A stretch of 62,060 bases of DNA, taken from Cytidiella melzeri (Eukaryota > Basidiomycota > Agaricomycetes > Polyporales > Irpicaceae). The DNA lies in NCBI GenBank assembly GCA_022592445.1, contig JABYQR010000278.1:1-62060 (forward strand), read 5' to 3'. Shown here one piece after another: positions 1 to 62,060 of this stretch. The first letter of the stretch is position 1. Every line of letters starts with the position of its first letter. Made by a program: the position numbers and the translations under genes. The notes below the pieces were generated by a model. The model ran no database searches. It was not told where the DNA came from and worked only from the letters and a program-made list of their open reading frames with translations.

Positions 1-1910
1 GGAGGTACACGCGAACCTGACACCGATGCAGCTGACCTTGAATAAAATCTGCCACAGAGCCGCGCTACGTCTTTGCACCCTCCATGATTTGCACCCGCTC
101 ACAAAACATATCGCACAGGCTTGCTGCACATACATAAAGAGGCACCGCTCCCCTATCCACGACCTCCTCCACCGGTACCAACTTGACCCAAGAACAATAG
201 AGAAGATCTCCCCAGTCCGTTTCCCACCCGGCTGGCGACCTTCTTTCAAAACGGAGATAAAGGGGGAAAAGAATGAGGGAGAGAAGCGCGACAAAGCGTG
301 GAGGCAGCGAGCTAAGTACCATATCTACACGGACGGCTCGGACATTGACGGAGGAGTAGGAGCAGCAGCGGTAATGTACACCGTTGGGAAGTATCGTACG
401 ACAAGGAAGGTACTCAGACACCACCTGGGGGGATCAGACCAACACACGGTATATGAGGCAGAGCTGGTGGGGATCCTGCTAGGACTGCACCTTCTTCACA
501 CAGCGAGGGCGAGGAAGGAAGGACGCGCGTTCCTCGTGTTAGACAAAAAGGCGGCCATCTTGGCATCGAGATCTGCGGACTCAGGACTGCCTCACTACCT
601 ACTCGACGAGGTGCACCAACTGGAGAAGAAGTTGAAGAGCAAGAGTGCGGACCTCGCGCTCACAATATGGTGGGTACCGGGACACTGCGGAGTCGACAGA
701 AACAAAATGGCAGACAAGCAGGCGAAGGTAGCAGCGCGAGGGAGAGGCTCAGAACTGGCTAGACTGCCACGCAGGCTTCAACAAGGCCTACCGCTTAGCG
801 CGTCCAAGCTCAAGCAGCTCAAAGCAGCGGACCTCAAGGAGGCGGCTAGGACACTATGGAACAACTCACTGCGACACCACAGACTGAGCAAGATCGACCC
901 AAGTCTTCCCTCAGACCGCTTCGCGGACCTCATCTCATTGCTACCCAGACAACACGCAGCCCTACTCTTCCAGCTACGCACCGGACACACACCACTGCAC
1001 AAGCATCTCCACCGGATTGGAAAGGCAACCACGCCGATATGCCCAGCCTGCAAAATGGCACCGGAGACAGTAGATCACTTCCTCTTACACTGCCCAGCTC
1101 ACGAGAGACACCGGGACTCCCTTACCTTTGAACTCGGGCGACCGGCCAGATCCATCCCAAACCTCTTGAGCAAAAACAGGACGCTGTGCCCTCTCTTTCG
1201 CTACATACATGCCACCAGGAGATTTGCGCGTAACCTAGGAAGCCTGAGTCTACTGAAGGAGGCGCCGGAAAAGACGAGAAAGAAGGGTAGGCAGGGAGTC
1301 AGACAGCGCAACGCAGGGGAATAGGAGAGAAAGCAGAAAGGAGGAAGAGAGAGAGACAAAGAGAAGTACAACCCACCTTAGTGATTGCACAGGACTGACT
1401 GGGGGACAGGCACACCTAGAAGACACAACGTCAAACGAGTCCCCCCCCATGGACACCCACATCCCCGCCCCACACCCACCCCCGCACAGTCACCCCCGCA
1501 CCTTATCTTTTCGCACGCGCGACCGGATGCACAGAGGTTGGGGGAGTTTTGACGGGGAGCGGAGGACCGCGAACTGGCTTCCTACTACCGCAAGAGGCAA
1601 CAGCCCAGGGGACCATTGTCCACCATAAAGGGTAGTAGGTTTAGAACCCAACCTCTCCCGTTCAGTCGGCAGGGCCTCTCCAGTCAACATGCGCTCTTTT
1701 TCTAGAGATACTCACCCTACATACCAAAACTACTCACCCATATTAATTCAGATAAACCTCCGCCACACATCTTGGGTGAAAAACCCCTACACACTTTGAT
1801 CATGATTGCTTTATATTCAGTAGAACACATAGGAAACGTAGCACGGATGTACTTTGTCTACCATAGGGCGATGCCCTCGAGGACAATAAACAAGGAGGAA
1901 AAAAAAAAAA
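1..1910 (+). mobile_element. 3' part of a LINE (non-LTR) retrotransposon ending in poly(A)
   Basis: The element enters from the left edge, so its 5' part (endonuclease and most of the reverse transcriptase) is outside the window. A long open frame with RNase H is followed by about 575 bp of 3' untranslated sequence, an AATAAA at about 1885 and a run of A at 1899-1910. Sequence after 1910 belongs to an unrelated minus-strand reading frame, so 1910 is taken as the insertion junction. No target duplication can be checked because the left end is missing. Confidence 0.8.
2..1324 (+). CDS. LINE polyprotein C-terminus: RNase H plus zinc-finger tail, 5' partial
   Basis: The frame is open to the window edge; the ATG at 26 is internal, because upstream codons continue the same type of sequence. 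Seen in order: a segment like the end of a LINE reverse transcriptase, then an RNase H domain with TDGS (first Asp), YEAEL (Glu), VLDKKAA (Asp) and the VPGHCGVDRNKMAD block (last Asp). After it comes a short Cys/His tail, CPACK..VDHFLLHC, typical of the zinc knuckle at the end of fungal Tad/I-like LINEs. RNase H would remove the RNA template during target-primed reverse transcription. This part shows no stop or frameshift, so it may derive from a recently active copy. Clade assignment is inference. Confidence 0.8.
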   Translation, partial: EVHANLTPMQLTLNKICHRAALRLCTLHDLHPLTKHIAQACCTYIKRHRSPIHDLLHRYQLDPRTIEKISPVRFPPGWRPSFKTEIKGEKNEGEKRDKAWRQRAKYHIYTDGSDIDGGVGAAAVMYTVGKYRTTRKVLRHHLGGSDQHTVYEAELVGILLGLHLLHTARARKEGRAFLVLDKKAAILASRSADSGLPHYLLDEVHQLEKKLKSKSADLALTIWWVPGHCGVDRNKMADKQAKVAARGRGSELARLPRRLQQGLPLSASKLKQLKAADLKEAARTLWNNSLRHHRLSKIDPSLPSDRFADLISLLPRQHAALLFQLRTGHTPLHKHLHRIGKATTPICPACKMAPETVDHFLLHCPAHERHRDSLTFELGRPARSIPNLLSKNRTLCPLFRYIHATRRFARNLGSLSLLKEAPEKTRKKGRQGVRQRNAGE

Positions 1911-2382
1911 GATTCTGCGTCCACTGTGTTATTCCACGTGTTGATGAGGTCCCATGAGTTGTTGAAAATGGGGAGGATGGTGTTATCGAAGGCTTTTGTA
2001 TGACATGCCAGTTCATGTGGTGCATGACCGCCAGCTCCGTGAGGAAGGCGGCGAGGGTGGAGAGGGTGGCGGCGAAGACAGGCAAGGATTTGCTGATCTG
2101 GTCTTTGCTATTGTAGTGGAGGTAGGCATTGCAAGGCAGGTCTGGAGAAGCATTGTCTCCCCACAGTTTGGCATCTTCCTTGATGGTTTGCAGCTCAATG
2201 GTGGTGGCAGGTTGAGGGGGCTGTGGGGGCTGTGGGACAAAGCTGACTGTGGCGCTGTGAGGGTGGTTATAATATGGTGCACCAGCAGCCTCCGAAGGCA
2301 GTAGCTGATTAAACTCAGCCTGGCGCATTGGGGGTGGCGGGGTCAAGTAATCCAAGGATTGTTGGGATGGAGGTAGGGTCAT
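1911..2382 (-). pseudogene. hypothetical protein cut at its C-terminus by the LINE
   Basis: The minus-strand frame begins at an ATG at 2382; in-frame codons run further upstream without another ATG, so an upstream exon ending in AG near 2394 is possible. The N-terminal third is rich in Pro, Gln and Ser. The rest contains a moderately hydrophobic stretch (SLPVFAATLSTLAAFL) that could be one membrane segment. The frame runs directly into the poly(T) complement of the LINE tail, so the natural C-terminus is lost. I do not recognise the family. It may be a real host gene or part of an older element. Confidence 0.35.
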
Positions 2383-2409
2383 GTCCGCGTCTGGTGGAAT
2401 GCCAGACAC

Positions 2410-3132
2410 GATGAATTAATATGGACCGAGACTTGAAGGGAAAGACTAATAACGCGAATACAAGAAGAGTAGATGTTATTAAGGTATTTTAAGGGAAAAC
2501 TCGAGTGATTAACGGGGAGGGGAAGAGAGAATGGTGGCGAGAAAGGTGTTATGTTTAAGTGTGGGAATTTACTTAGTGGTGGTGGTACGGGTTCAGGAAG
2601 CGGCGGTCCACTCCTGATCAAGGTGAGTGCATAGATTGTGCCGTTATGAACACCTTGATGTGTGCTGTTGCAGTGCTCCTTGTCAATTTGATAGGTCTGG
2701 CACAGGGTAAGCATCAGATGCTGTCCCCTGTGCCGTTTGGGGTGATTTATACAAAATAGCTCAATCATTGTAAGCCCGTGTATAGTAGTCCAACTCTCTC
2801 CCACTCTCAGCGCTGATGCGCCTCCCGTACCTTTCCTAATCCGTGTCCACTCGCGTGTCACCAGTTGACACTTCTGTCACCTGTTTACCGTCAAGTTATC
2901 CACATTGAAGGGTACACCAGGACACACTTGCACCGGGAGACCTTGCCTCACGTCTATGCACAGGCCTCTAAGTCACGAGCTTAGAGTGCCACTTAACACT
3001 ACCCTCCTATTGTACTACTCCACTGATCTACCACTTGTACAAGTGGGAGCTTGTTCCTCCACCACTGGATTTTACACTGCGTGTTAGGCAGATTCCGCGT
3101 AATGCACAACTCGTTAAAGTTGAGAACCACCA
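2410..3132. other. no recognisable gene
   Basis: The frames here are short and lack domain features. The stretch lies upstream of the truncated minus-strand frame and could hold its promoter or 5' exons, but nothing in the sequence proves this. Confidence 0.4.
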
Positions 3133-3490
3133 AGGGTGGCTTAAGTATTCAGCTGGGTTGGGAGTGCGTATGCAAGGGGCAAGTAGGTGAGGGAATTAGC
3201 TGTAGAAAATCAGTTGGGAATATTGTATTCGAAGCTGAGGCAGTCAACCAGTACAACTCTACTACTACTATGTGGCCAAATAGAGTAAAGTAGAGAAACT
3301 TACTTATAAGAAAGCTTGGGGGATACTGGTTGGTGGATGTCGTTGAGAGTGTAGATGTAGTTAAGTTAAAAGCCGGGGCTCATAACCTAACAAAGTGGAA
3401 TATGTGTGCGAGGGGTAGAGGCTGTTAAGCTTCGAAGATGAGTCTTATTTCTCTTGCTGCTTCAGCAGCTCTGCTTATATACATGTCTGT
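3133..3490 (+). repeat. Block P, copy 1 (dispersed repeat)
   Basis: This stretch starts at GGTGGCTTAAGTATTCAGCT. It is repeated in the same orientation at about 56735-57330, where the second copy is interrupted by a 226-bp solo LTR. The similarity is high but not perfect, and both copies end near a TATACATGTCTGTATCTACTT motif. No coding potential is evident. Confidence 0.75.
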
Positions 3491-3618
3491 ATCTACTTAT
3501 GTAAGCGACTACTATACATGTCTACTTTAGCTATTCTACTGTATTACTAAGTGCATGACTCATTGTATGACTAGGCTCAGCACTTGTACCAGAGGCATAC
3601 ATAATGAGTAAATGACTC
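3491..3618. other. AT-rich spacer before duplication copy 1
   Basis: Short noncoding stretch between block P and the first base that aligns with copy 2. No gene seen. Confidence 0.4.
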
Positions 3619-4577
3619 ATGCTAGTCCTCAGATGTATGCTTTAGGCATCCTCTGGAGTTGTACAACATGCTTTCCATGTCATTTCCTATGCTACTAAAA
3701 CACAGGCGTACATATATGTGCAGTATCCCTATAGTACTATACTACTTAGTCTACACAACCCATATTTGTACGTCTCAGCTAATGTGATGGTTACTACTAG
3801 AGTTTCCATATACGGCTGCATAATCCCCATATCAAGACTGTGGGAACTCTGCTACCCTAAAGTGTCCTTGTAATAAGGTGTGGGAAACTACATATTATAT
3901 TATATAGTTTTAACAGAAAGGCTGCCAGTAGATAGGCTTGAAAATGTGTAGAAAAATCACAAAAATGTCTTTGATTGTATTTTAATTTAACCCCCCAAAC
4001 ACAACCATATATTCAGGGGATTTTTAACATATCAAATAACTCTCACAATAATTTCACGTCATGTGAAATCGGCCTTTGCCCGCAGTGGTTGCATCTTGTA
4101 CTCAAACTAGTGCTTAGCAAATACCATTAAATATTCCAACTGTCCTGTATTCAATGATTACCATTGAATACCAATATCACGTGATGTGTATTGAATAATA
4201 ATGTATTTAATAGTATTGGTATTGGTTAGTATTGGTATTTATTGGTATGTAATGGTAATTAATGATATAGTCAGTGTTTGGGTGATTCAAGTTCAAGTCC
4301 TTGCTCAACTGAGTCTCTGATTGTCTTGCATTTATATCTAACACATTGTACGATGAACTCATGAAGACAGTAAGATGGTATGCATGACTATTAGTATGCA
4401 CTATAAGTAGCATCACTGTATATGTTACCACCACTTCATTGGAGTTTGGTATGTTCTGTTGTCTTGCAACTGGACAGTGCTACTACATAGACTTTGAACA
4501 AATTGGTACATGTATGCTAATACACACAGGTAGCCACAGCTGCAGTCAATGACATTTACTCGCTCCAGATAGACACA

Positions 4578-6270
4578 CCATTGAGATACTCAATACCCTC
4601 GCCAAGCCCAATCTGTAACCACTCCTTTGAGATAACAGTCTTTGATGCCTTCCTGGCCCCAAGAGATGAGCAAGTGTCTCTCATAGTGTGCTTGCATGAT
4701 GAGAACAGCCTCTCAACTGAGACACTGACACCAGGAATTGCAAGAATATCTCGTGCAATGTGAGAGAGGGTGGGAAAGACCTTTGCATGACTCTACATAG
4801 GCAAGTTGGTTGGCAAGGACCACAATTTTGTGTTAAATGCGGTACATACCTTCCACCAAGTGAGTACATCCTCATCATCCTGAGGAGAATGTGCACCACT
4901 GAGGTAAAGCTCTATCTCAGTCTCCCGATGAGTAGCTGATGTGATTGATGCAAAGGCTATCACAGATGCAAAAATTGACTTGTTGGCTGGCTGTGCAGAT
5001 GTGGGTGTGTTGGCAGGCTGCAAGGTTGTTGTTAAGACCGACTATCGTCAAGGGACAAGTTGTCAGGTCAGAACCCCTTGGTGTAGCTACACTCAAGGTC
5101 TGATGATGGTCTAGGCCGCGCAGTCGCTGTCAAGCACAGTGGCAGACAGATGATGGTTCGATAGAAGGAATATTGATACGAAGTGGATAGACTGAGGTTC
5201 TAGCCCCATGTCTAGCAGCTATTTATACATGTTGACCTAACTACTTTTGGACCAGTCCGAGGTAGTGGTAGCAAATCGGAGGAACAGGAAGGAAGAACAA
5301 TACACAGAGAACAGCCACTACTCTGGAAAGCCAATGAGAGAAAAGACCGTCAAGGTGCGGAAACAAGGAACAATAAAAAGGTGAAACATGAGGCAGAGAT
5401 CAATAGAGAAGGGGTTGAACCCGAAACAGGGGATAGACGGAGTTGGATCCGAAACAGGAGATAGACGGGGTTGGACCTGAGACAGGGGATAGATGGGGTT
5501 GGACCCAATGGAGTGGTGATGGAGGTATGGAAAGGCCGAGGGTTGAACCAAGGCAATGGTAACCAGTCGGAGTTAGGTCCGAGGTTTGAATGGACACCAG
5601 AAGGCAACTAATAACATAATAGTCTGTGTTGAACGGAGGCGATGTGGATCAGGGAATGATGGAGGAAAGACGAGTTGGATCGTAGAGGTAATTGTAAAGA
5701 AGATAACTAGTTACCAAGGCAATTGAAGAAGTAAAGAAAACCAATAGGGTGTGAAGACCGTTTGTAACAGTTGTGGCAAGAGCAGAAGAATACTGGGTAT
5801 AAACCTCTCTGAGAAGACACTCTGCTTGAGCTGCTACTGCCTGATCCCAGTCTGCTGTTTCAAAGTACTTCAGCCGGATAGGCAAATGAAGGACTGTGGT
5901 TGCAGAGTCATGTCAATTCAGCCTGAATAGCCTAGTGTATATGTACTTACCAGCAGCTAGAAGGTGGAACTTTTTCTTTAACACAATCTGCATATGCTTA
6001 TCAAGCTTTGCAAGTGCCATGGACAATGCCTTTTGCAGATTTGGAGCTGAAAAGCATGCATCAAGACGACAACTACTGAGATGGTTTTCAAGATGCTTAT
6101 AGAGTGGAAGAAGTTGTGGAAGTGTTGGAACTTTCTTCTGTGATAGACTGCTTGTGAATTCTTTGAATGGCTGTTGAGGTGAAGTGAGAGACAATCAAAC
6201 AACAAGTGATGATAGCTAAACTGACTGCTAGTATTTCCACAAGAGTCTCTAAAAATTGCCACCCTTTGGG
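4578..6270 (-). pseudogene. hAT transposase remnant
   Basis: Fragments read on the minus strand in order. At about 6194-5913 is a helical region with PTLPQLLPLYKHLE. At about 5885-5775 is an IRLKYFETADWDQA segment matching the pre-dimerisation 'HP..KL.Y....W' region of hAT transposases. At about 5023-4850 is EDVLTWWK. At about 4785-4585 is the C-terminal dimerisation domain, with FPTLSHIARDILAIPGVSVS and then VERLFSS. Frame breaks and the solo LTR at 5031-5769 interrupt it, so it cannot encode an active enzyme. The N-terminal zinc finger was not found; sequence at 6941-7050 may hold upstream exons. Confidence 0.75.
5031..5769. mobile_element. Solo LTR (739 bp) inside the hAT transposase
   Basis: Begins TGTTAAGACC and ends TTTGTAACA. 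It is flanked by perfect 5-bp GTTGT duplications (5026-5030 and 5770-5774). Removing it brings the two hAT transposase fragments together. It contains a GGGTTGGA/GACAGGGGATAGA short-repeat tract at about 5400-5500. The internal region was lost by LTR-LTR recombination; no full element of this family is in the window. Confidence 0.85.
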
Positions 6271-6273
6271 ATC

Positions 6274-6935
6274 TGTCACAGATTTTCAATGTTTCTAAAG
6301 ACTTGCCTTACCAGGCAACGGTATTATCGGGAATATTTAAGCGCTTATCAGGTGCTTATCCAGCGCTTATCCAGCGCTTATCCAGCGCTTATCAGGCGCT
6401 GATTTCGGCGCTTATTCTCAGTGCCTATCAATTGATGCGCTGATGCGCCTCCTGTCTCTGATGCGCTGATGCGCTCCTTTCCTTATCTGTGTATCACATG
6501 ATAGAACTCTCTGGAACCTTGTGGAACATGCTGGAACTATGATGTCATAGTAAAGAACATTCCATTAGATGATGTCATAGTTCTTAGAACCTTCTGGAAA
6601 AGTCTAGCCTTGGAACTGGGGTCAGGTCATGGGGACAATTGCTATTGGTTGATTATTGAAGTGGCACCACTAGGGCATAGGGCATGCTTAGTAAGGTAGA
6701 TTACTTCGCTTACTCATGTAGGTATTAGGGATCTTAGGGTAGTACCTGGGGTCCTCCCCTTCATGTATATATAGAGGCACTCCTGAGGGCATATCCCCTC
6801 AGTCTTATCCACTCTGTTGATAAAGGACTACTCTGTACTCTCCAGTACTTCGCTCACCACACCTCTTACTCTCTATATCATTATCTCCCCCTCAAGTTTA
6901 ACACTTATCTGGTGAGTGTAACCTTAACTGTTACA
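6274..6935 (+). mobile_element. Solo LTR of the gypsy1 family (662 bp)
   Basis: Begins TGTCACAG and ends CTGTTACA, flanked by perfect GGATC duplications (6269-6273 and 6936-6940). It is the reverse complement of the gypsy1 LTRs at 19436-19490/25013-25564 and 42710-43392. It shares the GCGCTTATCCA short repeats, a TATATATAGAGG promoter-like box at about 6770 and the CTCAGTCTTATCCACTCTGT transcription-start region. Transcription would run left to right. Confidence 0.92.
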
Positions 6936-7102
6936 GGATCAATGTATAACTTGGCTTGCTTCTGAACAGCTGCTACTCTTTTCTTGCCTCGTAGCCCGTC
7001 AGGCAGTGTGTTAACCCAGAATGTGATAGCCTAGAATAAGATTAGTACAGAGTCAAAGTTCTCTAGAGAATGCCAAGAATTCCCCGCTCAATCTCTGCCA
7101 GA

Positions 7103-7550
7103 GTACGCAACATGAAAACTTGTACATAGATGCATGAGCAGTGCAAAACATAGGGAACAGTCTGTATAAGTGGAGAGACAAAGATCAAACCAACATAGCT
7201 GGAACACATAGTTGCAACACTATGAAACATGTATGACCATGAGCAGTGCAAAACAGGGGCAGTACAAATGATCAAGGTAGCTACGCAACATGAAAACTTG
7301 TACATAGATGCATGAGCAGTGAAAAACATAGGGAACAGTCTGTATAAGTGGAGAGACAAAGATAAAAAAAACATAGCTGGAACATCAACAAATGTGTATG
7401 AGTACATGAGCAGTGCAAAACAAAGGCAGTGCAAATGATTAAGGTAGCTATGCAGCATTGAAAAACTGTGTATGGGTGCATGAACAGTGCAAATTGTAGG
7501 AAAGAGGCTGTACATACATGCATGTGCTCAAAACTTGTCACATGCATAAT
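7103..7550. repeat. Subterminal tandem repeats of the hAT element
   Basis: About 2.5 copies of a unit of about 170-180 bp (starts near 7103, 7282 and 7449), each containing GCATGAGCAGTG(C/A)AAAAC. Arrays next to the inverted repeat are usual transposase-binding sites in hAT elements; that role is inference. Confidence 0.6.
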
Positions 7551-7751
7551 ATTCTAGAATACCATTAAATATAGGAATAGTATTGTATTGTAATGTAATG
7601 TATTGTATTGTATTTAATGGTAATCGTATTCTAAAAAAAATCCACAAGCGAGTATTTAATGGGTATTTAATGATATTCTGAGATTATATTGCATTATAAT
7701 GGTATTTTTGCAGAGCACTAACTCGAACCTGCAAAAAACCACAAGACGATC

Positions 7752-9091
7752 ATGCAGCACAGTACTCCTACCTTGGACGGTGAGTGGCGTCCAAACCGTT
7801 CGGTCATGCATGTACGAGATCTGTCTTTCGCTAGAAAGCCAGGCTTCCACCGGCGAGTCGGTGGACATCAGAGGAAGAGCGCAGGTTGCGCCTTTCACGC
7901 ATCCTGTATTTCCACAAGAGATCCTAGACCACATAGTTGGTTTCGTTCAGGATCTCGAGACTCTTCTAACGTGCTGTCTCAGCTCTCGCACGCTTCACCA
8001 TATGGGCACGAAGATGACGTTCCGACATATCGTTGTCCAGCCAAGAACATACCACGACATTCTCCGAGAGCTCGCAAACTCTCCGCTGAAAGCCTCTGCA
8101 GTCCGGCGCATTCATTTCTCCCCGGGAAAAGGCCATGGTACTGTGGAACTCAACCTGCAGGAGGCGATTCTGGTGCATGTGACGAAGCTCCAGGACGTCT
8201 TTATCGACTCGCAATTATTCCGCACGCGAGCTCCTGCGACAGTCCCCTTCCAAGACTGTAGTGCATCACAACATGTCACTCGGCTTACACTGAATAGGAC
8301 GCTATTTGATACCCCCTTACACCTCTTGGCCTTCATCAATGCTTTCCCAAGTCTGCGACATCTTACCCTGCGCGATGTATTCCGGAGAGCTGGGAATTCC
8401 CCCTCGCAGGAAGATCTAGACAAGTTGGTACCGCCATTTAAACGACCGAAACTGACCGCATTAGACCTCAACATGGGGAATTATATGATTGCATCACACC
8501 TTTTTTGTGAGGAGAGTGTACGGCGTTTGGAAGTGCTGGGACTCAAACCATGGGGCACACAAAGTAGCTGGTTGTCCCTCTTTGACAGAGATGCGGCTTA
8601 CAACAACCTACGTCACATAACCGTTCACAGTTTCATGTATCGTAAGTCCCTTTTCACACACTCCAACCGCAACTCTTCCACTCATGTACTCACCAGATCG
8701 CCGGGACGCCACGCCAATCTTGCCTAAAGCCCCAAACCTGAAGTCCCTCACACTGAAAGACATCTTCATTCACTCTCGAAACGCGCGGCTACTGGGCCAC
8801 GGGAAGTACATTCAGCACTTCCTCCTCACAATCTCGGCCAACGGCGTGGAAGAGCTCTTCTTCCATTTCAAGAAAGTCAGTTTCAACCACTTTGCGGAAT
8901 TTGCCATCGCGGAATGGCTTCCGTGTTTGTTCGACGACAAGTTTGCCAAATTGTCGCGCGTCGTTTACACCTTCAGCGGTGTCGCGTTGACGAATGGGAG
9001 AGCAGAAATCGAGGCCCATGTCCTGGATGCGCATAAAGTATGGGACCGGCGTGGTATCGTCGAGGTGATTGTCAAAAATGATGAACAGTAG
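7752..9091 (+). CDS. F-box protein (copy 1), three exons
   Basis: Exons 7752-7779, 8697-9091 and the large 7835-8641 are joined by two 55-bp GT-AG introns (7780-7834 and 8642-8696), giving 409 residues. The start at 7752 is chosen because exon 1 splices in phase to the F-box frame and the same structure holds in copy 2. An upstream in-frame ATG at 7699 lies inside the hAT end, and the ATG at 7810 is not conserved. The F-box is at residues 35-75 (FPQEILDHIVGF...LLTCCLSSRTL). The rest resembles the leucine-rich C-terminal region of agaricomycete F-box proteins. Family role: an SCF ubiquitin-ligase adaptor binding Skp1. The hAT right end is 31 bp upstream of the start, so the native promoter (3619-4107) is displaced by 3.6 kb. 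Confidence 0.85.
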
Positions 9092-9331
9092 GATTGTGTC
9101 GATGGGCGATAGATTTGGCAAACTTCATAGGCACGAAAAGCTACAACGCCAATGTGCTCTGTACAGTATTGATAATATCGTAGCTCGACGCTATCACGGA
9201 ACCAGAAAGTATTCAAGCTACGTTCTCACAGTCCACTCGCTTCAGTATCGAAGTTCAGTATCTTTTTAATCACTCCTGCCTCCTTCACACGTTACACCTG
9301 ATACCTCCACCGTACATGCCTATCCCCAAGC

Positions 9332-11082
9332 CTAACCCCTCTCCCCCCTATCAGCATCGTCAACCTCACCTCCAGCGCTCCCCAGTATCTCTGCTCGTCT
9401 CCGATTCTCGTTGTCCATCCACCACCACAGCGCACTCACAACCACGATCGCAAACAGCAGGTATCCAATCGCAATGATATGTGGCTTCCTATAATGGTCC
9501 TTTGCCCACTCTGGACGATAGATGAGCACGCCTGTGACGGCTCCAAGGTCGCCTATGGTGATTTGCATGGCGACGGCGACGGCGCGTTTGGTTTGGTTGG
9601 ATACGTTCTCAGAGGGCCAGCTATTATTCACAAGGGTCAATTTGTAGTATTACCTTTCGTTTGCTAGTAGCTCGCAAATCGCAATCCAGCAATGATTGTC
9701 GGCTATGAGTAAACGTCAATGTATAGACAAAATCGGCTTCATGTCAAGCACTCACCATGAACAAACTCAACGTATACAGCACAAACGCATGCCCATGGAA
9801 CAGCAGAGCGTATCCCCAGGCGAGGTGATCTGTAAACGCTTGTCGGACGTACACCCACTCGAATTTCTCCTTGTTAGCGGTATCTGAGTCTGCCGCCAAC
9901 CTCGCCAGAAGACGCGAGCGTTCGGCCTCTGTCAGCTGTCGGTGAAGTTCGTGTTGGTTGAGGTTTAAGGACGAAGTTAGTAGGAACAAAAAGTTACCCA
10001 TTTAGCTTTATGAGACCGTGTTGGCACTGTCCAATACGCAACTACCGAGACAACAACTGTGAGAAGGCCTTCCAGGATGAAGATCCTGCGTCGAACGCCG
10101 TGAGCTGAATGTAGTAAACTCGGAGGAAGAGGCATACCACTGCCATCCGCGCTTCCCGCCGATTCCATCCATCTTTCCAATAGCATATGCTAGCACACCT
10201 AAAGAGGCAAACCATCTGTACTCTGTGTAAATGATCCAGGTATATATGGACGTACCTCCGAACGCGCCTGCCAATGCAGCACCGCCGAAGAAAACAGCTA
10301 CACGCCAATGTCGCTCACGTCTGACAACATGACTCAAAACTCCAGCATGGAAGATTTGAGACCCACGCGACTCACTGAAGATAATACGTAGAAAACAGAT
10401 AAATCACTCCGGGGTACAACCCAGCTTCCGTTGCTCCTAGAACTGCGTCGCAAAAACAAGCCTATAGTTGACTACATCGTATACTAATCGAATTGAAAAC
10501 TCACGATAACGTATCCCGAACAAGCTGGCTTGGTTTGTGACGAAGCCTTTGAAATATTGACGCAATCCCCCAGCAGAATGTCAACGTCGGTAGCCAGAAT
10601 TGAAGGTCGAATCGTTTGAGGCTGGAAATGTGAGGTATTCGTGAGTATAGCCTATCGTAGTGGGACCATCTATCCTGCAGTGACCCATGTGTCAGACGAA
10701 GTTTCGACGTCGACACGGATTTGCGAACACGTACTTGGCGTTTCCCATATTAGACCTGCAAAATTATGTATCAGAACTCTACCTTGCATAACAATCATTG
10801 AAGCATGGACTCACCAATCCGAAAAGCTGAGCGGATACAAGAGCGGCAATACCGGCAGCAGTCTGTCCATCCCAGTCTGTCAGTGCACCGAGATCTCATA
10901 CTCGGTAACGAGCGAACGAGGACTCACCTGAGATCGACCTTGCTTAGCAACTTCTTGTCCTCCACGGTCCCATACTCGTCGTACACTTTCCACTTGCGAG
11001 GCACTCCGTCGACCTTTTCTGCTGAAGTCAACGAATGTTTCTCGTGATCAGCAGCGTCTCGGTCTGCAAGGTCAGAAGACAT
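9332..11082 (-). pseudogene. MFS transporter of the allantoate/nicotinate permease type, decayed (copy 1)
   Basis: The start ATG is at 11082 and several short introns are recognisable, for example AFGG|GTACGT..TTTAG|VLAYAIG. Family features are KVDLRLLP near TM1, WLPTLTFCWGIAS, ALAGAFGG, GIGGKRGWQWIFILEG, SRLLARLAAD, and the C-terminal TKRAVAVAMQ..GDLGAVTG with the IYRPEW block of the DAL5/TNA1 anion:cation symporter group. One extra T in the ATATTTCAAAGG stretch (about 10550) shifts frame between CWGIAS and GFVTNQAS. After PTIIAGLRFASY a stop follows, and roughly 80 residues (about TM8-TM11) are missing before the C-terminal block. Copy 2 has the same lesions, so decay predates the duplication. 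Confidence 0.75.
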
Positions 11083-11241
11083 CTTGAGGACGTTGGTGGC
11101 AGTGACACGTCGATCCTGATTATGAAAGTCAATCTCCAGTACTTATAAGAAAGCCTGAGTGTGTCGTGAGCTGTGATGAGGAAACGTAGAGGGAGGATGT
11201 CGCCATTGAACCCTGGAGCTTTCCCGTTGCAGAAGAATAAG

Positions 11242-12032
11242 CACTGGCCGCTGCAGAGTCCGGCGCAGACATGCTCGGGCTGATGTTCGTCCCCACTAGC
11301 AAACGGTTTATTCCCCTCCGACGCGCTCAAAAAATCTCTGCCGCGATACACAGCACCAGACTCTCCCGACCGGTGCTCGAAACCTCCGTGGATAGAATCG
11401 TCCCGAACGAACCGTGGTTCACCGCCCACGCCAACAGACTGTTCACCGTGCTCTCCCCTGCACTCTCCGCCGCCCGACCTCTCCTCGTTGGTGTGTTCCA
11501 AGACCAAGCGCGCTCGGAAATCCTCGACGCCGTCGCCTCTGCCAAGTTGGACCTTGTGCAGCTGCACGGGTCCGAACCACCCGAATGGGCGAAACATATC
11601 CCTGTACCCGTCATTCGCGTGTTCCGCGTCGGCGCGGCGGCTGAAGGGCATGGACACGGGCTCTCAGAGATCACTCGTCCCGGGTTGAACAATTTTGTGC
11701 TTTTGGACGCCGTCCTCCCTGGGAGCGCGAACGGGCTGAGTGGGGGGACGGGCCAGAGGGTGGATTGGCAGCTGGCGAAGAGGGTTGTGGAGAGCAGTGA
11801 GGTGGGGGGATGCGGCGCGTCCAATGCGGATGTTAACGAGTACCCGATGCCGATTATGCTCGCTGGAGGGCTCACGCCAGAGAATGTGAGGGAGGCGGTG
11901 GAGACTGTGAGGCCGTGGGCAGTGGATGTGAGTGGGGGTGTGGAGGTGGAGGGCGGACAGGGAAAGGACGTCGAGAAGGTGAGGGCGTTTGTGAGGGCTG
12001 CTAAAGAACCTTTTGTGGATCTAGTTTGCTAG
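11242..12032 (+). pseudogene. TRP1: Orphan PRAI domain: 3' fragment of tryptophan gene TRP1 (copy 1)
   Basis: From an AG splice acceptor at 11240-11241 the frame reads LAAAESGADMLGLMFVPTSKR, then QLHGSEPPEW, LLDAVLPG, AGGLTPENV and DVSGGVE. These are phosphoribosylanthranilate isomerase (TrpF) blocks to the natural C-terminus. In basidiomycetes this domain is the C-terminal part of the trifunctional GATase-IGPS-PRAI protein. Upstream there is no KICG strand with the catalytic Cys and no IGPS or GATase exon, only the 5' region of the divergent MFS remnant. An ATG at 11271 could give 253 residues but without the catalytic Cys. I therefore call it a duplicated, inactive gene tail; an unusual non-catalytic product cannot be excluded. 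Confidence 0.75.
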
Positions 12033-12048
12033 ACGGGGCGTGAATATA

Positions 12049-12075
12049 AGATAGGCCCAGGACTGTTTCGACTAC
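12049..12075 (+). repeat. Left terminal inverted repeat (27 bp)
   Basis: Perfect inverted match to 14992-15018; the similarity stops abruptly after CGACTAC. Confidence 0.95.
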
Positions 12076-12232
12076 ATCACGTGGCTAAAAAGCCGTCACT
12101 CGGTGTCACGCATTTTATGTCTTAAATAAATCAATAACTCCAATAACAAGCCAAACGTAGACATATGTGTGATCAAATGATAATTAAACTTTCTCTGAGC
12201 AAGGGCCACCGACTCTACGACAGCATTCCAGC

Positions 12233-14854
12233 ATGAGCGAGCACGGAAAACGCAAGCGGGGAATCTCCCAGTCTATCACGGAGTGGGGTGGGCAGGCAAA
12301 ACGGAAGATTTCGGGGATTTTGAGCCGCAAGTCTTCGAAAGAACAGCCTTTAGGTGATAAAGTGAGTGTCATCAGAGCCTGAGCACTCAAAGCAGAAGGC
12401 AGAATCACTTATCTTTTCTAGGGAGAAGCACTTTCCTCAGTAGACATGCAGCAGGGTACCCGAGGCAATGGTTCTGCAGGCTCTGATGTGCCCGAGATTA
12501 GCACTGTAGTCGAGAGTCAGCCAGTGTCCACGGCCTATGAGAAAATTCAACCTACCACTTCAGCTCCTTCTGGGGGTGATACAACGTCGTCTCGTGCATC
12601 TAGCACTTCGTCTCTCGGTCGCATTTTCAATACCAGTCAGCTCAGGTTTCGACTTCAGTCCACTTTTGAGGAAATCACCACACCCACCTGGTCATCTCGT
12701 TCCCCAGTCTCTCCCGCATCATCCATCATGAATCTACCATCCAGAATGACCTCCCCGAGCCCATACACCTTATCCAATGCTTCGTCCAACTGGTCCTCGA
12801 GCCGAGGCAGTTTGATCAGCTTCGCGAGCGATGTTGTCTCGGAGAACTCAGAGTTGGGACCCCCGGAACCTTTAATCGTCGAGATTGATGCAACCGAGCG
12901 GGATTCAGACATGGAAGATGCTGTGGACGAAATGGAGGATGAGCTAGAGCCGGAGATTGGTACGGGAGGTGACAACAAACCAGTGCAGTCTATTACTTCG
13001 GCCTATACTCCACCTCCCGAGAAAGATGAAGCTTATCGTGCTTGGGAAGATCTGAAGGCATTGCTCGAGCCTCGCAAACCTTCGGGTAAAGGGAATAAGC
13101 CTTTTGAGGGTGGTGACCACTTACAGAAGCGTATGGAGATGATGAGAATGTTTCTTTGGCTGTACATCTCGGGAGATCCGCCGGCATGGATCGACGCTTC
13201 GATGCGCACAGCTGCCGCAAACGAAGGTGGAACAGGTCTTGCACGACGTCTCCGAAAATGGGCGCGAAATTTCATCGATGACCGCCATGATCTACCTGTC
13301 AACTTCAACGGCATGTGGAAACCGTCAGCACTAGAGAACGAAGAGCTAAAGGTTGCACTTAGCGAGCATCTCCAATCTGTTGGACAGCATGTTCGTGCTC
13401 TTGATATTGTTGAGTTCCTTGCGGAACCAAATACTCAAACACGATTTGGGCTGAAGAAGACCATCGGACTCTCGACTGCTCAGGGATGGATGCACCGTTT
13501 GCGGTACAGATGGGCCAAGCTTCCGAGTGGACAGTACGTTGATGGACACGAGCGCGAAGATGTTGTTAAATATTGCCAAGAGGTTTTTCTGCCGGCATTG
13601 GAGAAGCTGCGGCCATTGTTACGGCAGTACGTTGTCAATGGCGAAGAAGTTGCACCTACAGACTCTGATGGCAATCTTGTCATTGATCCGGCTCGTCGTA
13701 CTGTTATCTGGTGGCATGATGAATTGACGTTCTATGCAAATGATCGTCGTAAGGTACGATGGGTACATGAAAACGAAAAGGCCGTACCTCGAGCAAAAGG
13801 CGAAGGTGCATCATTAATGGTTTCGGACTTCGTCTCAGCAGACTACGGCTGGCTACGATCTGCGGATGGAAAGAATTCGGCTCGTCGCTTGTTCCGTCCT
13901 GGAAAGAATCGTGATGGATACTATACAAATGCCGATATCCTGGAACAGGTTGCAGCTGCCATTGAACTTGTCCATCAAGAGTGGCCCAACGACGACCACT
14001 GCTTCATTTTTGACAATGCTCCCACTCACCTGAAACGAGCAGATGACGCTCTCTCCGCCCGTAGCATGCCAAAGAATCCCTCGACTCTGGAAAAGAATTT
14101 TGGCGTAGACAGCACTGTATCGGCGGATGGGAAGCCGGTATACAGCCCTGATGGAAAGCTACTCAAGGAGCGCCGTCCAATGACAGATGGGGTTCTATCG
14201 GACGGCACAACTCAACCTCTTTATTTCCCATTGGATGACTCCGACCCTGCACGTCGTGGCGCATTCAAAGGTATGGCAATAATTCTCACGGAACGAGGCT
14301 ACGAGAATGCACATCAGCTCCGCGCGCAATGCCCCAAATTTCAATGCCCCCCACCTTTGAACGGTCTTGCACCTCTAGAATTCTACTCCACCAACCCATG
14401 CTGCTGCCGTCGCCTTCTCTTTCATCAGCCGGACTTTACCAATGCAAAGTCCCTTCTCGAGCTTCGATGCGAGAAGGAAGGTGTCGGCTGCATATTCCTC
14501 CCGAAATTCCATTGTGAGCTCAATCCGATTGAGCAGTGCTGGGGGTACTCGAAGCGGATCTACCGCAAGAATCCGACTTCGAAGAAGGAGGCAGATCTCG
14601 AGGCAAATCTCATTGCAGCTCTTGACTCGGTTCCTTTGAAATCCATTCGCCGGTAAGTGACATGATCTTTGTGCATACCATGGCTGTTCTAACCATCTCG
14701 ACGCAGATTCTCTACTCGCGCTCTGCGCTTTTCGGATGCCTACTATAAGGGCCTTAACGGAAAGCAGGCCGCGTGGGCCAGTAAGAAATATTCAGGCCAT
14801 AGAGTAATCCCCAGGGATGTTTTCAAACGCCTCACAGCCGAGAATATAGTTTAG
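12233..14854 (+). CDS. DDE transposase of the Tc1/mariner-like element, three exons, 835 aa
   Basis: Exons 12233-12361, 12422-14652 and 14707-14854 are joined by introns of 60 bp (GTGAGT..TAG) and 54 bp (GTAAGT..CAG). All junctions keep frame, and the last exon ends at TAG 14854. The N-terminus is basic (MSEHGKRKRG), followed by a long Ser/Thr-rich and acidic region (to about residue 230). A helical, possibly DNA-binding part comes next, then the catalytic domain: WWHDE (Asp about 476), FIFDNAPTH (Asp about 574) and ELNPIEQCWGYSKR (Glu about 747). The second Asp and the Glu are about 172 residues apart, against 34-41 in usual Tc1/mariner enzymes. The extra segment holds a Cys cluster (NPCCCRR). 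There are no stops or frameshifts, so the protein may be active. Confidence 0.88.
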
Positions 14855-14991
14855 ATTTTTTTCTCATATTCTCTAAAGTACACAACAATGAATACATAGA
14901 TTCTAAGTATGTTCCAGCGCAAGCATGAGACATAGAGGCTTATCCGAACAGCGCACGTGATAATCACATGACATGTCACAGTGTGACGATA

Positions 14992-15018
14992 GTAGTCGAA
15001 ACAGTCCTGGGCCTATCT
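14992..15018 (-). repeat. Right terminal inverted repeat (27 bp)
   Basis: Perfect inverted copy of 12049-12075, followed by the TA duplication. Confidence 0.95.
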
Positions 15019-15059
15019 TATGTGTGAAGGATATAGGGATCCAGTATGAAGTTATTTTT

Positions 15060-15699
15060 TATGACGTTATTTATGGGTATTTATTCGAAGTCGCGAACGT
15101 CACAATTTTGTGATTTTCATGTCACAATCATGGTTTCGACCGGTGCACTCGCAAACACGCGAACAAAAAACAAGAAACCACTCATCACACTCGGGCGCTT
15201 CGGTAGCGCTTAACACACCGCTGCTTTCCTCAGTTGGCAAGTTCAGTCTCCCACGCTCCTCCCCAGCATCCAGGAAGGATTTCTAGGACACAAATCTTCA
15301 GATAGCTATAGAATAATAGGATTGAGCAATCATTGTAATTCTCTTCTCCTACTATGTAATGTTCAATTTGTGCAGCAACACCCATAACCTGTTCTAAAGC
15401 ACTTGGAGATCAATAAAGCAATGAATTCCAGTAGCTCCATGGCTCCAGTGACAATGAGATTGTTGCATTAGTATACTAATATACATTACAGGTGTGTTGA
15501 TTTTGTACTGGGGGAATTCAGCTGCACAGTGAGCTTGCAAAGCCTTTTTACTACCAAGAGGGCCCCGCCGCTCGGGCGGCTCAACCCCCATATTTGGTCT
15601 CCCATCAAAACTCGCGCAAATAGACGCTTGATGGTGAGGACCGTGGACTCGTTTCGCGAAAGTGAAACCGTGACCACGTCACAAATCCTCGTTCACGCC
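15060..15699 (+). repeat. Left arm of the palindrome
   Basis: Inverted match to 15764-16404, with a few mismatches and small indels. Confidence 0.9.
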
Positions 15700-15763
15700 C
15701 TCGTTTCGCCCATTGTGACCGTGCAAACGAGTGGTTTCTTGATAAAAACCCAAAAATCATGAA

Positions 15764-16404
15764 GGCGTGAACGAGGATTTGTGACGTGGTCACGGTTTCA
15801 CTTTCGCGAAACGAGTCCACGGTCCTCACCATCAAGCGTCTATTTGCGCGAGTTTTGATGGGAGACCAAATATGGGGGTTGAGCCGCCCGAGCGGCGGGG
15901 CCCTCTTGGTAGTAAAAAGGCTTTGCAAGCTCACTGTGCAGCTGAATTCCCCCAGTACAAAATCAACACACCTGTAATGTATATTAGTATACTAATGCAA
16001 CAATCTCATTGTCACTGGAGCCATGGAGCTACTGGAATTCATTGCTTTATTGATCTCCAAGTGCTTTAGAACAGGTTATGGGTGTTGCTGCACAAATTGA
16101 ACATTACACAGTAGGAGAAAAGAACTACAATAATTGCTCAATCCTATTATTCTATAGCTATGTGAAAATTTGTGTCTTAGAAATCCTTCCTGGATGCTGG
16201 GGAGGAGTGTGGGAGACCAAACTTGCCAATTGAGGAAAGCAGCGGCATGTTAAGCGCTACTGAAGCGCCCGAGTGTGATGAGTGGTTTCTTGTTTTTTGT
16301 TCGCGTGTTTGCGAGTGCACCGGTCGAAACCATGATTGTGACATGAAAAATCACAAAATTGTGATGTTCGCGACTTCGAATAAATACCCATAAATAATGT
16401 CATA
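15764..16404 (-). repeat. Right arm of the palindrome
   Basis: Inverted match to 15060-15699; ends at the GATCCAG duplication. Confidence 0.9.
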
Positions 16405-16829
16405 GATCCAGGGTTTTATGGTGTATTCTTATTTGGATTGGAATATCATCTCTACATACGTGTATTTTGTTCCGGGGCAGATTCAGAGCCTACCAGGGAC
16501 ATGCTCGTGACATACACAGAATTGGTGACTGGACTAAGTGCACAACCTTCAACAAACGGGTTACAAATGTGTCATTGTCGCAAAGCCCACAAACATGTAC
16601 ACCCACACTTCTCATCATCTATCATCACATCTGAAATAATGAAAAGTATACAATGGAGATAACATTCTACTTTGGTGGGCTAAACTTGAACCTGACGAAC
16701 TCTGTTCTGATCATCCATTTGTGCCCAATACTACATGGTTGCTTCTACCGGATCACTTCGTTACTGTGAAGCATACACATCCCGACTTTATGCAAGTGTT
16801 CCTCCACTGATAGGGCATCTAATGCTCTA

Positions 16830-17489
16830 TTATTGCTTCTCACTGCCGCGACTTTGCCAGTATGAGCGCGGTTGAAATTCTTGCTGTCTGAGGAGTGCCT
16901 GCCACTTCCGTATGCGTTCCCGATACGGCGCCGTGTCTAGTGGTGGCCGTGGTGGCTGTGACAGTGCCGCGGCCTTTGGTCGTGGCTGTGACGATGGTGG
17001 CTGTGGCGGTGCCGGTTGTGGCTGTGACGGCGCCGCCTTTGGTTGTGGCTGTGGCTGTCCCTGCCCTGCCCGTAGTTCTGCCTGCCCAACCTTTGTTGCT
17101 GGTCGAACCAGTTGCGGTCGAGCCGGCAGTTGCGGTAGAAACTGTTGCGGTCGATCCGGCAGTTGCAGTTGCGGCTTTTGTCGTGACGGCCCCGCCTGTT
17201 GTTGTCTCAACAGTGGTCTCCTCGAACGCCCCTGCTGTTTGAAGTCCGGGGACAATGGTCTCTTCCAGGTTGGTCCCTTCCCTTTTGCCGGTGTTTGCTG
17301 CAAATCTGCTGGCATCCGTTTGGTGATTTGATATGGATTGGTAGAGTCACGTGTGTCTGTGCTCCTTGTCTCTAAGGCAGTGGGGGAGTGGGATTCTCTA
17401 CTGCCGTATGGGGTGGCAGACACAGTGACTGTATAGAATGCACTGGTGACAATAGCTGCAATCAAAACAAGAGAGGTTGAGAAGTGCAT
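16830..17489 (-). CDS. Secreted prepro-protein with variable mature domain (variant 1, 219 aa)
   Basis: The start ATG is at 17489; the frame extends upstream, but this ATG begins a typical signal peptide (MHFSTSLVLIAAIVTSAFYT, cleavage near residue 25). A Ser/Thr-rich pro-segment follows, ending in QITKR (residues 54-58), a Kex2-type dibasic site. The predicted mature part is 161 residues, very basic and rich in Pro and Gln (QPQPQPK.., PAPPQPPSSQP), and ends near QEFQPRSYWQSRGSEKQ. The leader (17316-17489) is almost identical to the copy 2 paralogue, whereas the mature part is nearly unalignable apart from short echoes (KRP, QAGPS, FQP). It has no cysteine pattern and I do not recognise the family. 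A secreted, rapidly diversifying or recognition-type protein is inference. Confidence 0.75.
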   Translation of the reverse strand: MHFSTSLVLIAAIVTSAFYTVTVSATPYGSRESHSPTALETRSTDTRDSTNPYQITKRMPADLQQTPAKGKGPTWKRPLSPDFKQQGRSRRPLLRQQQAGPSRQKPQLQLPDRPQQFLPQLPARPQLVRPATKVGQAELRAGQGQPQPQPKAAPSQPQPAPPQPPSSQPRPKAAALSQPPRPPLDTAPYRERIRKWQALLRQQEFQPRSYWQSRGSEKQ

Positions 17490-17689
17490 TATGATATAGG
17501 GACTCTTGGGTGATTGAAAAAGGTTTTGGAAAGATAATGATATGGCTAGCTGTTGGAAGAGTTTCAGTACAGTGGCCCAACACAAGGGCAAGATGGACAG
17601 TAATGTACTTACCGACCAGCGCTGAAGCAAGGAAAAGACTTGGAGTGATGGATGTGTTCTAAGGATGAAGCAGGCTGGCAATGGGTCTT

Positions 17690-18829
17690 ATATATCTTGC
17701 AAATGCATCCTGTACAGCAATGACTCAAAGCAGAGACTACAATCTCAGATTGGGGTTGGAAATGTCCTAGTTACCTTTTGTTTTAAAGATACACTGCTCA
17801 GTGATCAATGCAACACATTGTGCACTGCATGCTCTGAGATGGTTGGTAGACCGTTGTCAACAGCATTGTTTTACCCCCCTTTTTTAATCTCTCATATCAA
17901 AGTCAATGCTGTGATCAGACCAGAGCCTTGTCCACTGATACAACATGTATGCAGCAATCAGAGACATTCAGAGTAAATCATCATAGCTATTTTCCAAGTC
18001 TAACTCTCAATTAATTCTGTAGCAGTGGTCTGGGGTCCTACTCCCTGAGAAATTGGGTCATTCATAAGAATAAAGCAGAATCGGGCCTTTTTTTTAACCC
18101 TCCTTCAGAGGAAAGACAACAAGAATTAACCCATGATTATTGCTTTTCCAGTACTTACTCATAACAATTTCATTTACCAGACGATCCAAGTATTTGTATA
18201 CTCACATGTTTAACACATCTGCAACCCTGCTGTCCTTTGTCCACATTTTGATCTAGTCCATTGGCCAGCTACATTCAACATAGTTGGTTGGTGAATGGTA
18301 GCTACACAGCAAGGACAGTTAAATGACCTCACTCAACATAGTGTACATGAAAGCTATAGTTGTGTGTCTAAACATAGGTAATCCAATCTCACCTACCAAT
18401 GGATCTCCTCACAAAAACTGTTGCTGGTGAATTATTAAAAACAATACACTACTTGTAACCAGCTCTTTGAACCTTTGTAATGCTTTGAACTGGCAACCAA
18501 AATGCAGTTTTTGACTTTCCTGGACAGCACATGGGCCCAAATGAACAACTAATATAAACCCACATATAGCCCCATCTTGTATCAACACCCTGGACCTGGT
18601 CCGGGAATCTTGTCAATTGAAGTGGAATTGAGCAGATTATGGCTAGTCTACTGTTGAAAGTCTCTCAGACTTGCATCAAAACTCTGCTCTGGATTAGTGA
18701 GGTATGACTTGCCAAATTGAGTAGTCATGAATTTCAAGCCCATGCAAGATAATGTAAAATCATGGCCAGGCCCTCAGATTCATTGTAGACATGTTCAGCA
18801 ATTCACAAACCTTGCTTGTCCCCTGAGCA
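17690..18829. other. No gene seen; shared with 49375-50530 of copy 2
   Basis: This noncoding stretch holds the putative promoter side of the secreted gene. From about 18440 it carries a diverged copy of the satellite front block also found at 51090-51504 and 57478-57879 (shared AATGCAGTTTTTGA and TCAATTGAAGTGGAATTGAG). Confidence 0.5.
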
Positions 18830-19435
18830 ACATTTACCAGTATTTTTAGCTTCTGGAGCTGATCCTGACAAGACATTGCCAAGCTCTATATTCTTGGAGC
18901 GTGTAAGGTTTCTGTTGCATCAGCAGTGGGCAATGCAACTGATTGTCTCACAAATCCTTGCAAACATTGTATTCTTGCTGAGCAGGAGTTATCATCAGAA
19001 CACAGCCTGTGGAAGTTTCAGTCAAAATGAGGCAGTTCAGACATCAACAAGACATGTATGCCCTAAAATTTTGATCCTAGCAGGAAATCTAGAACTCCTA
19101 TATTCAGGGGCACATAATTGTTCAAGAAAACGTAGGGGGTGCAATATTGTTTTTGTTGCATCAGCAGTAGGCAATGCAATTGATTGTTTCACAAAGTTTG
19201 GTTGCTTGCTGAGCAAGAGTTACCATCAGAACACAGCTTGTGGCAGTTCCAATTGAAATGAGGCAGTTCAGACATCAACAGGACAAATTTGCCCTGAAAG
19301 TTTGATTCTAACAGGAAATCTAGAACTACTATATTCAGGGAGTACATGATTGTTTCCATTCCATTAGCAGTGGCAATGCAACTAATTGTTTCAGAAAATT
19401 TTGGAAACATCAGTTGCTTTCTGGGCAAGCGTTAC
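18830..19435 (+). repeat. Satellite B array (copy 1 tail)
   Basis: Units of about 200-230 bp contain GGGCAATGCAACTGATTGT, a TTACCATCAGAACACAGCCTG motif and GAGGCAGTTCAGACATCAAC. The array matches 50530-51074 in copy 2 and is cut by the gypsy1 LTR. Confidence 0.7.
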
Positions 19436-19490
19436 TGTAACAGTTAAGGTTACACTCACCAGATAAGTGTTTAACTTGAGGGGGAGATAG
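19436..19490 (-). repeat. gypsy1 left LTR, first piece
   Basis: TGTAACAGTTAAGGTTACAC onward matches the solo LTR at 6935-6881 (inverted) and the right LTR at 42710. It is interrupted after GATAG by the Copia element and continues at 25013. Confidence 0.9.
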
Positions 19491-19931
19491 TAATGGCTTT
19501 TCAGCTCCGGCTCACGGACTAGTAGTTACCAGACTCTCTTTTGTTTTCCGTATATGGTCGCTCTATTGTTCTTTCTTCACGCGGACACATCTGTATCACA
19601 GACTTTCCTTTTTGGGTCGCCTGAGGGCTCTGTCTTATATACCTTCACCCCTGCTCCTGACACTCCATCGTGCTCTTTCTCTTTCGCACCTGGAGTGAGT
19701 ATTCTTCGTTGTCCCTCACATATGCAATATGCTCACAGCCTGTACCTGTAGTTAACTCGCTCTGCTCGTGTGTCTTAGGTACAGTCATTATGCTAATTGT
19801 GCTCTTTCTCTTTCGCACCTGGATTAACTCGCTCTGCTCGTGTGTCTTAGGTTCTTACAACGGCAAGTGGGATTACAACTGTGCATCACATCCCTGCCTC
19901 TAGACGTGTTGAATACATTCAACCGTCTTTA
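19491..19931 (+). repeat. Copia 5' LTR
   Basis: Contains a TCTTATATACC promoter-like box and internal duplicated tracts (GTGCTCTTTCTCTTTCGCAC twice). It pairs with 24567-25007. Confidence 0.9.
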
Positions 19932-19943
19932 GGTTATGAGCCC
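19932..19943 (+). promoter_or_regulatory. Copia primer-binding site, initiator-tRNA anticodon type
   Basis: GGTTATGAGCCC directly follows the 5' LTR. It is complementary to the anticodon stem-loop of eukaryotic initiator tRNA-Met (GGGCUCAUAACC). This is the half-tRNA priming mode known from Drosophila copia, rather than pairing to the tRNA 3' end. Confidence 0.7.
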
Positions 19944-20061
19944 CGCCTGGCTCTAATCAACACTCGTCGTTCACCTTATCGCGCCCATCTGTGCTTTGCT
20001 CCGATCAACATCGACACACGACTCCAGGTATTCACATCCATATCCTTAACGTCCTACCAAC

Positions 20062-21060
20062 ATGTCGGGCACCACACCTCCCACAGGTGGTTCGGCATCG
20101 TCTGGCCCTGCTGGGTCCACTCCTGCCTCTGCAGGCCCCTCTGCCGCTGGTTCGTCGTTCGTCAAGAACACTTCCAGCAACTCCTCGTTCATCAAACTCG
20201 ACTCGCTACCTAAGCTGACTGGTGCCAACAACTGGAAGGAATGGAACATGCTGTTCATCCAGTTCCTCAAGACGCAAGCCGCGTCTGGCATGGTCAATCC
20301 TTCTCTGGTCAAGCCCGCGTCCATCGACACGGACTACAACGACTGGTGCAAGGCCAACGCCAACGTCACTCTGGTTCTCCTCGCAACCGTCGACAGCTCT
20401 CTCCACCATCTCTTTGACCTCAAGACCAACTCTGCCGCTGAGATCTACGCCAAGCTTAAGGCCAACTACTCCGCCTCGACCACTCTCTCTGCGTTCCTCA
20501 AGTTCAAGCAGTACTTCCTTCACACAATCGATGGCTCACGCCCTCTCGTTGAACAGCTTGAAGAACGTGGTCGTCTCTGGCAAGAAGTTGACGCCTCCGG
20601 CATCCTTGACGACAAGGAACTGCTCACAATCTTTGGTCTTCTCTCGGTATTCCCTGACTCCTTCGCCAACATTGTTGAGCCCATCCTCGCTGTCACTGCA
20701 CCAAAGGACTTGAAATACGACAACATCCGATCACGCCTCATCGACAAGGCTAAGTGAAAGGAATTGCCTTCAGTCTCTGCGGTCAAGTTCAACAAGTCTT
20801 CGGCTTCGTCCTCGTTGGGCAAGTCAAAGAAGCAGCGTGGGTTCTGCAAATACAAGGGTCATACAGAGGACGAGTGTCGTAAGAAGAAGGCTGCCATTGA
20901 GGAGGCAAGGAAAGGGGGAAAAGGAGGAAAGGACAAGGGGAAGAAGGAATCTTCTGGGTCACCATCATCATCTAACGGTTCTGCTGCTGTACATGTAGTC
21001 TCCGCTGAGGACTCCACGTCCGAAGCCGCCAACGTCGCAAATATAGATGTTATGTTTTAT
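20062..21060 (+). pseudogene. Copia gag, with nonsense mutation
   Basis: An ATG at 20062 opens a capsid frame with the fungal Copia gag pattern: LTGANNWKEWN, then WCKANANV, LKANYSAS and LEERGRLWQEV. At 20755 a TGA sits where CGA would read Arg, and the frame then continues into a Lys-rich nucleocapsid with GFCKYKGHTEDEC. That zinc knuckle has lost its first Cys (RGFC in place of CGFC). The product would coat the RNA in virus-like particles. Confidence 0.75.
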
Positions 21061-22343
21061 GCTTCGGGTGAAACACCCTGAATGCTCGACTCAGGCTGTA
21101 CGAGACACATCACCAACAACCTCAACGACTTCCACGACTACAAGCCATTTGCTATGCCGTTGTTTGCAACATTGGCTGATGCTTCGAAGACTTCAATGTC
21201 TACGCTTGGGTCTGGGAGCGTACGTGGAACCGTACATGTTGATGGAAAGCAGCTCACAGCGCAGTTTGACAACATCTTATACTGCCCGGGCATTGCCTAC
21301 TGACTCATTTTGATTTCCTGTCTTGACTCCAAAGGATTCTCTACCGTTTTCACTGGCGGTAAAGCACGGATACACAAGAATGATACCACCTACGGCATAG
21401 GTACTCTCAAGGGCGGCCAATACTGGTTGGGACTTCGCGTCTCTTCTTCGTTGGTCGCCTCCTCCACACACACGCACTCGTCACCCATCATCTTGTACAC
21501 CAACGCTATGGTCACCTCAACTGGGAAGCACTACAGAAGCTACGCTCTGACAACTCCCTGGTGACAGGTCTGACTATCGACGAGAAGACTCCTCGCTCTG
21601 AACACGCATGCGAAGGTTGTCAACTCGGCAAGGCCACACGACGCACATTATTCATCCTCGACACCTCGCGCGGACAAACCTTTCGATCTCATCCACACTG
21701 ACTTGGCTGGACCTATGCAGAACTCTTCTGTAAACGGCGGACACCTCTACATGCTCAGTACATCGACGACTGCTCTGACAACGTCTGGATTTATTTCCTG
21801 AAACACAAAGACAAACAGGAGCAGAAGTTCGAGGAGTTCCGTCAGCTGGTCAAAACTCAGTTCAAGAGGGATATCAAGATTCTTCGCTCTGACAGGGGCA
21901 GTGAATACCAGTCGAAGCGCTTCGTGCAACGACTGAAGGATCTTGGCATTGTCCATCAGCGCACCACCCCGGATACACCACAACAAAACGGCAAGGCTGA
22001 GCGTTTCAACCGCACCATCATGGAGGCTGCACTCTCTATGCTTTACGCCGCCGGGATGTCCAAAGGATTCTGGGAAGAAGCCGTGAAAACTGCTGTGCAT
22101 GTGCGCAACCAAGCACCCAAACGGTCTCTGGATTGGAGGACACCATTCGAGATTATCACTGGCTCCAAGCCAGATGTTTCATACTTCCGTGTCTTTGGTT
22201 GCCTCGCCTATTGCCACATTCACAAGGATCATCTCAGGAAGCTGATGCTCACGCTCAGCCTCTTGTGCATGTTGGGTATGAAGCGGGTTCTAAAGGTTAC
22301 CGCTTATGGGACAAACATACTCATAGGATTGTCTGAGTACTGA
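21061..22343 (+). pseudogene. Copia protease and integrase remnant
   Basis: The protease motif LDSGCTRHITNN starts at about 21085, just after a TGA that replaces the usual Trp codon. A second TGA at about 21301 replaces Arg. The integrase zinc region (EHACEGCQLGKATRR) is at about 21600, followed by DLAGP, the catalytic Asp in LRSDRGSEYQ (about 21890) and the Glu in QQNGKAERFNRTI. Frameshifts near 21560, 21700 and 22250 break the polyprotein. Confidence 0.75.
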
Positions 22344-23056
22344 CGTTGTATTCACGAACTGATCTTTCCTAACCGTCCTTCACCTCCTACTCAACCATCT
22401 TCGAGCATTCCAACCTCTCCGCCGACCACGTACAATCTTGAACTCTCACTCCCTTTAACGCCCTCTTCCAGCCAGCTACTACCACTTCGCAAGTGCCCAC
22501 AACTCAACAACCACCTCCTCCTGACGCAACATCCACGTCGGCTCCTACGCATTCAGGATACCACATCCCTCTACTCCTATTCCTAGTTTTCCACATCTGC
22601 TAAACCAGAGCCTAGCTCTTCATCACGCCACTCTCGCCTTCCAAACGGAAAGGCCCTCCTGTCGTACCTTCTCCCAAACTCGAGCCAAATTCAATCATCT
22701 TCCGGCTGCTTCTCCACATGACTACCTTCCATTCTCCAACCCGGCTCATGCTGGTGTTACACGTCGCTCACAATGCACTGTTGTACCTCGTGATGCAAAG
22801 CGTCTCCAGTCTATGTGGGCTGCTACTGAACAAGAGATTGAGGAGACGACTCGGGCTTGCGGTAACAAGGTCCCCTACAAAGGCAAAGGCAAAGCAAAAG
22901 CTGACGCCGGCGCTGTTGCTACTGCATTGACTCAGACCAACAATTCCTCTCTGACGAGCAAGTCGTCATGCTAGCAGCAGCAGTTACGCCTCAGGGGGAG
23001 CCTCGTACCTACCGGCAGGCTATGGGTTCACCTGATCAGATGACTGGCGTGCAGCT
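22344..23056 (+). pseudogene. Copia linker between integrase and reverse transcriptase, degraded
   Basis: Pro/Ser/Thr-rich linker typical of Copia pol, with many frame changes and no recognisable motif. Confidence 0.5.
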
Positions 23057-24540
23057 ATGGAGGCCGAAATCAAAGGTCTCCAGGACACTGGAACATGGAA
23101 ACTAGTCGATTTGCCCCCTGGTCGCAAGGCAATCAAGAGCAAATGGGTTTACAAACTCAAACTCAACAAGGACGGTAATGTTGATCGTTATAAGGCACGT
23201 CTGGTAGCCAAGGGTTTTGAGCAAGTTCAAGGCATCAATTTCACAGACACCTTCGCTCCCGTCGCCCGTCTGGAGTCTTGGCAATACCTCGTCGCTTTGG
23301 CTGCTATTCTGGACTGGGAAATTCACCAGATTGACTTCCAACAAGCCTATCTGAATGGATCTTTGGACGAGGAGGTTTACATGGAGCAACCTGAAGGGTT
23401 TGTACTGGATGAAGGCAAAGTATGCCGCCTTCATAAGGCAATCTATGGCCTAAAGCAAGCAGGACGCCAATGGTTCCTCACGCTCAAGGCATGCCTCGAA
23501 GAACTCGGCTTCGTCTGTTACGACACAGGTGATGTCACCATTATCACTTGTCGACAAGGGGGAGCCCTCCAAATTATTGTTTGCTACGTCGACGATCTCA
23601 CTATTATGGGAAATAGTCTCACCCTCATCAAGGAGACCAAGGACGCTCTTTGTCGCCATTTCGATCTCAAAGACTTAGGCGAGCTCAAGCACTATCTCGG
23701 TATCCGTATCACTCGGGATAGGGGGAGTCGTTCATTTACCTCGACCAAGAGGTCTACATAAATTCCGTTCTCAAACGCTTCCAGCATGAGGACTCCAATC
23801 CTGCTTCACACCGCTTCCAACCGGTATCCAGTTGGTACACAACAAAATCCCAAGGAACAGTGCAACCCAGCACTTATCCACACCTACCGCAGCGTACTTG
23901 GCTCACTCATGTACGCCTCCCTTGGAACTCGACCTGACATCTCGTACGCTGTTGCGAAGCTCTGTCAATACCAGTCCAACCCCTCGCAGCTGCATCTCCG
24001 CGCTGCATATCATGTCCTTCGCTACCTTTGCGGTACCTCCAGTCTCCGACTTTGTCTAGGCCATAATGACGAAGGCGTTGACAATCTTGTCGGTTACACC
24101 GACGCCGACTTTGCCGGCGACTTAGACGACTCGCTCTCCACATCTGGCTGGGTTTATTTCCTAGGCAATGGCGCTGTCTGCTGGTCCTCGCGCAAACAAC
24201 GTTCTGTGGCGAAGTCTACCTTGACTCAGAATACTTTGCGGCTCACAAAGCTTGCGAGCAACTCAAGTGGTTGAAGATTCTCACTGATCAGATTGAGCAA
24301 CCTCTTCCTCTACCTGTCGTCCTTCATTGCGACAACAAGAGTGCTGTAGACGCTTCCAAGTCCACCCACGTGAAGCATCGCTCCAAACATACTCGCGTCA
24401 CTGCGCACGCTGTTCACGAATGCGTCACCGAAGGCCTTGTCGAATTGGTTCAAATCCCTGGAGTTGACAACCCCGCTGACATCTTCACCAAGTCTTTACC
24501 GGCTGAAGCTCACGTTCGTCACTCTGAGTCCTTAGGGCTC
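23057..24540 (+). pseudogene. Copia reverse transcriptase and RNase H remnant
   Basis: The RT part is long and well preserved: TWKLVDLP, KSKWVYKLK, RYKARLVAKGF, QIDFQQAYLNG, YGLKQAGRQW and the catalytic YVDD (CYVDDLTIMG, about 23590). Frame breaks come near 23755 and 24240. RNase H follows with YTDADFAGD, SGWVYFLG, CDNKSAVD and the conserved HTRVTAHAVHE..VDNPADIFTKSLP tail. A polypurine tract (CTGAGGGGAG) precedes the 3' LTR. Confidence 0.8.
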
Positions 24541-24566
24541 GTCCAGTTTCACCTTGCTGAGGGGAG

Positions 24567-25007
24567 TAATGGCTTTTCAGCTCCAGCTCACGGACTAGTA
24601 GTTACCGGACTCTCTTTTGTTTTCTGTATATGGTCGCTCTATTGTTCTTTCTTCATGCGGACACATCTGTATCACAGACTTTCCTTTTTGGGTCGCCTGA
24701 GGGCTCTGTCTTATATACCTTCACCCCTGCTCCTGACACTCCATCGTGCTCTTTCTCTTTCGCACCTGGAGTGAGTATTCTTCGTTGTCCCTCATATATG
24801 CAATATGCTCACAGCCTGTACCTGTAGTTAACTTGCTCTGCTTGTGTGCCTTAGGTACAGTCATTATGCTAATCGTGCTCTTTCTCTTTCGCACCTGGAT
24901 TAACTCGCTCTGCTTGTGTGTCTTAGGTTCTTACGACAGCAAGTGGGATTACAACTGCACATCACATCCCTGCCTCTAGACGTGTTGAATACATTTGACC
25001 GTCTTTA
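24567..25007 (+). repeat. Copia 3' LTR
   Basis: Same length as the 5' LTR with no indels; every difference is a transition. Followed by the GATAG duplication. Confidence 0.9.
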
Positions 25008-25012
25008 GATAG

Positions 25013-25564
25013 AGATATAGAGAGTAGAGTGTTGGTGAGAGTGAGTACTGGGGAGTACGAAGTAGTCCTTGATCAACAGAGTGGATAAGACTGAGGGGAT
25101 ATGCCCTCAGGAGTGCCTCTATATATACATGAAGGGGAGGACCCCAGGTACTACCCTAAGACCCCTAATACCTACATGAGTAAGCGAAGTAATCTACCTT
25201 ACTAAGCATGCCCTATGCCCTAGTGGTGCCACTTCAATTATCAACCAATAGCAATCGTCCCCATCATCTAATGGAATGTTTTATACTATGACATCATAGT
25301 TCCAGCATGTTCCACAAGGTTCCAGAGAGTTCTATCATGTAATACACAGATAAGGAAAGGAGCGCATCAGCGCATCAGAGACAGGAGGCACATCAGCGCA
25401 TCAATTGATAGGCACTGAGAATAAGCACCGGAATAAGCGCCTGATAAGCGCCAGATAAGCGCTAGATAAGCACCTAAATAGACGCCGGATAAGCGCTTAA
25501 ATATTCCCAATAATACCGTTGCCTGGTAAGGCAAGTCTTGTAGAAACATTGAAAATCTGTGACA
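25013..25564 (-). repeat. gypsy1 left LTR, second piece
   Basis: Continues the LTR after the Copia insertion and ends CTGTGACA. It contains AAGCGCCTGATAAGCGCC-type short repeats. It lacks a segment of about 70 bp that the right LTR has (about 43015-43085). Confidence 0.9.
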
Positions 25565-25800
25565 TTACCCTCCCTTCTTGCTTTGAACTCCGTGCAAAGA
25601 GTTTTGAACGAACGCCTTGGTCATTGAGTCCACTTTTTCACCATTGTCAAGAGGGTGCCTAAGCAGTTCCGAGTGACTCTAGCGGCTTCTACCGACGTCC
25701 CTGACGGGGTTATCACCTCATTGGCTGATGGTAGTCTAGTCCGTACCCTCCTCGGTTGCGTCATTGGATTGTGGATGATCCTTGGTGTGTTGTTCATAAC

Positions 25801-28800
25801 TTATACACAGTAGATTGTAGCTGAGCGAATAGCTCGGGGATGATTGTCGTAGAATTTCTTGATCACTTCTTGAGCGTGTGTGATGTTTTCTACAGGTTCC
25901 CATGTGTCGTCGTTCGGTCCGTAGCCTTTCCAGCGTATGTAATACAGAAGCTTTTTGGCATGACCTGTACGTCTTGACTTGAGAATCTTCTCGACTTCGT
26001 ATTCTTCTTCTCCGTCGATGATATCTGGCGGAGGCATCTCCAGCTTTTGGCCTTCGAATTCAGGTTCGTTGTACGGTACCAACTTGCTTGCATGGAATAC
26101 AGGGTGTATCCTTGGTGAATGTTTGGGCCATTCCAGTCTGAATGTGACTGGCAAGAGCTTTTCAGCAATCTTGAATGGGCCATAGTACTTGGCTGACAGC
26201 TTATGTCCAGATTTTTGGTAGTCTCTCAGATCTAGCATGACTGATTGCCTTCGTTGAAGGGGACCTTCTGGACGTGCTTGTCATAGTACCATTTCATGTG
26301 TTCAGCCGCAAGTTGTAACGCCGCCTTAGCATGCTCTTGAGCTTGCAAGCGGTTCCACATGATGTCATTCATGTCAGACCTTTTCAGGTCCTTAGTGAGC
26401 ATTGGACCAGCTCTAGGGTGTCTGCCGTATGCGAGGTAAAAAGGTGAGTGCTTAGTTCCCTCGTGCGCTGCATTGTTGTATGCGAACTCAGCCGAGCTGA
26501 GCAGTCTAGCCCAGTTGTCATGTAGTTGATCAAGTAACAACACAGGTACTGTTCAAGCGTTTGATTAACTCGTTCAGTTTGACCATCAGTTGTGGATGAT
26601 ATGCGGTAGTCATTGTAGATTCTATCCCTAGCATTTTACACTATTCCTGGAATAAATCTGCTGCGAATTGTGGACCTCGGTCGGAAATGATTTGCAAAGG
26701 TAACCCATGAAGGGTCCAAACTCTCTGTAGAGTAGAGCTGCAAGATCCTTTGCCGAGAACTCGTTTACAATAGGGAAGAAGTGCGCCCTTTTAGTAAGGC
26801 GGTCTACAACTACACAGATAGCATTGAAGCCATCAGACTCCGGTAACTGAGTAATCAAGTCGACAGTCATGATATCCCATGGTTGGCCGGAACCGGATTA
26901 GGGATGAGTGGTCCATAAGGCTGTTGCGGACGAGTCTTCATCCGCTGACATGTGTCACAGCCTGTCATATATTTCTTGACATCAGTGGTTAAACCTGGCC
27001 ACCAGTAGTTTCTCGAGATCAGTTGTACGTTTTCCATCTGCCAGGATGTCCGGCAGAAGGTAGATCGTGATGCATCTGGATGATTTGGCATCTCAGATCT
27101 AATTTCTGATCTTTGGGATGTAGACTTTTCACGGTATAGGAGTAATCCGTTCTCAAAATTCCATTCCTCTAGTGATTTCTTGAACTCCCTAGGACCAGAG
27201 TTAAGTAACTGCTGATAGTCCTTGGTAACTTCGTCGTTCATGAGTGCTTCCTTGACCCGTCTTAGGATTTCATGTCGTTGATAGGCGAGTCATGAGAGTT
27301 TTCAATAGCGAGATGGCAAAAAACTCGGGTTTAAGGAGAATTTTGTCCTCGTTATCGAATTTACCCCCTCTTCATGATCTGGCCTCCTGGACAGAGGATC
27401 TGCGGTAAGCATGGTCTTTCCGGGTTTGTGCCGGAGCACAAAATTGAATGCGTGAGGTATAACGCCCATCGCGCTTGTCTCCAGTCAGCTTCTGGCATTC
27501 CTGAAATATGTCAGGTTTTGGTGATCCGACCATATTTCTACGGTAATCGGATGTCCCTCCAGATGTTGACGATACTCTTCCAGGGCGCGGATAATAGCCA
27601 ACAACTCTTTATTGTATATCTCATAATTACGTTCATGGACGTTGAGTGATTTAGAGTAGAAGGCTACTGGATGCCACAGCTTGTCAGCTGGATCCAGTTG
27701 TGATAGTACCGCTCCTGTAGCAAAGTCGCTAGCGTCTGTTTCCAGACGGAAAGGGTTTTCGTCATCTGGTATCCTCAGAATGGGTGCTGACGTAAAAGCC
27801 TGTTTCAGACTTTGGAAGGCCTGTTCCTGAGCATCTTTCCAGATCCAGGATTGGTCCTTCTTTGTAAGAATAGTGAGCGGTTTCGCATGTTTAGCAAAGT
27901 CCTTAATGAAACCCGATAGAAGTTGGCGAAGCCTAAGAAGGCTTGGACTTGCTTAACCTTTTCAGGTCACGGCCACTCAGTAACTCGGTGAGTTTGGCTG
28001 GATCCATCTCAATGTGTCCGTGAGAAATGATCATGCCTAGGTACTCAATGCGATCTTTTTCAAAAAAGCATTTTTCCGGTTTGGCAAATAGATCGTTCTC
28101 GCGTAGACGCTTGAGCACTTCCTGTGTGATACGACGGTTTTCCTTCTTGTCTTCAGTGAAGATGAGGATGTCGTCAAGATACACCATGACATGTCCTTCT
28201 AAGATCAAATCACTCATAATTTCATTCATCATGGCTTGGAACGTCGCAGGTGCGTTGCTAAAACCAAAGTACATCACCTTGGCTTCGAAAAGACCACAGT
28301 GTGTGATGAACGCTGTCTTCCATTTGTCACCCTTTTGGATGCGAACATTATTGTATCCCCATCCAAGATCAACCTTGGAGAAGACCTTGCCCTTGCTTAA
28401 CAAATTCATTAAGTCGTTGATGCGAGGTATGGGGTACCAGTTTTTCACCGTGATGTCGTTCAGTTTTCAGTAGTCTTGCACAAGGAGCACAGGTGCTGCA
28501 ATCGGACTTTTCAATTTGCGGATGTAACCTTTTCGGAGTTCCTCTTTGATCCATTGATCTAGAGAATTCTTTTCCATTGGAGACAGCGGGTATAGTTTAG
28601 CCGCTTTGGGAAGGGAGGCACCTTCCTCAAATTTGATTGCGTGGTCGTACGGTTTGCGTAACGGCATGCGCTCTGATTTTTTGTTTGAAAAGACGTCACC
28701 AAATTCCCATAGATATTTTGGTACTAATGGCTTTCAATTGACGGATTCTTGTTCGTCAAAGCCGTCTTCAAAGCCCTCATCTTCCTTTCCACAAAGTTCA

Positions 28801-30121
28801 GCAATTATTTCTGCTATTTCTTGGTCTTCTGGATCGTCTAAGTCAATCCAGTGAATGTGAGGGTTGTCCGGGTCGACACTTCCTATTCCGTCCAGGTTGT
28901 CTGACATCGAACGTCCCTTAGGTAACTCAAGCTCATCAATCTCTTCTTGAGTTACAGTGATGTTTTTACGAGCTCTTGGGGCACAGAGTTCAGGACATCT
29001 GGTAAATCTCCACTCACCATTTGCCCAATCTATCTCCGGATTGTGGCAGCGTAAGAAGGTCATCCCGATAATCATTTGTTTACTACCGAGGTCAGTGACG
29101 AGCATGTGTTGTCTTGCTCGGTGCGAACCTATTTCTAGGTATGCACGTACTGAGTGAGTGATTTGACCATCTTTATTGGGAGTACCATTGACGTTGATAA
29201 CGTTAAACGGTGATGCCAGTTGATTTGTTACCAGATTGTTACTTTCAACCACTGACTTACTGATGAACGTGGTTGTGGCTCCTGAATCTACCAGAGCTTC
29301 GACCTGCACTTTCTTTCCATATACCCAAATTGTAACCGGTAGAAAAGATGAATTCTTTGAACGCGCTACATTTTTGACAGTATCTACGGTACAAAGATCG
29401 AGGGTATCAGGGCCTAAGCGTTCATGTTCGCAGGGAGTCACATGACGCTTTGGAAAAAATCCTTGCCCTTGGTCGGCTTTTTCCCTTTACCCTTGTCAGG
29501 GGACGGGTGAGGAGTCAAAGGTTAATCATCTTCAGTTGGAACCTCCTCAATATGAGCCGCCAATTCAAGGCGCACGGTGTTTACGTTTTTTGTTTTAGAC
29601 GACAAAGCCTTAGGGGTATCTGCCTCGCTGTCCGTCCCTGAGTCCTCGGCATCTGCTGCCCGAATCTTCTTTGGCGCCGAAGACTTGCCATCCTTCTTCA
29701 CTTCCTTCTTCTTATCATCGGGCTTCTTCTTTAGGCCGTTGAGGTTGCACTCATCCGTATTATGTCCTTTCAACTTGTGGATGTGGCAGAACTTCTCCGA
29801 CTTTTCAGTCGAGTTCACCTCTTTGCCCTTGCCCTTGTTCCGCTTGTCAATCTGCTTCTTCTTTTTATCCGCAGTGTCCACCTCCATAGGAGTGGACGTA
29901 TCCTTCTCCTTCACAAAGATCTGGCCCTGCGCTTTCTCCGGATAGACCTTCTTGTGGATGTTGAGCAAGAGGTCGAGGAATTGAGGCCATGTGGTAGGGA
30001 TTTGATTTTCATCTTTCCCAGTCATGACGAGCCTCATGTCCTTCTCAATGATGTGCTTGAGCTTGTGAATGAGCAAGTTGTCCTCGTATCCAGAAAGCCT
30101 GCCAAGCGTACGGAAGCGTTC
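25801..30121 (-). pseudogene. gypsy1 pol and gag C-terminus, fragmented
   Basis: Read right to left. The gag C-terminal part is at 30121-29522 and has the knuckle-like CHIHKLKGHNTDEC. The aspartic protease VDSGATTTFIS is at 29441-28734, and RT at 28667-27933 with YLDDILIF. A decayed RNase H lies at about 27900-27300. The integrase zinc region (YWWPGLTTDVKKY..CDTCQR) is at about 27241-26867 and the integrase core at about 26870-26232. A chromodomain (EVEKILKSRR..WKGYGPNDDTWEPVENI) is at 26238-25801. Order and chromodomain identify a chromovirus, whose chromodomain is thought to steer integration to heterochromatin. Several frameshifts and in-frame stops make it inactive. Confidence 0.85.
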
Positions 30122-30672
30122 CACTGATACGCCCGGAAATCAGCTAGGCGCGGAGACCCGGCAGCAGCTCACCATTTGCGCGGCCCGCGTCATCCTGAGC
30201 GGCAAGTCCCTCCACTTTCCCAGCGTCACGAGGTCACGAGGAGTTCACCGAGGTCACGAGGAGTCTGCCGAGGATCCGAGGATTTGGCAAGGAGCAACGC
30301 GCCGGAAACATCCGAGGCCGAGGAATCGCACCGAACCCTGACACACAGACACGCCCCTTTTGCATCAGAGCATGGGCCGGCCAGCCACCAAGTGTTTCGG
30401 ACGCGGGTTGGACCAATGGTAGAAGATACTTGACGCGCGAACCCCGTTTCAGGAAGACTCCTATCACGCCACGCTGTGCAACTCCTGGACGGCGCCTCTT
30501 CAGCGCAAGGGCGCGTGCCGCTACTCCGCGTCGACCAACGCTGTGCCCCGCCGGGCGTCGACTCGCTGGACATTTTGCCTCTGCAGACGGAAGTATTCTG
30601 CCACCCTGTTTCCTTGCTCTCGCGTTTGGGTTTAGGACATAGAAGGAAAGGTTTAGGAGAGGGTCTTTAGGG

Positions 30673-30680
30673 TATATAAA
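30673..30680 (+). promoter_or_regulatory. TATA-like box
   Basis: TATATAAA, about 160 bp before the ATG of the Cys-containing frame at 30832. It could be its promoter or an LTR-type promoter. Confidence 0.35.
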
Positions 30681-30831
30681 AAGGTGTTGCTTGTACTGCG
30701 TAGAAAATCAATCAATCCCCACCCCAGTTTCCAGAGTTCACTTTACGCTTTGCGTTCGCGTCGAGGGAGTCTCTTCGCGCCCATAGCTGTAGCTTCTTCT
30801 GCGTTGTCTCACTGCGACTTCTTCCACGTTT

Positions 30832-31263
30832 ATGTCCACTGCGTCTACCAACGACAACCCGCCTCGAGTCTGCCGTTACTGTCCCACTGTTCCCCACCTA
30901 CCCGACGGTCGCTGCCCTTACCGCCCGCGCCCGCGCGAGGTTCTATGCCATTACCCCATCATCCCCGCGCACACGCCGCCGCCAGAACCCTCAGCAGCGC
31001 CTACGGTCTCCTCTGAGAGATCTACTCCTAAATCACCCTCGCCAGCGTTGTCCGCCGCCTCCGTCGCGGACTCGCTTGATAACTGCTCTTACTGCGACAC
31101 TCAGAGCGATCACCCAATTCCCCTACGTTCAGGACCTTTCGTCCTGCTTGACTGCAATCGCCCGCGCGCGCCGCACCCAGATTGTTGGCTGTCTCCAGAC
31201 TTTGAAGGCGAGGATCACGAGTGCGAACTAGTGCAGTTCAATCTTACCAGCTCTACCAACTGA
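30832..31263 (+). CDS. Unknown 143-aa frame with CxxC pairs in the unclassified insertion
   Basis: The ATG at 30832 follows a TATA-like box. The protein is rich in Pro and Ser with two CxxC pairs (CRYC and CSYC) and further Cys near the C-terminus (HPDCW, HECEL). No signal peptide or membrane segment is seen. The CxxC pairs suggest a possible metal-binding fold, but the spacing matches no family I can name. It may be a gag-like or accessory product of the insertion, or a chance frame. Confidence 0.35.
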   Translation: MSTASTNDNPPRVCRYCPTVPHLPDGRCPYRPRPREVLCHYPIIPAHTPPPEPSAAPTVSSERSTPKSPSPALSAASVADSLDNCSYCDTQSDHPIPLRSGPFVLLDCNRPRAPHPDCWLSPDFEGEDHECELVQFNLTSSTN

Positions 31264-31497
31264 CATGGATAGTCCAACAGAGACCGGATTTTTCCAATAA
31301 TGTCACAAGTTTACAGCCTCAGGCGCCTATCTAGAGCGCTTATTTTCCGGCTAGGAGCGTTACCGGACCTAACCCTAACCCGGGTCACATGACATCCTGC
31401 CTTATTTATCAATAGTTCAGACCCAAACCCTAGACTCAATCTGGAGCGGTTCCAGATCAACCTAGGCTATTGTTCTATTGTTCAACTTCCATTGATA

Positions 31498-31680
31498 GGG
31501 ATTCCCCAGGGATTCCCCAGGGATTCCCCCAGTTCTCATTGTTCTATTGTCTTCCGACTATTGTCTTCTGTCTATTGTTAGGGATTCCCCAGGGATTCAC
31601 CCAGTTTCTATTGTTCTATTGTTCTTATCCTACTGTTCTATTATTCTATTGTTCTAGCTCTATTGTTCTACGTACCCTGG
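31498..31680. repeat. Simple repeats: GGGATTCCCCA and CTATTGTT tracts
   Basis: GGGATTCCCCAGGGATTCCC-type units (31498-31530 and 31580-31600) alternate with TTCTATTGTTCTATTGTT units. No coding function. Confidence 0.6.
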
Positions 31681-32761
31681 TCCTTGACAGTTACTCAGGT
31701 CCTTGACAGTTACCCTGGTTCCTTATTGTTCTATTGTTACTCCAGCCCCACAGTTACTCCAGTCCCTAGTGTGGGAACTGGTGCACAGACCACCCAGACA
31801 CAGTATATATAGTACCCCTTACCCTCCCTGGTTCTGCATCTTGACCTCTTTGTCATTTGCACTGCCAGGTGAGTTACTCAATGTAACCTAGTATAAGCAT
31901 GATATTAACTTCGTCATTTGCACTGCCAGTATCCGGCCTCTGAGCCTGCTTGCCTGCTCATCATCGACTTTGACCTCGTTGTTGTCGTTGGAGATCCACT
32001 TCCACTTCCACTCCCCCTCTTCTCTGCCCTTGTTTAGGGTTTAGCAGTATAGCAGCAGTCGCTCCGCGACACCAACGTCGTCGTTGGCCACGCATTCGCC
32101 TGCAATACGCATTGCCGCTCGGGGAGTGTTGTTCTACACTACCGCCCCCGCGCGCAGTCTGTCGAGTCAAATTGACTGCAATCTCACATAGCCTTACGCT
32201 GCGACTCGCGCTCCATTAGTTTATCTTTCTCTTACGGTTCCTTTCGGGTTCGTTATACTGAGTTTGCTTTTCACTGCGTTATTTTACTGCGTTACTGCGT
32301 TGCGTTTCACCTTCACTGCGTTGAGCTTACTGCGTTCACTTTCACTGCGCCCGCGTTTTACAGCGACTTCTTCATCTTCACCAGCAAGCGCGTTTTGTGT
32401 TTGAGATTCATATTGCGCCTGCGTTTACCATCCGTGTCTCTCCTGGCGCCGTCTTACAACAAGTCGCAACGTCTCCCGCGCGTTCTCTTTGAGCCGCGCT
32501 ATAACTCTTTTGCTTTCACCGCGCCGCCTTGCCCTTTTTACCCGCGATACGAGTGGTAGCTGGCCGTCTAGCTCTTTTCACACAAACTTTATCACAACCC
32601 TTGTCGCTCTTTCTAGCACAGGTAAAACTAGGACTCTAAGACCACCTCGCACACTTTAACACTTCCACGCTTCCACACCTTTACACTTCTATAGCCACTT
32701 CATGGTTGGTTGTGTTGTCTTTAAGGTTGTTCTTAGTTTGAAGCGTGACTCAGTGTCACAC

Positions 32762-33057
32762 CGCGTACTTGACAAAGTTCTTGTGCGCCAAATCCGTATT
32801 GTTGAACAAGGCGTTAAGCTCCTTTTGAGCACCTTCCTTGTCGTCCCTTTGTCCGTACTGTACCTTGAGCTCGTTTTCGAACTCTTCCCACGTTCCAATT
32901 GTCTGACCCTTTGTGAGCTTCTTGATTCACGGCTCCATGTATTGAGCCGCCGCGCCTGAGAGCCAGTTCATCGCGACGGCAATACGTTGCCTGTCTGTAG
33001 CAACGTTCTCGTGGACAAGCCACAGAGAGATCTTGTTCAACCACTCGTTGAACTTGA
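32762..33057 (-). pseudogene. gypsy1 gag, middle segment
   Basis: Frame FNEWLNKISLWL..ATDRQRIAVAMNWLSGAA..GTWEEFENELKVQYG is the capsid region of Ty3/Gypsy gag. It joins 40706-41192 upstream and 30121 downstream once insertions are removed. One in-frame stop (MEP*IKKL) shows decay. Confidence 0.75.
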
Positions 33058-33815
33058 TGACACGGAGACAAGGCTCGACGTGACAAACAGGGACACGAAG
33101 TGGATGACGACGAAGTGGTGGTGGTAGGCGTGAAGCTCAATACTCTCACCAGCTATAAACCTTATGCAGATGTCTAGCCCAGTAAAGACCAAGTTAGCAT
33201 TTGTACTACCAGCTATATAGTACAAGAGGGGGTGGCTTACCTAGCCCAGTAAAGACCAAGAGGTCGAGATGGGGGGCTAGGAGCGTACATGTAGCAGTAT
33301 ATATAGACTTCAGGGACCTGCGCACAGACCATGTTGAGGGCAGGCTTTGCAAGAAGCCGTGTGAACGAAGAACAAAAGGACTACCTAAAGGAGAACAATA
33401 GCTATTGTCTAGACCTTGCCAAGAACTCTACTCGTGAGAGAATCTATCTAAAAGGAGACCAACTATTGTATTCCATTCCCACACCTGTGAGAACATCCTT
33501 CCATAAAGAGAACAATAGGGAAAGAACAATAAGGAGCCCATGTGAACGGTATCTATGACGTCAAACCCTAGCTATGGGCTGAGCCATGTGCTTGTAGCCA
33601 TGTGGTCTTACTTAAGCTAAGTCACATGCCAGTGTGACGTAGTAGCAAGTAATGTGACCGTGTGGAGCGTCTAAGCCACGTGATACGGGCGCTTAATAGA
33701 CGTGCAAAGGAGTTTTATGCAGAGAGAATTGAAACTAGGTTGTAGCCCGGAGTTTTACAGATAAAAACAAGAGGTAAATTGCGAAAATTAAGGGCTAGTC
33801 AGGCCATCCATGACA
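33058..33815 (-). repeat. gypsy2 3' LTR (758 bp)
   Basis: Plus-strand ends TGACACGG..CATGACA. It contains a TATATATAGAC box and ACAATAG repeats. Confidence 0.95.
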
Positions 33816-33980
33816 TTACCCCCCTCCTAATATCGAGCGTCCTCGCGAAGCATCACTGTGCTGTGGTGATAGAGGTCTTCTACCCGTCTACAGGGATTCA
33901 GCAGAATTGCCCCGATTGTCTAGTCAGAAGGATGCTAGGAAGTTTCTCCCCTCCTGGTGTCGTTGACTCGACGTTACCCG

Positions 33981-36545
33981 TCAGTGTGATGTTCTTGAGA
34001 TATCCAGCCCGATGTGTTTGCCTTCATCCCAGCTAAGATCGTATGTAGATGGATAGATCGTGCGAAGGAAAGCGGGGTCGGTCTGGGTATTGAATTCCCG
34101 AAAGTGCGAGCGGAGATCCGCGAAGAGTGAAGCTTTGATGACCCGGGGCGCTCCGGGGTTTGCTTTGTAGAAGTCGTCAATCGCTTCTTGACTATTCTCG
34201 AGGTTTTCAACCGGTTCCCAGCTATTGTGTCCGTCTGAATACCCTTCCCATTTGACAAGGAATTGCAATTTCTTCCAACGTCCGTGTAACCTGCTGTCTA
34301 GCACTTTTTCGACAACGTACTGTTCTTCTCCTTCTATGACGATAGTATCAGGAGGTGGAGGTACGTCTTTGCCGTTGTCGTGCCAGGGACTTAGACGGTT
34401 GATATGGAAGACGGGGTGGATTCGTAGATAGCTGGGTAGATCGAGTTTGTAATCGAGATCGCCAATGCGTTCGATGACCTTGTACGGGCCGAGTTGTCGA
34501 GGACCGAGTTTAGGGGTAGCCTGGTGGATCTGAACGTTCTTAGCATTCAGCCAGACCATGTCGCCCACCTGGAAGACGCGTGGAGATCGCTTCTCAGATT
34601 CGTAGAGTTGCTTCATCTTTTCTTTGCTTAGACGAAGGGCTGCTTCGGTCTCCTTTCGTACTCGAGCCATATTATCAAGGCGCTCATCGAGTGATGGGAT
34701 ATTGCTTCGCTTGCCGACTGGTATGGTGAAGTCGGGGCGATATCCATAGATGACTTCAAACGGTGTTTGGGAGTTACCCGCGTGTACTCGCGAGTTGAGT
34801 GCAAACTCAGCCGCCGGTAGATGATCGACCCAATCGTCTTGTCGTTGCTGACAGAATAGACGCAGATACTGTTCAATATCCTGGTTTTTGCGTTCGACTT
34901 TGCCATTTCCTTGCGGATGATAGGCGGTCGTAAAACCAGTCTCTATGCCTAAGCGGTGATAGAGCGCACGCATGAAGCACGCTGCAAACTGGGGTCCTCG
35001 GTCAGAGAACACCTTCTTGGGAATGCCGTGAAGTCGGAATACTTCCTTGTAGTGTAGATCGGCAATCCCCTCAGCGTTAACCTTAGTGGTAGTAGGGATG
35101 ATGTGCGTTTGATCGGAGTAATGGTCGACATAGACCGCGATCGAATCAAATCCCTTAGAGGGTGGCAGCTGAGTGATGAGATCTACTCCGACGTGTTCCC
35201 AAGGTCCGGCCGGAGTTTCCTGAGGCTGTAGTACTGCTTTAGGGTGTGGAGCTGACTTGTAGCGTTGGCAGCGATCACAACCTAGTACGTAAGTCTCGAT
35301 GAAGGCATTCATCTTTGGCCACCAATAGTGTCGTGAGACTAGCTCTATGGTGCCGTGTTTGCCTGGATGACCAGCCGCGGGTGTGTCATGGCAAGATTTG
35401 ACAATTTCGTAACGGAGCTCTTTGTTATTAGGGATATAGAGTTTTCCCTTGTAATAGATGAGTCCGTCACTCTCTTCCCATTCGAGTAAACCGCCGATAA
35501 GTTTGCGAGGACCCTTCTTGCGAAGGGTAGCGAGAGCTTGTGCGACTTCTGCTTCTTGCTCCGTGCATTCTCGGATCTTTGATTCGAGTGGAGAAGCAGT
35601 GGCGAGTGCACTAGTAGCGAGGATCCGGAAGTGTTCCGGTTTCAGTACCACCTGATCCTTGTTGTCTTCTTCGTCCGTGACAGCGTGAGAGTGAAGACGA
35701 GAGAGAGGATCAGCGTGTATCATGGTACTACCGGGCTTGTGTACCAACACGAAGTCGAAGTCAGCCAAGAGTAATGACCAACGTGCTTGACGTCGAGTGA
35801 GGTGTTGCGCAGTCTTCCAGTACTGCAGGTTTGCGTGATCTGTCCAGATCTCAAACGGTTCCTTGAGCCCCTCAAGGTAGTGGCGCCAATCTTTGAGAGC
35901 CTCGGTGATGGCTAACATCTCCCGATCAAAGATTTCGTAGTTACGTTCAGCTTCAGTCATAGATGCGGACCGGTAGGCGATAGGGTGATAGAATCCATCT
36001 TCCTTTGATTTCTGGGAGATGATTCCACCGGTCGCATAGCCCGAGGCATCAACTTCTAGACGTGTAGGGAGTTCAGGGTCCCAGACTGCCAAGATAGGCT
36101 TAGTGGTAAAGGCCTTCTTTAGCATCGTGAAGGCAGTCTGCTGTGCTGGACCCCAGACGAACGGTACGTCCTTCTTAGTCAGGTCGTGTAGAGGCCGTGC
36201 GTGCTTTGAGAAGTCTTGAATGAAGCGGCGGTAGAAGTTGGCAAACCCAATGAATCCTCTGACTTCTTTGAGGTTCTTGGGTGTGGGCCACGTAGAAACT
36301 GCTTGGACTTTGACAGGGTCCATAGCTACTTCGCCGGCACGAATGATCAACCCGAGGTATTCGATCTCAGATTTCTCAAATTCGCACTTTTCCGGCCGAA
36401 GGTAGAGGTCATGCTGCTGAAGTCGCTCGAGGACTTCATGTACAACCTTGCGGTGCTCTGTCAGGTTGTTGCTCCAGATCAAGATGTCATCTAGATAGAC
36501 AGCCACCTTGCCCTCGGCGACGAGGTCGGCGAAGATGTTGTCCAT
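33981..36545 (-). CDS. gypsy2 pol C-terminal part: RT palm, RNase H, integrase, chromodomain
   Basis: An open frame of about 854 codons begins inside the RT. Order: RT catalytic VYLDDILIW near the start; RNase H (EVDASGYATGG..NYEIFDREMLAI); integrase zinc region (GHPGKHGTIE..YWWPKMN..CDRCQR); integrase core with Asp in GVDLITQL, Asp in FSDRGPQF and Glu in GKVERKNQD; GPYKV region; chromodomain (YVVEKVLDSRLHGR..VKWEGYSDGHNSWEPVENL). No internal stop, so the catalytic part was under recent constraint. Upstream RT is shifted in frame near 36560. Confidence 0.9.
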   Translation of the reverse strand: MDNIFADLVAEGKVAVYLDDILIWSNNLTEHRKVVHEVLERLQQHDLYLRPEKCEFEKSEIEYLGLIIRAGEVAMDPVKVQAVSTWPTPKNLKEVRGFIGFANFYRRFIQDFSKHARPLHDLTKKDVPFVWGPAQQTAFTMLKKAFTTKPILAVWDPELPTRLEVDASGYATGGIISQKSKEDGFYHPIAYRSASMTEAERNYEIFDREMLAITEALKDWRHYLEGLKEPFEIWTDHANLQYWKTAQHLTRRQARWSLLLADFDFVLVHKPGSTMIHADPLSRLHSHAVTDEEDNKDQVVLKPEHFRILATSALATASPLESKIRECTEQEAEVAQALATLRKKGPRKLIGGLLEWEESDGLIYYKGKLYIPNNKELRYEIVKSCHDTPAAGHPGKHGTIELVSRHYWWPKMNAFIETYVLGCDRCQRYKSAPHPKAVLQPQETPAGPWEHVGVDLITQLPPSKGFDSIAVYVDHYSDQTHIIPTTTKVNAEGIADLHYKEVFRLHGIPKKVFSDRGPQFAACFMRALYHRLGIETGFTTAYHPQGNGKVERKNQDIEQYLRLFCQQRQDDWVDHLPAAEFALNSRVHAGNSQTPFEVIYGYRPDFTIPVGKRSNIPSLDERLDNMARVRKETEAALRLSKEKMKQLYESEKRSPRVFQVGDMVWLNAKNVQIHQATPKLGPRQLGPYKVIERIGDLDYKLDLPSYLRIHPVFHINRLSPWHDNGKDVPPPPDTIVIEGEEQYVVEKVLDSRLHGRWKKLQFLVKWEGYSDGHNSWEPVENLENSQEAIDDFYKANPGAPRVIKASLFADLRSHFREFNTQTDPAFLRTIYPSTYDLSWDEGKHIGLDISRTSH

Positions 36546-37236
36546 CAGAGCTTGGAAGGTAGCGGGTGAGTTGTGAGACCGAAGAACATGACTTTAGGTT
36601 CGAAGAGTCCTCGGTTGGTAACGAAGCCGCTTTGTACTCGTCTCCTTCTTTGATGCGGACATTGTGATATCCCCAACGAACATCGAATTTGTGAAGATCT
36701 TTGCACCCTTGAGCTTGTTGATGATGTCGGTGGCAAGCGGTAGAGGGTAGCGTTCTTTACAGTGATGTCGTTGAGTTTTCTGTAGTCCTGAATAAGTCGG
36801 AGTTTGTTATCCTTCTTTTTGATGAAGAAGACTGGAGAAGCCATCGGAGACTTAGAAGGCGTGATGTAACCTTTGGATAGGTTCTCCTGGATGAACTTGT
36901 CAAGCTCGGCTTGTTCATTCAGGGGCATAGGGTAAACTTTTGATTTGATGGTCTCAGGAGCGTCTGGTTTGAGATCAATCGAATGGTCCCAGGGCTGATG
37001 CTGGGGTAGCCGATTAGACTCTTCCTCAGAGAAGACTTTAGCGTGTCTATGGTACTCTGATGGAACAATGTCTTCGAAGGAGCGCTGAGCTTTAGCTTCG
37101 TTTGCTTCGGCAGCAAGCTTAGTAGAGTAGGTGAAGCCGGCCATACACCAGACTTCGTCAGTGGTGTCTTGGATAATACCGGCTTTGACCCACTGCCTAC
37201 GTTCTTTGCGATTACCGTCAACCTTCTGGAAAGGTT
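36545..37236 (-). pseudogene. gypsy2 RT N-terminal part, frame broken by 1-base deletions
   Basis: Contains DHSIDLKPDAPE, YPMPLNEQAELDKF, SPVFFIKKKDNKLR and LIQDYRKLN. In the next 200 bp, four or so positions each appear to lack one base (near 36577, 36630, 36695 and 36760), so the RWGYHNVRIKEGDEYKAAF region alternates between frames. All are at or near short homopolymers. Confidence 0.8.
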
Positions 37237-37787
37237 CAGTCAGGAGATTCTTCCGAGCCGCTCGGAATTGTCATTTCTCCTTTTTCCCAGTTGACAGTAG
37301 GGTTTACGCGCTTGAGCCATGGTAGCCCAAGAATGACGTCTTCTGGACCTAAGTCCGTGACGAGAAACTCTGCCTTTTCCGTGTGATCTCCGACTGTGAG
37401 TGTAAGGCGAACGAAGTGCGTTAATCCGCCAGCTTTATTCTTAGTTCCGTCAATGTTATGCAATGAGATAACCCTTTCGAGCGGGTGCTGAATAATCTTA
37501 TGCTTCTTGACGAACTGGTGACTGATGAATAAAGCCGTAGCTCCCGAATCGATCATTGCAGGAACGCGAATGCTTCTATTCAGACCTTTAACTAGTACAT
37601 GTACACGGAAATGAGATGATAACCGATCTAGCGACGATATAGTACATGAGGAGATAGTAGACGACGGGCATGGAGTAGACATTGTACACGAGGAAGACGA
37701 GGCAGAAGACGAGGAGGACGACGAAGGAGGCAGGGACAGGGTATCTAGGGGACTCGCAGCTGCGGCTGTGTCACGAGTCCGCTTCAA
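37236..37787 (-). CDS. gypsy2 aspartic protease region (start of pol)
   Basis: A Ser-rich linker is followed by a retropepsin domain with the catalytic IDSGATALFIS and the second-half GLPWLKRVNP. The frame overlaps the end of gag in the -1 frame and has no ATG of its own. It would mature gag-pol. Confidence 0.75.
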   Translation of the reverse strand: MKRTRDTAAAASPLDTLSLPPSSSSSSSASSSSCTMSTPCPSSTISSCTISSLDRLSSHFRVHVLVKGLNRSIRVPAMIDSGATALFISHQFVKKHKIIQHPLERVISLHNIDGTKNKAGGLTHFVRLTLTVGDHTEKAEFLVTDLGPEDVILGLPWLKRVNPTVNWEKGEMTIPSGSEESPD

Positions 37788-39030
37788 AAAACCGCATTGA
37801 TTTTGGCTGCCATCTCATCCATTTGCTTCTTTTGGATGTCAAGCATGTCCTTGAGTGCCGCAATCTTAGCATCCTTGTCATTGGACGCGTCTTGCTTCGC
37901 AGGGGTAGTAGTCGACGAGGTCGACGAGGTAGCAGCAACTTTTTGTCCCTTAGGGACGCCTTGGAGTCGCTTCAGGCAAACCGCCCCCCAATGACCGGTA
38001 CCACCGCAGTGGTTGCAAACCGGGTCATCAGGGTGCTTCGAGTCCCTCTTTTGTGGTTCTCGGATCCACAAACCGAGCAGCGCTTGCTCATCTCCTTCTT
38101 CCATTTCTGGAAGATCTCCTGTTTGCCCAGACCCGCAAAGAGCGAGTCAAACGAGGCGGAGAAGCGGGACGCATCGATCTCCATAGCGTTGGGATCGCGG
38201 AACGCTTGCTGGTGGGACTTGCCGTGTCCCGAGGAACTGTCCACCATAACCTTGCCCGTGCTGTTTCGCAAATCGGCGAGCTGAGCATCGACTGCCTTGC
38301 ACTGGTCCTTGAGAGCGTCGTAGGTAGCAGCGCGGGTTTGAAAGTACGAGACACGTTGCAAGTACTCGGTGCTCAAGCTCGACTTGAGACGATCGAAGAG
38401 GTCCTGCTGGCTCCAGCCAGTGCGAGGAGCCCAGGTCTCGAACTCGGAGATATGGGCGGCGAAGGTTTTGTTGCCTTGCTTCATGTTGGCTATTTTCGTC
38501 TTAGCCTCCATGACAGCATCTATAGGCTCGAATTTGGCTTTAAAAGCCTCGATAAATGTGTCCCAGTCATTTCCAAATGCTGGCTTGCTATTGGCTAACT
38601 CCTCAATGTGAGGGCGAGCCCAATCAGCGGCGTCCTCCTGCATGAAGGACAGGGCGCTTGTGATGAGTTTATGAGGATCGAAGATCCTCGCGCCGTTGTT
38701 GTCCACCCGGACCTGGCCTTGCGCGTCTTGCTGGAAGAACGCTTTTCCTTGATTTTGCGCCCATACTATGAACGCGTGGCGGAAGAGTCGGGCTTCCGAC
38801 GATGTTTTCCCCTTGAAGGAGACCGGCTTCTCGACAATACTCCGTTCCCTGGAGCCGTGAGTAGCAGCGACAACTGCTGGCGTCTGTGCGGCGGCGAGTG
38901 CAGCCACCTGATTGGTGAGGTCAACCATCTTTTGTGTCAGGACGCCCAACATATTTAGGACGTCTTGCTGGCTCAGATTGGCGACTGGGGCAGCTGGGGC
39001 AGCAGGGGCGGCGGGCTGGTTGGGATCCAT
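37784..39030 (-). CDS. gypsy2 gag, two frames
   Basis: From the ATG at about 39030 (MDPNQPAAPA): an Ala/Pro-rich N-terminus, then a capsid domain (EKPVSFKGKTSSEARLFRHA, DWDTFIEAFKAKF) and a first zinc knuckle CSVCGSENHKR. About 38060 the frame shifts, then a second knuckle CNHCGGTGHWGAVC and a coiled-coil-like tail follow to the stop at 37784. The break between the knuckles is probably a point indel, because both parts are needed for a normal nucleocapsid. Confidence 0.8.
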
Positions 39031-39076
39031 GTTGTCTTTGGTGATGAGGAGGAGAAATGTATGCAATTATTACTGT

Positions 39077-39890
39077 CTAGATCCACTCGAAGTAGCTATC
39101 GTTATTAACTACGTTAAGTTGCGCAAGAACTTTGTCGTAGTTTTTACGGAGCTGCTTAAAAGAAACTTTCCCGATTGCTTTACAACCCCAGTCCAAGAGC
39201 TGCCACTCGCGGTCTGCTGTGACGGGAGCGAGATTGTCGACCAGGTTGAGGAAACGATCGACCTTGTTGACGAGGTGAAACAGGGCGCGACGGTGGTCGG
39301 GGTTGGCGCGGTTCAGGAGTTCTTCAAGCTCTGTGAGAGCTTGCAAGCGAGTGCGGACGGCGGTAAGTTTTGGCTTGAAAATGCCTACGAGATCAACCGG
39401 TGACAACTTCTTGAAGTCGATCAACACCGGCTTTGGTGCAGCGGGAGCGGGAGTAGGCGGAGGGAGTTTGGCAAGTCGCTCAGCGAGAGTCGGCTTGTGA
39501 GTTTGTTGCTCAGCAAGAGTGCGAGCACGTTCCTCGGCTGCACGTTCTCCGTATGCTCGTGCAGAAGCGCGGAGTTGTCGATTTTCCTCGTAAGAGGGGA
39601 CGGTGAGGGTGATGCCTTTGACAGGCGGCTTCTTTGATACGTACTTCGCGACGTTGACGAGGTCTTTGTCAGACCAGCGATGAGGTTGACCGCTCGTACG
39701 CTTGGCAGCGAGAGCGTCGAGGAAAGATGGGGGAGGCACCTCTTGAGCTGAGGCTCGTTCGTAGAGAGGTCCTTGGAAAAACGGGTGCGCGTGTCCTTAG
39801 GCACTGAACAACGCAGGGGTAGAAACGGACGACGTAAGTAGTAGCTCAACGGTATGAAAAGACCGGAGACGTACTCGTCAAACAGGAATA
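39077..39890 (-). CDS. gypsy2 extra frame upstream of gag ('ORF0'), no ATG
   Basis: The main frame is 39739-39077. A 1-base deletion in a T-run near 39775 separates it from an upstream frame that begins just after a stop near 39890. No ATG occurs in the frame. It has a basic, Ala/Glu-rich middle (predicted coiled coil, AYGERAAEERARTLAEQQ), a Pro-rich hinge (PPPTPAPAAPKP) and an all-helical C-terminus with ADREWQLLDWGCKAIGKVSF. The gypsy1 leader has a similar C-terminus, so this may be a real accessory protein of these elements. Function unknown. Confidence 0.55.
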
Positions 39891-39948
39891 AACTTTTTTA
39901 AACGGTGGGAATGGGGGAACCCAGGGTTTCACAACGATCTCGACCTAA

Positions 39949-40705
39949 TGACACGGAGACAAGGCTCGACGTGACAAACAGGGACACGAAGTGGATGACG
40001 ACGAAGTGGTGGTGGTAGGCGTGAAGCTCAATACTCTCACCAGCTATAAACCTTATGCAGATGTCTAGCCCAGTAAAGACCAAGTTAGCATTTGTACTAC
40101 CAGCTATATAGTACAAGAGGGGGTGGCTTACCTAGCCCAGTAAAGACCAAGAGGTCGAGATGGGGGCTAGGAGCGTACATGTAGCAGTATATATAGACTT
40201 CAGGGACCTGCGCACAGACCATGTTGAGGGCAGGCTTTGCAAGAAGCCGTGTGAACGAAGAACAAAAGGACTACCTAAAGGAGAACAATAGCTATTGTCT
40301 AGACCTTGCCAAGAACTCTACTCGTGAGAGAATCTATCTAAAAGGAGACCAACTATTGTATTCCATTCCCACACCTGTGAGAACATCCTTCCATAAAGAG
40401 AACAATAGGGAAAGAACAATAAGGAGCCCATGTGAACGGTATCTATGACGTCAAACCCTAGCTATGGGCTGAGCCATGTGCTTGTAGCCATGTGGTCTTA
40501 CTTAAGCTAAGTCACATGCCAGTGTGACGTAGTAGCAAGTAATGTGACCGTGTGGAGCGTCTAAGCCACGTGATACGGGCGCTTAATAGACGTGCAAAGG
40601 AGTTTTATGCAGAGAGAATTGAAACTAGGTTGTAGCCCGGAGTTTTACAGATAAAAACAAGAGGTAAATTGCGAAAATTAAGGGCTAGTCAGGCCATCCA
40701 TGACA
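39949..40705 (-). repeat. gypsy2 5' LTR (757 bp)
   Basis: Matches 33058-33815 except one fewer G in a G-run near 40165. Followed by the CTTGA duplication. Confidence 0.95.
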
Positions 40706-41192
40706 CTTGACCTTGCCATTGTGCGTTGAACTCTGGGGTTCGCCAATCTTAGGCTGGCGCGAGGATCCTCCTTGTCCTTGAGACAAGGGAAGCTGATTAA
40801 TCTGGTTGACCACATTTGTGATCGTTGTTTTGACCATATCCAGGTCAGTGTCCATCCGCTGGACTTGTGTGTCAGCAGCGGACTGCGAATATAGGTCTTG
40901 AGCGACATTATCCACATATTCCTGGAGGCTATCCTCCAGGAGTGACAACTGGTTGTTCCAGATAAGAACCATCTGATTCATCATATTGTGAACAATGGTA
41001 GTGGTCGCTTCACCCTCAACTGTGCGAGTGAAGGCCCTTTGGGCCATGTTGAGGTTATGGAAGATATGCTGCTCAAATTCTCAACTGAAGGGTTGTAGAC
41101 AATTGGCGTGATTTTGCCGAAGGGAACTGAGTGGGTGAGATTGGCATAAGCGGTGGGGCAGCGCTGGATCCGGCGTTGGATTGAGTGGCCAT
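40706..41192 (-). pseudogene. gypsy1 gag N-terminal segment
   Basis: The ATG at 41192 opens MATQSNAGSSAAPPLMP. After a frame shift near 41070 it continues MAQRAFTRTVEGE..NQLSLLEDSLQEYVDNVAQ to HNGKVK, then joins FNEWLNK at 33057 across gypsy2. This proves the nesting order. Confidence 0.8.
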
Positions 41193-41304
41193 TGCTTCTG
41201 ATTTCTTAGTTAGCAAAGGATAAGCAAAATACTATTTCTAGTATAAGAAGAAGAGAAACACCACTTTTCACACATTGAACTCTTGTCAGAGCTGTTTTCA
41301 CACA

Positions 41305-42193
41305 TTAAATCCTTTTCAGGAAGTTGTCACCGAGTAAAATGAGGCTTGTCAGCCCATACATTTTATTTATTTCCGCATATACAAAGGCATTCATGTCAAA
41401 CAGTCCTTCTAGTAGCTCTAAGATGTAACCCCATCTCCGATGTATATCCACAAAACTTATTCTACCGAAGCTCTTTAAGTCCTTTTTCAGCATTCTCCAT
41501 TCCCTATTCGACATCTTGTCCGTATGATTCTCCTTGAACCACTGCTCGATCATGAAGACACGACCAATCAGCAGCTGGCTTTCTCCTGACAAGTGTTGAG
41601 CTGGTGGTTAGACGATTGCCCACCACTCAAGAAGGAGGCATCCAGCTCCTTGAACACAGGCTCAAGCCTTTGACAGGCTGCTGTGACCATTGGTTCGAAC
41701 TCCTGTTGAGAAGCATAAGCTTCGTCTTACGGAAGTGTACAGGCGGGGAGTGGATGGGAGTGGGAATGTAAGCGTGTTGGTTGTGCTCCTCGATACGCTG
41801 GAGAAGAGAAAGCTTTTCAGCTTCCTTCTTCTCTGCTTCTCGATACGATGAGAAGGCTGAGCTGAGACATGAGGTTGGAGACCTTCTCATACAATCCTGG
41901 TCTTCCTCATGCTCGATGGTGGTACGAGCTTGCTCCTCGAGGTCGATCCTCTTGATGAGGGGCTTGTTGTCGGGATACTTGAGCCGGCGAGGCTTGCCAG
42001 CATCCTTGAACTTGTCGAGTGTCTCTTTGAGACGGTGAGCGTTCTTGAAGTCCAGTGACTTCGTTGCGGACGGGAATAGAGTAAGGGGTCTTGCACCAGA
42101 CCTAGCAGCAATAAGCGGGAAAGCGGCATGGTGACTGTGTGACAATGTGTGATGAGCTTGAGAGCTCAGTGGTGTGCAAAACAAAATCTCCAT
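41305..42193 (-). pseudogene. gypsy1 extra frame upstream of gag ('ORF0'), frameshifted
   Basis: The ATG at 42193 (MEILFCTPLSSQ) opens a frame with a basic middle (SLDFKNAHRLKETLDKFK) and an acidic/Lys coiled-coil-like stretch (YREAEKKEAEKLSLLQRIEE). Two frame shifts (near 41700 and 41590) lead to a C-terminal part with SNREWRMLKKDLKSFGRISF. The last motif resembles ADREWQLLDWGCKAIGKVSF of gypsy2. I do not recognise the domain. Confidence 0.55.
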
Positions 42194-42709
42194 AAAGGAG
42201 AGGTCCTGTGTGTGCGTGGGGTAGTGCCGGCGTTGGACTGGACTCTCTTTCCAGGTCCAGTGGTGAAAAGGATCTCCATCATGGTTCCACCAATGCAGCA
42301 AATGGTTGGCGGATCAGTATTTCACTGACCCTAAGTCCGGCCAGAACAAGTTACCCGTCTTTGTGCCTAGGCACTCATGGGTTTCTAGTCCTGTTGTCTA
42401 GCTCTTATAACGAGCTGTCTGACACCAGACTCCACTATCGCCTGTGGGGCGGCACACTTTCATCATGTTGGCATAATGCGAACCCCTGCTCTGATCAGCT
42501 CTAGGAGCATCGGGCGAGAGGGTGATTCAAGTTGTGCACATCAAGGCAAAGCCTAGACATGACTACCACTTAGAGCCTATGGTCCGGCTACCTCTATTTC
42601 TAGAGGATTTGTAGAGGGGCCCACGCACAGGCACAAGACCTAGAAGAAAGGGGAAAGAAACCTCCAGCACGTCCAAGGACGTGAGGGAGTAGGGGCAGTC
42701 TTATCCAAA
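42194..42709 (-). other. gypsy1 5' leader
   Basis: Noncoding stretch between the extra frame and the right (5') LTR. It should contain the primer-binding site next to 42709, but I found no clear tRNA complement there. Confidence 0.5.
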
Positions 42710-43392
42710 TGTAACAGTTAAGGTTACTACTCACCGGATAAGTTGATAAACTGGGGGGAGTTGATGGAGATAAAGAGTAAGAGGTGTGGTGAGCAAAGTA
42801 CTGTGAGGTACTGAGTAGTCCTGATTCAACAGAGTGGATAAGACTGAGGGGATATGCCCTTAGGAGTGCCTCTATATATACATGAAGGGGAGGACCCCAG
42901 GTACTACCCTAAGACCCCTAATACCTACATGAGTAAGCGAAGTAATCTACCTTACTAAGTATGCCCTATGCCCTAGTGGTGCCACTTCAATAATCAACCA
43001 ATAGCAATTGTCCCCATGACCTGACCCCATGACCCAGCTCCAAGGCTAGACTTTTCCAGAAGGTTCTATGAACTATGACATCATCTAATGGAATGTTCTA
43101 TACTATGACATCATAGTTCCAGCATGTTCCACAAGGTTCAAGAGAGTTCTATCATGTGATACACAGATAAGGAAAGGAGCGCATCAGCGCATCAGAAACA
43201 GGAGGCGCATCAGCGCATCAATTGATAGGCACTGAGAATAAGCGCCGGAATAAGCGCCTGATAAGCACCAGATAAGCGCCTAAATAGACGCCGGATAAGC
43301 GCCTGATGAGCGCCTGATAAGCACTTGAATATTCCCAATAATACCGTTGCCTGGTAAGGCAAGTCTTGTAGAAACATTGAAAATCTGTGACA
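42710..43392 (-). repeat. gypsy1 right (5') LTR (683 bp)
   Basis: Ends TGTAACAG..CTGTGACA. It contains the TATATATA box, GCGCATCAGCGCATCA and AAGCGCC short repeats. The next base, 43393, is the first base of duplication copy 2. Confidence 0.92.
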
Positions 43393-43903
43393 GTACTTGT
43401 CCTCAGATGTATGATTTAGGCATCCTCTGGAGTTGTACGACATGCTTTCCATGTCATTTCCTATGCTACTAGAACACAGGCGTACATATATGTGCAGTAT
43501 CCCTATAGTACTATACTACTTAGTCTACACAACCCATATCTGTATGTCTCAGCTAATGTGATGGTTACTACTAGAGTTTCCATATACGGCTGCATAATCC
43601 CCATATCAAGACTGTGGGAACTCTGCTACCCTAAAGTGTCCTTGTAATAAGGCGTGGGAAACTACATATTATATTATATAGTTTTAACAGAAAGGCTGCG
43701 AGTAGATAGGCTTGAAAATTTGTAGAAAAATCACAAAAATGTCTTTGATTGTATTTTAATTTAACCCCTCAAACACAACCATATATTCACGGGATTTTTA
43801 ACATATCAATAACTCTCACAATAATTTCACGTCATGTGAAATCGGCCTTTGCCCGCAGTGGTTGCATCTTGTACTCGAACCTGCAAAAAACCACAAGACG
43901 ATC

Positions 43904-45243
43904 ATGCAGCACAGTACTCCTACCTTAGACGGTAAGTGGCGTCCAAACCGTTTGGTCATGCACGTACGAGATCTGTCTTTCGCTAGAAAGCCAGGCTTCC
44001 ACCGGCGAGTCGGTGGACATCAGAGGAAGAGCGCAGGTTGCGCCTTTCACGCATCCTGTATTTCCACAGGAGATCCTAGACCACATAGTTGGTTTCGTTG
44101 AGGATCTCAAGACTCTTCTAACGTGCTGTCTCAGCTCTCGCACGCTTCACCGTATGGGCACAAAGATGACGTTCCGACATATCGTTGTCCAGCGAAGAAC
44201 ATACCACGACATTCTCCGAGAGCTCGCAAACTCTCCGCTGAAAGCCTCTGCAGTCCGGCGCATTCATTTCTCCCCGAGAAAAGGCCATGGTACTGTGGAA
44301 CTCAACCTGCAGGAGGCGATTCTGGTGCATGTGACAAAGCTCCAGGACGTCTTTATCGACTCACAATTATTCCGCACGCGAGCTCCTGCGACAGTCCCCT
44401 TCCAAGACTGTAGTGCATCACAACATGTCACTCGGCTTACACTGAATAGGACGCTATTTGATACCCCCTTACACCTCTTGGCCTTCATCAATGCTTTCCC
44501 AAGTCTGCGACATCTTACCCTGCGCGATGTATTTCGGAGAGCTGGGAATTCCCCCTCGCAGGAAGATCTAGACAAGTTGGTACCGCCATTTAAACGACCG
44601 AAACTGACCGCATTAGACCTCAACATGGGGAATTATATGATTGCATCACACCTTTTTTGTGAGGAGAGTGTACGGCGTTTGGAAGTGCTGGGACTCCAAC
44701 CATGGGGCACACAAAGTAGCTGGTTGTCCCTCTTTGACAGAGATGCGGCTTACAACAACCTACGTCACATAACCGTTCACAGTTTCATGTATCGTAAGTC
44801 CCTTTTCACACACTCCAACCGCAACTCTTCCACTCATGTACTCACCAGATCGCCGGGACGCCACGCCAATCTTGCCTAAAGCCCCAAACCTGAAGTCCCT
44901 CACACTGAAAGACATCTTCATCCACTCTCGAAACGCGCGGCTACTGGGCCACGGGAAGTACATTCAGCACTTCCTCCTCACAACCTCGGCCAACGGCGTG
45001 GAAGAGCTCTTCTTCCATTTCAAGAAAGTCAGTTTCAACCACTTTGCGGAATTTGCCATCGCGGAATGGCTTCCGTGTTTGTTCGACGACAAGTTTGCCA
45101 AATTGTCGCGCGTCGTTTACACCTTCAGCGGTGTCGCGTTGACGAATGGGAGAGCAGAAATCGAGGCCCATGTCCTGGATGCGCATAAAGTATGGGACCG
45201 GCGTGGTATCGTCGAGGTGATTGTCAAAAATGATGAACAGTAG
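43904..45243 (+). CDS. F-box protein (copy 2), three exons
   Basis: Exons 43904-43931, 43987-44793 and 44849-45243, with two 55-bp introns at the same positions as copy 1; 409 residues, open throughout. Intron 1 begins GTAAGT here, GTGAGT in copy 1. A handful of substitutions distinguish the proteins (for example VEDLKTLL/VQDLETLL, SPRKG/SPGKG, TTSA/TISA). The region of about 510 bp up to the gypsy1 LTR is the native upstream sequence, uninterrupted here, so this copy is the better candidate for normal expression. Confidence 0.85.
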
Positions 45244-45443
45244 GATTGTGTCGATGGGCGATAGATTTGGCAAACTTCATAGGCACGAAAAGCTACAACG
45301 CCAATGTGCTCTGTACAATATTGATAATATCGTAGCTCGACGCTATCACGGAGCCAGAAAGTATTCAAGCTACGTCTTCACAGTCCACTCGCTTCAGTAT
45401 CGAAGTTCAGTATCTTTTTAATCACTCCTGCCTCCTTCACACG

Positions 45444-47257
45444 TTACACCTGATACCTCCACTGTACATGCCTATCCCCAAGCCTAACCCTCTCCCGCCT
45501 ATCATCCTCAAAGTCCACCTTCCCAAGCGCATCGTCAACCTCACCTCCAGCGCTCCCCAGTATCTCTGCTCGTCTCCGATTCTCCTTGTCCATCCACCAC
45601 CACAGCGCACTCGTAACCACGATCGCAAACGACAGATATCCAATCGCAATGCTATGTGGCTTCCTATAATGGTCCTTTTCCCACTCTGGACGATAGATGA
45701 GCACGCCTGTGACAGCTCCAAGGTCGCCTATGGTAATTTGCATGGCGACGGCAACGGCGCGTTTGGCTTGGTTGGATAAGTTCTCAGAGGGCCAGCTATT
45801 ATTCACAAGGGTCAATTTGTAGTATTACCTTTCGTTTGCTAGTAGCTCGCAAACCCCAATCCAGCGATGATTGTCGGGTATGAGTAAACGTCAATGTATA
45901 GACAAAATCGGCTTCATGTCAAGCACTCACCATGAACAAACTCAACGTATACAGCACAAACGCATGCCCATGGAACAGCAGAGCGTATCCCCAGACGAGG
46001 TGATCTGTAAACGCTTGTCGGACGTACACCCACTCGAATTTCTCCTTGTTAGCGGCATCTGAGTCTGCCGCCAACCTCGCCAGAAGACGCGAGCGTTCGT
46101 CCTCTGTCAGCTGTCGGTGAAGTTTGTGTTGGTTGAGGTTTAAGGACGAAGTTAGTAGGAACAGAAAGTTACCCATTTAGCTTTATGAGACCATGTTGGC
46201 ACTATCCAATACGCAACTACCGAGACAACAACCGTGAGAAGGCCTTCCAGGATGAAGATCCTGCGTCGAACGCCGTGAGCTGAATGTAGTAAACTCGGAG
46301 GAAGAGGCATACCACTGCCATCCGCGCTTCCCGCCGATTCCATCCATCTTTCCAATAGCATATGCTAGCACACCTAAAGAGGCAAACCATCTGTACTCTG
46401 TGTAAATGATCCAGGTATATATGGACGTACCTCCGAACGCGCCTGCCAATGCAGCACCGCCGAAGAAAACAGCTACACGCCAATGTCGCTCACGTCTGAC
46501 AACATGACTCAAAACTCCAGCATGGAAGATTTGAGACCCACGCGACTCACTGAAGATAATACGTAGAAAACAGATAAATCACTCCGGGGTACAACCCAGC
46601 TTCCGTTGCTCCTAGAACTGCGTCGCAAAAACAAGCCTATAGTTGACTACATCGTATACTAATCGAATTGAAAACTCACGATAACGTATCCCGAACAAGC
46701 TGGCTTGGTTTGTGACAAAGCCTTTGAAATATTGACGCAATCCCCCAGCAGAATGTCAACGTCGGTAGCCAGAATTGAAGGTCGAATCGTTTGAGGCTGG
46801 AAATGTGAGGTATTCGTGAGTATAGCCTATCATAGTGGGACCATCTATCCTGCAGTGACCCATGTGTCAGACGAAGTTTCGACGTCGACACGGATTTGCG
46901 AACACGTACTTGGCGTTTCCCATATTAGACCTGCAAAATTATGTATCAGAACTCTACCTTGCATAACAATCATTGAAGCATGGACTCACCAATCCGAAAA
47001 GCTGAGCGGATACAAGAGCGGCAATACCGGCAGCAGTCTGTCCATCCCAGTCTGTCAGTGCACCGAGATCTCATACTCGGTAACGAGCGAACGAGGACTC
47101 ACCTGAGATCGACCTTGCTCAGCAACTTCTTGTCCTCCACGGTCCCATACTCGTCGTACACTTTCCACTTGCGAGGCACTTCGTCGACCTCTTCTGCTGA
47201 GGTCAACGAATGTTTCTCGTGATCAGCAGCGTCTCGGTCTGCAAGGTCAGAAGACAT
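45444..47257 (-). pseudogene. MFS transporter of the allantoate permease type, decayed (copy 2)
   Basis: Same exon pattern and the same defects as 9332-11082: the extra T after CWGIAS and the missing stretch after PTIIAGLRFASY. The C-terminal tail is longer (..ALGKVDFEDDRRERVRLGDR) because copy 1 has lost about 26 bp near 9350. Sharing of lesions shows that inactivation came before duplication. Confidence 0.75.
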
Positions 47258-47416
47258 CTTGAGGACGTTGGTGGCAGTGACACGTCGATTCTGATCATGA
47301 AAGTCAATCTCCAGTACTTATAAGAAAGCCTGAGTGTGTCGTGAGCTGTGATGAGGAAACGTAGAGGGAGGATGTCGCCATTGAACCCTGGAGCTTTCCC
47401 GTTGCAGAAGAATAAG

Positions 47417-48207
47417 CACTGGCCGCTGCAGAGTCCGGCGCAGACATGCTCGGGCTGATGTTTGTCCCCACTAGCAAACGGTTTATTCCCCTCCGACGCA
47501 CTCAAAAAATCTCTGCCGCGATACACAGCACCAGACTCTCCCGACCGGTGCTCGAAACCTCCGTGGATAGAATCGTCCCGAACGAACCGTGGTTCACCGC
47601 CCACGCCAACAGACTGTTCACCGCGCTCTCCCCTGCACTCTCCGCCGCCCGACCTCTCCTCGTTGGTGTGTTCCAAGACCAAGCGCGCTCGGAAATCCTC
47701 GACGCCGTCGCCTCTGCCAAGTTGGACCTTGTGCAGCTGCACGGGTCCGAACCACCCGAATGGGCGAAACATATCCCTGTACCCGTCATTCGCGTGTTCC
47801 GCGTCGGCGCGGCGGCTGAAGGGCATGGACACGGGCTCTCAGAGATCACTCGTCCCGGGTTGAACAATTTTGTGCTTTTGGATGCCGTCCTCCCTGGGAG
47901 CGCGAACGGGCTGAGTGGGGGGACGGGCCAGAGGGTGGATTGGCAGCTGGCGAAGAGGGTTGTGGAGAGCGGTGAGGTGGGGGGATGCGGCGCGTCCAAT
48001 GCGGATGTTAACAAGTACCCGATGCCGATTATGCTCGCTGGAGGGCTCACGCCAGAGAATGTGAGGGAGGCGGTGGAGGCTGTGAGGCCGTGGGCAGTGG
48101 ATGTGAGTGGGGGTGTGGAGGTGGAGGGCGGACAGGGAAAGGACGTCGAGAAGGTGAGGGCGTTTGTGAGGGCTGCTAAAGAACCTTTTGTGGATCTAGT
48201 TTGCTAG
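47417..48207 (+). pseudogene. TRP1: Orphan PRAI domain: 3' fragment of TRP1 (copy 2)
   Basis: Same truncated structure as 11242-12032, with only a few substitutions (for example VNKYPMP for VNEYPMP, AVRPW for TVRPW). It keeps QLHGSEPPEW, AGGLTPENV and DVSGGVE but lacks the N-terminal strand with the catalytic Cys and all IGPS/GATase exons. Absence of stops over 253 codons in both copies is compatible either with youth or with some retained role. Confidence 0.75.
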
Positions 48208-48520
48208 ACGGGGCGTGAATATATGTGTGAAGGATATAGGGATCCAGGGTTTTATGGTGTATTCTTATTTGGATTGGAATATCATCTCTACATACCTGTA
48301 TTTTGTTCCGGGGCAGATTAAGAGCCTACCAGGGACATGCTCGTGACATACACAGAATTGGTGGCTGGAGTAAGCGCACAACCTTCAACAAACGGGTTAC
48401 ATATGTGTCATTGTCGCAAAGCCCACAAACATGTACACTTTAGTTGTCCATAATCCCCACACTTCCCATCGTCCACCGTCACATCTGAAGTAATCAAAAG
48501 TATAGAATGGCGATACAGTT

Positions 48521-49174
48521 CTACTTTGATTTTGGTTGAAACCGACGAATGCTTGCCAGATCAGCTTGAAGTGACCAATACATGGCTTGTTCTAACGGAG
48601 CAGTAGGAACTCTATCATCGCCATTTTCCAAACGCCTCCAGACTATATCCAACAACCTATTGTGTTCCTCCATTGGTAGGTCATGTAGTGTCGCCTCCAA
48701 TGGTAGTCTCGGTTGACTTAACCGCTCATGTATTCCTTGGAGCACCATCATCTGTTGGGCCACCGGCAGCTTTGACAAGGCGTCCCGTTGGCTTTCCGAG
48801 AGATCCGAGAGAGACAGTCGTGGCGCTGATGGCCCCGCCTGTGGTTGTGGCTGTGACGGCCCCACCTGTGGTGCTGTCAGTGGTCCTGGCGGTTCCTGCT
48901 TCTGTCTTTTGTTTGAGGCCTCGTCTTTGCCTCCCGGCGCTGGTCTCTTTAATTTCGGTGGACTATGTGATTCTGTTGGTTGCGCATCTGCCATTGGCAT
49001 ACGTTTGGTGATTTGATATGGATTGGTAGAGTCACGTGTGTCTGTGCTCCTTGTCTCTAAGGCAGTGGGGGAGTGGGATTCTCTACTGCCGTATGGGGTG
49101 GCAGACACAGTGACTGTATAGAATGCACTGGTGACAATAGCTGCAATCAAAACAAGAGAGGTTGAGAAGTGCAT
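48521..49174 (-). CDS. Secreted prepro-protein with variable mature domain (variant 2, 217 aa)
   Basis: The ATG at 49174 opens the same 58-residue leader as variant 1 (signal MHFSTSLVLIAAIVTSAFYT, pro-segment, QITKR). Immediately after KR and a shared Met-Pro the proteins part. The mature 159 residues read MADAQPTESHSPPK, a basic KRP..NKRQKQEPP stretch, QVGPSQPQPQAGPS, then a helical, non-repetitive part (SLSDLSESQRDALSKLP, VAQQMMVLQGIHERL, LHDLPMEEHNRLLDIVWRRL). They end RRFQPKSK. Mature length is nearly the same as variant 1 (161). No Cys pattern or known domain. Confidence 0.75.
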   Translation of the reverse strand: MHFSTSLVLIAAIVTSAFYTVTVSATPYGSRESHSPTALETRSTDTRDSTNPYQITKRMPMADAQPTESHSPPKLKRPAPGGKDEASNKRQKQEPPGPLTAPQVGPSQPQPQAGPSAPRLSLSDLSESQRDALSKLPVAQQMMVLQGIHERLSQPRLPLEATLHDLPMEEHNRLLDIVWRRLENGDDRVPTAPLEQAMYWSLQADLASIRRFQPKSK

Positions 49175-49374
49175 GATGATATAGGGACTCTTGGGTGATT
49201 GAAAAAGGTTTTGGAAAGATAATGATATGGCTAGCTGTTGGAAGAGTTTCAGTACAGTGGCCCAACACAAGGGCAAGATGGACAGTAATGTACTTACCGA
49301 CCAGCGCTGAAGCAAGGAAAAGACTTGGAGTGATGGATGTGTTCTAAGGATGAAGCAGGCTGGCAATGGGTCTT

Positions 49375-50529
49375 ATATATCTTGCAAATGCATCCTGTAC
49401 AGCAATGACTCAAAGCAGAGACTACAATCTCAGATTGGGGTTGGAAATGTCCTAGTTACCTTTTGTTTTAAAGATACACTGCTCAGTGATCAATGCAACA
49501 CATTGTGCACTGCATGCTCTGAGATGGTTGGTAGACCGTTGTCAACAGCATTGTTTTACCCCCAAAATTTTATCTCTCATATCAAAGTCAATGCTGTGAT
49601 CAGACCAGAGCCTTGTCCACTGATGCAACATGTATGTAGCAAATAGAGACATTCAGAGTGGATCATCATAGCTATTTTCCAAGTCTAATTCTCGTTAATT
49701 CTGTAGCAGTGGTCTGGGGTCCTACTTCCTGAGTAATTGGGTCATTCATAAGAATAAAGCAGAATCAGGCCTTTTTTTGACCCTCCTTCAGAGGAAAGAC
49801 AACAAGAATTAACCCATGATTATTGCTCTTCCAGTACTTACTCATAACAATTTCATTTACCAGACGATCCAAGTATTTGTATACTCACATGTTTAACACA
49901 TCTGCTACCCTGCTGTCCTTTGTCCACATTTTGATCTAGTCCATTGGCCAGCTACATTCAACATAGTTGGTTGGTGAATGGTAGCTACACAGCAAGGACA
50001 ATTAAATGACCTCACTCAACATAGTGTACATGAAAGCTATAGTTGTGTGTCTCAATATAGGTAATCCAATCTCACCTACCAATGGATCTCCTCACAAAAA
50101 CTGTTGCTGGTGAATTATGAAAAACAATACACTACTTGTAACCAGCTCTTTGAACCTTTGTAATGCTTTGAACTTGCAATCAAAATGCAGTTTTTGACTT
50201 TCCTGCACAGCACATGGGCCCAAATGAACAACTGTTATAAATCCACATACAGCCCCATCTTGTACTAACACCCTGGTCCGGGAATCTTGTCAAATATAGT
50301 GGAATGGAGCAGATCATGGCTAGTCTACTGGAGAAAGTCTCTCAGACTTGCATCAAAACTCTGCTCTTGATTAGTGAGGTATGACATGCCAAAATAGGTA
50401 GTCATGAATACAAGCCCAGGCAAGATATTGTAAAATCCTGGCCAGGCCCTCAGATTCATGGTAGACATGTTCAGCAATTCACAAACCTTGCTTGTTCCCT
50501 GAGCAACAATTACCAGTATTTTCAGCTAG
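49375..50529. other. No gene seen; counterpart of 17690-18829
   Basis: Noncoding; aligned with copy 1 at high identity. It contains the diverged satellite front block from about 50110. Confidence 0.5.
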
Positions 50530-51089
50530 GAGCTGATCCTGACAAGACATTGCCAAGCTCTATATTCCTGGAGCATGTAAGGTTTCTGTTACATCAGCAG
50601 TGGGCAATGCAACTGATTGTCTCACAATTTTTTGCAAACATTGTTTGCTTGCTGAGCAAGCGCTACCATCAAAACACAGCCGGTGGCAGTTTCAATCAGA
50701 ATGAGGCAGTTCAGACATCAACAAGACACGTATGACCTGGAAATTTGATCCTAACAGGAAATATAGAACTCCTATATTCAGGGGGCACATGAATGTTTTT
50801 GCTGCACCAGCAGTGGGCAATGCAACTGATTGTTTCACAAAGTTTGGTTGAGCAAGAGTTACCATCAGAACACAGCCTGTGGCAGTTCCAATTGAAATGA
50901 GGCAGTTCAGACATCAACAGGACAAATTTGCCCTCAAAATTTGATTCTAACAGGAAATCTAGAACTCCTATATTCAGGGGGCACATGATTGTTTCCATTG
51001 CGTTAGCAGTGGCAATGCAACTATTTGTTTCACACAATTTCGAAAGCGTTAGTTGCTTTCTGGGCAAGTGTTACCATCAAAACACAGCC
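50530..51089 (+). repeat. Satellite B array (copy 2)
   Basis: Units of about 196-200 bp with cores at about 50702 and 50898 (GAGGCAGTTCAGACATCAAC), separated by TTCTAACAGGAAATCTAGAAC and GGGGGCACATGATTGTTT motifs. Confidence 0.75.
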
Positions 51090-51504
51090 GGTGGCAGTTA
51101 CAATTCCTGAAGAATGAAGAAGAATTGTTCAGTGTGCTCCAGCACATTGATGCCTTTTCAGATGTGACCTTTTTGTCCCCCAAAGTGTGGGAATCTGATG
51201 GCAGAATACAGAAAGTAACAGTGTCAATAACAAAACAATGAATACAGCTGATGGCATCACACTGGCCTTGTTATCAGCCCTTTATAACTTTGTGTCAGAT
51301 CACTGTTGCAATCACAATGCAGTTTTTGATTTTTACAGACTGCATATGGGTACAAACCTGTACATATTATACACCATTGGATAGCCCTATCATGTGGAAC
51401 ATCTTGGTACAAACATCCTGTCAATTGAAGTGGAATTGAGCAAGTTATGGCCTGTCTACTGAAAAAGGTCACTCAGACTCAGATTCAACTGCACTTTGCT
51501 ATGA
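51090..51504 (+). repeat. Satellite front block, copy 1
   Basis: From CAGTTACAATTCCTGAAGAA; repeated with high identity at 57478-57879, and diverged at 18440-18700 and 50110-50400. No gene. Confidence 0.75.
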
Positions 51505-53289
51505 TGTCAAATTCTGGTCAGGTACATGTGCAGCAGTCTACAGACATTGCTTGCTCTCTGAACAAGGGATACAATTAGAAGACATGCCACACAGAGTATT
51601 GGCTCTGAGCAAGAGTTACCAGTACTTTGGAAGCTAACTACCAAATCTCAACCCCTACTTTCTTGGACAATCTATGTGGCTGCATCGCAGTGAGTACTGC
51701 ATCTGATTGTTCCACAAAGTTTCACAACTGTTAGTTGCTCTCTAAGCAGGAATTACAATCAGAACACAGTCCTGTGGCAGTTCCAATGGGGTGAGGCAGT
51801 TCAGACATCAACCGGACATGGTTGCCTCAGCAGCAAGCACTGCGTCAGATTGTTGCACAAAGTTTCACAACCATGAGTTGGTTTCTAAGGAGGATTAAAA
51901 TCAGAACATAGCCTGTGGCAGTTCTAATGTGGCTGAGGCAGTTCAAACATCAACAGGACGTGGTTGCATCAGCATAGAGCACTGCCTCTCATTCTTCCAT
52001 ACAGTTTCATTACCAGTTGCTCTTTAAACAGGAGTTACAATCAGAACACAGGTGGCAGCTCTAATGGGGGTGAGGCAGCACAGATATCAGCTGGACATGG
52101 TTTCATCAGAAGCCAGCGCTGCATTAATTGGTCCACAAAGTTTCACAGCCACTACTTTCTAAGCAGGAGTTACAGCTGTAGCAGTGCCAATGAGGGTGAG
52201 GCAGTTCAGACATCAACAGTACATGGTTGCATTGGCAGCAAGCACTGCATTTGATTGGTTCGCAAGGTTTCACAACCACTACTCTCTAAGCAGGCGTTAC
52301 AATCAGAACACAGTCTGTGGCAGTTCCAATAGGGGTGATGCAGCTCAGACATCAACAGGACATGGTCGCGTCGGCAGCAAGCACTGCCCCTGATCCTCCC
52401 ACACAGTTTCACAACCACTAGTTGCTCCATAAGCAGGAGTTGCAATCAGAACCCAGCCTAGTGGAAGCGCCAATGGGGGTGAGGCAGTGCAGACATCACC
52501 AGAACACATGTAACATGTTCTACCAATTGATCTAAAGAGACATCCTCAAGCCCTGCATTCTTCAAGCAAATAATTTCCAGAATCAGCAATGAACACTGCA
52601 CAAGATTAATGACAAGATATATGAAGCCACTTGCTACCATTGGTGACTACCTTCATCAATGTATGGCTCCTTTTCCTGCAACCAAGCTTATCAATTGTAG
52701 TACAGTCACTTTATCCCAGATCAAGTTGCCTATCAAAGGTGTCCCCAATAGCAAATGCCTGTAAAACAGTCAATATTCATGACCAGATGGCTTGGCAAGG
52801 TCCTTACCAGAAACAGAGTTGTTTTTTCTTTTTGATAACAAAGTCACAGGTGCAATTGACTATTTCATGCTATATGATTTATTCAATTTGCTATCAATAA
52901 CATAGTCACTTGTAACCCTGCTTCTGCAGTTTACCAAATTGTATCTAGATTATTCAACATAGTTCAACACCATTAAGAAAAAGACACATGTCAAACAATC
53001 TTGATCCATGCTCTACTCCACAAACCTGTCTGAATTCTGTACTCACACCCATTGTTGCACTTCAAACAATACAGCACAGTCCCCCTTCTTTCCTAAATGA
53101 TTGTGTGCTCCAGTGAAGACAAACCACCAACTTACTATACATAACAGATCAACAAAGCTATTCCCAACAAAATTACTTGTTCACGCTGTTACTAGCACCA
53201 AGTTTACTTACAAATCTGGCTTCAAGAGTAATATCTCATTCGATATTCAGGACTTGTACTTGCTGCTTGCCGGCCTTGCTAACGCTAGT
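51505..53289 (+). repeat. Higher-order satellite unit 1
   Basis: An opening segment is followed by six satellite A monomers (cores GAGGCAGTTCAGACATCAAC near 51788, 51936, 52070, 52196, 52338 and 52488; spacing 126-150 bp). A unique block of about 790 bp then ends CGGCCTTGCTAACGCTAGTC. Unit 2 follows directly. Monomer spacing is not a multiple of three, so no reading frame is kept. Confidence 0.8.
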
Positions 53290-55110
53290 CAAATTCTGGT
53301 CAGGTAGATGTGCAGCAGTCTACAGACATTGCTTTCTCTCTGAACAAGGAACACAATTGGAAGACATGCCACACATATTATTAGCTCAGAGCAAGAATGA
53401 CCAGTACTTTGGAAGCTAACTACAAATTCTCAACCCCTACATTCTTGGACAATGTAAATTTGTGGCTGCATCAGCAGTGTGTACTGCATCTGATTGTTCC
53501 ACAAAGTTTCATAACTGTGAGTTGCTTTCTAAGCAGGAGTTACAATCAAAACACAGCCTGTGGCAGTTCCAATGGGGGTGAGGCAGTTCAGACATCAACA
53601 GTACATGGTTGCATTGGCAGCAAGCACTGCTTTGATTGTTGCACAAAGTTTTACAACCATTAGTCACTCTCTAAGGAGGAGTTAAAATCAGAACATAGCC
53701 TGTGGCAGTTCTGGTGGGGCTGAGGCACTCCAGACATCAACAGGCCGTGGTTGCATCACAATAGAGCACTGCCTTTGATTCTTCCATACAGTTTCACAAC
53801 CACCAGTTGCTCTATAAGTAGGAGTTACAATCAGAACATAGCCTGTTGCAGCTCTGATGGGGGTGAGGCAATGCAGACATCAGCTAGACATGGTTTCATC
53901 AGCAGCCAGCACTGCATTCAATTGGTCCACAAAATTTCACAACCATTAGTTGCTCTCTAAGGAGAAGTTACAATCAGAGCACAGCCTGTGGCAGTTCTAG
54001 TGGGGCTGAGGCAGTTCAGACATCAACAGGACATAGTTGCATCAGCAGCAAGCACTGCATTTGATAGTTCCACAAAGTTTCACAACCACTAGTTGCTCTA
54101 TAAGCAGGAGTCACAATCAGAACACAGCCTGTGGCAGTTTCAATGGAGATGAGGCAGTTCATACATCAGGCAGTTCTAGTGGGGCTGAGGCAGTTCAGAC
54201 ATCAACAGGACACGGTTGCATCACCACAGAGCAATGCCTTTGATTCTTTCACACAGTTTCACAACCACTAGTGGATCTATGAGCAGGAGTTACAATCAGA
54301 ACACAGCCTGTGGCAGTTTCAATGGAGATGAGGGAGCTCATATCTCAACAGGATATCAAGCCCTTCATTCCTTAAGCAAGCAATTTTCTGTCATCAGCAG
54401 TGAACACTGCACAAGATTCATGATAAGATATATGAAGCCCCTTGCCACCATTGGCAACTACCCTCATCAATGTATGGCTCCTTTTCCTGCAACCAAACTT
54501 ATCATTTGTAGTACAGTCACTTTATCCCAGATCAAGTTGCCTATCAACAGTGTCCCCAATAGAAAATGCCCGTAATACAGTCAATATTCATGACCAGATG
54601 GCTTGGCAAGGTTCTTACCAGGAACAGAGTTGTTTACTCAGGTTCCTTTTGGTAACAAATTCAGATGTGCAATTAACTGCATGCTAGATGATTTATTCAA
54701 TTTGCTATCAATAACATAATCACTTGCAACCCTGCTCCGGCAGTTTACCAAATTGTTTCTAGAATATTTAACATAGCTCAACACCATCAAGAAGAAGATG
54801 CATGTCAGACAATCTTTATCTCCATGCTCTACTCCACAAACTTCTACATATTTTAATTCTGTACTCACACCTATTGTTGCACTTCAAACAATGCAGCACA
54901 GTCCCTCTACTTTCATGAATAATTGTGCGCTCCAGCGGAGACAAACCACCAAATTACTACGCATTAATCATTGAAGAAGCTATTCCCAACATAATTAATT
55001 GTTCAGGCTGCTACAAGCACCAAGTTTACTTACAAATCTGGCTCCAAAAGTAATATTTTATTCAATCTTCAGGAATTGTACTTGCCGCTTGCCGGCCTTG
55101 CTAACGCTAG
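53290..55110 (+). repeat. Higher-order satellite unit 2
   Basis: Same plan as unit 1, head to tail: opening segment, A monomers with cores near 53578, 53727, 53862, 54008, 54150, 54186 and 54320 (one only 36 bp from its neighbour), then the block of about 760 bp ending CTTGCTAACGCTAGT. Confidence 0.8.
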
Positions 55111-56040
55111 TTTCAATCAGAATGAGGCAGTTCAGACATCAACAGGACACATGTGACTTTTGTTGGAAGTTGATCCTAACAGAAAATTTCCAACTCCTAT
55201 GTTTTGGGGGTGCATTGTTGTTTTTGTTGCATCAGCAGTGGGCAATGCAACTGATTGTTTCACAAAGTTTGGTTGAGCAAGAGTTACCATCAGAACACAG
55301 CCTGGGGCAGTTCCAATTGAAACAAGGCAGTTCAGACATTGACAGGACACATGTAACCTAGAAATTTGATCCTGACAGGAAATCTAGAACTCCTGTATTC
55401 AGGAGGCACATAAATGTTTTTGCTGCACCAGCAGTGGGCAATGCAACTGATTGTTTCACAAGGTTTGGTTGAGCAAGAGTTACCATCAGAAAACAGCCTG
55501 TGGCAGTTCCAATTAGGACGAGGCAGTTCAGACATCAACAAGACACATGTGACCTGGAAATTTGATCCCAACAAAAAATCTGGAACTCCTATATCAAGGG
55601 GGCATATGGATACTCTTTCTGCACTAACAGTGGGCAATGCAACCAATTGTTTCACAGATTGATGCAAACATTAGCTGCTTGCGGAACAAGAGTTACCATC
55701 AGAATACAGCTTGTGGTAGTTAAAATTAGCATGAGGCAGTTCAGACATCGACAGCACACATGTGATCTGGAAATTTAATCCTTACAAAGATATTGAACTC
55801 CTAAATTTAGGGGCACATAACTATTTTAGTTCCAGTAGCAGTGGGAAATGCAACTAATTGTTTATCAGATTTTTGTAAACATTAGTTGCTTGCAGAGCAA
55901 GAGTCACCATCAGATCATAGCCTGTGGCAGTTCCAATCAAAATGAGGCAGTTCAACTTCAGACATTGACAGGATACATGTGACCTGGAAATTTGATCCTA
56001 ACAAGAAATCTAGAACTCCTATATTTTGGGGGCCAAGTGA
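55111..56040 (+). repeat. Satellite B array (third site)
   Basis: Units of about 196-212 bp with cores near 55123, 55324, 55520, 55732 and 55943. Confidence 0.75.
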
Positions 56041-56089
56041 AGCACAGAGATGAGCACCAATATGCACTTGAGATGATCCCATCAAGATC

Positions 56090-56150
56090 CTGTCAATACC
56101 ATTGCCTGCTAAGAGAAAAGTCTAGTAGAAACATTGGAAATCTGTGACAG
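56090..56150 (-). repeat. Remnant of the gypsy1 LTR end
   Basis: CAATACCATTGCCTGCTAAG..AGTAGAAACATTGGAAATCTGTGACAG resembles the last 60 bp of the gypsy1 LTRs (CAATAATACCGTTGCC..CTGTGACA), but diverged. It marks an older insertion between the direct and inverted B arrays. Confidence 0.55.
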
Positions 56151-56520
56151 ATGCAGCAAAAACATTTATGTGCCCCCTGAATAAAGGGATTCTAGATTTT
56201 TTGTGTGGATCAAATTTCCAGGTTACATGTGTCTTGTTGATGTCTGCACTGCCTCATCCTGATTGGAACTGCCACAGGCTGTGTTCTAATGGTCACTCTT
56301 GTGCAGCAAGCAATTAATGTTTCCCAAAATCTTTGAAACAGTCAGTTGCATTGCCCACTGCTAATGGAACAAAAACAATCATGTGCCCCCATAATATAGG
56401 AGTTCTAGACTTCCTGTTAGGATCAAATTTCCGGGTCACATGTGTCCTGTCAATGTCTGAACTGCCTCATTTTAGTACTGGTAAACACTCCCCATTTTAC
56501 ATTGTGTGGAATGCTCACTG
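56151..56520 (-). repeat. Satellite B array, inverted
   Basis: Reverse complement of the B unit (GTGCCCCCTGAATA, TTGATGTCTGCACTGCCTCA, AACTGCCACAGGCTGTGTTC). It faces the array at 55111-56040, with the LTR remnant between them. Confidence 0.7.
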
Positions 56521-56734
56521 TCATAATTGACCTGCTTAGACCACCCCTGTCAGAAGTTATCAGCAACAACTTCAACTTTCATGACTAACAAACTGGGAAT
56601 ACTGACCTTTATGAGTATTATTTTGTTATTGGTAGAACCTTTGTGACTAACAGGTAGGAGATTTTGTTGCTCAGTTGCCCATAATATTTACTTCCCAAAG
56701 TGATTGTGAACTAAGAAAGTGGAAGTGGTGTGTG

Positions 56735-57330
56735 AGGGTGGCTTAAGTATTCAGCTAGGTTGGGAGTGCATACGCAAGGGGCAAGTAGGTGAGGGAATTA
56801 GCTGTAGAAGATCAGTTGGGAATATTGTATTCGAAGCTGAGACAGTCAACCAGTACAACTCTACTACTACTATGTGGCCAAACAAAGTAAAGTAGAGAAA
56901 CTTACTTACAAGAAAGCTAGGGGGTGCTGGTTGATGGATGTCGTTGAGAATGTGGATGTAGTTAATGTTGTTATTTGAGGTTTGCCTGCTCAAATTGTTT
57001 GTATCTGTTTGTCCCCGCCGCCCGTCTTTGTCTTTCTGCGCAGATTACTTGTTTAAACATTCCCTTTTTGTCTTATCCATTTTACTAAAATAATTTAAAA
57101 ACCCTTGTATTTCTGTATCTACTCAATAACATTGTGTCCCTTTTTTCAAGCCCCCCTCCCGTGCGTGCATCACAACCCTGCAAAAACAACAGTTAAGCTA
57201 AAAGCTGGGGCTCATGACCTAACAAAGTAGAAGTGGTGTGCAAGGGGTAGAGGCTGTTTAGCTTCGAAGATGAGTCTTATTTTCCTTGCTGCATCAGCAG
57301 CTCTGCTAATATACATGTCTGTATCTACTT
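56735..57330 (+). repeat. Block P, copy 2
   Basis: Same-orientation repeat of 3133-3490, interrupted by the solo LTR at 56966-57191. Confidence 0.75.
56966..57191. mobile_element. Solo LTR (226 bp)
   Basis: TGTTGTTATTTGAGG..AAAAACAACA with perfect GTTAA duplications (56961-56965 and 57192-57196). Block P copy 1 gives the empty site (GTAGTTAAGTTAAAAG at about 3358). Family unknown; small size suggests a Copia-type or TRIM-like element. Confidence 0.88.
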
Positions 57331-57477
57331 TTTTTATTTTTGTTATCTAAGTTTATAATGGTCTGTGCGTAACTTAGTTACATGTGAGACCATAATCCAA
57401 AACCATGAAGGGGCTGCCAGCGCCCGCCCCAATTGTGGGTTGTTTTATACAGTCCTCGGATGAGTGGGTTGTTTTAT

Positions 57478-57879
57478 ACAGTTACAATTCCTGAAGAATG
57501 AAGAAGAATTGTTTCAGTGTGCTCCAGCACATTGATGCGTTTTCAGATGTGACCTTTTTGTCCCCCAAAGTGTGGGAATTTGATGGCAGAATACAGACAG
57601 TAACAGCCTTAATAACAAAACAATGAATACAGCTGATGGCACCACACTGGCCTTGTTATCAGCCCCTTGTCACTTTGTATCAGATTACTTTTGCAATCAA
57701 AATGCAGTTTTTGATTTTTACAGACTGCATATGGGTACAAATCCGTACAGATATCACACTACTGGATGGCCCTATCTTGTGGCAACATCCTGGTACAAAC
57801 ATGCTGTCAATTGAAGTGGAATTGAGCAAGTTATGGCCAGTCTATTGAAAAAAGTCATCCACACTCAGATTCGAACTAT
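57478..57879 (+). repeat. Satellite front block, copy 2
   Basis: Matches 51090-51504. It is preceded by two copies of TGGGTTGTTTTATACAGT around a CCTCGGATGAG spacer. Confidence 0.75.
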
Positions 57880-59537
57880 GTCAAATTCCTGTAATATAAA
57901 TGTGCAGCACTCAACAGACATTGCTTGCTCTCTGAACAAGGAATAGAATCAGAAGACAAATAGTATTGGCTCTGAGCAAGAATTACCAGTACTTTGGAAG
58001 CTAGCTACAAATACTCAACCCCCACATTGTTAGACAACGTAAATTTGTGGCTGCATCAGAAGTGAGTACAGCATCTGATTGTTCCACAAAGTTTGGAAAC
58101 TGTTATTTGCTCTCTAAGGAGGGGTTACAATCAGAAGGTAGCCTGTGGCAGCTTCAATGGGGGTGGGGCAGTTCAGACATCAGCAGGACGTGGTTGCATC
58201 AGCATAGAGCACTGCCTTTGATGCTTCTGCACAGTTTCACAACCACCAGTTGCTTTGTAAGCAGGAGTTACAATCAGAACATATCCTGTGACAGTCCTGA
58301 TGGGCCTGAGGCAGTTCAGACATCAACAGGACGTGGTTGCATCAGTAGAGGGCATAGCCTTTAATTCTTCCACACAGTTTTACAACCACGGTTACAATCA
58401 GAACATAGCCTGTGGCAGTCCTGATGGGGCTGAGGCAGTTCAGACATCAACAGGACGTGGTTGCATCAGCATAGAGCACTGCCTTTGATTCTTCCACACA
58501 GTTTCACAACCACTAGTTGCTCTCCAGGAGGGGTTAAGACCAGAACATAGCCTGTGACAGTCCTGATGGGGCTGAGGCAGTTCAGACATCAACAGGACAT
58601 GGTCGCGTCGGCAGCAAGCACTGCCCCTGATCCTCCCACACAGTTTCACAACCACTAGTTGCTCCATAAGCAGGAGTTGCAATCAGAACCCAGCCTAGTG
58701 GAAGCGCCAATGGGGGTGAGGCAGTGCAGACATCACCAGAACACATGTAACATGTTCTACCAATTGATCTAAAGAGACATCCTCAAGCCCTGCATTCTTC
58801 AAGCAAATAATTTTCAGAATCAGCAATGAACACTGCACAAGATTAATGACAAGATATATGAAGCCACTTGCTACCATTGGTGACTACCTTCATCAATGTA
58901 TGGCTCATTTTGCTGCAACCAAACTTATCAATTGTAGTACTGTCACTTTATCCCTGATCAAGTTGCCTATCAAATGTGCCACCCATAGCAAATGCCTGTA
59001 AAACAGTCAATATTCATGACCAGATGGCTTGACAAGATCCTTACCAGGAGCAGAGTTGTTTACTGAGGTTATTTTCAGTAACAAAGTCACCGGTGCAATT
59101 GACTATTTCATGCTACATGATTTATTATTCAATTTGCTATCAATAACATAATCATTTGTAAACCTGCTCCTGCAGTTGACCAAATTTTATCTAGTTATCT
59201 AATATAATTCAACACCATTAAGAAGAAGATGCATGTCAAACAATCTTTATCTCCATGCTCTACTCCACAAACTTGTTTTAATTCCGTGCCCACACCCATT
59301 GTTGCACTTCAAACAATACAGCACAGTCCCTCCTGTTTCATGAATGATTGTGTGCTCCAGTGAAGACAAACTACCAACTCACTATACATTACTCATTGAA
59401 GAAGCCATTCCTAACAAAATTGCATGTTCAGGCTGTTACCAGCACCAAGTTTACTTACAAATCTGGCTCAAAAAGTGATGTTTCATTCAATCTTCAGGAA
59501 TTGTACTTGCTGCTTGCCGGCCTTGCTAACGCTAGTC
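57880..59537 (+). repeat. Higher-order satellite unit 3
   Basis: Opening segment, A monomers with cores near 58166, 58308, 58430, 58572 and 58720, then the block ending GCTAACGCTAGTC. Unit 3 and unit 1 share the 52340-52880 / 58580-59010 stretch almost without differences, so they exchanged sequence recently. Confidence 0.8.
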
Positions 59538-62060
59538 CTCGGATGAGTGGTGTGGACTGGACAGCGAGGCAGTGGTGTTCAGGCACCGCCCAAGTGTCAC
59601 AACCGATACTTGGCAGAGACAGAAAGGGAGACATAGACCCCCAGCCCCGTGATGGCCTGCGGCTGCGAGTGCCCGCTGCAACTGCTACTTTCTGACAGTT
59701 TTTTCAGGACGGGTGAATGTGGTATGTCCTAGGCCTGATGACTTAGCCCTGTCCAAGCACGTTGTTGCTACTACGCAGAAAGAGAAAATAACCCCCCCTT
59801 CGTTAAGAAACAAACCGTTTACCAACGTGCCAGGTCATGGCACATAAAAGCCCTTTCACTCACTGAGATGAAGGGTTCCTTTGCCAGATGCAGGGTATAG
59901 AACACCCCAACCCGTATCTGTGGGTTCCCCCCAGGCCAAACGTCCTGCCTGGCTAGGGTTCATCCGCCACTGCATAGATTCCAACAACAAGGGGTCGACC
60001 TCGCCACCTTCCTCATGATGACCATAGCGTCTCAAATTGGAATCACAGTTTGCCACAGGAAGGCGAAACTCATCCTCTCCCAAATCCAGCACATTCACTG
60101 GCCTTCCATTAGCAAGGTATTGCCGCTCCCTCTGCGGCCCCCACCAACTGGAGTATGGATATTTGAACTCCAGGTTGTCTGTTAGGATTTTGAAGAACCA
60201 CTCGACGAACTTTGCCCAGTCCTCCTCTGACCTAGCATTGGACTCAGCTTCTGCCTTGGCATGGTGATCATCCGCTGGAATATGTTTCTCCTTTGGCTTC
60301 TTCACCTTCAATATTGGGTCATGCCTCTGCTCCTCAGAAGCCTCCCCTTTGTGTATGAGCGTCCTCATAGTCCACTCATGGCCTGATCTCCACACCTCAC
60401 GCATAAACTGTCGATGGGATTTGGGGCTGTAATCGATTGGTTTCCACTTGGTATGGGCACCAAACACGGTTTGCTTAATTATTGTCTCAACCCACACTCG
60501 TGTTACTGCGTAGGAGTTGAAACAATTTGCAGCTAAATCTGAGGTTCTCGTTTCCACCAGATTAGTCCATTCAAAAGTTTCTCCCATGGGGTTCATGATC
60601 AGGAACACAAGGAGTTTGTTTTGTCCAAATGACTGTGTGCAGTTTTGGAAATCTGCAGAATCCATACCCGCAAGAGCAGTTGATTCCTCTTGATTGTATG
60701 GGTCAGGTGGTCTCCAAGCGCGGTACCACAAAAGGCACTCTTCCAGCAGATGCTTTCGAGTTTCAATAGCACCACACACACATTCCGCAGGGCCCTCAAG
60801 GTGAAATTTTTCACGGAACTCGCCAATAGGCATGTGTCCTGAGATGAGTCGTGTAGCAGCAGCATATTCTGCCACACCCACTGTGTTATCTGGCTTATCA
60901 ACGTTATACAACACTGACTGAGCTCCTCCAAGGTTTTTCAACCACCAGTGTTGTTTGGCCACTGATGTCACCCCCTTGAATTCAGACGTTTTGATAACAT
61001 TGCTGTGTCCTTTGTAATCAAAGTCTTTCATAAGACAATGCCACCGTTTAATAGCCAGTGCATCTTTGTCTTGACGTGCCAAACTCCACGAGGTAAATCT
61101 TGGTTGTGGTTTTTTAATAGCCTCTTTGGCACATTTGTCCATGTCCTCGTTGAGTGCGAGGCCAATGTGACTTGGTACCCAATGCAGCCCTACATAGCGT
61201 GCACGGTTTGCGCTCAAGAAGTCTCGCACCCTTCGGCACGCTACCAGATGCATCATCTGTCCCGGGCCAACATTTGGCTTCAGGATGGATTGTAATGCAG
61301 ATTTGTTGTCAGCAAAGAGGTGGATTTCAGTGATACTATCAGGAATGTTCGTGACAGCATCGCTAATACCCATAGCAAGAGCGCAAATCTCAGCGTCATA
61401 TACGCCAGAATTGCCCATAGGGGTGTGTTTCCTAGTAAGAGTTACACCCATGTGTCGTGTAGTCCAGGCTGCTCCTGACTTGCGTCTTTTTTCAGACCCA
61501 TCCCATATAAGAGATCTGTCAGTCCAAACTGAACGAATGTCTTCATTATTTTCTGTGAACTCAATTCGAGGTTTCAGATCTCCATCCACCCACGACTTGA
61601 AGTCATTGGAGGATTTGGTTGGTGCATCCACAAAGAGCTCAATTCTGTCCTGGAACTCATCAAGAATGCGTTTACCAGGCCAATTTTCAACATCAACAGG
61701 GTCAAAGGCTTTGTCTGAAGTCATCCCTATTCTATGAATGTGTGCCAAAGGCGAATCCACTTTGTAGCGTTGTGCCCCCAAAGGAAAAGGCATACAACAA
61801 TTTGCATCGTTCGTCTCCCACTCTGCCAGGAGATTAGCCCGGAGAGGGTGACCTCGATGCACTGTTCTCACTCTGAGAGCAGCTTTCGACATAAACTTGT
61901 CTACTTGGTGTTGGATGGGAATGAGCCCAGCCATCATTTCAAGTGCACCAATCGGAGTGGTCTTTAAGCCACCTGTGATCCACCCGCAGCTCGTGACGAG
62001 CAAGTTGAAGCTCTTTTGCAATCCATTTCTGTTGCTTCCAATTGGGATTCCACCAGAGTT
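59538..62060 (-). mobile_element. 3' part of a second LINE retrotransposon
   Basis: Minus-strand element that leaves the window at the right edge. Coding sequence ends at 59856, and about 320 bp of 3' untranslated sequence runs to the satellite boundary near 59538. No clear poly(A) is visible at that junction, so the exact end is uncertain. It is unrelated in sequence to the LINE at the left edge. Confidence 0.7.
59856..62060 (-). CDS. LINE polyprotein C-terminus: RT end, RNase H, zinc region, 5' partial
   Basis: The frame is open to the window edge; no ATG is needed. It begins with the post-RT motif RTTPIGALEMMAGLIPI-like (GGLKTTPIGALEMMAGLIPI), AALRVRTVHRGHPL, then RNase H: WTDRSLIWDG (an Asp in place of TDGS context), YDAEICAL (Glu), LFADNKSAL (Asp) and VPSHIGLALNEDMDKCAKE (last Asp). 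A Cys/His segment ECVCGAIETRKHLLEEC follows, then an unusually long C-terminal extension of about 280 residues with no motif I know. There are no stops in 720 codons. Confidence 0.8.
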   Translation of the reverse strand, partial: NSGGIPIGSNRNGLQKSFNLLVTSCGWITGGLKTTPIGALEMMAGLIPIQHQVDKFMSKAALRVRTVHRGHPLRANLLAEWETNDANCCMPFPLGAQRYKVDSPLAHIHRIGMTSDKAFDPVDVENWPGKRILDEFQDRIELFVDAPTKSSNDFKSWVDGDLKPRIEFTENNEDIRSVWTDRSLIWDGSEKRRKSGAAWTTRHMGVTLTRKHTPMGNSGVYDAEICALAMGISDAVTNIPDSITEIHLFADNKSALQSILKPNVGPGQMMHLVACRRVRDFLSANRARYVGLHWVPSHIGLALNEDMDKCAKEAIKKPQPRFTSWSLARQDKDALAIKRWHCLMKDFDYKGHSNVIKTSEFKGVTSVAKQHWWLKNLGGAQSVLYNVDKPDNTVGVAEYAAATRLISGHMPIGEFREKFHLEGPAECVCGAIETRKHLLEECLLWYRAWRPPDPYNQEESTALAGMDSADFQNCTQSFGQNKLLVFLIMNPMGETFEWTNLVETRTSDLAANCFNSYAVTRVWVETIIKQTVFGAHTKWKPIDYSPKSHRQFMREVWRSGHEWTMRTLIHKGEASEEQRHDPILKVKKPKEKHIPADDHHAKAEAESNARSEEDWAKFVEWFFKILTDNLEFKYPYSSWWGPQRERQYLANGRPVNVLDLGEDEFRLPVANCDSNLRRYGHHEEGGEVDPLLLESMQWRMNPSQAGRLAWGEPTDTGWGVLYPASGKGTLHLSE

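Follow-up and report, generated by a model that had tools for sequence, protein, structure and literature searches.

Secreted protein families in which a constant leader precedes a variable payload are best known from animal venoms, skin peptides and immune peptides. The conotoxins and the frog-skin peptides are animal pre-pro families of this kind, with a constant leader, a hypervariable mature part and many gene copies. Mussel myticalins are described as pre-pro secreted peptides with a constant leader and a variable mature part without cysteines (PMC12294457). The HYP effectors are presented as single-gene loci whose alleles differ in how many motifs the central domain contains and how these are arranged (PMC11228951), and the KEPs as fungal Kex2-processed repeat proteins with repeated near-identical motifs (PMC6339444). 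Effectors and other small secreted proteins of fungi are characterized as shorter than 300 aa, predicted to be secreted, orphan and fast evolving (PMC7105643, PMC10513199, PMC6540522).

The window analysed here, a stretch of 62,060 nucleotides from the Cytidiella melzeri assembly, carries two genes, V1 and V2, that belong to a large family of predicted secreted pre-pro-proteins in which, on balance of the evidence, recombination probably keeps the head of the gene uniform and diversifying selection drives the payloads apart. C. melzeri, of the polypore order, is a wood decayer, and no paper naming the species was found in the literature collection searched. Like the conotoxins, frog-skin peptides and myticalins, the family combines a constant leader with a variable mature product and many copies, and most of its payloads lack cysteine, as in the myticalins. 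It differs from the animal families in its fungal host, a mature part of approximately 80-160 aa, the predicted helical domain of V2, the number of leader loci (at least 202) and a shared predicted 5′UTR intron. By analogy, the C. melzeri family would work like the animal constant-leader families, with membership in any of them not claimed. A conotoxin-type cysteine framework was ruled out, with 46 of 65 mature parts free of cysteine and 31 cysteines among 6336 residues overall, in agreement with the first-pass annotation, which had noted no such framework in V1 and V2.

The likeness to the other systems above is partial. As in the HYP effectors, variation is concentrated in one part of a secreted-protein gene, however a HYP-type single-gene locus is ruled out by the number of leader loci, as is the single hypervariable locus that the first-pass annotation had envisaged; the substitutions and indels lie after the pro-segment, and a pair of genes on contig C482, discussed below, differs by substitutions. 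Like the KEPs, the family has products that are predicted to be secreted and are preceded by a likely Kex2 site, whereas one variable payload appears to follow the KR here. The genes also resemble fungal small secreted proteins in being shorter than 300 aa, predicted to be secreted, orphan and fast evolving, but here the conserved part is the leader plus promoter, and the products are cysteine-poor.

V1 (16830..17489) and V2 (48521..49174) are single-exon ORFs of 219 and 217 aa on the minus strand, each composed of the common head and its own variant payload. The hydrophobic, conserved leader of the family ends in VSA and is a predicted signal peptide, covering residues 1-25 in both genes (17415..17489 in V1 and 49100..49174 in V2, minus strand), with the V1 cleavage point presumably falling between VSA and TPY, where the -3,-1 rule places it. 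The pro-segment follows as residues 26-58 on the same strand (17316..17414, with terminal ITKR and the KR at 17316-17321, in V1; 49001..49099, with the KR at 49001-49006, in V2). Also on the minus strand, the payload of V1 is P/Q-rich (16833..17315, residues 59-219), and that of V2 (48524..49000, residues 59-217) is predicted to consist of a low-confidence P/Q tail and then five helices at approximately 72-92 pLDDT, in a model built from three aligned sequences. Structure comparison with this model gave no clearly recognisable fold relative of the helical domain. A predicted 5′UTR intron of 63 nt lies upstream in the shared head, at 17550..17612 in V1 (GTAAGT...CAG) and 49235..49297 in V2 (minus strand). 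V1 and V2, the two proteins tested against Pfam-A, had no matches at E <= 0.1.

The two genes lie, as the first-pass annotation had placed them, in duplicated segments that are 95-98% identical: 7721-12048 and 43873-48223 (98.0%), 17310-19122 and 48995-50797 (94.9%), and the 3′ flank at 16405-16602 and 48241-48438 (97.0%). The near-identity that it had reported for the leaders up to the Kex2-like KR also holds, with one base difference, synonymous, in the first 60 codons, and it extends beyond the leader. Divergence peaks in the mature part and falls away in the 3′ flank, again as proposed: the mature part (16833-17309) has 138 mismatches among 297 aligned bases plus 180 gap columns, versus 6 differences in 196 bp of the flank (16405-16600). 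The description of the mature parts as nearly unalignable is borne out by these counts and goes too far in one respect, as a four-way alignment with two C390 copies shows the payloads to be strongly diverged yet partly homologous, with the C-terminal end of V2 aligning past the V1 stop.

These two further copies (C390_37124 and C390_52335) have leaders 95% identical to the window pair, with fragments of the duplicated segment next to them. C390_52335 gives the better match to the V2 payload (70% over residues 14-159) and C390_37124 a weaker one (45%), with three further matches at E 0.04-0.94. The V1 payload has no close match but itself in protein and DNA searches of the assembly. Since V2 retains the C390_52335 payload type and the V1 payload has no close match, V1 is likely the changed copy of the pair. 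Its payload probably derives from an old allele or a lost sibling, with the C-terminal end lost afterwards, and unequal crossing-over placing two old alleles side by side is a possible route. The alternative raised in the first-pass annotation, that the mature region is a foreign insertion, found no support in payload searches of the assembly.

The best single evidence for recombination is a tract at 17310-17840 that differs from copy 2 at 2 positions in 531 bp, beside an adjoining stretch (17841-18840) with 51 differences in 991 aligned positions (Fisher p = 7e-8); the values from distant pairs rest on poor alignments. One end of the tract falls at or near the border of leader and payload and the other in noncoding DNA, and for this reason gene conversion is its likely origin. 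We infer that conversion produced this tract. No donor close to the V1 payload, or to the C482 patch described below, appeared among the DNA matches, which gives no evidence that a resident copy supplied either of them by conversion; the searches missed even the diverged siblings of V1, such that distant donors could escape.

The chance is close to even that V1 is a pseudogene in decay, in which case its payload would say little about selection; this is compatible with recombination and diversifying selection acting on the rest of the family. V1 is similar to V2 in length and lacks the C-terminal end of V2, and beyond the stop of its frame lies DNA (16667..16829, minus strand) alignable with the final coding stretch of V2 and the C390 ORFs as far as their stop region. 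The payload values for V1 and V2 (dN 0.78, dS 0.87) are near neutral and show no excess of replacement changes, and the composition of the V1 payload is P/Q-rich. V1 may be decaying on these grounds, however its leader is intact, and drift after the duplication alone would not yield a payload dS of approximately 0.9 beside a 3′ flank with 3% differences. The absence of both the siblings' C-terminal end and a replacement excess sits poorly with V1 as a clean second allele, as the first-pass annotation had it.

Beyond the window, leader searches identify the leader at 202 loci or more on 160 contigs of the C. melzeri assembly, this lower bound comprising the best 150 of 317 candidates in one search and 52 new loci picked from the best 150 of 334 in a second. 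A 22-nt 5′UTR splice-donor motif has 372 matches at up to 3 mismatches, versus 1 for the reversed control, with some loci carrying two. Of 100 listed motif places, 53 are followed within 700 bp by one of the 202 leaders; the 47 that lack one there may be lower-scoring leaders or orphan heads. Of the 150 first-search loci, 84 were fetched (the best 82 and the last two listed) and 82 kept, so that the examined genes are 80 of the best 82 leader matches plus the last two listed and do not form a random sample. ORFs of at least 100 aa are present in 65 of the 82 (approximately 10 expected, with a maximum of 18 in 200 shuffles), the remaining 17 being shorter than 100 aa and perhaps broken or interrupted by an intron, and ORF length lies between 130 and 190 aa in 50 of the 82. 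The mature span is open in the +1 frame in 3 of 65 and in the +2 frame in 1 of 65.

The leader is constant and the payload variable throughout this set, as the first-pass annotation had argued from two genes. Leader similarity (E<1e-3) joins 6597 of 6642 directed pairs of the 82 (99%), a figure inflated by the finding of members via their leaders, and mature-part similarity at the same threshold joins 38 of 4160 directed pairs of the 65 (0.9%), the payloads being mostly unrecognisable as related. DNA matches among 3321 pairs number 1346 at -700..-60, 17 at +200..+480 and 70 at +600..+1200, in windows of unequal length. The head is shared among the 82. In gapped alignment, conservation starts at about -200 or further upstream, takes in the predicted 5′UTR intron and ends with the signal peptide; in a fixed-register alignment it stands out only in the leader and the 30 bp directly ahead of the ATG. 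The donor motif is present within 180 bp upstream in 61 of the 82, versus 8 of 82 for a control stretch taken from within the gene, with an acceptor also in range in 59 of 82 and a median intron of 63 nt. Pairs that agree in residue at codons 2-26 also agree in codon at a frequency of 0.64, versus 0.30 expected, and this synonymous conservation could result from constraint on the RNA. KR or RR occurs in residues 31-91 of 53 of the 65 ORFs (shuffles have a mean of 25 and a maximum of 34), an enrichment near the leader end that fits the Kex2-like processing step suggested earlier.

Four close pairs are informative on selection in the payload; two show an excess of replacement changes, concentrated in the payload, and two do not. 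In V2 and C390_52335 the C-terminal 93 codons, corresponding to the predicted helical domain, have dN 0.219 and dS 0.051 (dN/dS 4.3, p = 0.0026), in a comparison that left out indel stretches, while the leader, the aligned P/Q blocks and the 3′ flank (6/230) differ by 2-3%. C390_52335 also has one duplicated stretch with KR. The second pair, L101 (C482:3250-4250) and L102 (C482:8300-9240), consists of inverted duplicates 5 kb apart on C482. Across 2092 bp these differ at 29 positions, of which 19 fall within 165 bp of payload, 8 within the final 94 bp of the repeat and 2 in the remaining 1.8 kb compared. The differences are clustered (p = 2e-19, with the last 94 bp left out of the test); payload codons 79-134 contain 18 nonsynonymous changes and 1 synonymous change, with several codons changed twice, and codons 1-53 contain no differences. 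The nonsynonymous excess has p = 0.07 for this pair alone and p = 0.0006 when pooled with V2 and C390_52335. A DNA search of the assembly returned no other match to the C482 patch, and hence no close donor, with the proviso that distant donors could escape. The pairs without an excess are V1/V2 and L048/L083, the latter close throughout (dN 0.04, dS 0.03). The diversifying selection suggested in the first-pass annotation is thus supported for the V2/C390_52335 and C482 payloads, but not between V1 and V2, the pair for which it was proposed.

In V1/V2, V2/C390_37124, C390_37124/C390_52335 and all 12 distant pairs, the signal peptide has a lower dS than the mature part; the distant pairs were hand-picked from the best mature matches, and their dS leans on alignments of approximately 20-42% amino-acid identity. 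Leader and payload dS are about equal in V2 and C390_52335. In L031 and L007, 19 kb apart on C312, identity is 89-95% at -600..-60 and falls to 72% over the final 60 bp ahead of the ATG; the signal peptide is 89% and the mature DNA 52% identical. The drop in the final 60 bp, together with the equal dS values of V2 and C390_52335, indicates that the head is not always younger than the payload.

Under the reading favoured here, promoter, predicted 5′UTR intron and signal peptide, together with a pro-segment carrying a likely Kex2 KR site, make up one head that recombination, for example gene conversion, would homogenise across the family; selection would drive the payloads apart, partly via alleles or copies absent from this assembly. 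The signal peptide and KR are presumably used, and the payloads would be freed as small cysteine-poor proteins. As to function, we propose that they may form an arsenal for antagonism or recognition, directed against fast-changing targets such as competing microbes, grazers or other mycelia. Products that share a promoter, are predicted to be secreted, are likely released by Kex2 and diversify would fit a role against partners of this kind.

An account without recombination, in which the head is under purifying selection that includes the nucleotide level and the payloads are merely fast-evolving, is unlikely. Functional constraint could yield conservation limited to the leader and last 30 bp in fixed register, or to promoter, 5′UTR and leader when gapped; random pairs have 61% identity at -150..-60 versus 44% at -600..-300, and dN/dS above 1 in two payloads accounts for part of the divergence. 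It is the V1/V2 head that argues against this account, as its silent and noncoding sites are near-identical, against 5% divergence in the flank and approximately 50% at synonymous sites of the payload.

Diversification targeted to the locus, with the payload segment edited or mutated and the head spared, is improbable as an explanation. The C482 pair is what suggests it, with 19 changes in 165 bp, doubly hit codons, no other match found and 2 changes in the other 1.8 kb; a donor allele missing from a single assembly would give the same pattern, however, the 18:1 ratio of nonsynonymous to synonymous changes requires selection regardless, and the remaining close pairs are identical or evenly diverged. 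A broader version, several hundred genes with one recombining expression-and-export head and payloads renewed by locus-targeted editing, templated mutation or cassette replacement, is likewise a long shot, and if true, the recognition or antagonist proteins secreted would differ from mycelium to mycelium. That the apparent duplicates were created in the assembly by haplotype mixing or chimeric joins is very improbable: the assembly has 731 contigs, the window contains retroelements and satellites, exactly identical copies occur elsewhere and the database gene models come from contigs of matching length and therefore lend no independent support, but four related head copies on two contigs have open payloads and graded similarities.

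Whichever process supplies the payload changes, pairs of the C482 type make selection, recombination among population alleles and dedicated diversification directly testable against one another. An arms race of this size, with its 202 or more leader loci, is unexpected in a polypore-order fungus, and the family is traceable via its head, including the predicted 5′UTR intron, despite mostly unrecognisable payloads. Similar families in other fungi have possibly been overlooked; protein database searches, of limited sensitivity, matched 8 C. melzeri proteins and none outside the species.

Several further features accompany these genes. Three pairs of family members (L034/L035, L097/L098 and L099/L100) show no difference in the 400-1100 bp compared and are uninformative on selection; such identical copies lie on C398, C278 and C112/C459 and represent recent duplications or assembly effects. 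On C390, an inverted repeat (L080, C390:50736-52289, 97.7%) surrounds the upstream region of C390_52335, where the 5′UTR motif is found on the opposite strand (C390:51504); the upstream head of this gene may be inverted and its expression impaired. An ORF with a PRA-isomerase match, tested in copy 1, is duplicated in the window (11271-12032 and 47446-48207), its first copy within the segment at 7721..12048, and related DNA adjoins both C390 copies. Between this segment and V1 lies a 736-aa ORF (12446-14656) with a DDE_3 endonuclease match, likely a transposon insertion since the flanks adjoin in copy 2 (48223 and 48241). An LTR retrotransposon-like element occupies 33057-40705 between the duplicates and is likely a recent insertion, as its terminal repeats are 99.9% identical over 759 bp; a related stretch (96.8%) is found on C390. 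Dense tandem or dispersed repeat families, mostly 74-94% identical, lie at 18900-19435 and 50580-59540 of the window and likewise occur near the C390 copies.
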